A DNA stretch of 64,000 nt from an uncultured Lachnospiraceae bacterium (GTDB lineage: Bacteria; Bacillota; Clostridia; Lachnospirales; Lachnospiraceae): positions 1-64,000 of the forward strand of contig CADAOZ010000013.1 of the NCBI GenBank assembly GCA_902789735.1. The letters are read 5' to 3'. The stretch's first letter is position 1. Every line of letters begins with the position of its first letter. The position numbers and the translations under genes are program-made. Under the pieces are notes generated by a model. The model was not told the origin of the DNA and did not search any database. It worked only from the letters and a program-made list of their open reading frames with translations. This document shows, piece after piece, positions 1 through 64,000 of the stretch.

Positions 1-105
1 ATCAATGCAGATGTGAACGCGGCATATCAGATCATGAAAGCCGGCGGGGTCAGGGACATTCCCATCAAGGTCGGGGAACAGGTCCGCAGGATCAATGCAA
101 CCTGA
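1..105 (+). mobile_element. tnpB: 3' end of a TnpB-like (IS200/IS605 OrfB) gene
   Basis: The window opens inside a reading frame that ends with TGA at 103-105. Its 34 visible residues contain INADVNAAYQI, which matches the C-terminal end of TnpB proteins, where the last RuvC-like aspartate sits in an (N/S)ADVN(A/G)A context. TnpB is the RNA-guided nuclease of IS200/IS605 and IS607 elements and the ancestor of Cas12. Only the tail is in view, so I cannot tell whether the gene is intact or whether a TnpA partner is present. An unrelated RuvC-fold protein is unlikely given the motif. Confidence 0.75.
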
Positions 106-200
106 ATTAGATCGGGTAGAGGCATCAGGCTAGTGCCATTAAAAGAGCGGAGCGGTAAGCTGCTTCGTGAATTTATAAATATCAACTATAAAGTGATAAA
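106..200 (+). ncRNA. candidate omega RNA / right end of the TnpB element
   Basis: The stretch directly after the tnpB stop can fold. An 8-bp stem (148-155 with 160-167, including G-T pairs) closes a TAAG loop, and a short GGCA/TGCC stem lies at 121-137. TnpB elements are known to make their guide RNA from the 3' end of tnpB and its trailer, ending at the element's right end. The position fits, but I could not define the exact boundary, the guide or the transposon end. The rest, up to about 360, is AT-rich with no gene seen. Confidence 0.35.
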
Positions 201-421
201 TAGCCATGAGGTAATGAATTCAAAAATGTAAAAAGGGAATAAACACTGACGATCCGTGACCCTCCATGAAAGAATCTTTTTAAGGCATCTAACTAAAAAC
301 AGCATATTTATTAACGTAAATAGGAAACACGGGAGCTGGCCGGTATTTGCTATACTTAAAAAGGAACATAAGCCGGGCTCTGCCCGGGTAATTTGAACAT
401 TTTTAAGTGAGGAAAGTATTT

Positions 422-1189
422 ATGGGGAAAACAATTGTATTTGAAGTCTGTCTGGGTACAGCGGATCCAGCCATCAAGGCGGTCAGCTATGATCTGATCA
501 AAAAGGACCTGGAAGAGACCTCCGGTCTTCCGGTCTGGGAAATCTTTACCGATAAGGCAGCCGCTGACGCTACGGAAGCTATGACGCTTGAAGAAGCCCT
601 GCAGAAAGCGGAACAGGAAGGCTATGAAAATATCCGCATTGTACCTATCTTCCTGACCAAGGGAGATCTGTTTTATGAGACCAAACATACTGTCGAGTCA
701 TATCAGGACAGATTCGATATCAAGATTTCCGACGCGGTTCTGGCTGACAGGGATTCTACAGCCTTTGCAGCCGGCATCCTGACCCAGTGCCTGCATATGG
801 ACCCGGACAGGGAGTATGTTTTAGCCGCTTACGGAAATCCTGATTTCAGCGGCATGGCCTATGAAATCCTGCAGACGGCTTTCGACAGGAATGGCTATGA
901 TAATGTCTTTGTGGCCCAGAAGGTCTCCAATCCCGGTGTTCCGGAATGTGTTGAATTCCTTCGCCGACGCAGGGAAGGCAGAACGGATCTGAAACCTGTA
1001 ATACTTGTGCCTTTGATCGTATCCGGCGGCAACGCCCAGATGGATAAGCTGATCGGGGAGACGGACTCCTTTGCTTCCGCCCTCAGAGACGCCGGATTTG
1101 AAGTGGAAGCCCAGAATAAGGGACTGGGAGAATATAAGCAGTTCCGCAGAATCTATACCATACGGCTGAATTCAATCAACAAGGAGTGA
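422..1189 (+). CDS. CbiK-like chelatase-fold protein lacking catalytic histidines
   Basis: A 255-residue protein matching the anaerobic cobaltochelatase (CbiK, sirohydrochlorin cobaltochelatase) family over its whole length: an N-terminal VFEVCLGTAD strand, IRIVPIFLTKGDLFYETKHT near residues 71-90, and the second-lobe strand YVLAAYGNPD. In CbiK two histidines bind the metal, in MGHG and GDHA-type motifs. Here they read AAYGN (Tyr137) and SGGNAQ (Asn204), so both are gone. Chelatase activity is therefore doubtful, and a binding or structural role is more likely. The ATG at 422 is chosen because GTGAGGAAAG just before it serves as ribosome site; an in-frame GTG at 407 would place the start inside that site. 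It has its own terminator. Confidence 0.65.
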   Translation: MGKTIVFEVCLGTADPAIKAVSYDLIKKDLEETSGLPVWEIFTDKAAADATEAMTLEEALQKAEQEGYENIRIVPIFLTKGDLFYETKHTVESYQDRFDIKISDAVLADRDSTAFAAGILTQCLHMDPDREYVLAAYGNPDFSGMAYEILQTAFDRNGYDNVFVAQKVSNPGVPECVEFLRRRREGRTDLKPVILVPLIVSGGNAQMDKLIGETDSFASALRDAGFEVEAQNKGLGEYKQFRRIYTIRLNSINKE

Positions 1190-1268
1190 ACCGAGGGGTA
1201 AAAGAAGGATCAGACCCGTGGTCAGATTACTCTGTAAGTTTTTTAATTGGCGTAACTAAATTTCAACA

Positions 1269-1297
1269 AAACCGGGTCTCTTCTGAGTCCGGTTTTT
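1269..1297 (+). terminator. rho-independent terminator after the CbiK-like gene
   Basis: AAACCGG pairs with CCGGTTT around a 13-nt loop, followed by a short T run. Confidence 0.7.
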
Positions 1298-1729
1298 GCA
1301 TTATGGAAATATTATGAAGATGGTGCCGCATTTTCTTAATGCTACAGCTTCATTTTATGTTAGTTCGTTTAACGAAACTCTGCGCTTTACAGCTATGATG
1401 CTGACAAGTGAGAGCATAATAAGCATTAACCACACCAGTATGCGGCCCGTTATGATGCCACCAGTCTTTGAATTAATAAGCCGGCTGTTCTGTACAGAGG
1501 CAGATCACATGCATTTAAACAGCGTTTTTTGGAAAAGTTAAAATCTGTATAAAATAAAGTCAAAAAAAACTTTTGAAAAAAAATCCGGAAAGAATTCTTT
1601 ATCCAGCTTATCTCATATGTTAATATTTTAGTTGAAGATATCACTGTAATAAGGAACATGTCCAAATATTTCTCTGTATCCAGTTCAGTCTTGTTTGAGG
1701 AATGTATAACAGAAAAATGGAGGATTAAT
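1298..1729. other. AT-rich intergenic region with a palindrome
   Basis: No convincing gene. It contains a 13-bp palindrome, TTCGTT-T-AACGAA, at 1364-1376 that could be an operator, and A/T tracts around 1555-1585. Base composition is clearly more AT-rich than most of the window, like the lipoprotein gene that follows, which suggests the two came together. Confidence 0.4.
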
Positions 1730-2857
1730 ATGAAAAAAAGAATTCTTACTCTCATTTTAACAGGATGTGTGATACTTACGTTTTCCGGTTGCAGCGGTTC
1801 TGCTTCAAGTGCAACAGAGCCGGATTCTGTTTCAGACACAGCGAAAACAGATTCTGCTACAGGAACAGAAGAACTTTCTGAAGAAGAATTTGATTATCAT
1901 GGCCTTCATTTAAATATTCCTTCCAATTTGATTTCAAGTCTGAATGCAGCGAATAATCCGCCCGACCAGTATACTGCTTATTCTGATTCGGGGGTATCCT
2001 GGTTTTCCGCAATGATTCATTCAGATAATGTCGTATCGGACGTCGAAACATTTGGTGAAACGTACAGTTCAGGCAGTGCGATGATATATTATTCCATCGT
2101 TAAAGACACCAAAAATGAATACTGGCCATTTGAATATGAGCAGACACAGATTGGAGGGACGGATGTCTTAATAGGAACAGTTTACAAAGATGAAGAATGG
2201 TATACACGTGCGTATGTGATTCTTGAGAACAATTCCATTGAATTGGAATACAGAACGAAAGAGGAGAAATATAACGATCTTATCCGGAAAAGCCTGGAAA
2301 CGATCAGGATAGATGACGATGAAATACCGGAGATTATGCGAATTACAAAGCCCGAAAACCTTCAGGAAAAAGGATTGAATACGAAAGCGATTGAGACCTG
2401 TGGAATATATGTAAATATACCGGAAACATATGTCCCAGTGGCTAACGATGACGATTCTGTAGTCTGGGTTGATCCGGATGGAAAAACCATGATTGGTTTT
2501 ACGCTGTCAGACGTGGCCATTATGAATATGGATGATGGAGATATGAGAGAACACTTATCCGGGAACCCGTCATTTATTGAGCTTAGCCACCATTCAGTAA
2601 CTCTTTACAATGGAATGGTATTTTCGTGGAATTTCTATACAACTTCTCAGGATGACGGCACAGAGATCGAGAATTGTATCGTAGCCTGCCATCCTACATA
2701 TTCTGCGAATAATGCAGTCGTTATGTATGGTATCGGTGATGAGAATTTCGAGGAAACAGTCATCACGATTGCGGAAACAATCAGGTATGCGGATGGCTGG
2801 ACCAATGATTTTCTTGAATATGATCCAATCCCCAGGTCTGAGTTTGATCCGGAATAA
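1730..2857 (+). CDS. AT-rich lipoprotein of unknown function
   Basis: A 375-residue predicted lipoprotein. The start at 1730 is preceded by GGAGG at 1719-1723 and gives a typical signal: MKKR, a hydrophobic stretch and the lipobox LTFSGC. After a Ser/Thr-rich linker the mature part has two similar-looking halves, each mentioning a stretch such as YHGLHLNIPSNL and CGIYVNIPETYVP, which suggests an internal duplication of one extracellular domain. I do not recognise the family. The gene stands alone between two terminators and is more AT-rich than its neighbours, which hints at acquisition near the TnpB element. Confidence 0.75.
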   Translation: MKKRILTLILTGCVILTFSGCSGSASSATEPDSVSDTAKTDSATGTEELSEEEFDYHGLHLNIPSNLISSLNAANNPPDQYTAYSDSGVSWFSAMIHSDNVVSDVETFGETYSSGSAMIYYSIVKDTKNEYWPFEYEQTQIGGTDVLIGTVYKDEEWYTRAYVILENNSIELEYRTKEEKYNDLIRKSLETIRIDDDEIPEIMRITKPENLQEKGLNTKAIETCGIYVNIPETYVPVANDDDSVVWVDPDGKTMIGFTLSDVAIMNMDDGDMREHLSGNPSFIELSHHSVTLYNGMVFSWNFYTTSQDDGTEIENCIVACHPTYSANNAVVMYGIGDENFEETVITIAETIRYADGWTNDFLEYDPIPRSEFDPE

Positions 2858-2878
2858 TAAAATGTAAAGAAAATAGAA

Positions 2879-2931
2879 ATCGCCCGGTCAAGTCTGTTAT
2901 GACTTTGGTCGGGCGATGTTTTTCTTTTTTT
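2879..2931 (+). terminator. rho-independent terminator after the lipoprotein gene
   Basis: ATCGCCCG pairs with CGGGCGAT around a 23-nt loop, followed by a long T-rich tract. Confidence 0.85.
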
Positions 2932-3077
2932 GATTTCTATACGACTGCTGCACATGACAGGAAGGACCTGAAAGACATCCTCGCTGAAGGGAATGCGTAA
3001 AAGCCGCCTGTCCGGCTTTGTCAAGAGGTTTGAGGAGCCATCCCCAAATCTACTTGTACAAAAACTAAACGGATTTT

Positions 3078-3341
3078 TTGTACATTTTATATTTTATGTT
3101 TACATTATATCTGTCAAAGTCCAGGACCCTGCTGATGGTAGCGTTCACTGTCGTGATTCCCTATCTGCTTTTCAATGTGACCAGACTCCTGCCTCTCTTC
3201 TTTATTTTGGGAATTTCCCTTCCGGCTTACTTCTGCGCGCTTATGTATACGCCGATCTTCAAAAAAATGATCGGCAATACGGAAGAAGAGGACAGGCCCT
3301 GGGTACTCGATGAAGAGGAAAATGAAGGAAAACAAGAATAG
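3078..3341 (+). pseudogene. 3' remnant of a YesL-family (DUF624) membrane protein gene
   Basis: About 55 residues from 3110 onward (VAFTVVIPYLLFNVTRL, then FFILGISLPAYFCAL and IFKKMI) look like the last transmembrane segments of YesL/DUF624 proteins. These are normally about 200 residues long with five or more membrane segments and sit beside sugar-utilisation genes. The N-terminal two thirds are missing: upstream sequence has stops in all frames and no good ribosome site, and the only start is a TTG at 3078 without Shine-Dalgarno. It ends 33 bases before malQ, so it was probably once its operon partner. Confidence 0.6.
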
Positions 3342-3374
3342 TATTCATATTTATAGCATGTATTAGGAGGAGAT

Positions 3375-4880
3375 ATGCGTACAAGCGGAATATTATTTCC
3401 GGTCTTCAGTCTGCCCGGTAAATACGGGATCGGCTGTTTTTCGGAGGAAGCGTATAAGTTTGTGGATTTTCTGAAGGAAGCAAAGCAGACCTACTGGCAG
3501 ATCCTGCCGCTTGGACCTACCGGTTATGGAGATTCCCCTTACCAGTCTTTTTCGACCTTTGCGGGGAATCCGTATCTGATCAGTCTCGAGGACCTCATTT
3601 CACAGGGGCTTCTGACAAAAGAGGAATGTGACGCGGTAGATTTCGGTGACGGGAAAGAAGTGGATTATGGCAAGCTCTATACCGGCCGCAAAGGACTTCT
3701 CAGAAAGGCCTGTCAGAGGAGCGGTCATAAAGAAACGGAAGCATTCAAGATTTTCCAGACAGAAAATGCTTTCTGGCTGAAGGATTACGCCCTCTTCATG
3801 GCTGTGAAAGACGCCCACGGCGGCGCGGGCGCATCGGAATGGGAACCCGACATCCGCGGCTATGAACCTGCCGCAGTGCAGGAATGGTCGGAAAAACTGC
3901 AGGATGAGATCGGATTCTATGAATACCAGCAGTTTGAGTTTTTCAGGCAGTGGAAGAAGCTCAAGGCATACGCCGCTTCACAGGGTATTTCGATCATCGG
4001 GGATATCCCCATTTATGTTTCCGCAGACAGTTCCGATTTCTGGGCCCACAGAGACCTGTTCCAGCTGGATGAAAGAGGGCGGATCCGCATGATCGCGGGC
4101 GTTCCTCCGGACGGATTTTCTGCTACAGGACAGGTATGGGGCAATCCCCTGTATAACTGGTCGCTGCACAAAGAGACCGGATATGACTGGTGGATCCGCA
4201 GGATTGCCAAATGCAAAGAGCTTTACGATGTCATCCGGATCGACCATTTCCGCGGTTTTGATGAATATTTCGCTATCCCGGCAGACGCGGATACAGCAGC
4301 GTCAGGACATTGGGAAAAAGGTCCCGGCACGGATTTGTTTGACGCGATCGAGGCTGCCCTGGGCAAAACACCTATTATAGCGGAAGATTTAGGGTATGTG
4401 ACGGATACAGTCCGCCAGCTTGTACGGGATACGGGCTTCCCGAATATGAAAGTACTGGAGTTCGCTTTCGATTCCAGAGACTCAACAGGTGCCATGGAAT
4501 ATCTGCCTTACCGCTTTAAGAACAATTGCGTGGTCTATACGGGTACGCATGATAACGAGACACTCCGCGGCTGGATCGACAGCATCCTGCCGGTGGAAAG
4601 ACAGCAGGTGCGCGAGTATCTGGATGTGCGCTCTGAGGATCCGCAGGAAATCGTAGAGAAGATGATCATCGCCGCTTTTTCTTCTGTTGCAGACTGCTGT
4701 ATCATCCCCATGCAGGATTATCTGGGACTGGATAACAGCGCCAGGACCAATCAGCCTTCGACCAACGGTACGAACTGGAAGTGGAGAGTGAACAAAGAAG
4801 ATCTGAATGATGCTCTTGTGGCCAGGATTGCCAGACTGACGGAACTGTATGGCAGATTTGAAGAACCGCAGGATAAGTAA
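3375..4880 (+). CDS. malQ: 4-alpha-glucanotransferase (amylomaltase)
   Basis: A 501-residue GH77 enzyme that moves alpha-1,4-glucan segments between malto-oligosaccharides in the cytoplasm, as part of maltodextrin and glycogen metabolism. Signature motifs are all present: DSPYQSFSTFAGNP near the start, GDIPIYVSADSSDFWA, the nucleophile motif DVIRIDHFRGF, the acid/base motif PIIAEDLGYVT, the transition-state motif YTGTHDNETLRGW and the C-terminal GLDNSARTNQPST. The length is typical of bacterial MalQ. GGAGGAG lies seven bases before the ATG. It stands between the YesL remnant and a strong terminator. Confidence 0.97.
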   Translation: MRTSGILFPVFSLPGKYGIGCFSEEAYKFVDFLKEAKQTYWQILPLGPTGYGDSPYQSFSTFAGNPYLISLEDLISQGLLTKEECDAVDFGDGKEVDYGKLYTGRKGLLRKACQRSGHKETEAFKIFQTENAFWLKDYALFMAVKDAHGGAGASEWEPDIRGYEPAAVQEWSEKLQDEIGFYEYQQFEFFRQWKKLKAYAASQGISIIGDIPIYVSADSSDFWAHRDLFQLDERGRIRMIAGVPPDGFSATGQVWGNPLYNWSLHKETGYDWWIRRIAKCKELYDVIRIDHFRGFDEYFAIPADADTAASGHWEKGPGTDLFDAIEAALGKTPIIAEDLGYVTDTVRQLVRDTGFPNMKVLEFAFDSRDSTGAMEYLPYRFKNNCVVYTGTHDNETLRGWIDSILPVERQQVREYLDVRSEDPQEIVEKMIIAAFSSVADCCIIPMQDYLGLDNSARTNQPSTNGTNWKWRVNKEDLNDALVARIARLTELYGRFEEPQDK

Positions 4881-4905
4881 AAAGTAAAAATATCTTATTA
4901 TAAAA

Positions 4906-4961
4906 ATGGATTTCTGGATTCCGGGCTCAGTATTATACCGGAATCCAGGAATCCATTTTTC
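4906..4961. terminator. bidirectional terminator between malQ and the phosphate symporter gene
   Basis: A long near-perfect hairpin: AATGGATTxCTGGATTCCGG pairs with its complement around a 13-nt loop. T runs lie on both outer sides, which suits the convergent genes. Confidence 0.85.
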
Positions 4962-4983
4962 ATTTTCTGGCTATATCCTGCGC

Positions 4984-6732
4984 TCAGATTTTGTATTTTT
5001 CCGCGTAGGCGTTTACTTCCTTCCTGAACGCTTCTGTCTCTTTCTCTTTCAGATGATCCAGATATTCGTGTGTTTCAAAATTGCCCTGGCTGAGATTGAT
5101 CATAGCAACGGCAATGTTGGAGCAGTGGTCGGATACCCTTTCCAGATTGGTCAGGATATCATTGAAGATAAAGCCCTGCAGGATGGTACAGGTACCTTCC
5201 TGCACACGTTCCACGTGATGCATCTTCATTTCATCACAGAGGCTGTCAATGATCTCTTCCAGGGGCTCGACTTCCTTGGCACCTTCTACATCCTCTGCGA
5301 TAAAAGCGCCGGTGGCCAGTCCCATGATCTCGAAAACAGCATGTGTGATCACATCCATTTCGTGATCGGCCGCGCCGGAGAAGATAACATTCTTTTCGTT
5401 CTTTTCCTTGGCGTTCTCGGCGATATTTCTGGCATGGTCTGTAATCCGCTCAAAATCAGATAAGACATGGAGATATTTGGATACCTGTCTGCTCTGCTCT
5501 GTAGAAAGCGTTTTGGCTGTAAGCTTGGACAGATAGGTTCCCAGGGCATCCTCATATTTGTCGCCCATATCTTCCAGTTCGGTGACCTTGTTGAAACCGG
5601 CCTCATCGAAATTCTTAAACAGGCTCAGGGCTATCTGAATAGATTCGCCCGCGACATTTGCCATATCGTCTATGGTCTGGCGGACCTGTTCAATGGCCAG
5701 GGCAGGATGATCCAGGAAACGTTCTTCCAGCTGGATGAACTGACGCTCCTCGTCCGGCTTGTCCGGGATTGCCTTTACGACTACAGCCTCGATTATGCCG
5801 GTGAGAGGCATCAGGACAATGATCATGCCCAGGCGCAGGAAGGAGTTCACAGCGGCCATATTGAAGGGATTCATGACATTACTCATAAAGCCGAAATGCA
5901 GAATGGCATTTGCGGGATAAAAGACCAGGCAGCAGGCCAGGACGCCCACAGCAGATGCTACCAGATAAACCAGAGCAGCCCGTTTGCCGTTCACACTGGC
6001 GCCGATGGCGGATAAGAGGACCGGCGCGGAAGCACCAATCGCAACGCCCATCAGCAGAGGCAGCGCGGAGTCCAGCGTCATGGCACCTGACAGGGACAAG
6101 GCCTGCAGGATACCGACCGCAGCGGATGCGGACTGGAGCATGGCTGTGATCGCAACGCCGACCAGAATACCCAGGACCGGGTTACGCATGGAAGTCAGCA
6201 GATTCAAGAACCAGGGCGCCTTTCCCAGAGCACTGACGGATCCGCTCATGGTGCTCATGCCGAACATCAGGATCGAGAAGCCCATCAGGATATTACCTGT
6301 ATAGAGACCGGTCCTTTTCTTGCTGAACATACGGAGCAGAATACCGATAACAGCTGCCAGTCCGGTCAGTGTCTTGGTAGACAAAAGACTGGCAATGCCT
6401 TCCGTACCGTCAATATAGCTGAGGCAGATGACCCAGCCTGTAATACTTGTTCCAAGAATGGAACCAATAATGACTGAAATGGCCTGCCGCAGTTTCATAA
6501 TGCCCGAGTTGACGAAGCCGACCGCCATTACAGAAGTTGCCGCGGAAGACTGGATCACGGCTGTGACGCCTGTTCCGAAGAGAACGCCTTTGAGCTGTGT
6601 GCCCGAGACCTTGAACAGGATCGGTTCCAGTTTATCGCCGGAGACTTTCTTCAGTCCTTCTCCCATAAGAGACATGCCGAACAGAAAGAGGGCGACACCG
6701 CTGAATAGTGAGATTATTTCTGGTATACCCAT
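4984..6732 (-). CDS. Na/Pi cotransporter family protein with PhoU domain
   Basis: A 582-residue membrane protein of the NptA/PNaS family, expected to import phosphate with sodium. The N-terminal part carries the two inverted Na/Pi repeats with the characteristic QSSAATSVMAVGFVNSG and MLQSASAAVGILQALS motifs; the last 220 residues are soluble helices of PhoU type (for example DFERITDHARNIAENA and NLERVSDHCSNIAVAM). PhoU-like tails are thought to regulate transport. The ATG at 6732 has GGAGG nine bases upstream and is preferred to the GTG at 6738. Upstream lie small inverted repeats (6761-6778 and 6798-6817) that could be operators. The gene is monocistronic. Confidence 0.93.
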   Translation of the reverse strand: MGIPEIISLFSGVALFLFGMSLMGEGLKKVSGDKLEPILFKVSGTQLKGVLFGTGVTAVIQSSAATSVMAVGFVNSGIMKLRQAISVIIGSILGTSITGWVICLSYIDGTEGIASLLSTKTLTGLAAVIGILLRMFSKKRTGLYTGNILMGFSILMFGMSTMSGSVSALGKAPWFLNLLTSMRNPVLGILVGVAITAMLQSASAAVGILQALSLSGAMTLDSALPLLMGVAIGASAPVLLSAIGASVNGKRAALVYLVASAVGVLACCLVFYPANAILHFGFMSNVMNPFNMAAVNSFLRLGMIIVLMPLTGIIEAVVVKAIPDKPDEERQFIQLEERFLDHPALAIEQVRQTIDDMANVAGESIQIALSLFKNFDEAGFNKVTELEDMGDKYEDALGTYLSKLTAKTLSTEQSRQVSKYLHVLSDFERITDHARNIAENAKEKNEKNVIFSGAADHEMDVITHAVFEIMGLATGAFIAEDVEGAKEVEPLEEIIDSLCDEMKMHHVERVQEGTCTILQGFIFNDILTNLERVSDHCSNIAVAMINLSQGNFETHEYLDHLKEKETEAFRKEVNAYAEKYKI

Positions 6733-6934
6733 TTGCACATTCCTCCCAGTATATGAAATCGTATCAGTTTTATGATACCGCTTTATTGTTAATCCTTTTT
6801 TTTACAATCGTAAAAAATATGTTAAATACATAATGGGATCAACAAAAATATTATATACCTTTTTAGAAATTAATTCAGATTAACAGGACACTGTAATCGA
6901 ATTGGAAAGATGGCTTCTGTTAAAAAAACATGGA

Positions 6935-9355
6935 TCAGAAGCGATGGCTGCCGCCGCTGCCCGAAGGGCCTCCGGAGCTGCCGCCGGAAGAACTGCTTCC
7001 ACCGCCGCCGCCACCGCTGAATCCGGCTTCCAGCATAGCCCGGATCATAAAGCGGGCCAGTACCGTACACAGAGCCACAAAAGAGAAAGCGCTGACACTC
7101 TGCAGCGTATTCCAGTGGACGCCGCTGACTTTGGGGGCGTTGACAGAGCCTTCTACCATAGACTTCCGTCCGGAAGACCGTTTCATGGACTGCAGGCAGA
7201 GTGCCAGATAGTTGATCAGGACCGCCAGGATCAGCGCAAGCAGGGCGTTGTTGATATATTTCATGGGACGGGCAATATGTCCGCCTTTTAGAAGTGTTGC
7301 GGCCTGGTCAAAAGCGGAAGCGGCACACTGGTAATAATCTCCGGCAGACGCGTAGGTATAAATATTATCTGTGATGACATAGCCTTCTTCCGCACCAATG
7401 ATGGTATTGTTCCAGCCGGCACTGTAAAGCGCGATTTCCCGTGTTCCCATATCAATCAGCAGAATGGTCCCGCTGTCATTGCCGAAATTGCTGTAATACA
7501 GGCTGGCTGCGTAATCCAGAGCAGTCGTGCCGGTCTGATTGCAGGAAACGAAGACCGCGTTGCCGTAAGGCGTCACCTGTTCCATCTTATAATAAAGATC
7601 TGTTTCTTCTTCATCTGTCAGAAGATCTTCCCCATCTTCAATATAGACATTGTACCGGGGTTCCTCCTGGGCGGCCTGTATGGTGCAGGGATGAAGGAAT
7701 TGGACCAGAAGCGCCGCTGAGATCATCAGGGCCAGAAGGAGACCGGCGCCGGTTCCCACGGAGGCGTCCGGGCCTTTTCCGCCGCGGAACAGCAGCGGCA
7801 GAGGCCGGGTGGACAGCAGGTTATACTGGCGGATCAGCTGGGTCATGGAAACTGCGGTCGCCCCCAGGATCGCAATGGAAAAGCCGTAGGACCAGAGATC
7901 AGAGACCAGGTTCATTTCCCTGACTACAAGACCGGCCGCAGCCAGTATGATCAGGACCACCGACCAGAAAGTGATCTTTCCGCCCGTTTTCCGGAGACAG
8001 TAAACAGCAGAGCCGACGATCAGGCAGGCCCAGAACAGGACGGGCATAAAGAAAAGTACAAGTCCCGCGATCACTATATAGGGCCAGATCATAAAGAGGC
8101 TCATGAACCATTCCATGGGACTCCTTTTCATACGTGTCGCTGACCGCTTCTCTTTGCCGGACATCCATGCCAGGATCCGGTTACCGGAAGGAGTTTCTTT
8201 TGTATTTCGCGTAACGCCGGAGCCTGTATAGCCAAGATCATCCAGGTGCATCTCCCTTCTGCGGATCGCGCCATAGTTGCCCGCGTAAAGGATAGATGCC
8301 GCCAGAGAGAGAAGGCAGGAAAGCAGGAGACCTGTGGTAGGACGCATGGTCACAAACAGGTTCAGAACAAGGAAAAGCGGCACCGCCAGGAGCAGACATC
8401 CTGCCCAGAAAGCGGGCAGCGAGACCGGAATGTCCGAATAAACTTTACCGGTCTGTCCGTTGACAGCCGCGTAGGCAATCCGGTTCCCCTTTCGGAAGGA
8501 CATGAACCATACAGGGAAAAAGGCCGTATAATCCGAAAAATCCCTGACCGGCAGGTGGTCGGAAACAGAACTTCCGTCAGGATAGTCGGCCAGTGTGACA
8601 GATTTGCCCTCAAAATCGCTGTGCATGGCGTCCAGACTCTTTTGTGCAGCCAGCTGCAGGGTCTTTTCCCGGTAGATCTCCGCGTCCACATCGGGTATAT
8701 TCGCATAGGATCCCGCCAGATAGACCGAATCGAAATCCCGGCTCTGTTCCATCTGAAAGGGAGCGATCTGCTCGGCCAGTGTATCATCAAATCCGGAGGA
8801 CGCGTCGAAAGCAATATTTTCAAATTTACCCCGGATGCCGAAGCTGGCCTGCTTGTTGACCGTTTTCTTTTCTATTCCATCCAGAAAAGAGGACTGTCCG
8901 TACAGATCCGCGTTCCCGTCCAGGGTCAGAGAATAGAGCTTATAGGGAACATACAGAGGGCGCAGCTTTTCGTCTCCGGACTCTTTTTTGAATTCAGAGG
9001 GCGCGTAGAGCGTTTTTCCGGCCAGTTTATGAAAGGATTTCAGGCATTCCTCTTTGGTGACCGTGAAAGGAATGATCTTCTGGGGCCTGTCCACCCCTTC
9101 CAGCCTGGACTGCAGTATATTGGAAGCGCCGCAGTAACTGCAGTAAGCCGTGGCGTCAATATCGGTCGTATACATTTCGCCGCCGCACTGGGGGCAGGTG
9201 AAGACTTTGGCGTTGATCACTTCCTCTTCCTGGGCCGCCTTCTGTTTCAGCCGGTCATCTGTGGGACTGTAATCTGTACTGCAGTATTCGCAGACCAGCT
9301 TTCCCTGGTTAATATCATATTTTAAATCCGCACCGCATCCGGGACATGCCAGCAT
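6935..9355 (-). CDS. double zinc-ribbon membrane protein fused to a TPM domain
   Basis: An 806-residue multi-domain protein. Residues 4-25 and 54-75 form two CxxC...CxxC zinc ribbons (Cys4, 7, 22, 25 and Cys54, 57, 72, 75). A mixed soluble region follows up to about 315, then several membrane segments at roughly 320-550. From about 566 a TPM domain begins (RYNVYIEDGEDLLTDEEE, later GTILLIDMGTREIALYSAG), followed by two more hydrophobic segments and the glycine/serine-rich tail that TPM (YgcG-type) proteins often have. TPM domains are linked to membrane-protein quality control and photosystem repair. Its role here is unknown. The ATG is preceded by AAGGAGG. It is a single gene. Confidence 0.85.
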   Translation of the reverse strand: MLACPGCGADLKYDINQGKLVCEYCSTDYSPTDDRLKQKAAQEEEVINAKVFTCPQCGGEMYTTDIDATAYCSYCGASNILQSRLEGVDRPQKIIPFTVTKEECLKSFHKLAGKTLYAPSEFKKESGDEKLRPLYVPYKLYSLTLDGNADLYGQSSFLDGIEKKTVNKQASFGIRGKFENIAFDASSGFDDTLAEQIAPFQMEQSRDFDSVYLAGSYANIPDVDAEIYREKTLQLAAQKSLDAMHSDFEGKSVTLADYPDGSSVSDHLPVRDFSDYTAFFPVWFMSFRKGNRIAYAAVNGQTGKVYSDIPVSLPAFWAGCLLLAVPLFLVLNLFVTMRPTTGLLLSCLLSLAASILYAGNYGAIRRREMHLDDLGYTGSGVTRNTKETPSGNRILAWMSGKEKRSATRMKRSPMEWFMSLFMIWPYIVIAGLVLFFMPVLFWACLIVGSAVYCLRKTGGKITFWSVVLIILAAAGLVVREMNLVSDLWSYGFSIAILGATAVSMTQLIRQYNLLSTRPLPLLFRGGKGPDASVGTGAGLLLALMISAALLVQFLHPCTIQAAQEEPRYNVYIEDGEDLLTDEEETDLYYKMEQVTPYGNAVFVSCNQTGTTALDYAASLYYSNFGNDSGTILLIDMGTREIALYSAGWNNTIIGAEEGYVITDNIYTYASAGDYYQCAASAFDQAATLLKGGHIARPMKYINNALLALILAVLINYLALCLQSMKRSSGRKSMVEGSVNAPKVSGVHWNTLQSVSAFSFVALCTVLARFMIRAMLEAGFSGGGGGGSSSSGGSSGGPSGSGGSHRF

Positions 9356-9491
9356 AACAGTACCTCCTTGCGCAAAAGCAAAATTAATAATTCTTTTCTA
9401 ACATATTGTATCATATACTGGAAATGAAGGAGAGAGACTAAAACGCAGATGTTTTCACAGAGCCACGGTTAGATCCGGAAGGGAGAGTAAA

Positions 9492-10184
9492 ATGATACAG
9501 AAGATCAGAGAGGAGCTGTTCCGGCTGCAGGATACAGGGTATCGGGATTTTCAGATGAAGCTGATTCCGACAGCGGGTCCTGAAACGATGATCGGTGTCC
9601 GTACCCCTGCTTTAAGAAAATATGCCAAAGCGCTTGTAAAAGCCGGGCAGACAGACGAGTTCCTGAAAAATCTGCCCCATACTTATTTTGACGAGAACCA
9701 GCTCCACGCCTTTATTCTGTCGGAACTGAAAGATTATGACCTCTGCATAGAGGAAACAGACCGTTTTCTGCCTTATGTAGATAACTGGGCGACCTGTGAC
9801 CAGCTGTCGCCGCGGATCTTTAAAAAGAACCACGCGCGGTTGTCAGAAAAAATCCCGGAATGGATCTCGTCACAGGAAACCTATACCATCCGTTTCGGAA
9901 CCGGTATGCTCATGCAGCACTTTCTGGATGAAGATTTTGACCCCGCATATCCGGAGACAGTGGCCGGGATCCGGTCCGGGGAATACTATGTCAACATGAT
10001 GACCGCCTGGTATTTTGCGACGGCCCTGGCCAAACAATATGAAACAGTACTGCCTTATCTGGAACAGCGGCGTCTGGATTCATGGACCCATAATAAGACC
10101 ATACAGAAAGCTGTGGAAAGCTATCGGATTACAGCAGAACAGAAGGAGTATCTGAAGAGCCTGAAGATTAAAAAGAGCAGGTGA
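9492..10184 (+). CDS. AlkD-like DNA alkylation repair protein
   Basis: A 230-residue all-helical HEAT-like protein of the AlkC/AlkD DNA glycosylase family, which removes alkylated bases such as 3- and 7-alkylpurines. Recognisable stretches are GVRTPALRKYAKAL, the YVDNWATCDQLSPRIFKK segment containing the aspartate and tryptophan of the AlkD active face, SRQET-like helices, and the C-terminal HNKTIQKAVESYRI. Length matches the family. GGGAGAG precedes the ATG. No neighbouring repair gene is in the same operon. Confidence 0.9.
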   Translation: MIQKIREELFRLQDTGYRDFQMKLIPTAGPETMIGVRTPALRKYAKALVKAGQTDEFLKNLPHTYFDENQLHAFILSELKDYDLCIEETDRFLPYVDNWATCDQLSPRIFKKNHARLSEKIPEWISSQETYTIRFGTGMLMQHFLDEDFDPAYPETVAGIRSGEYYVNMMTAWYFATALAKQYETVLPYLEQRRLDSWTHNKTIQKAVESYRITAEQKEYLKSLKIKKSR

Positions 10185-10332
10185 TTTCCGCTGACGCCGG
10201 GCCCGCAAAGTTAATTTCCGTATTTTTCTGTTGTCCCCTGACTTCATGACAGATTAAAATGATAGCAGAAACCATTATGTAGTCATTATGTAGTTCCGAA
10301 GTTATAAGAGTTTTCTTTTTCGGAGGAGACTT

Positions 10333-11739
10333 ATGAAACAGGAATCAGCAATTTCAAAACATTTAGGACACATTGCCCCGCCCGGGCAGCGTATCCTGCG
10401 GTCTGTCATCGCGGTGTGGGTCTGTATGTTCATCTACGCTCTGCGGGGGCTGCGGGGAGAACCCTTTTATTCGATCATAGCGGCAGTTCAATGCATACAG
10501 CCTTATTCCTCCAACATGCTGACCGAAGGCAGGGACAGAATCATCGGCACGCTGATCGGCGCTTTCTGGGGGGCTTTCATTTTATTTATGGATCTGCTCC
10601 CTATGGGCGGCACATGGCAGGCATATGCCATCCAGTTCATACTGTTGGGCGTGTTTACAGGTCTTGTTATTTATTCGACCGTCCTGTTTAAAATTTCCCA
10701 GTTCGCCCTTTTTTCCGCTGTCGTCTTTCTGGGCATTGCCATGTTCCATATGGAAGACGTCAATCCTTATATCCACGTGATCAACCGCTCCCTGGATACC
10801 ATTATCGGCGTTGGCGTCGCAATCATGGTCAACAGCGTGCATTTACCCCGGGTCAAGGACCGGACGACCCTGTTCGTATCCGGGATCGACTATGTACTGT
10901 TCCGGGAGGACCGGCAGATGTCCCCCTATACCAAAGTCGAACTGAACCGGTGTATTGCCGATGGTATGCGTTTTACCGTTTCCACCCGTCAGACGCCCGC
11001 TACTGTGCGGGAGACTCTGTCGGAGATCAATCTTCGTCTTCCCATTGTCGCCATGGATGGGGCTGTCCTCTACAACCTTGAAACCATGCAGTATTTACGT
11101 ACCGTAAAAATGAATCCGGATCTGGTACGGAAGATCACGGATTTTTTCCATGAGGAAGGCATGCCTTTTTTCCTGAATACGGTGCAGGACAACCTGCTGG
11201 TCATCTATTTCCGGGATTATAAGGATCTGATCCTGGAGGAAGTGAAAGATGCACATCATGAAAGAATAGCGCAGGAAGGTGAGGAAGGCTTCGTCCTCAA
11301 CAAATCCGCCTATCTGGCCCTGGCCAGGCTCTACAGGAAAAAGAGAACTTCTCCCTACAGGAACTATGTCCGTACGAATGCTCCGATCACGGAAGATGTC
11401 GTATATCTGCTTATCATTGATCAGGAAAAGAACATTGACCGTTACCATGAAAAACTGATGGCATGTCCCTTTGTCAGTCAGATCCGGGTCAATTTTGAAA
11501 CCTTTGACTGTGAGAATGGAGAAAAGATCATGCGTATTTACGCAGCCGCCGCCACACGGGAAGCTATGCTGGGTTACCTGCAGCGTAAGGTGGGCGCGCC
11601 CCGTATGGTCACCTTCGGAACGGAAAACAGCGCGGATGTCATCATCAACGACGCCAGGCGGGGGACCATGGTCCGGGAACTTAAAAAACGTTATGAGCCC
11701 TTCGATTTAAAGGGATTGCGAAACATCTTCCATATGTAG
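10333..11739 (+). CDS. FUSC/aromatic-acid-exporter membrane domain fused to a degenerate HAD domain
   Basis: A 468-residue protein. Residues 20-170 are the membrane part of the ArAE/FUSC family (RSVIAVWVCMFIYALRGL, IIGTLIGAFWGAF), predicted to act in efflux of small aromatic acids or similar compounds. Residues 178-468 follow the Cof-type HAD fold: FVSGIDYVLFREDRQMSP aligns with the usual DxDGTL strand, LPIVAMDGAVLYN with the second motif region, and APRMVTFGTENSADVIINDA with the GDxxND loop. The nucleophile aspartate is Gly184 and the GD of the last loop is GT, so phosphatase activity is unlikely; a sensing or regulatory role is inferred. The ATG has a GGAGGAG site. Confidence 0.85.
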   Translation: MKQESAISKHLGHIAPPGQRILRSVIAVWVCMFIYALRGLRGEPFYSIIAAVQCIQPYSSNMLTEGRDRIIGTLIGAFWGAFILFMDLLPMGGTWQAYAIQFILLGVFTGLVIYSTVLFKISQFALFSAVVFLGIAMFHMEDVNPYIHVINRSLDTIIGVGVAIMVNSVHLPRVKDRTTLFVSGIDYVLFREDRQMSPYTKVELNRCIADGMRFTVSTRQTPATVRETLSEINLRLPIVAMDGAVLYNLETMQYLRTVKMNPDLVRKITDFFHEEGMPFFLNTVQDNLLVIYFRDYKDLILEEVKDAHHERIAQEGEEGFVLNKSAYLALARLYRKKRTSPYRNYVRTNAPITEDVVYLLIIDQEKNIDRYHEKLMACPFVSQIRVNFETFDCENGEKIMRIYAAAATREAMLGYLQRKVGAPRMVTFGTENSADVIINDARRGTMVRELKKRYEPFDLKGLRNIFHM

Positions 11740-11840
11740 ATATTTTTCCATTTTTTTCTATATTCATGTAAATATACGTATCTGGAAGCGCAAAAAATAC
11801 CCGCCGGACAGCATGGTATACTGTGGAAAAAGCAGAGGCA

Positions 11841-11862
11841 GCCGGCCGTCAGTCCGGCTTTT
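11841..11862 (+). other. small hairpin just before a ribosome site
   Basis: GCCGG pairs with CCGGC around an 8-nt loop and is followed by TTTT, three bases before the Shine-Dalgarno of the next gene. It could be a weak terminator or attenuator, or an mRNA 5' stabiliser. Confidence 0.35.
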
Positions 11863-11879
11863 CCCGGAGGAGGTGTGAA

Positions 11880-12830
11880 ATGAGGAGCAGAAAAGTGATC
11901 ACGACTGTCAGCGCGCTTTTGCTGGTCGTCTGTACAGCAGGATGCGGACAGAGTCATGCATCGGAAGTATTTACTTACGGGGCAGGCAGGGAACCTGTAA
12001 ATGCACCTGTCGTACAGGGGACCGGATTAAAAACAGACGCGTCTGACAAGGTACTGGAAGAATACGCAGAAAATCTTACCTGTCTGTATGGGAAAACATA
12101 TACCGGCTATGTGAGCGGCTATGATGGAACTGATCCCGGCAGCAGATTCATGGGATACGATATCACAGAGATCCCGACGGGACCGATCGCTTACTATATC
12201 TGTGACTTCGATCAGGACGGACAGGAGGAGCTTTTGACTCTTTCTCTTACAGAAGATTATTCTGTGACCGCGGAAATGTACGAATCTGAAGGCGGCCGGG
12301 CTGTACAGCAGTCCAGTATCCTGGTCGGGGCCGACTATTATAATGACGGGTCCGGATATGATCAGCTGTTAACGAACGGTATGCCGTCCTTTACCAATGC
12401 CTTTGTATATGATCTGGACGGAACTACATGTATCGGATTTGAATTTATGGACATAGCGATTTACGCTGACGGCGTCAGCCATAACCTGTATTCTTACGAA
12501 TACGCAGACGGGGCATTTCAGTTAAAATGCAAATCGATCATGGCCGGCAGTACGATCGCGGAGGATCTGACCTATGACCCGGCTTTTGCGGATGAATATC
12601 AGGCGCAGCTGCAGGGATTCGGCGCCCGGACCATCACTGTCGAAGAAATGGTCAGCTATTGGAACTGCGATACACATATCGCAGATTACCTTACAAATGT
12701 CCGGGAGATCTTTCGCTTAACGGCGGAGATGCATCCTGATTTTAACTGGTCAAGATGGGACAGCAGAGACGGCAGCAGAACGCCGGGAACTGTGATCCAC
12801 TTTGCCGGGAAAGAAGAATTGAAAGGCTGA
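11880..12830 (+). CDS. lipoprotein of unknown function
   Basis: A 316-residue predicted lipoprotein: after MRSRK a hydrophobic stretch leads into the lipobox CTAGCG. The mature region includes YYICDFDQDGQEELLTL, a calcium-binding-like or FG-GAP/dockerin-like DxDxDGxxE loop, and a second DLDGTT segment, so a metal-stabilised beta-rich extracellular domain is possible. I do not recognise a named family. The start is set by GGAGGAGG at 11866-11873. It is likely a single-gene transcript ended by the hairpin at 12870. Confidence 0.75.
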   Translation: MRSRKVITTVSALLLVVCTAGCGQSHASEVFTYGAGREPVNAPVVQGTGLKTDASDKVLEEYAENLTCLYGKTYTGYVSGYDGTDPGSRFMGYDITEIPTGPIAYYICDFDQDGQEELLTLSLTEDYSVTAEMYESEGGRAVQQSSILVGADYYNDGSGYDQLLTNGMPSFTNAFVYDLDGTTCIGFEFMDIAIYADGVSHNLYSYEYADGAFQLKCKSIMAGSTIAEDLTYDPAFADEYQAQLQGFGARTITVEEMVSYWNCDTHIADYLTNVREIFRLTAEMHPDFNWSRWDSRDGSRTPGTVIHFAGKEELKG

Positions 12831-12869
12831 CCGGAATACTCCCTGTATATCCATAGTTGTAAATAAAAG

Positions 12870-12902
12870 CAGCGGCATCAGTCACTGGAACTGATGCCGC
12901 TG
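12870..12902. terminator. terminator between convergent lipoprotein and rubrerythrin genes
   Basis: A perfect 13-bp stem (CAGCGGCATCAGT with its complement) around a 7-nt loop, with T-rich flanks on both sides. Confidence 0.75.
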
Positions 12903-12938
12903 TATTATATTGTTTTATGAATCACCGATCAATGAATA

Positions 12939-13511
12939 TCAGTCAAAATATCTGTCCAGCAGACCCTTGAAGCCCTGGCCGTGACGTGCCTCGTCGCGTG
13001 CCATCTCATGAATGCTGTCATGAAGGGCGTCCAGACCCATCTCTTTGCACTTCTTGGCAAAGGCGGTCTTGCCGGCGCAGGCACCGTTCTCAGCCAGCGC
13101 GCGAACAGTCAGGTTTTCCTTGGAGGAAGGAGAAACGACTTCACCCAGCATCTCAGCGTAACGGGAAGCGTGATCTGCTTCTTCGAAAGCGGCCTGACGA
13201 TAGAAAGCGCCGATTTCCGGATAGCCTTCACGGATGGCTGCTCTGGACATGGCAAGATACATGCCGACTTCAGAACACTCGCCCGCGAACTCAGCGCGCA
13301 GGAATTCCTTCATCTCTTCATCAAGATCCGCAGCGATTCCGATGGTATGCTCGGAAGCCCATACCATATTGGCGGTCTCGTCGATGGGTTCAAATCTGGA
13401 TTTAGGCTGTTTGCAAAGAGGGCACTTCCAATCTGCCGGAAGGTCATCAAATTTTACGCCTTCTTTTTCTTCGTCATAAATATGACCGCATACTGTACAT
13501 TTGTATTTCAT
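12939..13511 (-). CDS. reverse rubrerythrin (rubredoxin domain first)
   Basis: A 190-residue non-haem iron protein that reduces hydrogen peroxide in anaerobes. Residues 1-38 are a rubredoxin domain with Cys5, Cys8, Cys30 and Cys33 (CTVCG and CPLCK) holding one iron. The rest is a ferritin-like four-helix di-iron domain with [31 protein letters not shown] and [11 protein letters not shown] supplying the Glu and His ligands. The order, rubredoxin before ferritin-like domain, is that of clostridial reverse rubrerythrins (NADH peroxidase component), opposite to classical rubrerythrin. GGAG lies upstream of the ATG. Oxidative-stress regulation is likely, but no operator was identified. Confidence 0.95.
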
Positions 13512-13699
13512 AGTTCCCTGCTCCTTTCAGAAATTCATAAATGATATCATACATAACTTCATTGATGTACAAAATAATTATGATATCAAATACTGTTATT
13601 AGTCAATGCTAACAGAAAAGAAGGGGACGAACAGGGCAATTATGTAAAAATGCACAAATTAATCCGGGGGGGAAACTGCCTGTTTCTGAACCGTTTGGC

Positions 13700-14263
13700 T
13701 TATTGTTCTCCGTTAAGACCGATCTCGACCGCATGATCCTCCATACCCCTGATGCAGATGGCAGCTGCGTCCCGGACTTCCATGCCCAGCATCTCACAGC
13801 CTTTCCGGATCAGGGCACGGTCACATTTGGCGGCGAACCTTTTGTCCTTGAACTTCTTCATGAAACTGGAGACCTTAATGTTGTGGATCCCTTCCGGACG
13901 CATTCTGGCATAAGCCTGGATGATACCGGTCAGTTCGTCCACTGCGTACAGGCTTTTCTCCATGTTTGTTTCCGGCTTTACATCGGTACATATATCATAG
14001 CCATGGGACAGAATCGCGCGGACATCCTCCTCCGGTACGCCGGCCGCCAGAAGGGGCTCTTTGGTGTGCTGCAGATGTTCTTCCGGATACTGCTGGTAAT
14101 CATAATCATGAAGATAACCGACAGCTTCCCAGTGTTCCCTGTCTTCTCCGAAATGGTCTGCCATAGCGCCCATGGCAGCCATGACATTCAGGGCGTGGAT
14201 CCGCAGATGTTCTTCCGTCACTACAGAATCGTTCAGTTCTTTGGCTCTTTGCAGTGTAAGCAT
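13700..14263 (-). CDS. HD-domain protein, probable phosphohydrolase
   Basis: A 187-residue cytoplasmic protein of the HD superfamily. The motif order fits: RIHALNVMAAMGA (first His), GYLHDYDYQQYPEEH with the HD pair, then ILSHGYD (later His) and AVDELTGIIQAYARM with the last Asp. Such HDIG-type proteins hydrolyse nucleotides or phosphoesters; the substrate is unknown. The ATG at 14263 has AGAGAGGA seven bases upstream; an ATG at 14284 has no ribosome site. It lies 92 bases after the FNT channel gene and may be in the same transcript. Confidence 0.88.
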   Translation of the reverse strand: MLTLQRAKELNDSVVTEEHLRIHALNVMAAMGAMADHFGEDREHWEAVGYLHDYDYQQYPEEHLQHTKEPLLAAGVPEEDVRAILSHGYDICTDVKPETNMEKSLYAVDELTGIIQAYARMRPEGIHNIKVSSFMKKFKDKRFAAKCDRALIRKGCEMLGMEVRDAAAICIRGMEDHAVEIGLNGEQ

Positions 14264-14355
14264 AGATATATCCTCTCTTTTCATCCCTTTTTGGGTTTTA
14301 GAATCTTTCAGGTTTTCTATTCTACCATGTTTTCACACAGAGACAAACAAAGCTT

Positions 14356-14973
14356 TTACTTCGCGACAAAGGTCCGCAGCCTTTCTGCCAGAATGCCGCC
14401 CACCGCGTTGCCTGCTGTGATGACCAGCAGACGGAAGAGCAGGTCCGGCGTCCATGCGGCCGCCGCATGATAATAGAACATATCCGCCACGCAGTGCTCC
14501 GCGCCGCAGAGGATAAATCCGACAACGCCCAGAAAGATTGCGGCATATTTGGCAAGTTCATGCTGGTTGTTCCTGTAGCCGTCTACCGCAATAAAGATGA
14601 ATATGTTACAGAGGATGCCCAGCAGGAACAGACTGAGCATGCTGTCATTGTGTTTGACTTCGCAGATCGAAGATGCTTTTTCTGCCAGAGCCGCAGCGCG
14701 GGACAGACGCAGGATCAGAGCGACGCCGGCCGTGCCGATCAGGTTGCCGATCCAGATCAGAGGCAGGGAAAGCGCAAAGGATCTGTCGTTCTGAAAGACA
14801 TAGCATACTTTGCCGGTAAACAGATGCAGTCCGTTGGTGCAGATGACGAACAGACCTACAGAGAACAGGGATGCGCCGATCACCTTGTCATCCATAGCCA
14901 GGAAAAGCATGCCGCCCAGGCCGATGCAGAAACCGGCCAGGATGGCGGATATCAGTATCTTCAGTGATTTCAT
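14356..14973 (-). CDS. formate/nitrite transporter (FNT) family protein
   Basis: A 205-residue membrane protein with about six hydrophobic segments, matching FNT channels that move formate, nitrite or hydrosulfide. It has the N-terminal ILAGFCIGLGGMLFL segment, LFTGKVCYVF, the GNLIGT segment and the conserved GAEHCVADMFYYH motif containing the central pore histidine. It is shorter than the usual 250-280 residues because loops and termini are trimmed, but all core segments look present. Which anion it carries cannot be told. No pyruvate-formate lyase gene is nearby. Confidence 0.88.
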   Translation of the reverse strand: MKSLKILISAILAGFCIGLGGMLFLAMDDKVIGASLFSVGLFVICTNGLHLFTGKVCYVFQNDRSFALSLPLIWIGNLIGTAGVALILRLSRAAALAEKASSICEVKHNDSMLSLFLLGILCNIFIFIAVDGYRNNQHELAKYAAIFLGVVGFILCGAEHCVADMFYYHAAAAWTPDLLFRLLVITAGNAVGGILAERLRTFVAK

Positions 14974-15253
14974 TGTTCAGAGACCTCCAGGATTTCGATA
15001 TGATGAATCTGTTACTATAATATTTACACAAGTTATTTTTATAACACATCCCTGTATAAAAGTCTGTAGTACTTTTTTACACTATGAGTATTGAGAAAGT
15101 CAGAATTATTATATAAAATGATTATTTATGGATGCCGTTAGAATAACAGCCGGTATTTCTCACTGGAAAAATAACGCGGCTGTCGTAACGAAATACGCTA
15201 AAACAGTTCTGGCGGCAACAGAAAAGATCATAGAAAATACAGAGGTAAGACAG

Positions 15254-15517
15254 ATGCAAAATTATTCTTACAGACCCCGGGGCGTATGTTCTGTAAAGAT
15301 CACCTTCGGAATCGAAGACGGAAAACTCCACAATGTAAGTTTTTTGGGAGGCTGCCCCGGCAATCTGGCTGCTATCGGTAAACTGCTGGAAGGTGAGCCG
15401 GCAGAAAAGGCGGTCTCCATATTAAAAGGAAATGACTGCGGCGGCCGCGGCACATCCTGCGCGGACCAGCTTGCAATTGCGGTTGAAGCGGCCCTGAAAA
15501 AGGAAAGCAGCCTGTAA
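15254..15517 (+). CDS. TSCPD domain protein (TIGR03905 type)
   Basis: An 87-residue stand-alone TSCPD domain, the small domain otherwise found at the C-terminus of B12-dependent ribonucleotide reductases. It shows SYRPRGVCSVKITFGIEDG, LHNVSFLGGCPGNLAAIGKL and the CGGRGTSCADQLA signature with paired cysteines. Its function as a free protein is not established. A longer frame opens at 15128, but AGAGG at 15241-15245 places the start at 15254 and the conserved domain begins there. Confidence 0.9.
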   Translation: MQNYSYRPRGVCSVKITFGIEDGKLHNVSFLGGCPGNLAAIGKLLEGEPAEKAVSILKGNDCGGRGTSCADQLAIAVEAALKKESSL

Positions 15518-15536
15518 GAGAAGACCGGCTCTCCCC

Positions 15537-16271
15537 TCAGCTCACCTTGCTGTAATCGATTCCCGCTCTGGCAGCCTGGGAATGCTGGTATTTACGGTCA
15601 ATCCGGTAACGGATCCCTTCTTTAATGAAGTTCGCTCCGGTCTGATGGAAGAAAAAGCTGACATTATATTCCACACACTGCAGCATGGTATCAAGGACCC
15701 AGGCGTAATCGCAGGGTCTGGCTTCCGGGCCGGATTCACCGCCACAGGAAACAGATTCTATTTCATTTCCGTATTTCTCCAGATAAGGACGTATATTGAT
15801 CCGCTGCAGCATGGGCTCGTGGGTAATGCTCTTATGGCGGACCGGCAGTTTCAGGAATACGGGCAGACGGCGGTCCGCAGTGTACTGACTTTCGCAGGTG
15901 CAGGAAATGTGGACATTCTCATACCCTGTGCCCCAGTCTTCCGGCAGGGACACAAAGAATCGTTCCGGCCTTTTGGTAACGATGAAAAAGACCAGATCAG
16001 ACCGGATCCGCATCATGTTCCAGAGCTCTTTCCGCCAGATATCCGCTTCTTCAATGAAAAAGTCTGACGTAAAGCAGGTGAAGACGATCTCCCCGGACGG
16101 AATCTTATAAGCGCCGTTCCTGGACCTGCGTACCGGCAGGTTGAATGCGGCAGTTTTAGTCACAACGGATGAATCCTTTCCGTATTCCGCGTCCCTCCTG
16201 TACATATAGCAGTGTTTGCAGCCGTCGCTCAGTTTATGACATCCGTGAAATGGATTCCATGTTACTGACAT
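15537..16271 (-). CDS. DUF5131 (phage Gp37/Gp68 family) radical-SAM-like protein
   Basis: A 244-residue protein starting MSVTWNPFHGCHKLSDGC. Cys11, Cys18 and Cys21 form the C-x6-C-x2-C cluster typical of DUF5131, whose fold resembles radical-SAM enzymes and spore photoproduct lyase. Further family hallmarks are IVFTCFTSDFF, FFIVTKRPERF and SVSCGGESGPEARP. The biochemical function is not established for the family. Its promoter carries two LexA-like boxes (see 16363-16404), which suggests induction after DNA damage and supports a repair role as inference. Confidence 0.88.
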   Translation of the reverse strand: MSVTWNPFHGCHKLSDGCKHCYMYRRDAEYGKDSSVVTKTAAFNLPVRRSRNGAYKIPSGEIVFTCFTSDFFIEEADIWRKELWNMMRIRSDLVFFIVTKRPERFFVSLPEDWGTGYENVHISCTCESQYTADRRLPVFLKLPVRHKSITHEPMLQRINIRPYLEKYGNEIESVSCGGESGPEARPCDYAWVLDTMLQCVEYNVSFFFHQTGANFIKEGIRYRIDRKYQHSQAARAGIDYSKVS

Positions 16272-16362
16272 AAGAAGCCTCCCTCTTCTGCAGGTCTGTC
16301 TGTTCTATATGCGGGACCTGCTGTAATAGGACTGTAAGAGTGGCAACAGCAAAATAACGTTC

Positions 16363-16404
16363 GGAACGTATGTTCTTATATTCGTATTATAGCACGCATG
16401 TTCG
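16363..16404 (-). promoter_or_regulatory. minus-strand promoter with two LexA-like SOS boxes
   Basis: A perfect TATAAT (-10) lies on the minus strand at 16386-16391, with TGGAAA 17 bases further upstream as a weak -35. Two sequences close to the Gram-positive LexA consensus CGAACRNRYGTTYC flank it: GGAACGTATGTTCT at 16363-16376 (perfect GAAC-N4-GTTC core) and, on the minus strand, CGAACATGCGTGCT at 16391-16404 (one core mismatch). They overlap the spacer and the start region, an ideal repressor arrangement for the DUF5131 gene 90 bases downstream. Confidence 0.65.
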
Positions 16405-16615
16405 GCTGTTTCCAGCTTTTTTTGAGAACTGATGCTGTTTACAGCTATAGTTTTTTCAAAATTTTTTAGACATGTCTATAATTGTGCTAAAAAACCCGAA
16501 ATGGTAAAATAAGTCATATACTTGGGATGCCGCAGCAGGACATACCGGCCGGACTGCATCCTTTTTGCACGGATACATACGGATGGGGATTCAAATAACG
16601 GAAGGAGGACAGGGA

Positions 16616-17455
16616 ATGTCCATATATAAGCTGGCTGCCTTCGATATGGACGGCACACTTTTAAATTCGGCAAAAGAAATTCAGCCTTCTGCGACTGCGG
16701 CTTTTAAAAGAGCTATTCAGGCAGGACGGATCCTGGCCCTGGATACGGGCAGAGCTGTAACGGAACTTCGTCAGTATCCTTTTATAGAGATGGGCATCCG
16801 TTACGGCGCCTGTGCCTGCGGAACCGTCATTTATGATTTTCAGGAAAACAGGGTCCTGGCCAAAAAGTCGATTCCTGCGGAGTTGATTCCCATAATCGTG
16901 GAAGCCTCCCGGGAAGAGGATCTGATGTTCCAGGCTATGGTGGACGGGATTTCCTATGTGGAAGAAGCCAGTGTAAAAAGGATGGACCATTATCAGATGG
17001 GTATCTATCAGCCGCTTTATGAAGATACGACTTCCTACGCGGAAGATGTACGTGACTTTGCCCTGGCCCACGCAGACTCGATCAATAAGATCAATCTTTA
17101 TCATACGGATCCGGAAAGCCGGGAAAGGACGGGAAAACGTCTGGCCGGCCTGCCGCTGGACTTTACCTACGCGGAGACCACTTCCTTTGAGATCACGCCG
17201 CAGGGCGTTTCGAAAGGGACCGGCCTGCAGGACCTGTGCCGTGTGCTGGACATTCCGATCGACCAGGCCATCGGCGTCGGGGACGCTTTTAATGATGTTC
17301 CCATGCTGCGGATGGCGGGTCTTGGCATTGCCATGGGCAATTCTAATGAAGCAGCCCTGAAGGCAGCGGATGTAATCGTGGGAGATAATGACCATGACGG
17401 CATCGCGGAAGTCATTGACCGCTATCTGATTGGAGGACCGTTTCCTTTAGGATGA
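16616..17455 (+). CDS. Cof-type HAD-IIB phosphatase
   Basis: A 279-residue cytoplasmic sugar-phosphate or nucleotide phosphatase. It starts with the nucleophile motif LAAFDMDGTLLNS, continues with RILALDTGRAVTELRQYP, and ends with the magnesium loop GVGDAFNDVPMLRMAGLGIAMGNSNEAALKAAD. All four HAD motifs look intact, so it should be active; substrates of Cof proteins are usually broad. GGAGG at 16604-16608 sets the start. It is followed 95 bases later by the metal-sensor gene. Confidence 0.93.
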   Translation: MSIYKLAAFDMDGTLLNSAKEIQPSATAAFKRAIQAGRILALDTGRAVTELRQYPFIEMGIRYGACACGTVIYDFQENRVLAKKSIPAELIPIIVEASREEDLMFQAMVDGISYVEEASVKRMDHYQMGIYQPLYEDTTSYAEDVRDFALAHADSINKINLYHTDPESRERTGKRLAGLPLDFTYAETTSFEITPQGVSKGTGLQDLCRVLDIPIDQAIGVGDAFNDVPMLRMAGLGIAMGNSNEAALKAADVIVGDNDHDGIAEVIDRYLIGGPFPLG

Positions 17456-17550
17456 CGCTATGCTTCTGAAAAGGAACAAATGATCATTGTACGGGAACAG
17501 GAAACGGAAGAGACACAAAAAATATGTCCCTGTTAAGAAGGAGATAAAAA

Positions 17551-17895
17551 ATGAGCGCGGAAGATCATATGCATGCAGCCAGCGGAAACAGCGCCCATAC
17601 CCATGAGGAAGACCGGACCAGGCACAGCCATTACCATGATCCTGCTGAGAAGAAAAGACAGCTCAACCGGATCGCCAGGGCGATCGGCCATTTGAATCAT
17701 GTCAAGAGCATGATTGAAAACGATGTAGACTGCGCGGATGTCCTGATTCAGCTGGCGGCCGTGAACGCCGCCCTGCGGGGACTGGGAAAAGAGATCATCA
17801 ATGAGCATATGCATCACTGTATTACCCATGCCATTGAAGACGGAGATCTGCAGGCCGTAGAAGAATTCCAGAAAGCGGTCCAGAAATTCATCTGA
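17551..17895 (+). CDS. CsoR/RcnR/InrS-family metal-sensing repressor
   Basis: A 114-residue DUF156 repressor. The all-helical core (QLNRIARAIGHLNHVKSMIE onward) contains Cys61, His86 and Cys90, spaced exactly like Cys36-His61-Cys65 of copper sensor CsoR; the nickel sensor InrS also uses this triad with an added N-terminal His. Here the first 30 residues hold seven histidines. It lies directly before a cobalt/nickel ECF transporter, so a nickel or cobalt sensor is inferred despite the copper-like triad. AAGGAGA precedes the ATG. It presumably binds the C-rich tract before cbiM. Confidence 0.9.
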   Translation: MSAEDHMHAASGNSAHTHEEDRTRHSHYHDPAEKKRQLNRIARAIGHLNHVKSMIENDVDCADVLIQLAAVNAALRGLGKEIINEHMHHCITHAIEDGDLQAVEEFQKAVQKFI

Positions 17896-17930
17896 AGCGG
17901 AAACTGCGAAATATGCATTCATAATCATTT

Positions 17931-17955
17931 TATATCCCCCACCCCGGCTTATAAT
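17931..17955 (+). promoter_or_regulatory. cbiM promoter with C-tract operator candidate
   Basis: A good -10 box, TATAAT, at 17950-17955 is preceded by a CCCCCACCCC tract (17936-17945) inside the spacer, flanked by TATAT and TTATA. RcnR and related DUF156 repressors recognise C/G tracts flanked by AT-rich arms, so this is the likely site of the adjacent regulator. Confidence 0.5.
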
Positions 17956-18010
17956 CCTGATTAAGCTGTGTTTTAATTGTAATAATGAATATTACAGGAG
18001 GATTATACAT

Positions 18011-19036
18011 ATGCATATTCCGGAAAACTATCTGGCGCCCGCGGCCTGCGGCGTCATGACGGCAGCCATGGTCCCTGTCTGGGCCCATGCCATCAAGCGG
18101 GTCCGTCTGGATCTGCCCAAGGACAAACTGCCTATGATAGGCGTCGGCGCTTCCTTTTCATTTCTAGCCATGATGTTCAACGTTCCTCTTGTAGGAGGAA
18201 CGACCGGACACGCTGTGGGCGGAACACTGGCCGCCCTGCTTTTTGGTCCGGACGCAGCCTGTATAGCTGTCTCGACCGCCCTGCTCCTGCAGGCGCTGAT
18301 CTTCGGCGACGGCGGTATTCTTGCTTTCGGCGCCAACTGCTTCAACATGGCCTTTGTCCTGCCTTATCTTGGATACTTTATTTATCAGCTGATCACGCGC
18401 GCTTTCGGCGGCAGTGAAAAGGCCGGAACCGGGATCCGTTGCATGGCAGCGGCCATTGGATCTTATATCGGAATCAACGCGGCCGCTTTCTGCGCAGCCG
18501 TGGAATTCGGAATCCAGCCCCTGTTGTTCACGGACAGCATGGGCAACGCTCTTTACTGCCCCTATGACTTGTCTATTGCCATTCCCGCCATGATGATCCC
18601 GCATCTGGCGGTGGCCGGCCTGATTGAAGCAGCATTTACGGCGGCTGTCTACGCTTTTGTGGACCGTACCGCTCCGGATCTGATCTACGAAAATATCCGT
18701 TCCGGGAAGACGCCAAAGGGCATCTCGCATATACCGGTCTTTGCACTCATGGCGGTCATGATCGCCCTTACGCCCCTTGGCCTGCTGGCTGCGGGAACTG
18801 CCTGGGGCGAATGGGGCGCAGAGGAGATCGCGGAAGTCGTCACCAATGGTACGCCACTTGGCTATACGCCCCAGGGTTTACTGAACGGATGGTCTTTGAA
18901 CGTTCCTCTGCCGGATTACGCCCTGGAAGGCATGCCTGAAACGGCCGCCTACATTCTTTCGGCAGTGATCGGGGCGTCTCTCCTGATCATCCTCTTTAAA
19001 CTGTTTTCACTGATTCCGGCCAGGAGAAAGGTATGA
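18011..19036 (+). CDS. cbiM: cobalt/nickel ECF substrate-binding component, CbiM fused to a CbiN-like tail
   Basis: A 341-residue membrane protein. It begins MHIPENYL, the invariant metal-binding N-terminus of CbiM/NikM, and has GTTGHAVGG with His67, the other known ligand region, then multiple membrane segments (FGDGGILAFGANCFNMAF). Past the usual CbiM length, residues 240-341 carry two more segments and a PDYALEGMPE motif of PDGLE/CbiN type, so M and N components are fused. It binds Co or Ni and works with CbiQ and CbiO. AGGAGG precedes the ATG. First gene of the transporter operon. Confidence 0.94.
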   Translation: MHIPENYLAPAACGVMTAAMVPVWAHAIKRVRLDLPKDKLPMIGVGASFSFLAMMFNVPLVGGTTGHAVGGTLAALLFGPDAACIAVSTALLLQALIFGDGGILAFGANCFNMAFVLPYLGYFIYQLITRAFGGSEKAGTGIRCMAAAIGSYIGINAAAFCAAVEFGIQPLLFTDSMGNALYCPYDLSIAIPAMMIPHLAVAGLIEAAFTAAVYAFVDRTAPDLIYENIRSGKTPKGISHIPVFALMAVMIALTPLGLLAAGTAWGEWGAEEIAEVVTNGTPLGYTPQGLLNGWSLNVPLPDYALEGMPETAAYILSAVIGASLLIILFKLFSLIPARRKV

Positions 19037-19037
19037 T

Positions 19038-19751
19038 ATGCTTCCAGTCTGGATGGAAAATACAGACAGTTATGTGCCGCCCGGAGGAGGCGGCACATTT
19101 GCTGTAAAGACAATCCGATCGATCAGCGCAGCTGTCGGTAAGCTGCAGTTCCAGCAGGGGCGGGAGAGTAAGCCCTTCCTGCCGGCAGCTGCCAGACTGC
19201 TTCTGCTGTTGGCTCTGATCCTGTTACTGTCACTCAGCCGGCATCTGCTGGTCCTGCTGGCCTGTACGGCCCTCGCCATGATGGCGCTCGCTGCTTTGCC
19301 CCCCGACCGGATCCTGTCCGTGTGGAAAAGTGCCCTGGCCGCGGCTTTACTTGCCTTCCTGGTGCTGCTGCCTGCCATGCTGCTCCGCCCGGCCGGCAGA
19401 GGAAATAACCTGATCATCATCTGGAAGATTTTTATATCTGTTCAGATGGTCAGCATCTTTAATCATACGACCCAGTGGAACCGCATCACCTCTGCCCTGC
19501 GGCGGCTGCATGTTCCGGGCGTTTTTATTTTTACCATTGATATCAGCCTGAAATATATCGTATTGTTGGGAAGACTGATCAATGATCTCCTGACCTCTTA
19601 TCTGCTGCGGGCCGTTGGAAAGAACAAACAGAAATATACCTCTGTCGGCGGTGTTATGGGCGTGGTCTTTTTAAGAGGTACAGAAATGAACCGTCAAATG
19701 TACGAAGCCATGGTATGCCGCGGCTTCACCGATGACTATGAGGGCCTTTAA
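19038..19751 (+). CDS. cbiQ: ECF transporter transmembrane component CbiQ
   Basis: A 237-residue EcfT-type protein with five or so hydrophobic segments. The two coupling motifs are SALRRLHVP and AMVCRGF near the C-terminus, corresponding to the paired A-R-G helices that contact the ATPases. It links CbiM to CbiO energy supply. The gene begins two bases after the cbiM stop, and cbiO starts three bases after it, so the three are translationally coupled. The N-terminal 45 residues, including PPGGGG, are longer than usual. Confidence 0.92.
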   Translation: MLPVWMENTDSYVPPGGGGTFAVKTIRSISAAVGKLQFQQGRESKPFLPAAARLLLLLALILLLSLSRHLLVLLACTALAMMALAALPPDRILSVWKSALAAALLAFLVLLPAMLLRPAGRGNNLIIIWKIFISVQMVSIFNHTTQWNRITSALRRLHVPGVFIFTIDISLKYIVLLGRLINDLLTSYLLRAVGKNKQKYTSVGGVMGVVFLRGTEMNRQMYEAMVCRGFTDDYEGL

Positions 19752-19753
19752 AG

Positions 19754-20455
19754 ATGAGCTGCATGGAACTGCGGAATGTCTCCTATACTTATCCCGGTGA
19801 AAAGATGCCTGTCATAAATAATCTTACCCTGCAGATTGAAAAGGGAACATGCCTTGCTGTCAGAGGAGATAACGGGTCCGGAAAAACAACTCTGTTCCGA
19901 CTCCTCAACGGTCTGGCCTTTCCTGATACCGGCAGATATATGTTTGAAGGCACGGTCATCACAGAAAAGTATCTGAAGAACAACCGTGCATCTAAGGCTT
20001 TTCATAAAAAGATAGGTTACCTGTTCCAGAATCCGGATGTCATGCTGTTCAACGGGACTGTTTACGACGAGATCGCTTTCGGCCCACGGCAGATGGGACT
20101 GCCGGATGAGGAAACTGACCGGCGGACCCGGGACTGTCTGCAGCTTTTCGGAATCGGTCATCTGGCGGAAAAAGCGCCTTACCATTTGAGCGGAGGACAG
20201 AAAAAGCGGGTGGCTCTGGCTGCTGTTATGGCGCTGAATCCGGATGTCCTGATCCTGGACGAACCGATGGCCGGCCTGGATGCCGGAAGCCGGGCCTTTT
20301 TGCATGATTTTCTGTCACAGCTCAAAAAAGCGGGAAAAACGCTGATCATGGCTACCCATGACGAACAGCTGGTCCGTGATCTGGCAGATCAGGTACTGGT
20401 CATGGAAATGCCAAACATGGAAATGTCGGACACGGAAACACCGGAAACCGTTTAA
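19754..20455 (+). CDS. cbiO: ECF transporter ATP-binding protein CbiO
   Basis: A 233-residue ABC ATPase. It shows Walker A GDNGSGKTT, Q-loop GYLFQNPDVMLFN, signature LSGGQKKRVALA, Walker B VLILDEPMAGLD and the H-loop MATHD. The FQNPD motif is typical of ECF ATPases. It presumably works as a homodimer, as only one ATPase gene is present. The C-terminus ends in a methionine-rich repeat (MEMPNMEMSDTE), possibly metal-binding. It is the last gene before a strong terminator. Confidence 0.95.
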   Translation: MSCMELRNVSYTYPGEKMPVINNLTLQIEKGTCLAVRGDNGSGKTTLFRLLNGLAFPDTGRYMFEGTVITEKYLKNNRASKAFHKKIGYLFQNPDVMLFNGTVYDEIAFGPRQMGLPDEETDRRTRDCLQLFGIGHLAEKAPYHLSGGQKKRVALAAVMALNPDVLILDEPMAGLDAGSRAFLHDFLSQLKKAGKTLIMATHDEQLVRDLADQVLVMEMPNMEMSDTETPETV

Positions 20456-20458
20456 ATA

Positions 20459-20486
20459 AAAAAGCTGCCGGGTCAGGCAGCTTTTT
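20459..20486. terminator. bidirectional terminator after cbiO
   Basis: AAAAAGCTGCC pairs perfectly with GGCAGCTTTTT around a 6-nt loop; A/T arms serve both converging genes. Confidence 0.9.
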
Positions 20487-20508
20487 CTCTGTTCCACATT
20501 ATTTGTAA

Positions 20509-21756
20509 TTATAATTCCGTCGCGGAGTCCAGGATAATGGTCAGGGCAATATCTTTTTTACAGAGCCTTTTCAGCGCTTCCTCATCGTAATGGTTCCGGA
20601 TCTCCTCCAGGCTGACGCCGTATCCGCCCGCCATCCTGGCGGCAAAGTCGGCAACAGCTTCTTCTTCCGCGGCGATCTCTTCCTCCCGTATAATGGCGTT
20701 GATCAGCAGGTCCAGACGAATCTGTTCTTCCGCAGCAGGGTAGATCTTCTCCTTCAGGGCGTCTTCATCGATCCCCATCATCTGACGGATCTGTTCATAA
20801 GGGGTGGAAGGGTCCAATCCCATACGGCCGGCATAGTCCCGGATCATGGCTTCCGCGTTCTCCCGGATCAGCCTTTCGGTCAGGGCGACTTCCATGTTCT
20901 CCATGGCCTGCCCCAGGATCGCCTTATGGAAATTGTCCATGGCTTCTTCCTGCATTTTCCGTTCCAGAGCGGCACGGACAGACGCCTTATATTCCTCGCT
21001 GATCTCAAGAGGCGTTTCCTCCTGTGCCATGATCTTATGGAGCTTAATCTTAAAGACAACGGCCTTTCCGGCCAGGTCCGGCGTATAGTTTGTGGGGAAA
21101 GTAATATCGATATCTTTGCTTTCCCCGATATTCATGCCGACCAGCTGCTCTTCAAAACCGGGCACAAAGGAATGAGAACCCAGTTCCAGAGGATAACCTT
21201 CCGCTTTGCCGCCGTCAAAAGGCACCCCATCCAGAAAGCCTTCAAAATCGATAATGACAGTATCGCCCAGGCGGGCAGGACGGTCTGTGACTTCCACCGT
21301 ATTGCCGTTTTCAGCCTGTTCTTCCGCGATGGCCTGCATGATATCTTCTTCCGTAACAGCAGCAGTCTCTTTCCTGGCTTTCAGGCCTCTGTACTGGCCC
21401 AGTGTCACTTCCGGATACAGGGATACCGAAAAGGTAAATACCATTTCTTTCTCCGGCGTTACAGACACATCTTCATAGACCGGTCTGCCGATGGTCTTTA
21501 CGCCTGTTTCCGCTACGCCGAATTCATAGACAGGACCGACCATGGCATTGATCACGTTCTGGTACAGAGCCGTTTCCCCATAAACTTCAAGTGCCTTTTC
21601 AAAAGGAGCCTGTCCCTTCTCGAATCCCTTGATCTCATACAGGTCTTTTTTCTTCTCATATTCCTCATGGACCGCCCGGTCCAGTTCTTCAGCGGTCATG
21701 ACGACCTGGATCACCGCGGTACCGTTCTCTTTTTCCAAATAGGACTGAATATACAT
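20509..21756 (-). CDS. tig: trigger factor, ribosome-associated chaperone
   Basis: A 415-residue protein with the trigger-factor plan: N-terminal domain with the ribosome-contact stretch IKGFEKGQAPFEKALEVYG (canonical GFRxGxxP altered to GFEKGQAP), an FKBP-type prolyl isomerase domain (LGDTVIIDFEGFLDGVPFDG to VVFKIKLHKI) and a long helical C-terminal chaperone domain. The frame continues 52 codons upstream, but the ATG at 21756 is preceded by GGAAGGA and matches the family start. It is not beside clpP/clpX, where Firmicutes tig genes usually sit, so this may be a second, divergent copy. Confidence 0.9.
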   Translation of the reverse strand: MYIQSYLEKENGTAVIQVVMTAEELDRAVHEEYEKKKDLYEIKGFEKGQAPFEKALEVYGETALYQNVINAMVGPVYEFGVAETGVKTIGRPVYEDVSVTPEKEMVFTFSVSLYPEVTLGQYRGLKARKETAAVTEEDIMQAIAEEQAENGNTVEVTDRPARLGDTVIIDFEGFLDGVPFDGGKAEGYPLELGSHSFVPGFEEQLVGMNIGESKDIDITFPTNYTPDLAGKAVVFKIKLHKIMAQEETPLEISEEYKASVRAALERKMQEEAMDNFHKAILGQAMENMEVALTERLIRENAEAMIRDYAGRMGLDPSTPYEQIRQMMGIDEDALKEKIYPAAEEQIRLDLLINAIIREEEIAAEEEAVADFAARMAGGYGVSLEEIRNHYDEEALKRLCKKDIALTIILDSATEL

Positions 21757-21846
21757 ATTTAAAGATCCTTCCTGCCTTTTTATCCGGCTGTGTTTTTCTT
21801 TTCCTCTGGCATTGTAACACAGATTCGGCAAACATAAGAAGAAAAG

Positions 21847-21911
21847 TGAACCAGGCGTCAGACTATCCGGTTCATCTTGAAAATGAACCGGATAGTCTGA
21901 CGCCTGGTTCA
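21847..21911. repeat. palindromic repeat, cluster A: two copies as a perfect inverted repeat
   Basis: The 28-bp unit (TGAACCGG, 3 bases, GTCTGAC, 2 bases, CCTGGTTCA-type end) occurs at 21884-21911, and its exact reverse complement at 21847-21874, 9 bases apart. The pairing extends one more base inward (21875 with 21883). It sits between the divergent tig and Nudix genes and ends five bases before the TATAAT at 21917. Confidence 0.9.
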
Positions 21912-21913
21912 TC

Positions 21914-21922
21914 TGGTATAAT
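21914..21922 (+). promoter_or_regulatory. extended -10 promoter of the Nudix gene
   Basis: TGGTATAAT is a perfect extended -10 element. The -35 position falls inside the right arm of the palindromic repeat, so a protein bound there would affect transcription. Confidence 0.6.
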
Positions 21923-21988
21923 GGAGTCCGGCAGATAACAGACCTGTATATCTGTCAGCACAGGAGCATAAAAGCAGAGAGGATCATT

Positions 21989-22636
21989 ATGGACGATATT
22001 AATAAAAGCAAAGAAGAAAGCAAAATGAGTCAGCAGTACGACATCTGGGATGATGAAGCCCTGCGCTGGGAAGAAATTGAGACAGAACATCTTGTGCAGG
22101 ATAAATGGATCGACTTCCGGCGTGTCAAATACAGGATGCCTGACGGCAGAGAGTGGACGCCCTTCTATAATTTCAGCAGAAGGGATTACGCGGTCATTAT
22201 AGCCAGGGACAGACAGGGCCGCTATATCTGTGTCCGTCAGTTCCGGCACGGAATCCGTAAATGTACCACCGAATTCCCGGCAGGCGGGATTGAAAGAAGC
22301 GGGGGGCATGACTACGCTCTTGCTTCAGAACCGGAAGTACAGGCGGAAGACGCGCTGGAAACGGCCCGGCGGGAGCTGAAAGAGGAGACCGGCTATGTAT
22401 CTGACCATTGGAGACATCTGATCACGGTACCTTCCCAGGCGACAATTTCCGATAATTACGCTTATGTCTTTGCAGCTGATGAATGCGAAAAGGTATCAGG
22501 GCAGAATCTGGACGACTCTGAATTTCTCAGTACCGTACTCCTGGAGGAAAAACAGATCGAGGATATGATCCGGAAAGGAGATTTCCCACAGGCGGTGCAT
22601 ATCATGGGATTTATGATGCTGAAAGCAGGTTACTGA
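21989..22636 (+). CDS. Nudix hydrolase, ADP-ribose pyrophosphatase type
   Basis: A 215-residue enzyme expected to cleave ADP-ribose or other nucleotide sugars into AMP and a sugar phosphate. The core has YAVIIARDRQGRYICVRQFRHG, then the substrate-loop motif TEFPAGGIE, and the catalytic helix ALETARRELKEETGY. A 20-residue insertion (SGGHDYALASEPEVQAED) lies between the glycine loop and the catalytic helix, which is longer than usual. AGAGAGGA lies before the ATG; a second ATG at 22025 is possible. Palindromic repeats flank the gene on both sides. Confidence 0.93.
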   Translation: MDDINKSKEESKMSQQYDIWDDEALRWEEIETEHLVQDKWIDFRRVKYRMPDGREWTPFYNFSRRDYAVIIARDRQGRYICVRQFRHGIRKCTTEFPAGGIERSGGHDYALASEPEVQAEDALETARRELKEETGYVSDHWRHLITVPSQATISDNYAYVFAADECEKVSGQNLDDSEFLSTVLLEEKQIEDMIRKGDFPQAVHIMGFMMLKAGY

Positions 22637-22643
22637 CGGCACA

Positions 22644-22754
22644 TGAACCGGGAAGTCTGACGCCCGGTTCACTGACGGCATTTGAACCGGATAGTCTGAC
22701 GTTCGGTTCATATGAACCGGATAGTCTGACGCCCGGTTCATAACGCCCGGTTCA
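22644..22754 (+). repeat. palindromic repeat, cluster B: three direct copies and a half copy
   Basis: Complete 28-bp units lie at 22644-22671, 22683-22710 and 22713-22740, all in the same direction, followed by a half unit at 22743-22754. The first spacer carries CTGACGGCA, which also precedes the first copy, so the duplicated block there is about 39 bp. Copies differ only at positions 9-11 and 20-21. The cluster lies between the Nudix gene and the GH1 gene. Confidence 0.88.
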
Positions 22755-22762
22755 TATTATGA

Positions 22763-22768
22763 TATAAT
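22763..22768 (+). promoter_or_regulatory. -10 box upstream of the GH1 gene
   Basis: A perfect TATAAT begins nine bases after the half-copy repeat. The -35 region is again formed by repeat sequence. Confidence 0.5.
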
Positions 22769-22780
22769 AACAGAGGATGA

Positions 22781-24313
<1,533 letters not shown>

Positions 24314-24399
24314 TCTGCTGATACACGGAGGGTCTTATCAGAGAAAATCCGAATCTGATTCGTCGGGAAAAAATATAATCTGAGCGAAAAGCAGCATGG

Positions 24400-24444
24400 A
24401 AATGCCCGGGGCCAGGCGCCTTTACCTGGATCCGGGCATTTTCT
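24400..24444. terminator. terminator after the GH1 gene
   Basis: AATGCCCGG pairs with CCGGGCATT, with an inner CCAGG/CCTGG stem, followed by TTTTCTT. Confidence 0.8.
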
Positions 24445-24497
24445 TCGTGTGCATTTCAGAAAACATGTTTCAGTAACTGATATGGTCTGCGGCAGGC

Positions 24498-24695
24498 TTA
24501 TTTTACAAAGCCCAGTTTCCTGGCTTCTTCAACATATTTGGGGAAATCCGCGGGAGAGATATTCACATGGTGCTTCTTCGCGAAAGTAACGAATTCCATA
24601 AATGTGATCTTACCGTCCGCCAGGATCGCTTCCACTTCCTTCTGCAGCTTTTCATCTGTTTCATACTGTTTGACCAGTTCTTCTACAGTTGCCAT
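24498..24695 (-). CDS. small Nif11-like protein
   Basis: A 65-residue protein, MATVEELVKQYETDEKLQ onward. The run of helices, one bearing LQKEVEAILADGKITFMEFVTFAKKHH-type spacing and then NISPADF, resembles the Nif11 domain found in nitrogen-fixation regions and in leader peptides of modified natural products. There is no GG-type cleavage motif or core peptide after the domain, and no modifying enzyme nearby, so it is probably a stand-alone domain. GGGAGG precedes the ATG at 24695; a longer frame starts at 24731 without a ribosome site. Confidence 0.7.
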   Translation of the reverse strand: MATVEELVKQYETDEKLQKEVEAILADGKITFMEFVTFAKKHHVNISPADFPKYVEEARKLGFVK

Positions 24696-24895
24696 AGCTT
24701 GTCCTCCCTTTTTTTGATTTGTTTTGATCATGGATTTCCGAATCCGGTCACAGAACAGATTTCCGAAATCACAGGGGTCCTGTATCCAACAAAATTATAG
24801 CATATGACCAAAAAAAATACAGAAATTGATAGTATGTCAGTCCCGTTGTCTGATAAAATTGAAACAGACAAGGGCAGAAAAAGGGGGACTGTGTA

Positions 24896-25906
24896 ATGAA
24901 GATTAATATGGAGCATGTGAAAAAGAACAGCCGCAGATGGGCGCTTTACGGGGCCCGGCTGGGACTGGCCAGCGCACTGGCCATTTTCGCGGCCCATCAT
25001 CTGGGACTGCAGTTCGAGACCCAGGCCGGTGTCATCTGTATTTTTTCCATGCTGACGACCTCCAAGGACACGCTGAAGCTTTCCCTGTCGCGTCTGATCA
25101 GCTTTGTGATCACCGCGGTCGCGGCTTACTTTTTGTTCCAGTATGTCAATGAATTTGTGGCGTACGGTATTTTTATTTTCATTACCATCTATTTCAGTGA
25201 AATGATGGGCTGGGGAGCTGCTCTCTCTGCCAATGTTGTCGCCGGCACACATTTTCTGTCCGTCGCCGAATTTACGCCCCATGTCATTCTCAATGAGTTC
25301 TTTATAGTATTGACCGGCATGTTCTTTGCTCTGATCTTCAATCTGTTCCGGGATACCAACACACAGAAGGATTTCCTGCGAGAAGAAATTCTGGCCATCC
25401 AGTCCAAAATGCAGCTGATCCTGACCGGCATAGCCGATTATATAGAATCCGGTACCGAAAGCCAAAAAATCTGGGAGGACCTGGAGCAGGTCCACAAAAG
25501 GCTGGACAGCTGTATCCATACGGCGCTGGAATATCAGGGCAATCAGTTCGGGGAAGACGCCGAGTATTATTACCGGTATTTTGAAATGCGGGAGCATCAG
25601 TGTCAGATCCTGACGAACCTGCAGAGCGAACTTGAAAAAATCAGGACGACACCGGCGCAGGCGAAAATCATCGTCGATTATATCCGCTATATGAGCAGAT
25701 ATGTAACCGAAATGAATATGCCCGGCCAGCAGCTGACCCAGCTCAATGTCCTGTTCTCCCATATGGAGGAGGAACCTCTTCCGAAGTCACGGGAAGAGTT
25801 CGAGAACCGCGCCATTCTCTACCATGTGCTGATGGACCTGGAGGATTTTCTGATGGTCAAATATAAATACCTGGAGGAAGAAGGAGATGAACTGCCGGAT
25901 TTCTGA
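24896..25906 (+). CDS. aromatic acid exporter family protein
   Basis: A 336-residue protein. Residues 18-150 are the ArAE_1 membrane domain (RLGLASALAIFAAHHLGLQ, ETQAGVICIFSML, SRLISFVITAVAAYFLF, ALSANVVAGTHF); residues 155-336 are a soluble helical domain of the DUF939-C type with coiled-coil character. Such proteins are thought to export small aromatic acids, though few have been tested. It is related to the membrane half of the fusion protein at 10.3 kb but lacks the HAD domain. GGGGGA precedes the ATG. Confidence 0.87.
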   Translation: MKINMEHVKKNSRRWALYGARLGLASALAIFAAHHLGLQFETQAGVICIFSMLTTSKDTLKLSLSRLISFVITAVAAYFLFQYVNEFVAYGIFIFITIYFSEMMGWGAALSANVVAGTHFLSVAEFTPHVILNEFFIVLTGMFFALIFNLFRDTNTQKDFLREEILAIQSKMQLILTGIADYIESGTESQKIWEDLEQVHKRLDSCIHTALEYQGNQFGEDAEYYYRYFEMREHQCQILTNLQSELEKIRTTPAQAKIIVDYIRYMSRYVTEMNMPGQQLTQLNVLFSHMEEEPLPKSREEFENRAILYHVLMDLEDFLMVKYKYLEEEGDELPDF

Positions 25907-26065
25907 AAAGTAAATATTTCTGACCGTAAAACAGCAAAAACAGAAGTTTGATAAGATTTCTTCTCAAATCGGCACAAAAGCATTAAAATAGTATTGTAAT
26001 GATTCTAATCAGCTTAATCCGGCAGCCGGAAGGCTCTGAAAGGATAGCAGAGGAAAGGAGACAAC

Positions 26066-26530
26066 ATGAGCAGAATCAGGTTGAACAGACCGGAGTATGG
26101 TCTGGCACATCTTACAGCGGAGACAGAAGAGAACAAAAACATCAGTATCCCGCTTATTTACAAACAGGATATTACAGGTACATTTCTGCCCGCTTTCCTG
26201 GATTATAAAAAAGCAAAACCCGGCAAAGGCCAGATCCTTCTGTCCATTTATGAGGAGGACGGTCTGGGATGGCTGATCGCCGTTGACAAGGACATCGTCT
26301 ATTTCATCAATAAGGATACAAAAGAGGTATATACCGTCGCCAGAGGCGGCAGCTATTTTATCCGCAAATGCATGAACAGCTTCCTGGAATATCCGGATGA
26401 GTGGGCAAAATTCGACGTGGAAGATACGCCCGGCATCTATGACTATCCTACAGCTGTCCAGGAGCGGACCGCTTATATCGTGGCCATGTCGGATGAGCTG
26501 TCCATGTATATGCTGCGCAGCAAAGGCTGA
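26066..26530 (+). CDS. conserved-looking hypothetical protein
   Basis: A 154-residue soluble protein that I do not recognise. It is predicted to be mostly beta-strands, with KGQILLSIYEEDGLGWLIAVDKDIVYFINK suggesting a small barrel, followed by a short helical end. There is no signal peptide or membrane segment. AAAGGAG precedes the ATG. It sits alone, after the exporter gene and before a terminator, upstream of a sugar ABC operon. Confidence 0.7.
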   Translation: MSRIRLNRPEYGLAHLTAETEENKNISIPLIYKQDITGTFLPAFLDYKKAKPGKGQILLSIYEEDGLGWLIAVDKDIVYFINKDTKEVYTVARGGSYFIRKCMNSFLEYPDEWAKFDVEDTPGIYDYPTAVQERTAYIVAMSDELSMYMLRSKG

Positions 26531-26596
26531 GCACAGACAGGCAGACCGATCAAAAGAGAATAGTGAACATACAGCCGCAGCAGGCGCGGACACAGG

Positions 26597-26630
26597 GACC
26601 GGGATTCATAACAGAAATCCCGGTCTTTTT
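26597..26630 (+). terminator. rho-independent terminator after the hypothetical gene
   Basis: GACCGGGAT pairs with ATCCCGGTC around an 11-nt loop, followed by TTTTT. Confidence 0.9.
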
Positions 26631-26712
26631 ATATAATATATGTATACCTTTGTAAAATATTAACAGGAAAACTCTTTAATTTCATGCCTCTTTCGTGAAT
26701 CTTACCTGATTT

Positions 26713-26721
26713 ATGCTATAA
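26713..26721 (+). promoter_or_regulatory. extended -10 promoter of the sugar ABC operon
   Basis: TGCTATAAT is an extended -10 element about 87 bases before the ATPase start. No clear -35 box or catabolite-repression site was found. Confidence 0.5.
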
Positions 26722-26807
26722 TAGCATGGGGACGCGCTAATGCTGTAAAGCGACATCTGTCCTGCGGACCCCTCGGTAAACCTTTACGAAAGGAATGGGA
26801 AGGAAGT

Positions 26808-27902
26808 ATGAAAGTTGTATTGCAGAATCTTACAAAGAAGTTCCCGGGCAGAGGCAAGAATAAGACGGACGAGGTCATTGCCGTCAATGATTTCACCTTC
26901 GAGATCCCGGACGGCAAACTGATCGGCCTGCTGGGTCCTTCGGGCTGCGGCAAATCCACCTGCCTGAATCTGATCTGCGGCCTGCTGCGGCCCACCAGCG
27001 GTAAGATTTATTTCGGCGAGGACGATGTCACCGATCTGCCCCCGGAGAGCAGAGGGGTCGGTATGGTCTTTCAGAACTACGCCCTTTATCCGCACCTGAC
27101 AGTAAAGCAGAATATCATGTTCCCTCTTGAAAATCTTAAAGGGGATAAGAAGATGACCAAACAGGCCATGGAAGCCAAGGCGTTGGAGGCTGCCAAACTG
27201 GTCCAGATCGATATGCTCATGGACAGAAAGCCGGGAGAACTGTCCGGCGGTCAGCAGCAGCGTGTGGCTATTGCCAGGGCTTTGGTCAAGACGCCCCGGG
27301 TCCTGCTTCTGGATGAACCGCTGTCCAACCTGGATGCCCGCCTGCGTCTGCAGACCCGTGAAGAGATCCGCAGGATCCAGACAGAAACGGGCGTCACGAC
27401 CATCTTTGTAACCCATGACCAGGAAGAAGCCATGAGTATTTCCGACCTGATCTTTGTCATGAAGCTGGGGGTTCTGCAGCAGATCGGAATGCCTCAGGAT
27501 GTCTATGACGATCCGGTCAACCTGTTCGTAGCCAAATTCCTGGGTACGCCTCCCATCAATGTATTTGCCGGACGTGTCAAAGGACAAAAGCTCTATATTG
27601 ACGACCTTCCTCTGATAGATGTCCCCGGCGTAAAGGACCAGGAAGTCTGGGCCGGCATCCGTCCGGAAGGATTCATCCTGGACGAGCAGGGACCTCTTGT
27701 ATGCAGATTCGGGGCTGTTGAAGTCATGGGACGCGATATCAGCGTGGTATCCTATCATGACGCCTGCCAGAGTCCCACCGTCCGTTCCATCATAGACGCG
27801 GACAATCATGTGCTGCCGCTGGAAGGCAAAGTCCGCTTCTCGGTCAAACCCCATAAAGTCCACATTTTCAATAAGGAAACCGAAGAGAGGATCCGTTTCT
27901 GA
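26808..27902 (+). CDS. sugar ABC transporter ATP-binding protein, MsmK/MalK/UgpC type
   Basis: A 364-residue importer ATPase with Walker A GPSGCGKSTC, Q-loop VFQNYALYPHLTV, signature LSGGQQQRVAIARAL, Walker B VLLLDEPLSNLDARLR and H-loop FVTHDQEEA. Residues 240-364 form the C-terminal OB/TOBE regulatory domain of the carbohydrate-uptake (CUT1) class. It powers the two permeases encoded next. In Firmicutes such ATPases can serve several sugar transporters. A ribosome site (GGAAGGA) precedes the ATG. First gene of a four-gene operon. Confidence 0.96.
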   Translation: MKVVLQNLTKKFPGRGKNKTDEVIAVNDFTFEIPDGKLIGLLGPSGCGKSTCLNLICGLLRPTSGKIYFGEDDVTDLPPESRGVGMVFQNYALYPHLTVKQNIMFPLENLKGDKKMTKQAMEAKALEAAKLVQIDMLMDRKPGELSGGQQQRVAIARALVKTPRVLLLDEPLSNLDARLRLQTREEIRRIQTETGVTTIFVTHDQEEAMSISDLIFVMKLGVLQQIGMPQDVYDDPVNLFVAKFLGTPPINVFAGRVKGQKLYIDDLPLIDVPGVKDQEVWAGIRPEGFILDEQGPLVCRFGAVEVMGRDISVVSYHDACQSPTVRSIIDADNHVLPLEGKVRFSVKPHKVHIFNKETEERIRF

Positions 27903-27926
27903 TCCGGCCTGAAAGGATGGTAAACA

Positions 27927-28817
27927 ATGGATTATAAGAATAATAAAGCCTGGTTATACCTCCTGCCGGCGATCATCTTCCTCGGCTGCTTCATGGTATA
28001 CCCTCTGATCGATGTTTTCGTCTACTCCTTTGAGGAGGGATACAATTCCGCTTCCCAGACTTCCTTCGGCCTGGGCGGCTACAACTATTCCTATGTACTG
28101 CATGACCCCTATTTCATGCAGGCGGTCAAGAATACCTTCCTGCTGGTCGTCATCACAGTGCCCCTGTCCACAGGACTGGCTCTGCTGATCTCCGTAGGAC
28201 TAAGTTCTATTGATAAACTCAAGAACCTGTTCCAGACCATTTATTTCCTGCCCTATGTCACCAACACCCTGGCAGTCGGTCTGGTCTTCATGATTCTGTT
28301 CAAAAAGACCCCTTATTCTGACGGCCTGATGAACGCCCTGATCAAGTTCTTCGGCGGAACGGCGGTGGATTTTATTGACGGTCCCTACTGGGCCAAGATG
28401 CTGGTCCTGTGCCTGTACACCATATGGATCGTCATGCCATTTAAGATTCTGCTCCTGACCAGTGCCCTGGCTTCGGTCCGGGAGGATTATTACAACGCGG
28501 CCAAAGTGGATGGGACCTCCCGCTGGAGGACCTTCTATAAGATCACCCTTCCCATGATCTCCCCGACGATCTTTTATCTGGTCATCACCGGTTTCATCGG
28601 GGCCTTCAAGGTCTACAGCGACGCGGTCGCCCTGTTCGGCACCAATCTGAACGCTTCCGAAATGAATACCATCGTCGGCTATATTTACGATATGCTCTAC
28701 GGTGACAGCGGCGGATATCCGTCCTATGCCTCCGCGGCAGCCATCATTCTCTTTGTGATCGTCCTGACCATTACCTGCATCAACATGCTGGTCAGCGAGA
28801 AGCATGTGCATTATTAA
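27927..28817 (+). CDS. sugar ABC transporter permease (CUT1, first)
   Basis: A 296-residue permease with six membrane segments. The EAA loop that contacts the ATPase is YYNAAKVDGTSRWRTFYKITLPM, matching the CUT1 MalF/MsmF class. It begins 24 bases after the ATPase gene and is followed by the second permease. The sugar cannot be predicted from it. The ribosome site is AAAGGATGG. Confidence 0.95.
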   Translation: MDYKNNKAWLYLLPAIIFLGCFMVYPLIDVFVYSFEEGYNSASQTSFGLGGYNYSYVLHDPYFMQAVKNTFLLVVITVPLSTGLALLISVGLSSIDKLKNLFQTIYFLPYVTNTLAVGLVFMILFKKTPYSDGLMNALIKFFGGTAVDFIDGPYWAKMLVLCLYTIWIVMPFKILLLTSALASVREDYYNAAKVDGTSRWRTFYKITLPMISPTIFYLVITGFIGAFKVYSDAVALFGTNLNASEMNTIVGYIYDMLYGDSGGYPSYASAAAIILFVIVLTITCINMLVSEKHVHY

Positions 28818-28828
28818 GGAGGTACGTG

Positions 28829-29704
28829 ATGGATAAGAATGTCGATTATGATAAGATCAGATCCAGCGCGGCAGCCCGCCGGCGTACGATCCGGATCATC
28901 ACCTATATCCTGCTGGCTTTCTGGGCTGTGATCGTCCTTTTCCCTTTCTACTGGATGGTCCTGACCTCTGTGAAGAGCTACAGCGCCTACAGTTCGGAGT
29001 ATGTTCCCAAACTGTATACCCTGAATCCGACTTTCCAGAATTATGTGGACGCGTTCACGGCTGTCAACCTGAGCCGGTATTTCCTTAATACCCTGATTTT
29101 TACAGTCATTACAACAGCCGCCATGATCCTGGTCATCACCCTGTCAGCCTACGCTTTCGCCCGTATGGAATTCAGGGGCAAGGATACCCTGTTCACCTTT
29201 TTCCTGGCTCTGATGATGATTCCCAATGAACTGGTCATCATCACCAACTTTACCACGATCACCAACCTGGGCCTGCGCAATACCTTTACCGGTCTGATCC
29301 TGCCCTCCATTACGTCGGTCTTCTATATTTATCTGCTGCGGGAGAATTTCCTGCAGGTACCGGATGAACTCTATTACGCGGCCAAAGTGGACGGGACCTC
29401 GGACCTCAAGTATCTCTGGAAGGTCATGCTGCCGATCTGCAAGCCCACTATTATCACGATCATCATCCTCAAGGTCATCGAGTGCTGGAATTCCTATGTA
29501 TGGCCCCGTCTGATCACGGATGACGCCAACTATTTCCTGGTATCCAACGGTATCCAGGAGATCCGCGAGAACGGCTTCGGCCGGGAAAACATCCCTGCCA
29601 TGATGGCCGCTGTCGTGGCGATCTCGATCCCGCTGATCGTCCTCTTCCTGATCTTCCGCAAGAAGATCATGGCCGGCGTTTCGAGAGGAGGTATTAAGGG
29701 ATGA
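28829..29704 (+). CDS. sugar ABC transporter permease (CUT1, second)
   Basis: A 291-residue MalG/MsmG-type permease. After a charged N-terminus it has six membrane segments and the EAA loop LYYAAKVDGTSDLKYLWKVMLP. It pairs with the previous permease to form the channel. AAGGAGG is seven bases from the ATG at 28829, better than the GTG at 28826. Its stop overlaps the start of the binding-protein gene by four bases (ATGA), so translation is coupled. Confidence 0.95.
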   Translation: MDKNVDYDKIRSSAAARRRTIRIITYILLAFWAVIVLFPFYWMVLTSVKSYSAYSSEYVPKLYTLNPTFQNYVDAFTAVNLSRYFLNTLIFTVITTAAMILVITLSAYAFARMEFRGKDTLFTFFLALMMIPNELVIITNFTTITNLGLRNTFTGLILPSITSVFYIYLLRENFLQVPDELYYAAKVDGTSDLKYLWKVMLPICKPTIITIIILKVIECWNSYVWPRLITDDANYFLVSNGIQEIRENGFGRENIPAMMAAVVAISIPLIVLFLIFRKKIMAGVSRGGIKG

Positions 29705-31335
29705 AAAATAAAAAAGTACGCGCGGGGCTCCCGTGCAGGCTCCTGCCTGTCATTGTCCTGCTGCTGGCGCTGACCTGCGGGCTGCTGACCGGCTGCCATG
29801 GCTCCTCCGGTATGGCGGAATTCCAGGTACCGGAATCCTTTGATACTGCCCGGCAGTTCGAGCTCACCTTCTGGGCCAAGAACGATACCAACAAGACCCA
29901 GACCGCCATATATGAAAAGGCCATCTCGGACTTCCAGGCGATCTATCCCAACATCAAAGTCAATATGCGCCTGTATACGGATTACGGCAAGATCTACAAT
30001 GATGTCATCACCAACATCGCCACCAACACGACGCCCAATGTCTGTATTACCTATCCGGACCATATCGCAACTTACCTGACCGGCAATAACATCGTGGTCC
30101 CTCTGGATGACCTGATGCAGGATCCGTCCTTTGGATTCGGCGGCAGTGAACTGGCTTATGATGGTCCCGACAGCGGGGAAGTCATTCCGGAATTCCTGGA
30201 AGAGGGCCGGATCGGAGAGAAGATCTATGACCTCCCCTATATGCGGTCTACGGAAGCTGTCTATATCAATAAGACCTTTGTCGAAAAGCTGGGCTATGAA
30301 GTACCGGATACTCTGACCTGGGATTTTATCTGGGAAGTATCAGAGGCAGCCGCAGCCAAAGATGACAGCGGCAAATACGCGGTCAACGGTCAGAATGTCA
30401 TGATTCCCTTCATCTATAAATCCACGGATAATATGCTGATCCAGATGCTGAAGCAGAAAGGAGCCGGCTATTCGACAGATGAGGGCGCGATCGAGATCTT
30501 CAATGATACGACCGATGAGATCCTTTATACCGTCGCGGACCATGTGAAGACAGGCGCTTTCTCGACGTTCAAGATCTCCAGCTATCCCGCCAACTTTATG
30601 AATGCCGGTCAGTGTGTATTCGCCATTGATTCTACAGCCGGATCTACCTGGATGGGTACAGACGCGCCTCTGTCCGACATCTCGAAAGACAAACTGGTCC
30701 AGTTCGAGACCGCGGTACGGCCGGTGCCCCAGTTTGACCCGGACCATCCCCAGATGATCTCCCAGGGACCTTCCGTCTGCATCTTCAACAAGCAGGATCC
30801 CCAGGAAGTCCTGGCCTCCTGGCTCTTCGCCCAGTACCTGCTGACCAACGAAGTCCAGATCGCCTACGCGGAGACAGAAGGATATGTACCGGTCACTTCC
30901 AAAGCCCAGACCTCGGAGGAATATCTGGATTATCTGGGCCGGGGCGGCGAAGATAACGCCCTGCATTATCAGGTCAAGATCGACGCCACGCAGATGCTGA
31001 TCGACAATATTTCCAACACCTTCACCACGCCCGTATTCAACGGCTCCGCATCCCTGCGTGACGCTGCCGGCCAGCTGATCGAAAGTGTGGCCAAGTCCGT
31101 CCGCAGGAAAGAGACCATTGATGACGCTTATTTGAAGAAACTGTATGCCAACACCATATCCCTGTACCGTCTGGACCAGCTGGGCAGCGGGGACGCCATC
31201 GGCGGCGGCAAACAGGAACTTGGCGAGCTGCCTGCCACTTCCAAGGCGCTTTTGGGTATTCTTGCATTGACATGGCTGCTGATCGCGGTCTATTTCATCC
31301 GGGACAGGATGATCAACAAACAGAAAAATGGATGA
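29701..31335 (+). CDS. extracellular sugar-binding lipoprotein with C-terminal membrane anchor
   Basis: A 544-residue family-1 solute-binding protein. Residues 1-32 are a lipoprotein signal (lipobox LLTGC). The mature part has the binding-protein fold: LTFWAKNDTNKTQTAIYEKA, then YPNIKVNMRLYTDYGK, VCITYPDHIATYL, and the hinge region with IYDLPYMRSTEAVYINK. The last 28 residues are unusual: a hydrophobic helix (ALLGILALTWLLIAVYFI) followed by basic residues, which would anchor the C-terminus as well. Binding proteins normally lack this. It ends the four-gene uptake operon. Confidence 0.93.
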   Translation: MKNKKVRAGLPCRLLPVIVLLLALTCGLLTGCHGSSGMAEFQVPESFDTARQFELTFWAKNDTNKTQTAIYEKAISDFQAIYPNIKVNMRLYTDYGKIYNDVITNIATNTTPNVCITYPDHIATYLTGNNIVVPLDDLMQDPSFGFGGSELAYDGPDSGEVIPEFLEEGRIGEKIYDLPYMRSTEAVYINKTFVEKLGYEVPDTLTWDFIWEVSEAAAAKDDSGKYAVNGQNVMIPFIYKSTDNMLIQMLKQKGAGYSTDEGAIEIFNDTTDEILYTVADHVKTGAFSTFKISSYPANFMNAGQCVFAIDSTAGSTWMGTDAPLSDISKDKLVQFETAVRPVPQFDPDHPQMISQGPSVCIFNKQDPQEVLASWLFAQYLLTNEVQIAYAETEGYVPVTSKAQTSEEYLDYLGRGGEDNALHYQVKIDATQMLIDNISNTFTTPVFNGSASLRDAAGQLIESVAKSVRRKETIDDAYLKKLYANTISLYRLDQLGSGDAIGGGKQELGELPATSKALLGILALTWLLIAVYFIRDRMINKQKNG

Positions 31336-31370
31336 ATCAAAGGCCGGTAGTGTTTTTGATTTATATCATT

Positions 31371-31426
31371 TATAATGAAAAGGGTCCGGCAAAGGCCCTG
31401 TACACAAACAGGCGGCCAGAGCCGCC
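31371..31426 (+). promoter_or_regulatory. -10 box and leader hairpin before a lipoprotein gene
   Basis: TATAAT lies at 31371-31376. In the leader, GGCGGC (31411-31416) pairs with GCCGCC (31421-31426) just before the GGAAGGAG ribosome site, so the hairpin could modulate mRNA stability or translation. Confidence 0.45.
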
Positions 31427-31441
31427 GGAAGGAGAAAGATT

Positions 31442-32236
31442 ATGAAAAAGAAACTCGCACTGTTGGTAACCATGGCAATGGTCCTTGGACTGACCGCCTG
31501 CGGCGGTTCCTCCTCGGGCGGCTCCGGTGACGCGGAACCTGCTGTTCCGGAGACAAAAAACGAAGCTGATACAGAAAAAGGGGAAGGCGTCATGACCTAT
31601 GAAGAGTACATGGCTGCCGAACTGGAAACAGAAGTCGTCGTTGAGACCTATATCCAGGCAAAACAGGAATGGCTCCAGGATGAAACCACTGGCCAGGGAA
31701 AAGCCACTTTCTATACGCAGGATGCGGACGGCGCTTATTTCCTCTTTGAAATGCCCTGCACGGAAGAAGAGTATAATCAGCTTCCGGCCGGCACCAAGAT
31801 CAAAGTAACCGGTTATAAGTCGGAATGGTCCGGGGAAACCGAGATCACAGAAGGCAAGTTTGAAATCGAAGATGGTTCCTATATAGCAGATGCCGTGGAT
31901 GTTACGGATAAACTGGGCACCGATGATCTGATCAATTATCAGAACCAGTATGTGACCTTTAAGGGACTGACGGTCGAGCCGGCCGCCGAAGGCAGTGAAG
32001 ACGCCTATATGTATAACTGGGACGGCTCCGGTGATGAAGGTGATGATCTTTATTTCAACGTTTCCCTGAATGGTCAGACTTACAGTTTTACCATAGAATC
32101 CCTCCTGTGCGGTCCTGATACCGATGTTTATAAACAGGTCAAGGAACTGAAAGTCGGTGACGTGGTAGATTTGAACGGTTACCTGTACTGGTACGAAGGC
32201 CCCAACCCCCATATCACAGTTGTGACTGTACAGTAA
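31442..32236 (+). CDS. lipoprotein with OB-like repeats, function unknown
   Basis: A 264-residue predicted lipoprotein: MKKKLALLVTMAMVLGLTAC gives a lipobox, then a glycine/serine-rich linker. The mature part seems to hold two similar beta-barrel units: VVVETYIQAKQEWLQDE with GTKIKVTGYKSEWSGETEI, and YVTFKGLTVEP with VGDVVDLNGYLYWYEGPNPH. This pattern recalls OB-fold nucleic-acid- or sugar-binding lipoproteins of Firmicutes. Function is unknown. The ribosome site is GGAAGGAG. It follows the sugar operon but has its own promoter. Confidence 0.78.
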   Translation: MKKKLALLVTMAMVLGLTACGGSSSGGSGDAEPAVPETKNEADTEKGEGVMTYEEYMAAELETEVVVETYIQAKQEWLQDETTGQGKATFYTQDADGAYFLFEMPCTEEEYNQLPAGTKIKVTGYKSEWSGETEITEGKFEIEDGSYIADAVDVTDKLGTDDLINYQNQYVTFKGLTVEPAAEGSEDAYMYNWDGSGDEGDDLYFNVSLNGQTYSFTIESLLCGPDTDVYKQVKELKVGDVVDLNGYLYWYEGPNPHITVVTVQ

Positions 32237-32393
32237 ACATATTCATGGAATCAATGTGCTCCTGTTTAACAACGGCAGTACATTATTTGGCAGCAGGCAG
32301 TACCGGCCGGGAATCCGGCCGCTGTGAGCAGCTTTGCCGTTCCCGCCGGTAACTGTCAACCGTACATCTGTATTTCATAGAGGGGAGAGATAT

Positions 32394-33377
32394 ATGGATA
32401 TAGAATATTTGCTGTTTCTTCAGAACTGGCGCAACGCGACAAACAATATGCTGACTCCTTTTATGGAGTGGATCTCCTTATTCGCGGTCACTTATCTGAT
32501 CATGATCCCGATCTTCGTATACTGGTGTATGGATAAGAAAAAAGGACTCTATGTCCTTGCCGCTTATGACATGGGAATCGCTCTGAACGCGGTGGTCAAA
32601 CTGACCGCCTGCATCTACCGGCCCTGGATCCGGGACGCCCGCGTCCTGCCCGCCGGCGACGCCATCACGACCGCGACCGGCTATTCCTTCCCCAGCGGAC
32701 ATTCCTCCACATCTTCACTGATCTACGGCGGACTGGCGGTCGTTGGCTGGAATTCCAAAAAGACAAAGATCTTTTCCGTGATCGCGGTGATCTGCATGCT
32801 GATCACAGGATTTTCCAGAAACTATCTGGGCGTCCATACGCCCCAGGATGTCTTTGTGGGCCTGACCCTGGGCTGGATTTCCCTGTTCATTATGCATAAG
32901 ATCTTCTCTTATCTGGCTGAACATCCGGAAAAGGAAGATCTGTTCCTGCTGGCCGGCTTCATCATCGGATGGATCGGTATCCTCTATATTACTTTCAAGA
33001 GTTATCCTCTGACCTATAAGGATGACGGATCCCTGCTGGTCGATCCGCAGAAGATGATGAATGACGGCTATGGCGATATCGGCTGCCTGATTGGTTTCTG
33101 CCCCGCCCGTTATATCGAAAAGAAATGGGTCAGATTCAAAGAGGCCGGATTCAACGGCAAAGGGATCGCTGTTTCTGCGGCCGGCCTGGTGCCTGTATAC
33201 TTCATGATCAAGTTCATGAAAAAGGCCCTGGATGCTGCCCTGGGCTCGCATTTCGGACACCTGACATACAGTGTGCTCTTTATCCTTTATGTTATGGCCC
33301 TGTTCCCGGCCATCATCAAGGCTGTATGCGGAACAAAAGAGGATGACGGGGAGGTCCCTCTGAAGAAAGCCGCCTGA
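32394..33377 (+). CDS. PAP2-family membrane phosphatase
   Basis: A 327-residue protein with about eight membrane segments. It has the three PAP2 signature motifs: KLTACIYRPW (KxxxxxxRP), FPSGHSS (PSGH) and SRNYLGVHTPQD (SRxxxxxHxxxD). PAP2 enzymes release phosphate from lipid phosphates such as undecaprenyl pyrophosphate or phosphatidic acid at the membrane. The ATG at 32394 follows GAGGGGAGAG, 60 bases inside a longer frame. Downstream is a clear terminator. Confidence 0.93.
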   Translation: MDIEYLLFLQNWRNATNNMLTPFMEWISLFAVTYLIMIPIFVYWCMDKKKGLYVLAAYDMGIALNAVVKLTACIYRPWIRDARVLPAGDAITTATGYSFPSGHSSTSSLIYGGLAVVGWNSKKTKIFSVIAVICMLITGFSRNYLGVHTPQDVFVGLTLGWISLFIMHKIFSYLAEHPEKEDLFLLAGFIIGWIGILYITFKSYPLTYKDDGSLLVDPQKMMNDGYGDIGCLIGFCPARYIEKKWVRFKEAGFNGKGIAVSAAGLVPVYFMIKFMKKALDAALGSHFGHLTYSVLFILYVMALFPAIIKAVCGTKEDDGEVPLKKAA

Positions 33378-33421
33378 TGCGCTTCCTGAACAATCCTGCA
33401 ATGAAATTCCTGTAAACACAG

Positions 33422-33455
33422 AAAAGACCGGTTACGCCGGTCTTTTCTTTTGTTT
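33422..33455 (+). terminator. rho-independent terminator after the PAP2 gene
   Basis: AAAAGACCGG pairs with CCGGTCTTTT around a 5-nt loop, followed by CTTTTGTTT. Confidence 0.9.
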
Positions 33456-33654
33456 ATCACTGCTTTCCGCAGCTGGCGATTTGATATCCGGCAGACCTGA
33501 AGATGCTTTAAACGGGGAGAAACACAAATTAAAGATTGCATTTTTGGGCTTAATGCGATACTGTTTAAGATGTTTTGAGAACACTTGATTTCTTTTTAAA
33601 TAATACAGGGGTACTTCCGACAGTTGATATCCCTTGCAATAAAGGAGCTTCGCT

Positions 33655-34845
33655 ATGAAAGAACGTAAGATATTTTGCATGAATGAGATCAGCCGTACCG
33701 GAACAGACAAATTCCGTCAGGGATACAGCCTGGTGGATTCCATTGATGAAGCGGCCGGCGTCCTGGTCCGCTCCGCGGATATGAAAAATATGGAATTTCC
33801 GGAAGACCTGCGGGCCATTGCCAGAGCCGGTGCCGGCGTCAATAACATTCCTCTGGAACGCTGCGCGGAAGAGGGCATTGTTGTATTTAACACGCCCGGC
33901 GCCAATGCCAACGCGGTCAAGGAGCTGGTCATCGCCGGCCTGATTCTGTCTGCCCGGGATATCGTGGGTGGCGCGGAATGGGTCCGGGCCAATTCCGATG
34001 AGGACAATGTAGGCAAGATCGCGGAAAAAGCCAAAAAGGCTTTCGCCGGAAACGAGATCCAGGGCAAGACTCTGGGCGTCATCGGCCTGGGTGCCATCGG
34101 CGTTATGGTCGCCAACGCGGCCAGAGAGCTTGGCATGGAAGTCTATGGCTATGACCCCTATCTGTCTGTAGACGCGGCCTGGCGTCTGATGCGGGATATC
34201 CGCCATGCTGTCAGCCTGGATGAGATCTATCAGAACAGTGATTTTATCACCATTCATGTTCCCTTTATGGAATCCACCCGCGGCATGGTAAGCCGGGAAG
34301 GTATTTCCAAAATGAAAGACGGCGTCCGTTTCCTCAATTTTGCCAGGGACGCCCTGGTCGATGAGGAAGCCATGGCGGAAGCCCTGGAAACCGGTAAGGT
34401 CAGGTCCTACGTGACAGATTTCGCCAATCCCAGATCTGTCAAAATGAAGAACACTGTCGTTCTGCCCCATCTGGGCGCTTCCACGGAAGAAGCGGAAGAG
34501 AACTGCGCAGTCATGGCCGTCAGGGAACTGCAGGATTATCTGGACAATGGCAATATTACCCATTCTGTCAACTATCCGGATCTGAACGCCGGCATCTGCC
34601 AGAGTGCCTGCCGTGTGGCCATCCTGCACCACAATATCCCCAATATGATCTCCCAGATCACTTCCTTCTTCGGACGGAACGGACTCAACATCGAGAACCT
34701 GGCTTCCAAAACAAAGGGGAAATATGAGTATACTCTGATCGACCTAGGCGAGCCCATGCCCCATGATACGGTCGAAAAGCTCAAGGAGATCGAAGGCGTC
34801 CTGCGTGTACGCCGTCTGGGCGGCACTTCCGCGGATATTTACTGA
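33655..34845 (+). CDS. serA: D-3-phosphoglycerate dehydrogenase with ACT domain
   Basis: A 396-residue NAD-dependent dehydrogenase of the 3-PGDH type, first step of serine synthesis. It shows the substrate-loop ARAGAGVNNIP, the Rossmann motif GVIGLGAIGVMVANAARELGM, and the catalytic His region VVLPHLGASTEEAEENC. The last 75 residues are an ACT domain (FGRNGLNIENLASKTKGKYEYTLIDL) for amino-acid feedback. AAAGGAG precedes the ATG. It is monocistronic with no serC neighbour, so serine synthesis or a related 2-hydroxyacid role is likely. No T-box was seen upstream. Confidence 0.9.
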   Translation: MKERKIFCMNEISRTGTDKFRQGYSLVDSIDEAAGVLVRSADMKNMEFPEDLRAIARAGAGVNNIPLERCAEEGIVVFNTPGANANAVKELVIAGLILSARDIVGGAEWVRANSDEDNVGKIAEKAKKAFAGNEIQGKTLGVIGLGAIGVMVANAARELGMEVYGYDPYLSVDAAWRLMRDIRHAVSLDEIYQNSDFITIHVPFMESTRGMVSREGISKMKDGVRFLNFARDALVDEEAMAEALETGKVRSYVTDFANPRSVKMKNTVVLPHLGASTEEAEENCAVMAVRELQDYLDNGNITHSVNYPDLNAGICQSACRVAILHHNIPNMISQITSFFGRNGLNIENLASKTKGKYEYTLIDLGEPMPHDTVEKLKEIEGVLRVRRLGGTSADIY

Positions 34846-34915
34846 TCCTCTGTTTTATCTGAATAAATTCAGCAGGGACTTCTGTTTTCTGCTCCCGGCT
34901 GAAACGAATCCTGAC

Positions 34916-34972
34916 AGGACCGGCCATAACGAAGCTTTTGGAACACAGCTCGTTGATGCCGGTCCTTTTTCA
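34916..34972 (+). terminator. rho-independent terminator after serA
   Basis: AGGACCGGC pairs with GCCGGTCCT; inside, AACGA/TCGTT extends the hairpin; TTTTT follows. Confidence 0.85.
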
Positions 34973-35130
34973 CCATTCATTATGCTGACAAATATGTTAA
35001 AAAGTTTGAAAATCCAACACTAAAAACACCCTTTGGCCCTGTTTGTGTCCTCTTAACAAGAAGGTCTAACATATGATAGAATAGTTAACGGAAAATCATC
35101 TGTACAGAAATGGACAGCGGACAGGCAGGT

Positions 35131-36108
35131 ATGTCTATGTGGGAAAAAGATAAAATTGTCAACAGAATACTGGCTGGTGTCTATATCGCGGCTCTGATCC
35201 TATTATTCAGTACCGGCATGAACTGGCTGCGGCTTTCCGATAAAGGAACTGAGAATTCACGTCTGATCGGCGCCAGCTATATGACCATGAATAATGAGTT
35301 CTATGATATCCTGAACGAGCAGATCCGTGTCCGCGTGGAAGGGGAAGGAGATCTGATGGTCCTGCGCGATCCCGGCCTGGATGTGGAACGTCAGGCGGAG
35401 CAGATCAACAGCATGCTGGACATGGGCATCAGCGCCCTGATCGTGACCCCGGTCTCTTTCGACGGTCTCAGTGACGTCCTGCAGCGGGCCAGGGGGATGG
35501 GCGTAAAGATCATTGTCGTAGACACGGAAGTAGAACAGGAGGGCCTGGCAGACTGCACCATTGTATCAGACAACTACAGGGCCGGTTATGCCATCGGTGA
35601 ATATATGATGCGGAAACAGGAATCCGGCAGAATCCTGGTCCTGGCGCATGAAACTGCCATATCAGGCCGGCGCAGAGTCCAGGGCTTCAAGGACTCCATC
35701 GCGGGAGATAAACGTTTTGAAATCGTGAATGAAATCGGCTGTAAGGGACAGTATGAGATCGCCCTGCCGCTGGTGGAGGACTATATTGAATCCGGCGGTA
35801 CATTTGATACCGTCTTCTGCCTGAATGACCTGGCCGGCGAGGCGGCGGTGACAGCCGTCCGCAGGCACCCGGAGCTGGGAAAAGTATACGTCTACGGCGT
35901 GGACGGTTCTCCCGACGCCAAATCCATGATCGGTGCGGGAGAAATGGAGGCCACCGCGGCCCAGTTCCCGACGGAGATCGGAGAGGAAGCCGCCGATACT
36001 CTCTATAAGATGCTGCGGGGAGAGGATTATGAATCCACCATCACGGTCCCCATCGATCTGGTCTATTACAGCAACCTGGAACAATATGACAGCAACAGAT
36101 GGCAGTAG
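35131..36108 (+). CDS. membrane-anchored periplasmic-type sugar-binding protein (sensor input)
   Basis: A roughly 325-residue protein with one N-terminal membrane segment (RILAGVYIAALILLFSTG) and an extracellular type-I periplasmic-binding-protein domain of the ribose/xylose class: IGASYMTMNNEFYDILNEQI, ALIVTPVSFDGLSDVLQRA, VDTEVEQEGLADCTIVSDN, GRRRVQGFKD, and VYVYGVDGSPDAK. There is no lipobox and no ABC permease gene beside it; a histidine kinase and response regulator follow. That matches sensing modules such as clostridial XylFII-LytS, in which a binding protein senses sugar for a kinase. Start choice between 35110, 35131 and 35137 is uncertain. Confidence 0.85.
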   Translation: MSMWEKDKIVNRILAGVYIAALILLFSTGMNWLRLSDKGTENSRLIGASYMTMNNEFYDILNEQIRVRVEGEGDLMVLRDPGLDVERQAEQINSMLDMGISALIVTPVSFDGLSDVLQRARGMGVKIIVVDTEVEQEGLADCTIVSDNYRAGYAIGEYMMRKQESGRILVLAHETAISGRRRVQGFKDSIAGDKRFEIVNEIGCKGQYEIALPLVEDYIESGGTFDTVFCLNDLAGEAAVTAVRRHPELGKVYVYGVDGSPDAKSMIGAGEMEATAAQFPTEIGEEAADTLYKMLRGEDYESTITVPIDLVYYSNLEQYDSNRWQ

Positions 36109-36152
36109 TTGCCGAAGCGGACACCTGTCCGTTCTGCCGGAGCAGACACACA

Positions 36153-37469
36153 ATGGATCTTTTCAAAATCAACCGCCGGGTCCCCGAGACCATCTGGAAG
36201 ATCATGAAGCATATGAACCTGCTGATCCTCCTGTATATCACGGTCATATCCTACCATGCGATCATGGAGCTGGCCCGCAGCAATTCGGCCGGCCTGTTTA
36301 TAAAATCAATATCCGTCCTGCCTCTGGAAAGCACCCGCTTTGTCGTTTCCGTTTTTATCCTTTACGGGGCGCTGCTCCTGCTGTTCCGGCTGGATCTGGA
36401 GGAGGAACAATTGTGGCTGGTCAAGGTCATGATCGAAGTGGCAGTCAGTGTCATGATCACTCTGGTATGCGGAATGGCCTACACCGGGATCATCATCCTT
36501 GTCATGGTCGACATCATCCATGGTTCCTATACCATGCACCGCAAAGTCAAGGCACTGATCTTTGTGATCATCGTTTATTTCATCATGGACTCCGAGATCC
36601 TCAACCTGTGGTACAAACATGTATCCTTCTCGGATTATCTGATCTTTTATAACAGCAAAGCTGCCGGTATCCTGCAGAGTATCCTGAATATCATGGAACT
36701 GGTCAATATCGTCATGTTCATTCTGTTCCTGATCGTCTCTCTGCGGAATCAGATGGATGAAACGGCCCGGATCATGCTGCTGAATGAAGAACTGACGGAA
36801 GCCAATATCAAGCTGGAGGAATACTCCAGAAAATCAGCGGAAATGGCCCAGATGAAGGAGAGGAACCGTCTGGCCCGGGAGATCCATGACACGATCGGCC
36901 ATGCCCTGACCGGTATTGTGACCGGGCTGGAGGCCTGCCTGGTCATATTCGACCTGGAACCGTCCCTGGCCCGGAAACAGATGGAAGCCATCCAGGAAGT
37001 CGCCAGACAGGGCATGAAGGATGTAAGACGTTCGGTAAACGCCCTGCGGCCCGATGTGCTGGAACAGCTGACCCTGGACGCCGCCATAGAACGTATGGTG
37101 GACGAAATGTGCCGGTCCACCGGAATCCGTTTTGATTATATATGTACGGATTCTCTCAGCGGTCTGGACCAGGATGAGGAAGACATTGTCTACCGGATCC
37201 TGCAGGAGAGCATTACCAACTCCGTCCGGCACGGAAAGCCGACCCGGATCAATATACGGATCGAACGTACCGGCCAGCAGCTGGAAATCCTGATCAGGGA
37301 CAACGGAATCGGCTGCCGGGACCTGCATAAAGGCTTTGGCCTGACCCATATGCAGGAAAGGCTGGACATGCTGGGAGGGACCCTTTCAGTCAACGGAAAT
37401 GACGGTTTTGAAGTGAGAGCGGAGATTCCCCTTCGCTTCCATACGGGAGAGGTGAATGTCAATGATTAA
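36153..37469 (+). CDS. sensor histidine kinase, NarX/DesK type (HisKA_3)
   Basis: A roughly 438-residue kinase. Five or six hydrophobic segments (residues about 20-200) are followed by a coiled-coil linker, the HisKA_3 box RLAREIHDTIGHALTGIVTG with the phospho-His, and a HATPase domain (VYRILQESITNSVRHGKPTR, IRDNGIGCRDLHKGFGLTHMQERLDMLGG). The neighbouring binding protein probably supplies the signal. An earlier ATG at 36099 overlaps the previous stop, but GGAG sits 10 bases before the ATG at 36153 and the N-terminus there looks more natural. The gene overlaps the response regulator. Confidence 0.93.
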   Translation: MDLFKINRRVPETIWKIMKHMNLLILLYITVISYHAIMELARSNSAGLFIKSISVLPLESTRFVVSVFILYGALLLLFRLDLEEEQLWLVKVMIEVAVSVMITLVCGMAYTGIIILVMVDIIHGSYTMHRKVKALIFVIIVYFIMDSEILNLWYKHVSFSDYLIFYNSKAAGILQSILNIMELVNIVMFILFLIVSLRNQMDETARIMLLNEELTEANIKLEEYSRKSAEMAQMKERNRLAREIHDTIGHALTGIVTGLEACLVIFDLEPSLARKQMEAIQEVARQGMKDVRRSVNALRPDVLEQLTLDAAIERMVDEMCRSTGIRFDYICTDSLSGLDQDEEDIVYRILQESITNSVRHGKPTRINIRIERTGQQLEILIRDNGIGCRDLHKGFGLTHMQERLDMLGGTLSVNGNDGFEVRAEIPLRFHTGEVNVND

Positions 37470-38142
37470 AATTTTGATCGCGGATGACCAGGAACTGATC
37501 CGGCAGAGCCTGCAGATCATGCTGAGTTCTGTTTCGAATTTTTCGGTCACAGATACGGTATCCAATGGTCTGGAAGTACTGGAGAGCGTCCGCAGGGAGA
37601 AACCGGACGTCATACTGATGGATATCCGCATGCCGGAGATGGACGGCGTCGTCTGTATCCAGAAAGTCAAGGAATACAGCCCTGATATCAAGGTGATCAT
37701 CCTGACCACCTTTGACGATGATGAATATATATTCAACGCCATTAAGTTCGGGGCCAGCGGCTATCTGCTCAAGGGGACTTCCCTGAAAAATCTGACATCC
37801 GCCATTGAAAAGGTCTACAACGGCAGATCGATCATGAATGAGGAGATCACGGACAAGGTCTTCCGTATGTTCTCCCATATGGCCCAGACCAATCAGACTA
37901 TCCGGGTGGGCGAACAGCTGTCCGGCAAACTCAAGGAATCCGAATGGGAGATCATTGACTGTGTGGGACGGGGCATGTCGAACAAGGAGATTGCCGCCAG
38001 GCTGCATTTGTCAGAAGGGACCATCCGCAACAGCCTGAGCGTGATCCTGAGTAAACTGGGGCTGAAGAACCGGACCCAGCTGGGAATCTGGGCGGTCCAG
38101 ACAGATACGGCAGCCCGCAGATACGGATCGGAAGACCAGTAA
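37462..38142 (+). CDS. NarL/FixJ-family response regulator
   Basis: A 226-residue transcription regulator. The receiver domain has MIKILIADDQELIRQ, phospho-acceptor Asp54 in DVILMDIRMPEMDG, and SGYLLKGTS with the conserved lysine. The C-terminal LuxR-type helix-turn-helix is WEIIDCVGRGMSNKEIAAR and LHLSEGTIRNSLSVILSKLGL. It overlaps the kinase end, so the pair is translationally coupled. The ATG at 37462 is better spaced from GAGAGG than the one at 37456. Targets are unknown; the sugar operon at 26.8 kb or the PTS at 39.8 kb are nearby candidates. Confidence 0.95.
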   Translation: MIKILIADDQELIRQSLQIMLSSVSNFSVTDTVSNGLEVLESVRREKPDVILMDIRMPEMDGVVCIQKVKEYSPDIKVIILTTFDDDEYIFNAIKFGASGYLLKGTSLKNLTSAIEKVYNGRSIMNEEITDKVFRMFSHMAQTNQTIRVGEQLSGKLKESEWEIIDCVGRGMSNKEIAARLHLSEGTIRNSLSVILSKLGLKNRTQLGIWAVQTDTAARRYGSEDQ

Positions 38143-38157
38143 ACAGGTACATAAGCT

Positions 38158-39474
38158 ATGGAACATTTCACAAAACAGCAGAGAGGCCGGCTGGGGCTGC
38201 TGACAGCCCTGCTGATGATCGCTTTTACGCTGGGTTTTATTCTGAATCCCCTGCTCAGAAATTACAGTGATAATACCGGAATCCTGCGGATCGGCGTATT
38301 CTCGGACAGTCCATGGGGAGAAAGCAACGGCTACTCCCATGTCATCCTGAATCAGGCCATCGCGGCGTTTGAAAAAAAGAATCCGGGCGTTAAGGTCGTC
38401 TACGAAAGCGGCATACGGCGGCAGGACTATTCGGAGTGGCTGTCGGAAGGAATCCTGAAGGGGACGGCACCTGACCTCTTCTTCGTTCTGGATGAAGACT
38501 TTGAATATCTGGCAGATGTGGGCGCCCTGCAGAACCTTGAAACGTTTACAGACGGGGATCCGGCTTTTGATCCGGACGTTTATTATGAAGCGGCCCTTAT
38601 GGCCGGAAAGAGGGGGCAGATCCTGTATGGGCTCCCTCTGGAATGCTCGCCGACGATCATGGTCGTAAACACTTCCATTCTGGAGAAGGAAAAGATAGAA
38701 ATGCCTGCCATGGACTGGACCTGGAATGACTGCTACCGCATCTGCAGGCAGGTCACGGGGAGGAGAGAGAACAGTTCCGGGTACCAGTTCGGCATTTCGG
38801 AATATGACTGGGAGAACTGTTTTTATTCCAATGACGTTGTCCTTTTTTCGGAAGACGGCAGTACCTGCTATCTGACAGATGAAAAGGCCGGCGAGGCGAT
38901 CTCCTTCCTGGACAAACTGGGACGGCTGGCAGCCAAGGCCACCAATGTACAGCCTTCCTTCTCTGACGGCAATGTACTCTTTCAGCCTATGAGCTATTCG
39001 GCTTATAAAGCCTATATCAGTAATCCCATCCATATGGGCGTAGGAGATGATTTTAGCTGGCAGATCCATTCCATGCCGGCCGGTCCCCATGGGGACAATC
39101 ATTCGCTCCTGCAGACCCAGCTGATCGCCATGAACAGCCAGTCCTCCAAAAAAGAACTGGCCTGGGAACTGATGAAGACTATGACCGCGGACCCGGAAGT
39201 ACAGAAGGAGATATACCGCTATTCGGAAGGAATCTCCGTCCTGCGGGATGTAACTTCCGCGGATGATGCCGCGGCGGAACAGCGCCGCGATAAGGATACT
39301 GAGGTATTGCGCATTGCCATGGAAAAAGCGGTCAACCGGCAGCGTTTCCGGGGCAAGGAGGAAGCCGGACAGCAGATTGGGCTGGCCGTTGACAGTATCC
39401 TGGCGGGATCAGGCAATATACGGATGGAGCAGATCATATATAACCGGAGGATCAACCGCTACCTGCAGCAGTAA
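38158..39474 (+). CDS. second membrane-anchored solute-binding protein of the sensing operon
   Basis: A 438-residue family-1 extracellular solute-binding protein. An N-terminal hydrophobic segment (LGLLTALLMIAFTLGFIL) lacks a lipobox, so it is an uncleaved anchor. The binding domain follows: ILRIGVFSDSPWGESNGY, FEKKNPGVKVVYESGIRR, TAPDLFFVLDEDFEYLADVG and ILYGLPLECSPTIMVVNTSI. It starts 15 bases after the response regulator, in the same operon, and no permease is encoded. A role as a second input or ligand-presenting partner for the kinase is inferred. A terminator follows. Confidence 0.88.
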   Translation: MEHFTKQQRGRLGLLTALLMIAFTLGFILNPLLRNYSDNTGILRIGVFSDSPWGESNGYSHVILNQAIAAFEKKNPGVKVVYESGIRRQDYSEWLSEGILKGTAPDLFFVLDEDFEYLADVGALQNLETFTDGDPAFDPDVYYEAALMAGKRGQILYGLPLECSPTIMVVNTSILEKEKIEMPAMDWTWNDCYRICRQVTGRRENSSGYQFGISEYDWENCFYSNDVVLFSEDGSTCYLTDEKAGEAISFLDKLGRLAAKATNVQPSFSDGNVLFQPMSYSAYKAYISNPIHMGVGDDFSWQIHSMPAGPHGDNHSLLQTQLIAMNSQSSKKELAWELMKTMTADPEVQKEIYRYSEGISVLRDVTSADDAAAEQRRDKDTEVLRIAMEKAVNRQRFRGKEEAGQQIGLAVDSILAGSGNIRMEQIIYNRRINRYLQQ

Positions 39475-39562
39475 AGCCTGTGAAGCGGCTCCCTGGATTT
39501 TTCCGGTTTATAAAGATTCCTGCAAAAATATAAATATTTTATAAAGAAGCGCCAATTTTGGG

Positions 39563-39591
39563 AAAGAGCCTTTTTTAAGGCTCTTTTTTTG
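39563..39591 (+). terminator. rho-independent terminator of the sensing operon
   Basis: AAAGAGCCTT pairs with AAGGCTCTTT around a TTTT loop, followed by seven or more T. Confidence 0.92.
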
Positions 39592-39627
39592 TTGAATAAC
39601 CACAAGCAATTGGTCTGAAGGCGGTAT

Positions 39628-39649
39628 ATATTGTAGTAAATTACAATAT
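39628..39649 (+). promoter_or_regulatory. operator-like palindrome before the PTS operon
   Basis: ATATTGTA and TACAATAT form an 8-bp inverted repeat with a 6-nt spacer, about 120 bases before the IIA start. A second ATTGTA lies near 39675. The rest of this 200-base leader is AT-rich with TATAAT-like sites around 39720. Confidence 0.4.
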
Positions 39650-39770
39650 TCACCCCAATTTATGACAAATGTAATTGTATAAAAGGGAAAATTGTTAGAG
39701 ACAAATCTTCAAACTTTTTTTATAATTATTTTATAGTTTATAAACTCATTAAGAAAGGAGGGAGCAATTA

Positions 39771-40202
39771 ATGAAGTATGTGCTTATTGTCAGTCATGGA
39801 ATGCTGGCCCCCGGTCTGCATGATGCTGTCAAGATGCTGGCAGGCGAAGACAAGCCGGAAGTACGCAGCACCAGCCTGAAAAACGGTATGGGCGCTGATG
39901 AGTACGCCGACAACTTCCGCCAGCTGACCGAAGACATCGGCCCTGATGATGAAGTCATTCTGTTCGCGGACATCGTAGGTGGTTCACCTCTTTCCTTCGC
40001 GGCAAATGTAATTGCCGAAAAGGGTCTGCTCGGTAATACGCTCATGATCGGCGGCATGAACCTGCCTTTGGTCCTGACAACAGTGCTGATGAAAGACACA
40101 ATGGAGCTGGAAGACATCAAGGAGGATATCCTCTCTGAAGCCGCGGAAGCTTTAAAGGTCTTTGAAGTTGCTGTTGACGAAGGCGCTGATGATGACATCT
40201 GA
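39771..40202 (+). CDS. mannose-family PTS enzyme IIA
   Basis: A 143-residue cytoplasmic PTS IIA of the mannose/fructose/sorbose family. It begins MKYVLIVSHGMLAPGLHDAV, with His9 as the phosphorylation site in the SHG motif, then FADIVGGSPLSFAANV and GGMNLPLVLTTV. It takes phosphate from HPr and passes it to IIB. AAGGAGGGAG precedes the ATG. It opens a IIA-IIB-IIC-IID operon in which all four components are separate genes. Codon choice is strongly biased, which suggests high expression. Confidence 0.95.
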   Translation: MKYVLIVSHGMLAPGLHDAVKMLAGEDKPEVRSTSLKNGMGADEYADNFRQLTEDIGPDDEVILFADIVGGSPLSFAANVIAEKGLLGNTLMIGGMNLPLVLTTVLMKDTMELEDIKEDILSEAAEALKVFEVAVDEGADDDI

Positions 40203-40245
40203 TTGCCTGAGTCCCTTCCCGTTTTTGCCATGAAAGGAGTTAAAA

Positions 40246-40743
40246 ATGGCTATTTCTTTTATCCGTGTTGACGACAGAATGATTCATGGTCAGACCGTTA
40301 CCAGATGGTCTCTGGAATATCCCTGCACAGGCCTGATCGCTGTAAACGACGCTGCTGCCAAGAACCCTGTTCTGAAGCAGGCCTACAAGAGCGCTTCCGA
40401 CAAGAAGACCTTCGTATGGGGCGTTGATGAGTTCCTTTCCAAGTCCGCCAAGGTCCTGGCTTCCAAGGATCAGTACTTCCTGATCACAAAGAACCCCATC
40501 GACATGAAGAAGATCCTGGTTGACGCCGACTTTGATCCTCAGGGCGTTAAGACCATCATCATCGGACCCTGCAACGACCGTCCCGGCACCACAAAGCTCG
40601 GCAATAACCAGTCCATCACCAATGATGAAGCGGCCGCTCTGGAAGCCATCATGCAGAAGGGCTATGAGATCGAGTTCGCTCTGGTCAAAGAGACAGCAAT
40701 CGGAAACTGGAAGAAGTTCAGAGGACAGTTCGGTTACAACTAA
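40246..40743 (+). CDS. mannose-family PTS enzyme IIB
   Basis: A 165-residue IIB protein. The start MAISFIRVDDRMIHGQTVTRW carries the active His14 in RMIHGQ, standard for this family, in which IIB is phosphorylated on histidine rather than cysteine. It transfers phosphate to the incoming sugar. GAAAGGAG precedes the ATG, 43 bases after the IIA gene. Substrate specificity (mannose, fructose, sorbose, glucosamine or amino-sugar acids) cannot be told. Confidence 0.95.
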   Translation: MAISFIRVDDRMIHGQTVTRWSLEYPCTGLIAVNDAAAKNPVLKQAYKSASDKKTFVWGVDEFLSKSAKVLASKDQYFLITKNPIDMKKILVDADFDPQGVKTIIIGPCNDRPGTTKLGNNQSITNDEAAALEAIMQKGYEIEFALVKETAIGNWKKFRGQFGYN

Positions 40744-40789
40744 ACCGGAAATACTTCCATTACATTTCATAATGAAGGAGATTTGAGTT

Positions 40790-41638
40790 ATGTCTATTAG
40801 CTTTATCCAGGCGTTTATTCTTGGCATTTTTGCCTGCCTGTCATCCATGCCCGGTATGGGTAGTTCCTCCATCGGTAACTATACCCTGGGCCGTCCCCTG
40901 GTAGGCGGACTGGTCTGCGGCCTTGTTCTTGGCGATATCCGCACCGGTATCCTGGTCGGCGTAGCCATGCAGGTCGTTTACATCGCTCTGGTTACCCCCG
41001 GCGGAACTGTTTCCGCTGATGTCCGTGCGGTATCCTACATCGGTATCCCGCTGGCCATGCTGGCTCTGAAATCCCAGGGCCTGGATCCCGCCAGTGTAGA
41101 AGGCGCGGGCCTTGCGACTTCCTTCGGCGCCATGGTCGGTACTGTCGGTACTGTCCTTTTCTATGGTACTGCTACCCTCAACCTTGTCTGGCAGCATATG
41201 GGCTGGAGCGCGGTTGAAAAACGTAACTACAAGATGATCGCGGTCACGGACAGATATCTGCCCTGGATCTCCCACATCGCATTCTCTCTGATCCCTACCG
41301 TTATTATGCTGATGCTGGGTCAGACTGTTGTTGAAGCGATCAAGACTTACCTTCCCATGGATGGTCTGGCAATGAAGTCTCTGTTCACTGTTGGTTCCCT
41401 GCTTCCCTGCGTAGGTATCGCAATCCTGCTCAAGCAGATCGTCAGAAACGTCACAGATTTCATTCCTTATCTGACAGGTTTTGTTTTTGCTAAGAGCATT
41501 GGTATCAACCTTGTATCCGCAACTGTTGTTGCTGCCATGTTCGCGATTCTTATTTATAAGCTGAAGATGCTCGAGCTGGTAAGACCCGCAGCTTCCGCAG
41601 GCGGCGGCTTAGATGATGACGAAGAGGAGGATATCTGA
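40790..41638 (+). CDS. mannose-family PTS enzyme IIC
   Basis: A 282-residue membrane component. The N-terminus SFIQAFILGIFACLSSMPGM, the LVGGLVCGLVLGDIRTGILVG segment and VAMQVVYIALVTPGGTVSAD are typical of IIC (ManY-like). Together with IID it forms the sugar channel. GAAGGAG precedes the ATG. Its end, rich in acidic residues (DDDEEED), overlaps the ribosome site of the IID gene. Confidence 0.95.
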   Translation: MSISFIQAFILGIFACLSSMPGMGSSSIGNYTLGRPLVGGLVCGLVLGDIRTGILVGVAMQVVYIALVTPGGTVSADVRAVSYIGIPLAMLALKSQGLDPASVEGAGLATSFGAMVGTVGTVLFYGTATLNLVWQHMGWSAVEKRNYKMIAVTDRYLPWISHIAFSLIPTVIMLMLGQTVVEAIKTYLPMDGLAMKSLFTVGSLLPCVGIAILLKQIVRNVTDFIPYLTGFVFAKSIGINLVSATVVAAMFAILIYKLKMLELVRPAASAGGGLDDDEEEDI

Positions 41639-41639
41639 T

Positions 41640-42476
41640 ATGGCAGAGAAGAAATTATCCAAAAAGGCATTGTCCACATCATTCCATCATTGGTATTGGG
41701 GCCATCTGACCTGCTTCTCCCAGGAGCACATGCAGACCTTCGGTTACCTTCATTCCATGCTTCCTCTTTGCCAGGAACTCTATGACAATGAAGAAGATCT
41801 GGCCAGGTCTATGAATACTTATACCGCTTTCTTCAATACAGAGCCTCAGCTGGGTACCGTTATTGTCGGTATCACCGCAGGTCTGGAAGAAGCCCGCGCC
41901 AACGGCGACGATGAAGTTGACGACGAGACCATCAACGGCCTCCGTGCAGGTCTGATGGGACCCATCGCCGGTATCGGTGACTCCCTGGTCGTTGGTACTG
42001 TTATCCCGATCCTCCTTGGTATCGCCATGGGTATGTCCGGCGGCGGTTCACCTCTGGGCGCGATCTTCTACATCATCGTATGGAACCTGTTCGCGTATTT
42101 CGGAATGCGTTATCTCTATTTCACCGGCTACAACCTGGGTGGTAAAGCCGTTGAATTCCTGGTCGGCGCGCAGGGTATGGCCATCCGTGAAGCTGTCTCC
42201 ACACTGGGCGGTTTCGTTATCGGTGCTGTTTCCGCTACATGGGTAAGTGTACAGACCTCTCTGGCATTATACAACGCGGACGGCGAAGCTTATCTGGTAC
42301 TGCAGAATAAGCTGGATGAAGTATTCCCCGGACTTCTTACCGCGGTCACCATCATCATCTGCTGGTATCTGATGGCTAAGAAGAAAATGTCTCCGATCAA
42401 GGTCATGCTGATCCTTCTGGTCGTTGCCATCGTCGGCTGCGCGATCGGATTCTTCAACCCCGGACTTTCCTATTAA
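41640..42476 (+). CDS. mannose-family PTS enzyme IID
   Basis: A 278-residue ManZ-like membrane protein. It has LSTSFHHWYWGHLTCFSQEHMQ near the start, AGLMGPIAGIGDSLVVGTVIPI in the middle and a C-terminal membrane segment. The ATG at 41640 lies one base after the IIC stop, with GAGGAGG in the IIC end as ribosome site. It completes the sugar translocator. A terminator follows, so the four PTS genes form one unit. Confidence 0.95.
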   Translation: MAEKKLSKKALSTSFHHWYWGHLTCFSQEHMQTFGYLHSMLPLCQELYDNEEDLARSMNTYTAFFNTEPQLGTVIVGITAGLEEARANGDDEVDDETINGLRAGLMGPIAGIGDSLVVGTVIPILLGIAMGMSGGGSPLGAIFYIIVWNLFAYFGMRYLYFTGYNLGGKAVEFLVGAQGMAIREAVSTLGGFVIGAVSATWVSVQTSLALYNADGEAYLVLQNKLDEVFPGLLTAVTIIICWYLMAKKKMSPIKVMLILLVVAIVGCAIGFFNPGLSY

Positions 42477-42517
42477 TTTCCCATACCCCTTTTTCATCAG
42501 ATTCTGTAAAGAATCAG

Positions 42518-42553
42518 CAGAGGGACGGAGCGCACTCCGTCCCTCTGTCTTTC
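42518..42553 (+). terminator. terminator after the PTS genes
   Basis: A 13-bp perfect stem (CAGAGGGACGGAG with its complement) around CGCA, followed by TCTTTC. Some read-through into the next gene is possible. Confidence 0.85.
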
Positions 42554-42575
42554 TATATCGAAGGAGCCTTTATTT

Positions 42576-42998
42576 ATGAATAAAGAACAGAAAGAAGCCT
42601 GGCTGAAAGAAGCCGAAATGCAGATGAAAGCCATCCGGACCCTCGAAAAGTATAATATGGCCGCCCTGGCGGTCGCGGGCCTTGGCGCCGCCTTCTGTTA
42701 TTTCAACTTCCGGGCAGCGGATCGGAATCTTCTTTTGATCATCTGCAGCGTTGTCCTTGCTGCCTTAGGCGCCCTGTCCTCCATGGTCCTGAGTGTGGGA
42801 ATCCGTAATGGCAAAGCCAATGTTGCCAGGATTCTGGATGCTGTAGAAGGAAAAATACCGGAAATGCCTGCTGCAGACAAAGCCGGTGCGTCCAAGCCGG
42901 GAGCCGCTTCTGAAGTTCCGTCGAATACGGAACCAAAAGCAGCAGACGCCGGAAGCGCCACGCCGGCCGGCGATGCTGAGGATGGAAAGAAAGGTTGA
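42576..42998 (+). CDS. small membrane protein with acidic, Ala/Pro-rich tail
   Basis: A 140-residue protein of unknown function. A charged N-terminal helix (MNKEQKEAWLKEAEMQMKAI) is followed by two membrane segments at about 28-45 and 52-70, then a disordered tail rich in Ala, Pro, Ser and Asp with a basic end. It starts 23 bases after the PTS terminator, with GAAGGAG as ribosome site, so read-through from the PTS operon could express it. No family is recognised. Confidence 0.72.
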   Translation: MNKEQKEAWLKEAEMQMKAIRTLEKYNMAALAVAGLGAAFCYFNFRAADRNLLLIICSVVLAALGALSSMVLSVGIRNGKANVARILDAVEGKIPEMPAADKAGASKPGAASEVPSNTEPKAADAGSATPAGDAEDGKKG

Positions 42999-43052
42999 AA
43001 AAAGCCTGAAATCCCAAAATTTGAGGATCTGCAAGACATATTCCATAAATAC

Positions 43053-43114
43053 CGGGCGTTAACATATGCGATGATTCTGTTCAGAGCATCCCATATGTTA
43101 ACGCCCGTTTATTT
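43053..43114. terminator. terminator between convergent genes
   Basis: A perfect 16-bp stem, CGGGCGTTAACATATG with its complement, around a 23-nt loop and followed by TTTATTTT. Confidence 0.85.
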
Positions 43115-43125
43115 TGAAGCGTAAA

Positions 43126-44814
43126 TCACGTATCAAGAGTGATGAGAACGACCCGGGCCTCATAAGGCTGCAGGATGCCCATCCTGTGCAGGTCATAGTT
43201 GGAAATGATCTCTATTCCGTCCGCCCGGTCAAACAGGTTGCAGGGCTGGTCCCTGTCTGACCAGTTGCAGGCCACGACCAGGATCTTGTCATTCAGTTTC
43301 CTTTTGTACGCGTAGACCGTTTCACTGTCTTCCATAAGCGGCTCAAAGACGCCGTATACAATTACAGGATTTTCATGACGCAGTTTTATAAGCTTCTGAT
43401 AGTAATAAAATACAGAATCCGGATCTGCCAGCGCCGCCTTGGCGTTGATTTCTTTATATGAGGGATTGACTTTGATCCATGGCTGTCCGACGGTGAATCC
43501 GGCGTTGGGGCCGTCATCCCACTGCATGGGGGTCCTGGCGTTGTCCCTGCCCAGTTCGTTAAAGCAGGCAAGCATATATGCCCCGTCCACCATGTGATGA
43601 TCTGTCACATACTGCTGATAGGCGTTGATTTCCTCGATATCCCTGCATTCATCCAGGGTCCAGGTACAGTTGACCATACCCAGCTCTTCTCCCTGATAAA
43701 TGTAAGGAGTCCCCTTCATCATATGCAGGCAGGTGGCCAGCATCTTGGCGGATTTTACACGCCACCGGGGGCTGTCATTGCCGAACCGGGAGACACAACG
43801 GGGCTGATCATGGTTGTCCAGATAGAGGCTGTTCCAGGCCCTGCCTTCCAGTTCCGTCTGCCATTTGTTGAGGATAGGACGCAGATCTTTCAGGGCCGGT
43901 TTGACCGTCGTCCATTTACCGAGGGGGATATCGGCCCCGGAGATGGGCCCCATATGCTCAAAATGGAAGACCATGCCCAGTTCTGTCTGGTCCTGATTGG
44001 CGTATTTCATGGCTTCCTGGATCGTGACGCCAGCGGCTTCCCCGACGGTCAGCAGATCATAACGGGACAGGACTTTACGGTTCATTTCCCGCAGAAATTC
44101 GTGGACTCTGGGACCGCTGACTGTATATGGCGCAGAGTCCCCGTAAAGACCGTCATAGCTGATTCCGTCCGGGAAAGTCTGGACCTTGGAAATCAGGCTG
44201 ATAACATCCATCCGGAAACCATCGATCCCTTTGTCGCACCACCAGGTCATCAGGTCGAAGACTTTCTCCCTGACTTTGTCATTCTCCCAGTTCAGGTCCG
44301 GCTGTTTGCGGGAGAACAGATGCAGATAGTACTGTCCGGTCTTCTCATCAAACTGCCAGGCGGAACCGCTGAAAGAGGAGGCCCAGTTGTTGGGGGCGCT
44401 GCCATCCGGCCTGGGATCCCGCCAGATATAATAGTCTCTGTAAGGATTGTCCCGGGATGACCGGCTTTCCACGAACCAGGGATGCTCATCGGAAGAATGA
44501 TTGACGACCAGGTCCATGACAATTCGGATCCCCAGGCCATGGGCTGCCGCCAGCATACGGTCAAAATCCTCCATGGTTCCGAAATCCTCCATGATATTTC
44601 TGTAATCGGAAATATCATATCCGTTATCATCATTCGGAGAGGAATAGACCGGGCAGAGCCAGATCACATCGATTCCCAGTTCCTTCAAATAGGGAAGATG
44701 CTCTGTGATCCCGTTCAGATCCCCGATCCCGTCACCGTTGCTGTCCGCAAAGGACCTGGGATAGATCTGATAGATGACTGCTTCTTTCCACCAGGCGCGT
44801 TTTTCCTGTTCCAT
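43126..44814 (-). CDS. GH13 alpha-glucosidase (oligo-1,6-glucosidase type)
   Basis: A 562-residue cytoplasmic enzyme hydrolysing alpha-glucosides such as isomaltose, trehalose-6-phosphate or sucrose-like substrates. Motifs: AVIYQIYPRSFADSNGDGIGDL, DLVVNHSSDEHPWF, nucleophile Asp in GFRMDVISLISK, catalytic Glu in LTVGEAAGV, and NHDQPR. The ATG at 44814 follows GGGAGG; a longer frame begins at 44841 without a ribosome site. It lies 33 bases after the Cof phosphatase gene, so the two probably share a transcript. It suits the breakdown of maltodextrin made by MalQ or imported sugars. Confidence 0.94.
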   Translation of the reverse strand: MEQEKRAWWKEAVIYQIYPRSFADSNGDGIGDLNGITEHLPYLKELGIDVIWLCPVYSSPNDDNGYDISDYRNIMEDFGTMEDFDRMLAAAHGLGIRIVMDLVVNHSSDEHPWFVESRSSRDNPYRDYYIWRDPRPDGSAPNNWASSFSGSAWQFDEKTGQYYLHLFSRKQPDLNWENDKVREKVFDLMTWWCDKGIDGFRMDVISLISKVQTFPDGISYDGLYGDSAPYTVSGPRVHEFLREMNRKVLSRYDLLTVGEAAGVTIQEAMKYANQDQTELGMVFHFEHMGPISGADIPLGKWTTVKPALKDLRPILNKWQTELEGRAWNSLYLDNHDQPRCVSRFGNDSPRWRVKSAKMLATCLHMMKGTPYIYQGEELGMVNCTWTLDECRDIEEINAYQQYVTDHHMVDGAYMLACFNELGRDNARTPMQWDDGPNAGFTVGQPWIKVNPSYKEINAKAALADPDSVFYYYQKLIKLRHENPVIVYGVFEPLMEDSETVYAYKRKLNDKILVVACNWSDRDQPCNLFDRADGIEIISNYDLHRMGILQPYEARVVLITLDT

Positions 44815-44847
44815 TTTTTTTCCTCCCTGTATCCGCCGCAATGATGT

Positions 44848-45666
44848 TCACTGATGCAGGACCAGCGTCTCTATAATCTCCGCGACGCCGCCCTCCCAGC
44901 AGTTAGCCTTTGAAGTGTAGTCGCAGATGGCTTTGATCTCATCCAGGGCGTTGGCAACACAGGCCGAGGTCCCCGCGGCCTGCAGCATGGCCAGATCATT
45001 GATATTATCACCGATCGCCAGCGTCTCCTCAATGGGAATGTTCAGGATTTCCGCCATTTTGACAAGACCGCTTCCTTTATTAACGCCCAGAGGATTGAAC
45101 TCCAGATAACGTTTGGAAGAATAGCTGACATCCAGGTCTCCTGTCATGTATTCCATTTCCTTTTCCACCCGGTTGAGGAAAGGAATATCGGTACATTCAA
45201 AGAGGATCTTGGCAAAGGTCTCATCTTTCAGGGCTTCCAGATCCTTATGGTCATAGGGGATATATTCCATCCGTCCTTTCAGAAAATCTTTCTCATCCTC
45301 ATCGATCTTGTAAATATAGACATCCGTCTGGGTATAGACATGCATACAGAGGTCATAGGATACGCCGACCTGATACAGCTCCGAGATTTTCTCATAAGAC
45401 AGACCGTGGAAATGGAGCAGGCGGTTTCCGGCGTTTTCTGTTATAGCGCCGCCGTTATAGGAAATAATATACTGACCTGCCTTTCCTTTCGTCCCGAGCT
45501 CTTCCAGGGTGCCCTGAATCGATGGATACCCGCGGCCGCTGCAGGGAACGAAAATGACGCCCTGCTCCTGGGCACGCCAGATAGCCTCCAGGTTCTTTTT
45601 TCCGACTTTCTTATCTGCAGGATTTAATAATGTTTCATCCAGGTCACTGGCAATCAATCTGATCAT
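44848..45666 (-). CDS. Cof-type HAD-IIB phosphatase
   Basis: A 272-residue HAD phosphatase with the nucleophile motif LIASDLDETLLNP (DxDET in place of DxDGT, as in some Cof members), FVPCSGRGYPSI, the lysine region YLEFNPLGVNKGSGL and the magnesium loop AIGDNINDLAMLQAAG. GGAGGAG precedes the ATG. It is the first gene of a two-gene operon with the GH13 glucosidase, so a sugar phosphate is a plausible substrate. Confidence 0.94.
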   Translation of the reverse strand: MIRLIASDLDETLLNPADKKVGKKNLEAIWRAQEQGVIFVPCSGRGYPSIQGTLEELGTKGKAGQYIISYNGGAITENAGNRLLHFHGLSYEKISELYQVGVSYDLCMHVYTQTDVYIYKIDEDEKDFLKGRMEYIPYDHKDLEALKDETFAKILFECTDIPFLNRVEKEMEYMTGDLDVSYSSKRYLEFNPLGVNKGSGLVKMAEILNIPIEETLAIGDNINDLAMLQAAGTSACVANALDEIKAICDYTSKANCWEGGVAEIIETLVLHQ

Positions 45667-45805
45667 AGCATCTCCTCCATCTTTCGTATGGATTCATTAT
45701 ATCATAACAATATCCATATTTTTACAGAAACCTGTTATCGTATAAAACCTGAAGACGGAGAGCGGAAATCCCTGACATTTACTTATACTGATCATCCGAA
45801 CTGCC

Positions 45806-45846
45806 AAAAAAAACGGCAGAACACAAATAAGGCCTGTGTTCTGCCG
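45806..45846 (-). terminator. minus-strand terminator of the antiporter operon
   Basis: On the minus strand, CGGCAGAACACA pairs with TGTGTTCTGCCG around a 9-nt loop, followed by eight T. Confidence 0.93.
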
Positions 45847-45898
45847 GTCATAAATATTCGCAGATTCATTTACAGTAAAGCAATATCTCTATATCCTC

Positions 45899-46948
45899 TC
45901 AATAAATATCCTGCTTGTCGCCGTCAGGGAACTGATAGAACAGGAGTCCCTGGTCCATGTGTTCCAGCGCGTAGGACCGGATGGCTTCTTTCATGGCCGC
46001 ATTGCGCTGCTCTTCTGTGATACCATAGAGATTCTCACTGATTTCCTCAACGCCCAGGTTATCAAACTGTTCCGCAATGGGCTCGAGTTCCGCAGGATCT
46101 TCCGTCATCGTCGTATATACACTGTCCAGCTTATAGACACCGGTATCATCCGGGCTGTAGATCGCGAGACCGGGATTATTGCCGCCGCTCTGCAGGACCA
46201 GCGTATCCCCTACGATGTTAAAGATATAACAGTCCATGGACGCCAGGATCTTGATGACCCCTTCATTCTCCTCCGTCATGGCCACAGTGGCAGCAGGAAT
46301 CTGAACGGTGCCTTCCGCATAGGAAGGAACGATCTCCGTCAGCGCAGCTTCTTCCGCCAGTTTCTTGTAGACCGCCGTATTCATGGCCATTCGGAACGTG
46401 GACCAGTAGAGGCCGGCTTCGCTCATGGACATCAGCTGATCCATTTCTTCAGCGGCGTCGATATCCTCGAATCTGGCCCGCTGCCCTTCATAATCCTCCA
46501 TGATCCGGTCCAGATCATCCCGGACATAGAACCAGTTGCCGGGAAAATGGACAAGACGGTTATGGTCCAGTGTATAGAGACCGCCGGAACAGAGCGCCCG
46601 CGTATTTTCATAATCATCATATCCGTTCAGGATACAGTTTCCGAGGATCTGCTTTTCTACTGTCAGTGCCTTCATACCGGAACCGGCGGTGCCGGACGGC
46701 AGGTCCGCGATCGCGTAAAACAGGTCCCGGACCGGATCTTCGATCAGATCCTGCTCGGCAGCTCCGGCAGTGGTACCGGCCGCGGCAGCCTGGTCGCCCT
46801 GGGTATCCGCCTCATCTGTCTCCGCAGCAGAAACGGTTTCCTGTCCTTCTCCGGCAGGCTCTTCCTTCTCCGCGGTAGAATAGGTGCATGCGCTCATAGT
46901 CATGCAGATGACTGCTGCTGCTAAAAGGGATAAGATTCTTTTTTTCAC
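45899..46948 (-). CDS. lipoprotein of unknown function (GTG start)
   Basis: A 349-residue predicted lipoprotein with lipobox MSAC after MKKRILSLLAAAVICMT, then an acidic Ala/Gly/Thr-rich linker to about residue 70 and a soluble domain of unknown family. It starts with GTG, seven bases after GGAGG. It is the last gene of an operon that also encodes a NhaC-type antiporter and a PPP-family phosphatase, 20 bases downstream of the phosphatase gene. Confidence 0.78.
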   Translation of the reverse strand: MKKRILSLLAAAVICMTMSACTYSTAEKEEPAGEGQETVSAAETDEADTQGDQAAAAGTTAGAAEQDLIEDPVRDLFYAIADLPSGTAGSGMKALTVEKQILGNCILNGYDDYENTRALCSGGLYTLDHNRLVHFPGNWFYVRDDLDRIMEDYEGQRARFEDIDAAEEMDQLMSMSEAGLYWSTFRMAMNTAVYKKLAEEAALTEIVPSYAEGTVQIPAATVAMTEENEGVIKILASMDCYIFNIVGDTLVLQSGGNNPGLAIYSPDDTGVYKLDSVYTTMTEDPAELEPIAEQFDNLGVEEISENLYGITEEQRNAAMKEAIRSYALEHMDQGLLFYQFPDGDKQDIY

Positions 46949-46968
46949 GATATACCTCCAGCTCCTTT

Positions 46969-47718
46969 TTAATTATTTCGGTAGTAAGTAAATGCTTCTG
47001 TGCCCGCGCCCTGCCCGTAAGCAGTCAGGTTCATACAGCAGAGCGCCTTTTCATCACTGTAACCGTCCCTGCGGCCCATGGCGGCGCATCCGAGATCAAT
47101 ATTAACGATGTGATCATCTTCCAGAATATAAGCCCTGTCCGGATGCCTGTTCTCCCTAATATACTGGACAGGCACATGCCCGATGACATGTATTCTGCCG
47201 TCCCTCTTATACTTCGATGCGGGCACATGCTCCCAGAAACGCCAGGGGGAATTCCAGACCGCATCAAAAACAATATCATAATCAAGATCCGGAAAAGCGA
47301 CGGTCGTTTTATCGGGCAGAAAATCAGAATGACTGAGCAGATACCGGATATCACCGGAGACAACATCATACTGAAGATACATGCCCGATATAAATTTCAG
47401 GATCCTGAACTGTTCTCCGTACGGAAGCTGTTCGAAAGCTTCTTTGGTGACGATGCCTCCGTTGGACCCGTTCAGCCAGTAGCTTTCTTTCTGCGGATAC
47501 AGATATTCCGTGAGCATCATCAGTTCATGATTGCCCATCAGGCAGATCACGTTTTTTCTGTTCATAATATCCTGCAGCATGGGAATACTGTCCGGCCCCC
47601 TGTCGATGATGTCACCCACGATGAAGAGGGTATCTTTATCCGAAAAAGAGATTCCGTCCAGCATTTTCTGAAACAGGCTGTATTGTCCGTGAATATCGCT
47701 GCATGCGTAAAGAGCCAT
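46969..47718 (-). CDS. PPP-family metallophosphatase
   Basis: A 249-residue calcineurin-like phosphatase. Metal-binding motifs: YACSDIHGQYSLF (GDxHG-like with Ser for Gly), VGDIIDRGPDS (GDxxDRG), and LMGNHELMML (GNHE), plus a later VIGHVPVQ histidine motif. It resembles bacterial serine/threonine or bis(5'-nucleosyl)-tetraphosphate phosphatases (PrpA/ApaH-like). GGGAGG precedes the ATG. It lies 24 bases after the antiporter gene in the same operon. Confidence 0.92.
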   Translation of the reverse strand: MALYACSDIHGQYSLFQKMLDGISFSDKDTLFIVGDIIDRGPDSIPMLQDIMNRKNVICLMGNHELMMLTEYLYPQKESYWLNGSNGGIVTKEAFEQLPYGEQFRILKFISGMYLQYDVVSGDIRYLLSHSDFLPDKTTVAFPDLDYDIVFDAVWNSPWRFWEHVPASKYKRDGRIHVIGHVPVQYIRENRHPDRAYILEDDHIVNIDLGCAAMGRRDGYSDEKALCCMNLTAYGQGAGTEAFTYYRNN

Positions 47719-47742
47719 TCTGCACCTCCCGCGAAATGGTTT

Positions 47743-49053
47743 TTATGTGTTTTTTTCTTTGGTCATCAGGATGGATACAACCACGCAGACCCCCAGCAGG
47801 TACGGGTAGAAGAGGAAAGGAATGATCTTCATACTGGAGATCTGGCTGATTCCGGCCGCGATCAGCAGCTGGGCTCCGTAGGGGATAACGCCCTGGGCGA
47901 TACAGGAACAGGTATCCAGCAGCGACGCGGTCTTTTTGGGTTCAATATGATATTCCTGTGAGATCTGACGGGCAATGGGCGCCGCCATTACGATCGCGAC
48001 CGTATTGTTTGCCGTGGCGATATCCATCAGGACCGTCAGGATCGAAATGCCGAACAGTCCGCCCCGGACACCGTGAAAGTGCCTGCGGATGAACTCCAGA
48101 ATTGCCGCGAAACCGCCGTTCTCCCGAATCAGGGCGCCGATGGAAGCGACCAGAACCGTCACAATGATGGTCTCGAACATACCGTTGATGCCGCCGCCCA
48201 TGGAAGTCAGGGCAGAAACATACGTCAGGGAACCGGTCACGGCGCCGGATATAATAAAGAGCAGGATGCCGATGCCGATGACCGCAAAAACATTGATGCC
48301 TACAATGGCCAGGACCAGTACGATAAAATACGGTGCCGCCTGTATGATGTTGTAATCATAGTGATCCAGCGAGACCGCGCTGCCCCGCAGGGCATAGATG
48401 ACCAGAATGAGCATGGTCATGAGCGCCGCCGGCAGAGCGATAACAAGATTGGCCCAGAATTTGTCCTTCATCTGGACGCCCTGGGTATTGGTCGCCGCAA
48501 TGGTCGTATCCGAAATAAAGGAGAGGTTGTCGCCGAACATGGAACCTCCTACGACTGTCGCCACACAGACAGGCAGGGAAAATTTTCCCATTTCAGAGAC
48601 TGACATGGCGATCGGGACCAGGACAGTAATGGTGCCGCAGCTTGTCCCCATGGCCATGGAGATCAGACAGGCGATCAGAAAGAGACCGGGTATGGCAAAA
48701 GAACCCGGGATCAGGCTGAGCAGAAGACCGGCGGTGGAATCGGCGCCGCCCGCATCTTTGGCGATTCCGCTGAAGGCGCCCGCCATCAGAAAGATGAATA
48801 ACATGATGGTAATATTGTCATCACCGATACCTTTGGCACAGATGTGGATCTTTTCCTCAAAACGCAGGGACCGGTTCTGCAGCAGAGCCAGGGCCAGCGC
48901 GATGGAAAAGGCCAGAACGACCGACATAATATAGAAGCCCATCTGTCCCTCGATCGGATGGATATATTCAAAATAAATACCGTTTCCCAGATACAGCAGC
49001 AAAAACAGCAGGACCGGTAACAGGGCCTTCCCGTTCGGTTTTTCAGATTTCAT
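47743..49053 (-). CDS. NhaC-family Na+/H+ antiporter
   Basis: A 436-residue membrane protein with about 11 segments. It has the family features FLMAGAFSGIAKDAGGADST, MAMGTSCGTITVLVPIAM and VVGGSMFGDNLSFISDTTIAA, the latter with the conserved Gly-Asp-Asn-Leu-Ser ion site. It exchanges Na+ for H+, or possibly carries an organic anion such as malate/lactate. The ATG has a GGGAGGAC ribosome site. First gene of a three-gene operon, divergent from the MATE gene. Confidence 0.92.
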   Translation of the reverse strand: MKSEKPNGKALLPVLLFLLLYLGNGIYFEYIHPIEGQMGFYIMSVVLAFSIALALALLQNRSLRFEEKIHICAKGIGDDNITIMLFIFLMAGAFSGIAKDAGGADSTAGLLLSLIPGSFAIPGLFLIACLISMAMGTSCGTITVLVPIAMSVSEMGKFSLPVCVATVVGGSMFGDNLSFISDTTIAATNTQGVQMKDKFWANLVIALPAALMTMLILVIYALRGSAVSLDHYDYNIIQAAPYFIVLVLAIVGINVFAVIGIGILLFIISGAVTGSLTYVSALTSMGGGINGMFETIIVTVLVASIGALIRENGGFAAILEFIRRHFHGVRGGLFGISILTVLMDIATANNTVAIVMAAPIARQISQEYHIEPKKTASLLDTCSCIAQGVIPYGAQLLIAAGISQISSMKIIPFLFYPYLLGVCVVVSILMTKEKNT

Positions 49054-49162
49054 AATAAAGTGTCCTCCCTTCCGATGATAGCTTTAGTATAGCACCATGT
49101 TCCGTTGAATGCGTGTCTGACATTAAGAAATCATCCAGTTACTCATTTATGATTGAAATTTC

Positions 49163-49191
49163 TTGATATTTGGCGCCTGTCCCTGTATGTT
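49163..49191 (+). promoter_or_regulatory. probable promoter of the MATE gene
   Basis: TTGATA (-35) and TATGTT (-10) with a 17-base spacer. The leader then contains an ATGAAGT (49201) / ACTTCAT (49236) inverted repeat of possible regulatory use. Confidence 0.5.
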
Positions 49192-49302
49192 AGACAATAT
49201 ATGAAGTTATAAATAATGTTTTATGAGTGTAAATACTTCATTATAACTGAAACGAACATCGCAGAGCGGGGCGCATGGATTCCGCTGCTTCAGAACAGGT
49301 AA

Positions 49303-50706
49303 TTGACATTGGAAACAGAGAACAGGAAAGAAACAGAAAGTTACAGGAAAGCGCCGGCGTCCGGCCAGGATAAACGGATCCGGACGCTCTCTTCCGAGCG
49401 GCCTTATAAAGCGGTCCTGAAGATGGGACTGCCCGTCGCATTCGGCATGCTGTTCATGGTGGCCTACAACCTGGTAGACACGTATTTTATCGGTATGCTG
49501 CATAATGATTATCAGCTGGCAGGCGCCAGCCTGGCCTACCCGGTCCTGATGGTCATGATTGCCATCTCCGGCATTGTCGGCAACGGAGGGGCTTCTTATA
49601 TCGCCCGCTGTATGGGTGCCGCCCGGCAGGAGGAAGCGGAGAAGACACTGATGCTGGGCTTTGAGATGATCCTTGTCATGAGCCTGCTTCTGACTGTACT
49701 GGGCATGCTGTTTCTGGATCCTGTCGTCACACTCCTGGGCGCAAGAGAGGAAACTTTCGCCTATACCAGGGATTATACCGGTATTCTGCTCCTGGGCTCC
49801 TTTTTTACCATGGGCAACTACGCGTTTGGCCAGTTGCTGCGCAGTGAAGGTTCCGTCCTCTACGCCATGGTCAGTATGATCGCCGGAACGGTCGCCAATA
49901 TTATTCTGGACCCGGTCTTTATCTTTAAACTGGGAATGGAGATCCGGGGCGCCGCGATCGCCACCATTCTGGGCAATATCCTGAGTACTGCCATCTGTCT
50001 GTGGGTCTATATGAGCGGCAGGAGCCTGCTGCGCCTGTCCGTCAGACATATCGGTTTTTCCCTCCCCATCTTTAAAGAGATCATGCTGGTCGGCGTGCCC
50101 CATACACTGGAGCAGTTCTTCTCTACCGCGTCCATCCTGGTTCTGAACAATCTGGCGGCCGCTTACGGCGGTCTGTATGTGGCGGCTATGGGCATATCCA
50201 GCAAGATCCTTTCCTTTGGCAACTACCTGTATCAGGGCATTGCCGCCGGCTGTCAGCCTCTGATGGGCTATAACTACGGGGCTGCCAATTATAAACGGCT
50301 CCGCTCCCTGATCCGGGCCGCCATCCTCATTACGACCGGAATCGAACTGGCTGTCATGACTGTATGCGGTATCTTCGCGCCGGTATTCGCCGGTCTGTTC
50401 AGTGCGAATGAGACCGTCATTGAGATCGCGGCCATGACTCTGCGAGGCTTCATGCTGACTCTGCCCTTTGTAGGGACCACTTCCATTGTCAGGAATGTCT
50501 ATAATGCCATCGGTATGCCCATGTATGCCTTTGCCATCACCATCGTCCGGCAGCTGGTCCTGTATATTCCTTTCCTGCTCCTGCTCAATGCACTGTTCGG
50601 CTACAGAGGCCTGATCCATGCCCAGGCGGCAGAGGAAATGCTCTGTGTGATCTTCTCGGTATTCCTGCTGGGCCGCTCTCTGAAGAAAATGGAAGGGAAG
50701 ATTTAA
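49303..50706 (+). CDS. MATE-family multidrug/toxin exporter
   Basis: A roughly 467-residue membrane exporter with 12 segments of the DinF/NorM type. Motifs: GLPVAFGMLFMVAYNLVDTYFIGML, ISGIVGNGGASYIARCMGA, and the second-half VGVPHTLEQFFSTASILVLNNL with GCQPLMGYNYGA. The start is odd: an in-frame TAA at 50 bases... lies immediately before a TTG at 49303, and no ATG exists before the first membrane segment, so TTG 49303 or TTG 49309 must be used, with only a weak AGG ribosome site. Divergent from the antiporter operon; a terminator follows. Confidence 0.9.
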   Translation: MTLETENRKETESYRKAPASGQDKRIRTLSSERPYKAVLKMGLPVAFGMLFMVAYNLVDTYFIGMLHNDYQLAGASLAYPVLMVMIAISGIVGNGGASYIARCMGAARQEEAEKTLMLGFEMILVMSLLLTVLGMLFLDPVVTLLGAREETFAYTRDYTGILLLGSFFTMGNYAFGQLLRSEGSVLYAMVSMIAGTVANIILDPVFIFKLGMEIRGAAIATILGNILSTAICLWVYMSGRSLLRLSVRHIGFSLPIFKEIMLVGVPHTLEQFFSTASILVLNNLAAAYGGLYVAAMGISSKILSFGNYLYQGIAAGCQPLMGYNYGAANYKRLRSLIRAAILITTGIELAVMTVCGIFAPVFAGLFSANETVIEIAAMTLRGFMLTLPFVGTTSIVRNVYNAIGMPMYAFAITIVRQLVLYIPFLLLLNALFGYRGLIHAQAAEEMLCVIFSVFLLGRSLKKMEGKI

Positions 50707-50819
50707 CATATCACAGCAAACTCAGCGCCGGCGAAAGTCGCAGGAATACGTCAACTGAATATGTAAGTAACGATAGGAGAGAAGATTACAGCGGATATAG
50801 AATAGTTCTGTAAAATAAT

Positions 50820-50880
50820 AGCGATACACAGCAGAAGGCAGACTGTGCGCAGTCTGTCACTGTTATGTATCGCTTTTTTC
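50820..50880. terminator. terminator between MATE and exonuclease III genes
   Basis: AGCGATACA pairs with TGTATCGCT, with an inner CAGACTG/CAGTCTG hairpin and a final TTTTTT. Confidence 0.85.
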
Positions 50881-50916
50881 ATTCATTCCAAAAGACCGGG
50901 AAACCGGGCGTCCGTA

Positions 50917-51747
50917 TTAAAAATCCGCAATTTCCAGCAGAATCGGCGCGTGATCCTGCCTGGTGCCGGAATCCATCATTTCGGAACGTACCACTTTATC
51001 TTTGATTCTGTCGGATATCAGGAAATAGTCGATCCTCCAGCCCGAGTTATTGATCTTGCTGGTCCGGATCCGCTGGGCCCACCAGGAGTATACTCCTTCC
51101 ACATCCCCATGGACGTGACGGAAGGTATCCGTAAAGCCGTGTGAGAGCAGATTTGTGAAGCCTTCCCGCTCTTCATCGGTAAAGCCCGCGGATCTGTGAT
51201 TGTTCTCCGGATGCGCCAGATCGATCTCTTTGTGGGCAACATTGTAGTCACCGCAGGCGATCACAGGCTTGCCGGAGTCCAGCGCGGTCAGATATTCCGC
51301 GTATTTGCGGTCCCAGACCTGGCGTTCCGCCAGTCGTTTGAGTCCGTCACCGGCATTTGGCGTATAAACCAGATTGAAATAAAAATCCGGCAGCTCCAGC
51401 GTCACCATACGCCCTTCTTCATCCATCGGTTCCGGCGCGCCGATTTTGGGGTAATCCGCCTTTACGTCCAGCGATTTCCTGTACAGGGCCATGGTGCCGG
51501 CATAGCCTTTTCTGGCCGGCGGCCCGGAGCTGATCCAGGCGTATTCATAATCAGGAAAACAGGCCTGCAGGGCTGCTTTCTGCCTGCCGTTCATACCGGC
51601 CGCCGGAAGCTTTGTCTCCTGTATGGCCACAATATCCGCGTTTTCCGCGGCAATCCTGTCCAGTACCTGACGGGTCAGGATAGCGCGGTCGCTGGTGCCG
51701 GTGAGGGCGGCGTTCAGAGAATCAATATTCCAGGATATAAATTTCAT
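50917..51747 (-). CDS. xth: exodeoxyribonuclease III (AP endonuclease)
   Basis: A 276-residue EEP-superfamily nuclease for base-excision repair. Motifs: KFISWNIDSLNA at the start, VAIQETKLP with the metal Glu, CGDYNVAHKEIDLA, GWRIDYFLIS and RQDHAPI with the catalytic Asp-His. These match clostridial ExoA. Length is typical. It is monocistronic on the minus strand; a shared terminator at 50820 lies downstream. Confidence 0.95.
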   Translation of the reverse strand: MKFISWNIDSLNAALTGTSDRAILTRQVLDRIAAENADIVAIQETKLPAAGMNGRQKAALQACFPDYEYAWISSGPPARKGYAGTMALYRKSLDVKADYPKIGAPEPMDEEGRMVTLELPDFYFNLVYTPNAGDGLKRLAERQVWDRKYAEYLTALDSGKPVIACGDYNVAHKEIDLAHPENNHRSAGFTDEEREGFTNLLSHGFTDTFRHVHGDVEGVYSWWAQRIRTSKINNSGWRIDYFLISDRIKDKVVRSEMMDSGTRQDHAPILLEIADF

Positions 51748-51940
51748 AAATTCACCTTTTTTCTGTCAAACGGTCTGTCTGCTTTGATTTCTACTTTGCA
51801 GACGCAGAAACTGTATAGTTACATGACAACATTGCCATCCTCATGGCATGCTGCCGGGCCGGGCAGAGAAATCCTCCGGATCCGTCTGTCCCGCTAAACA
51901 GATTTTACCGAAAACAGAAGCTAAAGGCAATTTGAATGAT

Positions 51941-52531
51941 TTAATTCAGCAGTCCGGCATGACGAAGGGTTCTCTTGAGGACTGTGCCTGTAATCCCGGC
52001 CAGGATCACCTTCAGGATCGCAGTCGGGATAAAGGGAAGCACACAGGCCGCAAAGCCGGCCGCCATGTTTTCATGGTTGACAGCGCCCAGATAGACGGCC
52101 GCGAACCAGATGGTTCCGACAAGATAGTTGAGGGCCGCCCCTGCAGCCAGTCCGCCATACAGGCAGAGATTATAGATAAGGGATTTTGTATTTCTGCCTG
52201 ACAGCTTTTCGCCGGCACTGTCACCCAGACCGGCCAGCAGAGGCATCAGGGGGAAAGAAATCAGAAAACCGCCTGTGGCGCCCATCAGGATTCCGATTCC
52301 CGCGGTAAAACCGGAAAAAACAGGCAGGCCGATCATACCAAGGATCAGATAAAGCAGGGCGGCAATGAAACCATCGGCAGGACCCAGGACAACGCCGGCT
52401 ATGGGGATGATCAGGGTCTGCAGGGTCATGGGCACCCCGCCGGGGAGGGGGATGCCCGGCAGCTGGGATATAATACAGATCACAGCTGTAAATAAAGCAA
52501 TATAAGTAATTCTGCGTACGTTCAGGGTCAT
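51941..52531 (-). CDS. bioY: biotin transporter BioY
   Basis: A 196-residue ECF substrate-binding component for biotin. It has six hydrophobic segments and the family motifs ISQLPGIPLPGGVPMTLQTL and LYLILGMIGLPVFSGFTAGIG. It needs an ECF module (EcfT/EcfA) encoded elsewhere. GAGAGG lies upstream of the ATG. Its promoter carries a clear BirA operator, which supports the assignment. Confidence 0.96.
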   Translation of the reverse strand: MTLNVRRITYIALFTAVICIISQLPGIPLPGGVPMTLQTLIIPIAGVVLGPADGFIAALLYLILGMIGLPVFSGFTAGIGILMGATGGFLISFPLMPLLAGLGDSAGEKLSGRNTKSLIYNLCLYGGLAAGAALNYLVGTIWFAAVYLGAVNHENMAAGFAACVLPFIPTAILKVILAGITGTVLKRTLRHAGLLN

Positions 52532-52558
52532 TTCGATCAGCCTCTCTTCATTGTTTTT

Positions 52559-52597
52559 CTATATATCTATATATTCTCTATATATATCTATATATTT
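52559..52597. repeat. TATA-type microsatellite in the bioY leader
   Basis: Several CTATATAT units run together between the bioY promoter and start codon. They make an AT-only leader; no function is evident. Confidence 0.6.
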
Positions 52598-52618
52598 CTT
52601 ACAGATTTCTAATCCGAA

Positions 52619-52647
52619 ATGATACTCTTTCCGGCATATAATGTCAA
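52619..52647 (-). promoter_or_regulatory. bioY promoter
   Basis: On the minus strand TTGACA (52642-52647) and TATCAT (52619-52624) are separated by exactly 17 bases. The -35 hexamer is part of the BirA operator. Confidence 0.85.
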
Positions 52648-52672
52648 CCCTTGCTATATAGCAAGGTTAACA
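52642..52672. promoter_or_regulatory. BirA (biotin repressor) operator
   Basis: TGTCAACC and GGTTAACA arms are separated by 15 bases (52650-52664), which are themselves palindromic (TTGCTATATAGCAA). Gram-positive BirA sites have the form TTGTNAACC-N14/15-GGTTNACAA. It overlaps the -35 of bioY, so biotinyl-AMP-bound BirA would block transcription. Confidence 0.88.
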
Positions 52673-52680
52673 TTAATGAA

Positions 52681-52715
52681 CTGGTACAGAAAGACCAGTA
52701 CTGGTACAGAAAGAC
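52681..52715. repeat. 15-bp direct repeat
   Basis: CTGGTACAGAAAGAC occurs at 52681-52695 and again at 52701-52715, between the bioY operator and the next terminator. No gene lies here. Confidence 0.7.
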
Positions 52716-52749
52716 GGAGGCAGATTCTTCTGATCTTGTAACAGAAACG

Positions 52750-52800
52750 CCGCAAAAAACAGAAACATCCCGGCGTCTTTACAAAGTAGACGTCGGGATG
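52750..52800 (-). terminator. minus-strand terminator of the histidine-phosphatase gene
   Basis: On the minus strand CATCCCGACGTCT pairs with AGACGCCGGGATG (one mismatch), followed by a TTTCTGTTTTTT tract. Confidence 0.8.
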
Positions 52801-52842
52801 CCGTTGAAGCCTGCTTCGTTACACGCAAAGCGTACGAAGCTT

Positions 52843-53424
52843 TCAGTTGACTTTTATGGTCTCGAGATAAGAGTGTCTGCCATTTTCAGAAGAGAAGACC
52901 CGGATCTCACAGTTATGGGGCTTGGGCCTCCAGCAGATCCCGTTGGGCTTATCCATCATGTAACCCGTCAGGGCACGCATGATTCCGCCATGGCAGGAAA
53001 TCAGCACGTTTTCATAGTCCCTGGATTCCACTTCCCGCAGAAATTCGCTGCTGCGTCTGCGCAGAGAGGCAATGGTCTCGACTTTGGGAGGAGCCGGAAA
53101 GATTTCCGGCAGGGCCCAGTAGAGGGTCATGGAAGGCCCCAGAAGATAATAATTCTTCTGCTCATAGTTACCGAAATCCGCCTCAATGATTCTTTTGTCA
53201 ATGATAACTTCGGACGGATCCACCCCTCCGATGATGGCGCCTGTCATGATGGCCCGGTTCAGGGGGCTGGCATATACAGCGTCAAAATGTACATCGCCGA
53301 TGCGCTGGCGGGCCATGCGGGCCTGCTCCAGTCCTTTTTCATTCAGGGGCTCGTCTGTCAGGCCCTGCATCAGCCTGGCCTTATTCAGTCTTGTCTGTCC
53401 ATGTCTTGTGATCCAGATCTTCAT
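52843..53424 (-). CDS. histidine phosphatase (phosphoglycerate-mutase-like)
   Basis: A 193-residue enzyme of the histidine phosphatase superfamily. The active-site motif is WITRHGQTRLN (phospho-accepting His), with the second catalytic His in ISCHGGIMRAL. It acts on small phosphomonoesters such as sugar phosphates or alpha-ribazole phosphate. It begins 14 bases after a lipoprotein gene, so the two are probably cotranscribed. The ribosome site is weak (GGAAAAG). Confidence 0.92.
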   Translation of the reverse strand: MKIWITRHGQTRLNKARLMQGLTDEPLNEKGLEQARMARQRIGDVHFDAVYASPLNRAIMTGAIIGGVDPSEVIIDKRIIEADFGNYEQKNYYLLGPSMTLYWALPEIFPAPPKVETIASLRRRSSEFLREVESRDYENVLISCHGGIMRALTGYMMDKPNGICWRPKPHNCEIRVFSSENGRHSYLETIKVN

Positions 53425-53438
53425 TGATTATCTTTTCC

Positions 53439-53909
53439 TTATTTTCTCTTCTGGAATGTATATGTGATCTCACCGATCGTAAATATGATCCTGCTGCCCT
53501 GGATGGTAAAGGGGATTTTTGTCTTATTATTATTGACCAGGAAGACCGTGGAATCCCAGAGTCCCTTGAGCACGTCTTCCGTGCCCAGCCGCATTTCCAG
53601 CTTGCCGTTGTCCTTGAGCATCAGATATACGGTCGTATCATTGAAATCATCCGTGATCAGCGCTTCTCTGTCATAGGTCTCCCCCTTCCATTCCGCCTCA
53701 TAGATGGTATAGTAGCCGGATATGCCGTTAATCAGATCAATGTCCTCCTGACCGGAAGCCGGAACAGCAGTTGTAGAAGCCTCGGAGGCCTGATCTCCTT
53801 TACCGGAAGTCCCAGTCCCCTGACAGGCTGTCATACTGACCGACATGGCCAGGACCAGCAGCAGGGCAGAGAGAGAATAGAACAGTTTGCCGAAACCAGT
53901 TTTTTTCAT
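53439..53909 (-). CDS. small lipoprotein of unknown function
   Basis: A 156-residue predicted lipoprotein. The signal ends in lipobox MTACQG, followed by a Gly/Ser/Thr-rich linker. The mature domain (YYTIYEAEWKGETYDREALI onward, then VYLMLKDNGKLEMRLG and FTIQGSRIIFTIGEITYTFQ) is a beta-rich fold of the kind seen in many clostridial lipoproteins. Function is unknown. It shares a transcript with the histidine phosphatase and is divergent from the MoxR operon, with repeat cluster C between. Confidence 0.78.
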   Translation of the reverse strand: MKKTGFGKLFYSLSALLLVLAMSVSMTACQGTGTSGKGDQASEASTTAVPASGQEDIDLINGISGYYTIYEAEWKGETYDREALITDDFNDTTVYLMLKDNGKLEMRLGTEDVLKGLWDSTVFLVNNNKTKIPFTIQGSRIIFTIGEITYTFQKRK

Positions 53910-53999
53910 AAGTTTGACTCCAATCTTTGGATAATGATGTGCTTTATTCTATCATTTTAGGATGAGGATGTCACTTTTAACTTTAGGGAAATCCCAATA

Positions 54000-54067
54000 T
54001 GAACCGGGCGTCAGACTTCCGGTTCATGTGGACCGGAAGTCTGACGCCCGGTTCACTTCCCGGTTCA
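54000..54067. repeat. palindromic repeat, cluster C: inverted pair plus half copy
   Basis: A reverse-oriented unit at 54000-54026 faces a forward unit at 54029-54055 (one base changed in the TGAACCGG arm), separated by two bases; a half unit follows at 54056-54067. The units are 27 bases here. The cluster lies between the divergent lipoprotein and MoxR genes. Confidence 0.88.
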
Positions 54068-54109
54068 CCACGCAGCCTGGAAGTCAGCCCCCCTGTCTCA
54101 ATGGCTGTA

Positions 54110-54118
54110 TGCTATAAT
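54110..54118 (+). promoter_or_regulatory. extended -10 promoter of the MoxR operon
   Basis: TGCTATAAT is an extended -10 element about 42 bases before the moxR start and 42 bases after the last repeat half. Confidence 0.55.
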
Positions 54119-54159
54119 AAGCATGATTTAACGGAATTATATGTTGAGAGGTTGCAAAA

Positions 54160-55119
54160 ATGAGCAAAGAGAATATCCTGCGCATTGAGGATAATATAGA
54201 CAGAATCCTTGTGGGATGTAAAAAAACGATTCACTTTGTACTGGTCGGTCTGCTGGCCGGGGGAAATATTCTGCTGGAGGATGTACCCGGCACCGGCAAG
54301 ACAACGCTGGCCAGATCTCTGGCCAGGTCCATTCAGGCGGATTACAGCCGGATCCAGTTCACGCCGGATCTGCTGCCTTCGGATGTGACGGGCCTTTCTG
54401 TCTGGAATCAGGCCGCCGGCCGTTTCGAATTCAAGCCCGGTCCGGTCTTCACCAACATTCTGCTGGCCGATGAGATCAACCGGGCCGCGCCCAGGACCCA
54501 GGCCGGTCTGCTGGAATGCATGGAGGAAAGACAGGTGACCGCAGATGGGGTGACCCGTAAGCTGGAAGAGCCTTTCTTCGTGATCGCGACCCAGAATCCG
54601 GTCGAGACCAGCGGGACATTTCCCCTGCCGGAAGCGCAGATGGACCGTTTCATCATGCGCCTGCGCCTGGGATTTCCGGAGGGACAGGCCGAAGTGGAGA
54701 TGATCCGCCGCCACCTGCACAGCCGTCTCATGGAAGATCTTCTTCCCGTAGCTTCAAAAGAAGATATCCTGGAGGCAAGGCAGGAAATCCGTACAGTCCG
54801 TCTTTCCGAGGACCTGATGGCCTATATTACCGAGCTGACCGGCGCCACAAGAAAACGAAAGGATGTGGCCTGCGGGGTCAGTCCCAGAGGCACCCTGGCC
54901 CTGGTCCGCTGTGCCCAGGCACAGGCGTGGCTGCAGGGACGCGGCTACGTAGTCCCGGAAGATATAAAAAAGCTGGCAGTGCCTGTCCTGGCCCACCGCC
55001 TTGTCCTGGTCCAGCGCTACGGCATGTCAAAAGACCAGAAAGTAATCATTGAGCAGGTGACAGACCGTCTGCATGTACCCTCCGAAGAGCTGCATGAGGG
55101 GAAAGGAGAGGATGCGTAA
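54160..55119 (+). CDS. MoxR-family AAA+ ATPase
   Basis: A 319-residue ATPase. Walker A is VPGTGKTTLARSL, Walker B LLADEINRAAPRTQ, sensor 1 VIATQNPVE, and FPLPEAQMDRF is the MoxR-family signature. MoxR proteins act as chaperone-like remodelers of proteins bearing von Willebrand or DUF58 domains. The gene overlaps the DUF58 gene by one base, the usual MoxR-DUF58-DUF4129 arrangement. A GAGAGG ribosome site lies upstream. The cluster often relates to cell-wall or stress functions in Gram-positives. Confidence 0.95.
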   Translation: MSKENILRIEDNIDRILVGCKKTIHFVLVGLLAGGNILLEDVPGTGKTTLARSLARSIQADYSRIQFTPDLLPSDVTGLSVWNQAAGRFEFKPGPVFTNILLADEINRAAPRTQAGLLECMEERQVTADGVTRKLEEPFFVIATQNPVETSGTFPLPEAQMDRFIMRLRLGFPEGQAEVEMIRRHLHSRLMEDLLPVASKEDILEARQEIRTVRLSEDLMAYITELTGATRKRKDVACGVSPRGTLALVRCAQAQAWLQGRGYVVPEDIKKLAVPVLAHRLVLVQRYGMSKDQKVIIEQVTDRLHVPSEELHEGKGEDA

Positions 55120-56240
55120 TGCTGCTTCTCTGGATTCCTGCCGTACTGCTTCTTTTATACTTCGCCATACATCTGATCTACCGGTATTTCTGCACCAGGG
55201 ACCTGCAGGTGGAACTTGAATTTCTCCATGACCGGATTCCCGAAGAAGGAGAGTCCATCCTCCTGGAGAAAGTATCCAACCGGGGGCTCTGGCCGCTGCC
55301 GGTCCTTGTCCTTTCCTTTAAGACCGGCAGCGGACTGACCGTAGATCACAACCGCAACGCCTCTGTAACAGATATGGTCAATGTAACAGAGTATTTCAGT
55401 CTGTCCCCGCGGGAGGAAATCAGCCGGCGGCATCCGGTCGAAAGCCGGAAACGGGGCATCTACCTGATCGAAGAAGTATCCGTTACGCTTCCGTCCTTTT
55501 TTACCGGCAGCCGTCACTTTATCCATTATCCCCAGATGACCCGGCTGACGGTCTGCCCCAGGACCCTGCAGATGCCGGAGCTGCGGCAGATGACGGAAAA
55601 GATCTTCGGCGATTATCTGACAGACACAAGACTCTATCAGGATGTCTTTTCTTTCCGGGGCATCCGGGAATATGTACCCGGCGATCCGCTGAACGCCATG
55701 AACTGGAAGGCGTCCGCCAGGACCGGACAGTATATGGTCAACCAGCGGGATTATACAGCCGGCCGGGAGGTCGTCATTCTCCTGAATCTGGATCCTCCCT
55801 CCATCCTGTATTCCGAAACGCTGATGGAAAACGATATCCGGGTGGCCATGACTGTTTTTACCGACTGCATTGGCCATCATATTCCGGTCAGCCTGGTTAC
55901 CAATGGTCTGGATCCTGCCGGTGCCGGCGAAATCAGACTGGACGCAGGCTGCTCCCCCGGCCATCTGCAGGCCGCAGCGGATGCGCTGGCCGGAATCCGG
56001 CTGACCCACATAAGCCGGCCCTGTTATCAGATTCTGGAAGAGATCCTGGCCGGCCCCGCGGAGAGCCGGGATGCTTTCTGTCTGATCTCTTCCAACCAGG
56101 GCGATCCCCTGATCCGGGCCGCGGAAGGCTTTGTCCGCAGCGGCCGCAGGCTGTACTGGATCTGTCCGGCGGATGAAGATACCCCGGTCAAAACGGTTCC
56201 TTCCATAATCGCCTTTCAGGCAGTGCTTTTCAAAACCTGA
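55119..56240 (+). CDS. DUF58-domain membrane protein
   Basis: A 373-residue protein anchored by an N-terminal segment (MLLLWIPAVLLLLYFAIHL). The DUF58 core is FRGIREYVPGDPLNAMNWKASARTGQYMVNQRDYTAGREVVILLNLDP, whose YxPGDxxxxxNWKxSAR motif is the family hallmark and which leads into a von Willebrand-like domain. It is the usual partner of the MoxR ATPase. It overlaps moxR and lies 31 bases before the DUF4129 gene. Confidence 0.95.
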   Translation: MLLLWIPAVLLLLYFAIHLIYRYFCTRDLQVELEFLHDRIPEEGESILLEKVSNRGLWPLPVLVLSFKTGSGLTVDHNRNASVTDMVNVTEYFSLSPREEISRRHPVESRKRGIYLIEEVSVTLPSFFTGSRHFIHYPQMTRLTVCPRTLQMPELRQMTEKIFGDYLTDTRLYQDVFSFRGIREYVPGDPLNAMNWKASARTGQYMVNQRDYTAGREVVILLNLDPPSILYSETLMENDIRVAMTVFTDCIGHHIPVSLVTNGLDPAGAGEIRLDAGCSPGHLQAAADALAGIRLTHISRPCYQILEEILAGPAESRDAFCLISSNQGDPLIRAAEGFVRSGRRLYWICPADEDTPVKTVPSIIAFQAVLFKT

Positions 56241-56271
56241 CAGATTTTTATGACAGGAGTGTACCTATATC

Positions 56272-57561
56272 ATGAAATCCAACGGATCTGACGACAACCG
56301 GATACGGCCTGAGAGCAGATACCTGCATGGCATCCGTATGGCGACCAATTGTCTGCTGACCGGTCAGATCTCCGCGTTTGCCGGTCTGCTTACGGAATCG
56401 TCACCCATACAGATTCTTTCCGCCTGCGCCGTGCTGGCCGCTTTCTCCCTGGCCGCAGACAGGATCCAGCACAGGATCCGGGCCTTTGGCAGATATTCTG
56501 TCTGTATGCTGACCTCGGCAGGCGCCGCCTGTCTGTGCCTTCTGTTCATCAACAGGAAATTGTTCCCGGTCCACGCGGGCCTGCTCGTCCTCTTTATGCT
56601 TTCTTTCTATATGGGACGGATCCGGCAGAGAAGGGTCTTCTACCCGGAGATCCACATGCTGGTCTATCCGGCTGTCATTTATATCGCCGGAAGGATCGCG
56701 AAGTCTGCCGCCCTTCAGCTTCTGGGCATCAGCTGCGAAATCTTACTGGTCCTGCTGTTTCTGCAGTTCCGTAACCAGAAAAGTCTGGATTATACGCTGA
56801 TGATCGCTGAAAACTACGCCCGGGTCCCTTTTGGGCGGATCACCAGGATGAACAATACCATACTCGCGGTCTACCTTCTGTTTTCCATGGGACTGGCGGT
56901 CCTGCTGTCCTTCCTGATCGACGGGGAGCCGGTCTTTTTCGATCTTTTATCCTGGGTCTTTGCCTTCTGTGCCTGGCTCATGCTCCTTCTGTTCGGTCTT
57001 CTGGCCAGACTGCTGCCGGATCTGAACCTGCCCGCGTACGGAAGCGGCGGCCAGCTGCTTTTCAATCTGGCGGAGGATGACCAGCTGCCTGCCTGGCTTC
57101 GGACCCTGCGCAGCATATTCTACTATGCCTGCAGAGCTCTATGTCTTATCCTTCTGGCGATCCTGATTTATCGTGTCCTGCGCGGCCTGTATTTTGATTT
57201 CAGGGCCGCGGACCCCGAAACAGGAGACAGCCGCAGGCATCTGGAGCCGGAAGAGAAGAAGCGCCAAAAGAGCGCAGCCCTGAAGCGGCCGGCCTGGCTG
57301 GATTTCAGTATTGCCGGCAGGATCCGCCGCAGATACCTTGCTTTTCTGCTGCTGCATCCGGAACATACGAAGATCCGGGCCAGCCAGACGCCGGAGGAAG
57401 TGCTGGAGACCGTCTCCGGACTGCGTCTGGACCAGTCCGGTCAACTGGCAGGGATCCACCGGATCTATGAAAAAGCGAGATACGCGCCGGATGAAGTAAA
57501 CGCGGAGGACCTGAAGATGATCCGGAAGTCCATCCGGGAGTATCCGTTTGAGAGCCGGTGA
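56272..57561 (+). CDS. DUF4129-like membrane protein
   Basis: A 429-residue protein with about seven membrane segments (residues 25-200 and 235-310) and a soluble C-terminal domain. The last 80 residues (RYLAFLLLHPEHTKIRASQTPEEVLETVS, then YEKARYAPDEVNAEDLKMIRK) match DUF4129, typical of the third gene of MoxR-DUF58 operons. A transglutaminase domain, often fused here, is absent. Expected to work with the other two in an envelope function that is not established. Confidence 0.85.
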   Translation: MKSNGSDDNRIRPESRYLHGIRMATNCLLTGQISAFAGLLTESSPIQILSACAVLAAFSLAADRIQHRIRAFGRYSVCMLTSAGAACLCLLFINRKLFPVHAGLLVLFMLSFYMGRIRQRRVFYPEIHMLVYPAVIYIAGRIAKSAALQLLGISCEILLVLLFLQFRNQKSLDYTLMIAENYARVPFGRITRMNNTILAVYLLFSMGLAVLLSFLIDGEPVFFDLLSWVFAFCAWLMLLLFGLLARLLPDLNLPAYGSGGQLLFNLAEDDQLPAWLRTLRSIFYYACRALCLILLAILIYRVLRGLYFDFRAADPETGDSRRHLEPEEKKRQKSAALKRPAWLDFSIAGRIRRRYLAFLLLHPEHTKIRASQTPEEVLETVSGLRLDQSGQLAGIHRIYEKARYAPDEVNAEDLKMIRKSIREYPFESR

Positions 57562-57574
57562 GGCGCATCTGCGG

Positions 57575-57631
57575 CATAAAAAACGCGCCTGCCGCCGGTC
57601 GGCACGAAGCCTCTGGTTTCCGGCGGCAGGC
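57575..57631 (-). terminator. minus-strand terminator of degV-marR
   Basis: On the minus strand CCGGCGGCAGGC is the second arm of a 12-bp stem with GCCTGCCGCCGG, followed by GCG and six T. Confidence 0.85.
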
Positions 57632-57646
57632 ACGGTCAGTGAAGAT

Positions 57647-58096
57647 TTACGCGTTCATCAGACCTTCCTCACAGATGCCGCGCATATTGGCGGCAATGAG
57701 GTCCAGACAGTGATACATATTTTCGCGCATTTCATCGGTTATGCCCTGACCGGCCAGGTCCAGGGCCACAGCGGCACACGCCCGGATCTGGGCGGCGATC
57801 GTACGGCCCAGGGGCGTAAGTTTCGGATTCACCCTGTATCTGGAGCCGGTATAGGGTTCTACGATTCCTTTTTTCTGAAAATCGGCGATCGCCCTTGAAA
57901 CGTCTGCCTTATCACGCTGACAGAGGTCCGCAAGACGGGCCGCGGTGATTTCCTCCTCATACCCGTCGAGCAGCACCAGGTATATAGCGTGCGTCCCCCG
58001 CAATCCGTATTTTTTCATTTCTTCCGTCGCGATTCTGTTCCAATATCTGGAAATGTTAAAAATATCCAAAGTAAAATGCTCAAAACGGTTTTCCAT
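57647..58096 (-). CDS. MarR-family transcriptional regulator
   Basis: A 149-residue winged-helix regulator. The DNA-binding part is YLVLLDGYEEEITAARLADLCQRDKADVSRAIADFQKKGIV, followed by the wing YTGSRYRVNPKLTPLG, with flanking dimerisation helices. It lies 61 bases downstream of degV in the same direction, so both are probably transcribed from the promoter at 59068-59096, where operator-like palindromes suggest autoregulation. Ligand and wider targets are unknown. Confidence 0.92.
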   Translation of the reverse strand: MENRFEHFTLDIFNISRYWNRIATEEMKKYGLRGTHAIYLVLLDGYEEEITAARLADLCQRDKADVSRAIADFQKKGIVEPYTGSRYRVNPKLTPLGRTIAAQIRACAAVALDLAGQGITDEMRENMYHCLDLIAANMRGICEEGLMNA

Positions 58097-58157
58097 GACG
58101 CCATCCTTTCTGCCCGCTCTGCCGGGCCCGGAAGGCCGCGGCGGACACTGAATAACT

Positions 58158-59006
58158 TCATTTTACCGCACCGGATTTAAAATAGGCAACCGCCACTGCG
58201 CCGGGACCGGCATGTGTTCCGACGACGCTGCTGAGCTGGACCTGGTCCAGTCCGGCGACATGGCCTTCCCAGAGATACCGGCTGTCCTGAATATACTGAC
58301 GGAGCATTTCGTCGGAAAGCCCTGTATAACCGAGCAGAAGCGGCATGGAGAAATCGACATTGTCCTGCCGGATCTGCTCCGCAAGCAGGTTATTGGCCTT
58401 TTTGGAGCCCCGGGCCTTGCCGATCACGGCAAGCACGCCGTCCCTGCACGTAAGCACCGGTTTGATATTCAGTACACCGCCCGCGAATGCCGCTGCGCTG
58501 GAGATCCTGCCGCCTTTTTTCAGATACTCAAGGGTATCGACCATGGCGACCAGGCCGATCTCTTCACGTTTTTCGGTCAGGTGACGGGCAAGATCGTCCA
58601 GTCCCATTCCGTTTTCAGCGCAGCGCAGCGCATATAAGGCGAGTACGCCGGAAGCGATGGAGACATTCATGCTGTCAACGACACGGATATTCTCATAATC
58701 CTGCGCAGCGATGCAGGCACTCTGATAAGTACCGGAAAGGCGGGAAGAAACTGTGATCACTACAGCCTCTTCCCCGTTCTTTTTCAGCTCGCGAAATACC
58801 TTCGTGAAAGAATCCGGTGTCGCCTGACTCGTTTTGGGAAGATCCGGACCGGAAATCAGCTTCCGGTAAAACTCCTGCTTATTGATCGTGACGCCGTCAA
58901 CATAATCCGTCTCCCCGAAAGAAACGGTGAGCGGAATGACGGTAAACTGAGCACTGTATTTTTCTGCAATATCCACTGTGGAATCGATAATGATCTTTAC
59001 TGCCAT
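58158..59006 (-). CDS. DegV-family fatty-acid-binding protein
   Basis: A 282-residue DegV protein. Characteristic stretches are MAVKIIIDSTVDIAEKYSAQ with the conserved DST, TSQATPDSF, ISSRLSGTYQSA and AMVDTLEYLKKGGRISSAAAF. DegV/FakB proteins bind fatty acids and present them to the FakA kinase; no fakA is in this window. It starts the degV-marR unit. Confidence 0.93.
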   Translation of the reverse strand: MAVKIIIDSTVDIAEKYSAQFTVIPLTVSFGETDYVDGVTINKQEFYRKLISGPDLPKTSQATPDSFTKVFRELKKNGEEAVVITVSSRLSGTYQSACIAAQDYENIRVVDSMNVSIASGVLALYALRCAENGMGLDDLARHLTEKREEIGLVAMVDTLEYLKKGGRISSAAAFAGGVLNIKPVLTCRDGVLAVIGKARGSKKANNLLAEQIRQDNVDFSMPLLLGYTGLSDEMLRQYIQDSRYLWEGHVAGLDQVQLSSVVGTHAGPGAVAVAYFKSGAVK

Positions 59007-59046
59007 TTTCTGTTTTCTCCTTTAAATGAATCAAACTTTGATTGAT

Positions 59047-59102
59047 GTTGATTTATCAACGTTGAGAAGAATAACACTAACATGTTGAAATGTCAACATG
59101 TT
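59047..59102 (-). promoter_or_regulatory. degV promoter with two palindromic operators
   Basis: On the minus strand TTGACA (59091-59096) and TATTCT (59068-59073) are 17 bases apart. A 10-bp palindrome, AACATGTTGA with TCAACATGTT and a 4-nt spacer (59079-59102), overlaps the -35 and spacer; a second, GTTGAT-TT-ATCAAC (59047-59060), lies just downstream of the start site. Both suit binding by the MarR protein. Confidence 0.75.
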
Positions 59103-59243
59103 TTTTTGATTTTACGTTCCATGGGGATTACAGACGCTGTATCTTTTGGTGTTTGATATAATGAATCTCACGGATCACCTTCTATTGGCGGCACAGATAA
59201 TACTGCTATAATGAAAGAGGAAAACGGTTCCTGTAACATCCCG

Positions 59244-59310
59244 GCATGATTCCCGGGGCACGCGGGTGTGAATACGGGCGGGATTCCCGGGAAATGGATT
59301 CCCGTAACAA
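59244..59310 (+). other. GATTCCCG hairpin cluster before the rhomboid gene
   Basis: GATTCCCGG-type words occur three times, including the palindrome CGGGATTCCCG and GGGAA/TTCCC arms. The stretch could fold in the leader mRNA of the rhomboid gene. Nothing else is seen here. Confidence 0.35.
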
Positions 59311-59350
59311 AAAATGGAAATACGAGAGTAATGGAATAAAGGAGAGCGTA

Positions 59351-59923
59351 ATGGATTTTTTGCAGAGCAGGATCACGACAATACTGATACTGATCAATGT
59401 CGCAGTTTTCCTTCTGGAGACAAAGGACGGCGGCAGTACGAAGAGAGACGTTGCTCTGAAATATGGCGTGATGTATCCGCCTTATATCAGACAGGGACAG
59501 TTTTACCGCTTATTTACGGCGATGTTCCTGCATTTTGGCGTATATCATCTGTTATTCAACATGTACGCGCTTTCGGTGATCGGGCCTGCGGTAGATTATG
59601 TGTGCGGCCCCTTTATTTATCTGGCGGTATATCTGGCTGCCGGCCTGGCCGGCAACCTGGCCACCATGGCCTTTGATCAGCGGACAGGTAAGAACAACAT
59701 GTCGGCAGGCGCTTCCGGATGTATCTTCGGTCTTCTCGGGGCGTGTCTGGTCCTGGCAGTCGCCGGATACGGCTTTTCGCTGCGGAGCATTATGATCACG
59801 CTGGTCATCAATCTGGCTTATGGATTTTCAGCCAGAAATATCAATATGGTCTCCCATGCCGGCGGTTTCGCCGGGGGCGCCCTCATAATGCTGATCATCC
59901 TCGCGGGCAGAGGTCTGCTATAG
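59351..59923 (+). CDS. rhomboid-family intramembrane serine protease
   Basis: A 190-residue protein with six membrane segments. The catalytic Ser122 is in SAGASGCIFGLLGA and His169 in MVSHAGGFAGG; MFLHFGVYHLLFNMYAL supplies the conserved HxxxN oxyanion region. It cleaves transmembrane proteins within the bilayer. GGAGAG sets the ATG at 59351; a longer frame from 59246 lacks a ribosome site. Its TAG stop is followed in the same frame by an M3 peptidase remnant. Confidence 0.93.
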   Translation: MDFLQSRITTILILINVAVFLLETKDGGSTKRDVALKYGVMYPPYIRQGQFYRLFTAMFLHFGVYHLLFNMYALSVIGPAVDYVCGPFIYLAVYLAAGLAGNLATMAFDQRTGKNNMSAGASGCIFGLLGACLVLAVAGYGFSLRSIMITLVINLAYGFSARNINMVSHAGGFAGGALIMLIILAGRGLL

Positions 59924-60211
59924 ATTCCACAGATACCACATACCCCCTGGGTCTTTGATCATCCCTTCATGTATCCCTTCTACTATATCGACTATGCGCT
60001 GGCCCAGATGGGAGCCTTCCACCTGTACGGTCTCATGAAAACAGACCGCGGCCAGGCCTGGCGGGATTACCTGACCCTCTGCAGGGCCGGCGGCACAACG
60101 GGCTATTTTGACCTGCTTTCCCTGGCAGGTATTCCCAATCCTTTTGCGGAAGGAGTTGTCCGTAAATGCGTCGGACATGTGATCGATGAAATCATGGACC
60201 GCTATCAGTGA
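59924..60211 (+). pseudogene. C-terminal remnant of an M3-family oligoendopeptidase gene
   Basis: About 95 codons directly after the rhomboid stop and in the same frame encode PWVFDHPFMYPFYYIDYALAQ and WRDYLTLCRAGGTTGYFDLL, then LAGIPNPFAEG. These match the last helices of PepF-type M3 oligoendopeptidases (FYYIDYALAQ is a hallmark). The zinc site HExxH and the first 500 residues are missing. A short 80-residue open frame could start at 59969, but it lacks a ribosome site. I infer a deletion remnant. Confidence 0.75.
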
Positions 60212-60442
60212 AAACAGGAAAAGACAGATTTCATACCATTTATTAAATGCACTTAAGCATTTGATCGGAATTTTTTACATATAAGTAAAAAAGATAAGAT
60301 AAGATACTCAAAAACAGGACTTAGATTTAATATTTTACATATATTTTACATATGGACCATTAATTTCATGTAAAATTGAAGCAGAAGTTTTCCTACATTT
60401 AACTTTTTCTTTAAAGTTTTCGTGAAATCCGGAGGTCTTGTT

Positions 60443-61168
60443 TTGGATAAGCTCTATGAATTTACATTTCCGGTCGTCCTGCTCCGGCTGGTACTGGCTA
60501 TGGTCTGCGGAGGCATAATAGGCTACGGCCGTTCCCGGAGGCGCAAGGCGGCCGGTTTCCGTACCTACATGCTGGTCGCCATCGGAGGCTGTATGACCGT
60601 CCTCATGTCCCTTTACTATCACGAGATGATGCACGGGAATGAAATCTGGACCGCTGCCATCGCGGAGGTCGGGGAAAAGTTTGACGGCGTACGTTTCGCC
60701 GCCCAGGCCGTCACCGGAATCGGCTTTCTGGCTTCCGGTACCATCCTCAGAAATCCCCATCAGAAGGTGGAAGGCCTGACTACGGCAGCCGGCCTGCTGA
60801 CAACGGTATGTATGGGCATTGCCGCGGGCGCAGGATACTATTCTCTGGTCATCTGTGTCTTTCTCCTGCTGCTGTTCATCCTGACATTCCTCTTTCCGGT
60901 GGAGATCTCCTTCAAACGCCGTACCAGGAATCTGGTGATCTATGTGGAGGTAAACAGGGCCCAGGATATCGGAAAAATATCCGATACGATTCTCCAGCGC
61001 GGCGCCTCCATCCTTGATATGGAACTGGAAGGCACGACCGCGGATGACAATAAGTTCGCGGCCGTCTATCATGTCAAGCTTTCCCGTGAAAGAGCGTCCC
61101 ATTCCGAAATGCTCTCCGCAATCGCCAGACAGGATTGCGTTTACGCGGTGGAAGAGATTATCAGCTGA
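60443..61168 (+). CDS. MgtC/SapB-family membrane protein (first, TTG start)
   Basis: A 241-residue protein with the MgtC membrane domain: LRLVLAMVCGGIIGYGRSRRRKAAGFRTYMLVAIGG, GIGFLASGTILR and GLTTAAGLLTTVCMGIAAG, followed by a soluble ACT-like C-terminal domain. MgtC proteins are tied to magnesium limitation and F-ATPase control. CCGGAGG seven bases before TTG 60443 makes that the likely start, rather than the GTG at 60422, which would overlap the site. It lies 17 bases before a second MgtC gene. Confidence 0.88.
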   Translation: MDKLYEFTFPVVLLRLVLAMVCGGIIGYGRSRRRKAAGFRTYMLVAIGGCMTVLMSLYYHEMMHGNEIWTAAIAEVGEKFDGVRFAAQAVTGIGFLASGTILRNPHQKVEGLTTAAGLLTTVCMGIAAGAGYYSLVICVFLLLLFILTFLFPVEISFKRRTRNLVIYVEVNRAQDIGKISDTILQRGASILDMELEGTTADDNKFAAVYHVKLSRERASHSEMLSAIARQDCVYAVEEIIS

Positions 61169-61185
61169 ATGCAGAGGAGGTTGCC

Positions 61186-61875
61186 ATGCTGCACATATTT
61201 GATGCTTTAAGGGATCTGTCCCTTCATTCTATTATCCTGCGTCTGTTCCTGGCCAGTATCATGGGCATGATCCTGGGAATCGAACGTTCCTACAGAAACA
61301 GAGCAGCGGGATTCCGTACGCATATGCTTGTCTGTATAGCAGGCTGCGTGACCGCTATGACCGCGATCGATCTGTATATCTACCAGCATATTGCGACCGA
61401 TCCCACGAGACTGCCGGCACAGATCATTACCGGTCTGGGCTTCCTGGGTGCCGGAACCATTTTTGTGACCAAAAAATCCACCATCCAGGGCCTGACGACC
61501 GCGGCGGGTATGTGGACAGCCGGTATTGTGGGAATCGCCATCGGCGCCGGTTTTTTCGAAGGCGGCATCCTGGCCGGCTTCCTGGTCATAGCCGCCGAGA
61601 CCAGTCTGTTCGGCCGGATCGGCAAAGTACAGCACCTGCCGGACTTCCGTCTGGTCATCCATTATGGAAATACCGATGCCCTGGACAACGCCATGCGTTA
61701 TATTAAGGATCATCGTATGCGGATCCGGAATCTGCAGATCGAGTCTGAAAACGACGGAAATGAAACCGCCTACACCGCCGTACTGACAGTCCGTACTTAC
61801 AAGAAGACGGATCATACGGCCCTGATCAATAAGATCGATGATATCCAGGGCGTTATCTCTGTTAATGAGATCTGA
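61186..61875 (+). CDS. MgtC/SapB-family membrane protein (second)
   Basis: A 229-residue paralogue of the previous gene. It has LRLFLASIMGMILGIERSYRNRAAGFRTHMLVCIAGC, GLGFLGAGTIFVTKKSTIQGLTTAAGMWTAGIVGIAIG and an ACT-like C-terminal domain (FRLVIHYGNTDALDNAMRYI). It is closer to the family consensus (GLGFLGAG, GLTTAAxxW) than the first copy, which has GIGFLASG. AGAGGAGG sets the ATG at 61186. The two probably act as a hetero-oligomer. Confidence 0.93.
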   Translation: MLHIFDALRDLSLHSIILRLFLASIMGMILGIERSYRNRAAGFRTHMLVCIAGCVTAMTAIDLYIYQHIATDPTRLPAQIITGLGFLGAGTIFVTKKSTIQGLTTAAGMWTAGIVGIAIGAGFFEGGILAGFLVIAAETSLFGRIGKVQHLPDFRLVIHYGNTDALDNAMRYIKDHRMRIRNLQIESENDGNETAYTAVLTVRTYKKTDHTALINKIDDIQGVISVNEI

Positions 61876-61899
61876 CCGTCAAAAATATGTTATATTGAA

Positions 61900-61935
61900 G
61901 GCACCTGATCACATCCGCGTCAGGTGCTTTCTTTT
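61900..61935 (+). terminator. rho-independent terminator after the MgtC pair
   Basis: GCACCTGA pairs with TCAGGTGC around an 11-nt loop, followed by TTTCTTTTT. Confidence 0.88.
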
Positions 61936-62065
61936 TCGCCAAAAGCAGCCGGAGGGCTGCCGGCCGGTCATGTAAGTTATAAAAAAAAATATGGTTATAC
62001 GTAATGCTTAGTGGTATTTTTATATAGAAAGCCGGTTTTGCCACAGCCGGCAGAGGGAGGAAAAA

Positions 62066-62671
62066 ATGAAGAAACATATGCAGAAAAGAATCATCTCCTT
62101 ATTCTGTGCATGCGTGCTGACACTTCTGGGCGTCATCGGCAGCCCGGTCACAGCGAAAGCGGAACACAGGGAATATCCTTATGATGTGGATACAGAATGG
62201 ACGCCGGACGACGTGGAGGAAATGCTGGATTACGCCAAACAGTGGGTCGGCATAATTGATTACGCGTCCAGTCAGAACAACACGGATCCCAACGGCCGCA
62301 GATTCGAGGAACTGCACAGCGGCGGCGCGACAGACTGCAGCTGGTTCGTTTATCATGTTCTTTACCGCTTCGGCCTGGTCGATGACTTTGTGCATTCTTA
62401 TGAATGGGGCAACAGTCCTTCCTGCTATCCCGGTGCTTACAATATCGACAACGATATCAGCAATGCCGTACCGGGGGATATCATCTGTACAGGCACAGGG
62501 ACCAAATCCCAGAACAGCCATGTGGCCATGTATATCGGCAACGGCCAGGTCGTGGAATGCTGCGCGGGCAGAGGCGTTATCATAAATGACGCTCCCAGTC
62601 ATCCGAGAGACATCGTACATTTCAGATGTATCCCGACAGAATATATCGATAAGGGTGTAGATGTAGAATGA
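62066..62671 (+). CDS. secreted NlpC/P60-like cysteine hydrolase
   Basis: A 201-residue protein with a cleavable signal peptide (hydrophobic stretch then VTAKAEH). The single domain has the NlpC/P60 layout: TDCSWFVYHVLYRFG with Cys91 as nucleophile and NSHVAMYIGNGQVVECCAG with His152. VPGDIICTG precedes the His strand as expected. Such enzymes cut peptidoglycan stem peptides. It has no cell-wall-binding domain of its own, but the gene overlaps (ATGA) the next one, which encodes nine or so wall-binding repeats. AGGGAGG precedes the ATG. Confidence 0.9.
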   Translation: MKKHMQKRIISLFCACVLTLLGVIGSPVTAKAEHREYPYDVDTEWTPDDVEEMLDYAKQWVGIIDYASSQNNTDPNGRRFEELHSGGATDCSWFVYHVLYRFGLVDDFVHSYEWGNSPSCYPGAYNIDNDISNAVPGDIICTGTGTKSQNSHVAMYIGNGQVVECCAGRGVIINDAPSHPRDIVHFRCIPTEYIDKGVDVE

Positions 62672-63981
62672 AAGAGAAGATCAAAGAAGGATGGGGCAGA
62701 CTGGTCAGGCTGCTGAAAGAGAACCGGAAAGCGCAGATCGGCACCGTACTGGCGATTGCCGCCATCATCATTTATTTCGCGGCATTTTATACAGGCTGGC
62801 TGGGCATTCCGGGAACCCGTTACCGGATGTTCATAGACCACGGCAAATTCCTGCGCTGCACATGGGTCGTCCGTGACGGTCAGTATTCCTATACAGATGA
62901 GAACGCCAATCCCTCCGTGGGCCTGGTCAATATAGACGGTCATAACTATTATTTTGATAAAAAGGGCATCATGCAGACCGGCTGGGTCGGAAAAAGATAT
63001 TTTGATACCTATGGAAGGTCCGTACTGGGCTGGCAGACGATCGACGGTGAGATTTATTATTTCGGCGACGAAGGGATCATGCAGAAGGGCTGGCTGAAAT
63101 ATGACGGACAAATCTATTATCTGTCCAAAAAGGGGACCATGGTCACCGGCTGGCAGACCATATTCGGCCAAAAATACCGCTTCAGTGATGAAGGCGTCAT
63201 GCAGATGGGCCTCTATGAAGAAGACGGGAAGACGTATCTGCTCTCGCCCATCGGCGGTGAGATGCTGACCGGTGAGCAGGAATACGAAGGCAAATATTAC
63301 CTGATGGATGAACAGGGCGTGGTTCAGACCGGCTGGCACAACAATAAATATTATCAGGAAGACGGAACTGCGGCGACCGGCTGGATGACAGTGGATGGGG
63401 GCCTCCGCTATTTTGATGAGACCGGTGAGATGAAGACCGGCCTGTTCACAGTGGACGATGAAGAGTTCTTCACGGAGGAAGACGGTACCGTGCAGCCCGG
63501 CTGGAGAGAGGAGTTCTATGTCTGCCGGGACGGCCTTGTCATCCGCCCGGAAACGGAGACAGGAGATTACGGCAGGCTCTACATTCACAGCTGTAAGATC
63601 AACGTGGGCATGTATCTGGCCCGCTCCAGAAAGAACTACCAGCCGATCACCGACGCGGAAGACAGTGCCCTTGTCGTGAAAGAACGCCGGGACCATGAAC
63701 CTGTCGTGGCGGACAGAAAGAGCCAGGGATTTGACCTGACCGGCCTGCAGGACGACGCTTTCGCGTATATCCTCAATACCGACCAGACCATTCAGGAGTA
63801 TTCCTGTGTCCGGATCGTGGAAGGCACCAACGAAGGGGATGACGTCGTGGATGAGAACGGTGATTCCATCTGGCGTCAGAACGAGGGCGGCTTCTGCACC
63901 TATTCCAGCGCCGGAAAACCGGACCGCACGAAGGTCATCATCGCTTTCTGGACGCCTGCTGCGGAGGAAAAAGAAGAATGA
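62668..63981 (+). CDS. membrane-anchored cell-wall-binding-repeat protein with sortase-like C-terminal domain
   Basis: A 437-residue protein. Residues 24-45 are a membrane anchor (TVLAIAAIIIYFAAFYTGWLG) after a basic N-terminus. Residues 75-295 contain about nine choline/glucan-binding-type repeats of the form GWxxxxGxxYYFxxxGxMxxG. The last 130 residues (GRLYIHSCKINVGMYLARS, VVADRKSQGF, YSCVRIVEGTNEGDD, GGFCTYSSAG) resemble a sortase-like fold: ADHxxQGF with the usual His replaced by Arg, and a Cys near the end. It is translationally coupled to the NlpC-like hydrolase. Confidence 0.82.
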   Translation: MKEKIKEGWGRLVRLLKENRKAQIGTVLAIAAIIIYFAAFYTGWLGIPGTRYRMFIDHGKFLRCTWVVRDGQYSYTDENANPSVGLVNIDGHNYYFDKKGIMQTGWVGKRYFDTYGRSVLGWQTIDGEIYYFGDEGIMQKGWLKYDGQIYYLSKKGTMVTGWQTIFGQKYRFSDEGVMQMGLYEEDGKTYLLSPIGGEMLTGEQEYEGKYYLMDEQGVVQTGWHNNKYYQEDGTAATGWMTVDGGLRYFDETGEMKTGLFTVDDEEFFTEEDGTVQPGWREEFYVCRDGLVIRPETETGDYGRLYIHSCKINVGMYLARSRKNYQPITDAEDSALVVKERRDHEPVVADRKSQGFDLTGLQDDAFAYILNTDQTIQEYSCVRIVEGTNEGDDVVDENGDSIWRQNEGGFCTYSSAGKPDRTKVIIAFWTPAAEEKEE

Positions 63982-64000
63982 TTCATTATCTCAGTAATTT
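63978..64000 (+). CDS. start of a further gene, cut by the window end
   Basis: An ATG overlaps the stop of the wall-repeat gene (ATGA) and has GGAGG 11 bases upstream. Only MIHYLSN is visible. The layout repeats the coupling seen between the two previous genes, so this is probably the third gene of the same operon; its product cannot be told. Confidence 0.45.

Follow-up and report, generated by a model that had tools for sequence, protein, structure and literature searches.

Four adjacent genes coding for two solute-binding proteins, a sensor kinase and a response regulator are found near the middle of the window, the whole stretch of 64,000 nucleotides analysed here, which comes from an uncultured Lachnospiraceae bacterium. 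The genes and the features that follow them are listed below.

35110..36108, + strand: SBP1, type-I periplasmic-binding fold, predicted uncleaved N-terminal anchor, LevT position (Pfam Peripla_BP_4, 9.8e-42; 332 aa)
36099..37469, + strand: HisKA_3 sensor kinase, multi-helix membrane part, LevS-type (Pfam HisKA_3, 6.8e-20, and HATPase_c; 456 aa; start may be later)
37456..38142, + strand: NarL-type response regulator, LevR-type (Pfam Response_reg, 2.8e-28, and GerE; 228 aa)
38158..39474, + strand: SBP2, family-1 solute-binding protein, N-terminal anchor helix, LevQ position (Pfam SBP_bac_1, 8.6e-26; 438 aa)
39563..39590, + strand: terminator-like inverted repeat and T run between the sensor and PTS operons (read from the sequence)
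39662..39675, + strand: predicted LevR-type operator (its core, TGACAAATGTAA, spans 39663-39674 and differs from the palindrome at one position)
39698..39726, + strand: promoter-like GAGACA-17-TATAAT of the PTS operon (10 of 12 positions matched)
39771..40202, + strand: PTS EIIA, mannose family, LevD-like (best NCBIfam matches, below curated cut-offs)
40246..40743, + strand: PTS EIIB, sorbose/mannose family, LevE-like
40790..41638, + strand: PTS EIIC, mannose family, LevF-like
41613..42476, + strand: PTS EIID, mannose family, LevG-like

The start of SBP1 is uncertain and lies at 35110 or at a later in-frame ATG at 35131, the start chosen in an earlier note on this DNA. The SBP1 and kinase genes overlap by 10 bp with the first ATG, a later start being found in most orthologues; the kinase and regulator genes overlap by 14 bp, and the gap between the regulator and SBP2 is 15 bp. 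A single N-terminal hydrophobic stretch is present in the ORF translation of each binding protein, and a rough sequence pattern finds no lipobox in either. The anchoring itself is a prediction; in the model of SBP2 (pLDDT 86.5) residues 6-36 form a single helix preceding the binding fold. The earlier note had described this gene order, the missing lipoboxes, the overlapping or nearly touching genes and the lack of a permease for either binding protein, and the ORFs and Pfam matches, all on the + strand, bear it out: SBP2 is followed by PTS genes, not by ABC permeases. It had also placed the unit with a sugar ABC operon on one side and a PTS operon on the other. This is correct downstream, where the PTS directly adjoins, but upstream the CUT1-type ABC operon (26808-31335) is 3.8 kb away, behind three ORFs (31442, 32334 and 33655).

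The best PDB relatives of SBP1 are ribose-type monosaccharide binders, while those of SBP2 are mostly oligosaccharide binders; the top fold match of the SBP2 model is 5f7v. The positions of SBP1 that we take to be sugar-pocket residues are invariant in alignment A2. The aromatic residues W53, Y82, W218, Y286 and W301 are invariant in the alignment of SBP2, with a putative role in the pocket. The kinase model (pLDDT 82) has helices at residues 14-61, 78-97, 103-124, 130-141 and 146-164 with short loops, and a helix of residues 186-284 that runs into the kinase core; it contains no large outside domain. This kinase is the sole HisKA_3 match in its own genome (assembly 93.6% complete).

Conservation of the unit across relatives

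The clade was sampled as 57 collected loci with kinases of the window's clade, the scan of genome contigs covering 80 listed matches. Five loci are cut by a contig end within the unit (L051, L069, L061, L058 and L074), leaving 52 unit-complete loci; L155 is kept among these though only 406 bp precede its kinase. The counts are of loci and not of independent events, near-duplicate kinase pairs (at least 85%: L069/L074, L059/L060, L072/L156 and L077/L162) being retained. The clade includes streptococci, Lachnospiraceae and other Clostridia-type bacteria, Selenomonas and a Sphaerochaetaceae genome. The four proteins of the window are diverged from these relatives, the kinase being 29-42% identical to 24 family relatives in alignment A1.

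All four genes are present in 52 of the 52 unit-complete loci. The order of the window is found in 49, and since it recurs in 49 of the 57 clade loci the arrangement is not due to chance. The co-occurrence check proposed in the earlier note thus has a positive outcome, both binding proteins accompanying the kinase wherever the unit is uncut. Near the kinases of 60 other HisKA_3 loci, several of them cut by contig ends, relatives of SBP1, SBP2 and SBPabc were sought, and none of SBP1 or SBP2 was found. One of these loci, L107, carries an SBP2-like ORF (78 bits) far from the kinase. The HMM scores of the clade and of the other HisKA_3 loci are clearly set apart, none falling between 232 and 369 bits.

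It is important to consider whether SBP2 is always followed by permease genes, which the earlier note had named as grounds for refuting its reading. This is not so, as far as the locus sequences extend, because the nearest downstream CUT1-type permease above 40 bits in the 54 loci with SBP2 is 3.3 kb past SBP2 (L060). Genes near the unit in the clade include those of the D-lyxose/mannose isomerase family, PfkB kinases and class II aldolase. In addition, fruK and a fructose PTS neighbour the unit in L047, and the S. caballi operon adjoins a GH32 fructanase gene. These neighbours point to a ketohexose or mannose as the probable sugar.

The predicted operator

The dyad was searched as the palindrome TGACA-NN-TGTCA, with at most one mismatch unless called exact. 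Upstream of the EIIA/PTS genes it is found in 20 of 20 loci, in exact form in 13, where shuffled sequences give means of 0.29 and 0.02, respectively. Of 20 loci with a CUT2 ABC importer, 17 also have it upstream of an importer gene. In the window, the dyad at 39662-39675 is probably the site of the regulator. It lies at about -71 to -58 from the start deduced from the promoter-like site, which is weak evidence alone because such sites are not rarer in shuffled sequences. The single dyad match in the window is equalled in 13 of 100 shuffles. The inverted repeat at 39563..39590 was not listed by the terminator scan.

Over the whole genome the pattern is not clearly enriched (16 strand matches versus 6 for the reversed control). 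Of the 12 dyad sites, nine besides that of the window were inspected (L176 and L181 were left out), and none of the nine precedes an evident sugar gene; on these sites, a regulon exceeding the PTS in this genome is rejected. None of the five GH32 genes of this genome has a dyad with up to one mismatch directly upstream, so a fructanase arm is not seen here, and the dyad is also absent upstream of the S. caballi fructanase gene. General autoregulation is rejected, as just 3 of 54 loci have the exact dyad ahead of their SBP1 gene, which in one case is the putatively shared binding-protein gene of L155.

Comparison with LevQRST and competing explanations

The unit should be compared with the four-component system LevQRST of the tooth-decay bacterium Streptococcus mutans, coded by the operon levTSRQ with the mannose-family PTS levDEFG downstream. 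According to the available portions of its description (PMC3043104), the system is induced by fructose and mannose and turns on their uptake. All four parts are needed, the binding proteins face outward and are membrane-associated, and LevS has up to five transmembrane segments with little outside the membrane. LevT is required for full induction, mutations in LevQ alter sugar specificity independently of LevT, and the binding of LevR to target promoters was demonstrated experimentally. The same portions state that a functional ABC transporter near levTSRQ is absent, and list a S. sanguinis operon as similar. That operon (L078) has gene content and order identical to the window, and scores 338 (SBP1), 393 (kinase) and 478 bits (SBP2) against HMMs built from the window and family relatives.

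As far as these portions allow comparison, the window and S. mutans share the gene order in one operon, two membrane-anchored binding proteins (predicted in the window) without an ABC permease, a kinase that spans the membrane with several helices and exposes little beyond it (a model in the window), and an adjoining mannose-family PTS EIIABCD. The S. mutans fruA gene reportedly requires a dyad at -72 to -59, likely the LevR target, in the part of PMC9241797 consulted; the dyad of the window lies very close to it in position, the property compared. The systems differ in bacterial family. Among the matches listed, the kinase is 32-36% identical to three named streptococcal kinases, and the kinship in sequence was assessed on streptococci such as S. 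sanguinis. A further possible difference is that no operator is seen directly upstream of the fructanase-family genes of this genome.

These similarities allow us to propose, with a probability of roughly 0.85, that the unit is a LevQRST-type four-component sensor in which two anchored binding proteins, kinase and regulator control the mannose-family PTS through the dyad. SBP1 and SBP2 would be held outside the membrane on uncleaved anchors, contact the kinase and present a bound hexose, in this organism most likely fructose or mannose, to its membrane part. The kinase would then phosphorylate the regulator, which would bind the dyad and turn on the PTS, and the PTS would import the sugar sensed.

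A LevQRST-type unit is an already known kind and not a new two-receptor sensor. The earlier note had described the known analogues as having a single binding protein. This holds for the three-component systems XylFII-LytS and CuaDSR in the part of PMC10384115 available, but LevQRST has two, with equal gene order and PTS type. Those systems, too, turn on a sugar importer by a signal that passes from a solute-binding protein to a kinase. However, they have one sensing binding protein where the window has two, and CuaS binds CuaD by an extracellular domain for which the kinase model has no large counterpart. The XylFII-LytS type was therefore set aside, the kinase here being HisKA_3 and not LytS-type.

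The earlier note proposed that two ligands could be integrated. In such a scheme SBP1 would bind one sugar, a monosaccharide, and SBP2 another, an oligosaccharide or glycoside, and the kinase would add the signals. The structural part of the proposal stands: two binding proteins of different fold classes, predicted to be anchored, accompany one HisKA_3/NarL pair, and the window has no permease dedicated to either. The different folds and PDB relatives would agree with two ligands. However, in the published S. mutans work, as far as available, both proteins take part in responding to fructose and mannose, with LevQ shifting specificity without LevT, and a second sugar pathway recurring beside the module was not found in the clade loci. 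Integration of two ligands is thus unsupported and appears unlikely.

Somewhat less likely still, SBP2 might no longer bind sugar and might act as a scaffold or co-receptor, leaving SBP1 as the sole sugar sensor. SBP2 is nearly always helix-anchored (a lipobox in 1 of 54 loci by a rough rule, with a partial N-terminus read for some) and has no permease of its own, and kinase distances follow SBP2 more closely than SBP1 (r 0.81 versus 0.72, 52 loci, species history ignored). The invariant aromatics, putatively in the pocket, argue against this, as does the effect of the LevQ mutations on specificity in the S. mutans account. The idea of a degraded ABC importer whose binding proteins merely adjoin an unrelated two-component system could draw on the paralogy of the type-I sensor SBP1s with CUT2 transport binding proteins, but it is refuted for practical purposes by the co-conservation in all unit-complete loci, the four-way co-distribution and, in the part available, the S. 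mutans genetics.

Two further candidates were dropped as relatives. FspSR of group B Streptococcus is reportedly induced by fructose-6-phosphate. TCS-17 of group B Streptococcus was sought, and the TCS-17 found (PMC3353171) belongs to S. ratti and is of the OmpR type.

The branch linked to CUT2 importers

A CUT2 ABC importer is linked, by label, to the LevTSRQ-type unit in 26 of the 57 clade loci. These loci share with the window the four sensor genes and the palindrome, there located upstream of the transport binding-protein gene, and differ in having an ABC importer as partner and not a PTS. A lipobox is present in SBP1 of 12 of the 26 CUT2-linked loci and of 0 of 23 PTS-linked loci (rough pattern). 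Genes of the D-lyxose isomerase family, PfkB kinase or class II aldolase are often nearby. A large CUT2-coupled branch of this sensor is new, as far as the literature was searched, and the system, for which only a few genomes were named in 2011, is extended to 57 loci. The predicted operator is common to both branches, so that targets become predictable from sequence.

We suggest tentatively, with slightly less than even confidence, that LevTSRQ is a portable cassette with a swapped transporter. In a mainly Clostridia-type branch it would use the operator of the PTS branch to control a CUT2 importer together with a pathway from mannose/lyxose to ketose. Judging from gene content, L046 and perhaps L155 may have one type-I binding protein for importer and kinase alike, and the anchored family-1 protein would be for signalling only. 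The portable cassette would imply that the sensor SBP1 and the transport binding protein are paralogues specialised from one dual-use protein, and the loci in which importer and kinase may share a binding protein would offer a direct test of the change from transport receptor to signalling receptor.

The sensor unit and its published counterpart

The sensor unit (35110-39474) consists of four open reading frames whose positions and families, as assigned in the earlier note, were confirmed by ORF calling and Pfam: a type-I sugar-binding protein (SBP1), a HisKA_3 kinase, a NarL-type regulator and a family-1 solute-binding protein (SBP2). The genes overlap or lie at most 15 bp apart, the start of the kinase being uncertain. 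Neither binding protein has a lipobox, and each has a hydrophobic N-terminus. The AlphaFold model of SBP2 (mean pLDDT 86.5) presents a single helix, 6-36, followed by the binding fold. The unit had also been placed between ABC and PTS operons. The PTS operon is indeed adjacent and encodes EIIA, EIIB, EIIC and EIID of the mannose family, with EIIA assigned from matches under the curated cut-offs, but the ABC operon lies 3.8 kb upstream with three ORFs intervening. The features on this side of the unit are:

39563-39590, terminator-like repeat between the sensor operon and the PTS operon
39663-39674, copy of the predicted operator, one mismatch
39721-39726, promoter-like TATAAT
42576-42998, 140-aa ORF after EIID
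43126-45666, an ORF of the alpha-amylase family and a HAD hydrolase on the minus strand, running towards the PTS operon

Relatives of the 140-aa ORF (100-142 aa) are found in five more PTS-linked loci (L039, L040, L062, L066 and L080); no Pfam match was found in the three copies scanned (window, L062, L039).

PMC3043104 describes levTSRQ of S. mutans directly 5' of levDEFG, a fructose/mannose PTS, with fructose and mannose as inducers. LevQ is essential there, loss of LevT reduces induction to 10-20%, and insertions around TM4-TM5 of LevS cause aberrant, LevQ-dependent signalling. Operons of similar make-up are named there for S. gordonii, S. sanguinis, two lactobacilli, C. acetobutylicum and Dorea longicatena. 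In our set, the locus from S. sanguinis (L078) has the gene order and PTS of the window, and the unit is therefore assigned to the LevQRST kind, the comparison of sequences being with S. sanguinis. The architecture had been read largely correctly and the observation was sound, but the novelty claimed for it fails, because LevQRST is published.

Conservation of the four genes and the CUT2-linked branch

A kinase search of 397 genomes of the same family (E <= 1e-30) gave 25 positive genomes including its own, and a 25-row kinase profile at 1e-60 gave 13, again including its own, among 398 genomes drawn from the phylum. The named collection gave at least 80 loci with kinase matches. The combined set, window included, holds 57 loci scoring 369-671 bits with the profile and 60 further loci scoring 232 or less, the share of the named collection being the matches listed. 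Members named among the matches listed are Lachnospiraceae, Oribacterium, Lachnoclostridium, Blautia, Clostridiaceae, Oscillospiraceae, Avoscillospira, Selenomonas, three Streptococcus, a Sphaerochaetaceae, a Firmicutes MAG and a Eubacteriales MAG, the closest of these kinases (71% identity) being that of Lachnospiraceae bacterium UBA3287, which makes a Lachnospiraceae origin of the window probable.

Both binding proteins co-occur with the kinase. The four genes are consecutive, in the order SBP1-kinase-regulator-SBP2, in 49 of the 57 loci, five are interrupted by a contig end, and the remaining three have all four genes rearranged: kinase-SBP2-SBP1 with the regulator far upstream (L073); SBP1 as first gene of a CUT2 importer operon, then kinase-regulator-SBP2 (L046); and kinase-regulator-SBP2-SBP1-importer, with only 406 bp of sequence upstream of the kinase (L155). 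Neither binding protein was found near the kinase in the 60 loci with other kinases among the matches listed. Within the available locus sequence, no CUT1-type permease was detected directly 3' of SBP2. A 687-aa ORF with a hydrophobic N-terminal start (L073:5678-7741) lies between importer and kinase, just 5' of the rearranged sensor genes.

By label, the 57 loci comprise 26 linked to a CUT2 importer, 23 linked to a PTS and 8 to neither. On the kinase tree (a quick tree, no bootstrap) 24 rows, 23 CUT2-linked and one unlabelled, form one branch (SH-aLRT 95), and at least four PTS/CUT2 changes are required. The 20 transport binding proteins form one group (support 100), placed next to the CUT2-linked sensors in the tree of binding proteins; the shared proteins of L046 and L155 are not part of this group and branch with L073 and L079 (support 92). 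A lipobox is present in the SBP1 of 12 of the 26 CUT2-linked loci and of none of the 23 PTS-linked ones. Repeated neighbours in BLAST clusters, named via cluster representatives, are class II aldolase (8 loci), the D-lyxose isomerase family (7) and PfkB kinases (6), and L047 adjoins fruK and a fructose PTS; these genes are compatible with a ketohexose or mannose signal. No published account of the ABC-linked form was recognised in searches of the open-licence PMC literature. The PTS operon of L062 goes on (14157-17207) to encode a 118-aa product, a HAD phosphatase, and an HPr and enzyme I of its own.

The predicted operator

The dyad TGACA-NN-TGTCA was scored in the 300 bp upstream of EIIA and of the CUT2 transport binding protein (Table).

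Table. Loci with the dyad upstream of transport genes (shuffle means in brackets)
Upstream of EIIA: exact 13/20 (0.02); at most one mismatch 20/20 (0.29)
Upstream of CUT2 transport binding protein: exact 9/20 (0.02); at most one mismatch 17/20 (0.25)

All clade loci contain 33 exact dyads in 958 kb, 22 of them within these upstream regions, which total 12.6 kb. Seven of the other 11 precede another importer-related gene: fruK (L047), the shared binding protein (L155), the CUT2 ATPase (L073, two dyads) and other mannose-type PTS genes (L157, L076, L161). Two precede SBP1 (L039, L061), one lies slightly within an importer gene as called, whose true start may be further downstream (L057), and one is without explanation (L159). 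If the promoter-like TATAAT is used, the window copy is located at about -71 to -58. The fruA gene of S. mutans reportedly needs a dyad at -72 to -59, the likely LevR target (PMC9241797); the likeness is one of position.

Importer loci from two genomes without the kinase at 1e-30 (L213, L214) have no site with at most one mismatch 5' of the transport binding protein. Contig L216 of the kinase-bearing genome G170 is a counter-case, having no site at this gene. Of the 397 genomes, 18 have the transport binding protein (1e-90) and 16 of these also have the kinase; the PTS EIIC (1e-60) occurs in eight, seven of them kinase-positive, against a base rate of 25/397 for the kinase. In L212, where EIIC is 82% identical, the regulator, an exact site and the PTS are all kept, while kinase, SBP1 and SBP2, the three outside-sensing parts, are together absent from its 16 kb. 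The regulator is directly followed by dyad and PTS genes (8925-10232) and is possibly an orphan LevR-type regulator. An exact dyad also lies 5' of an unrelated ABC ATPase gene (L214:172-183).

Ligand pocket and possible signal path

Residues N55, D131, R182, N232, D258 and Q278 are invariant in the SBP1 alignment, and alignments place them at the positions of ribose-binding protein that we take to be N13, D89, R141, N190, D215 and Q235; the position presumably matching its R90 is mostly T or S. SBP1 therefore probably still binds a monosaccharide. An external sugar would be bound by SBP1, SBP2 or both, the signal may reach the kinase by way of the anchors and the membrane helices, and the regulator would then act at the dyad to activate the importer operon. 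The steps after sugar binding are modelled on the genetics of S. mutans, a different organism from that of the window.
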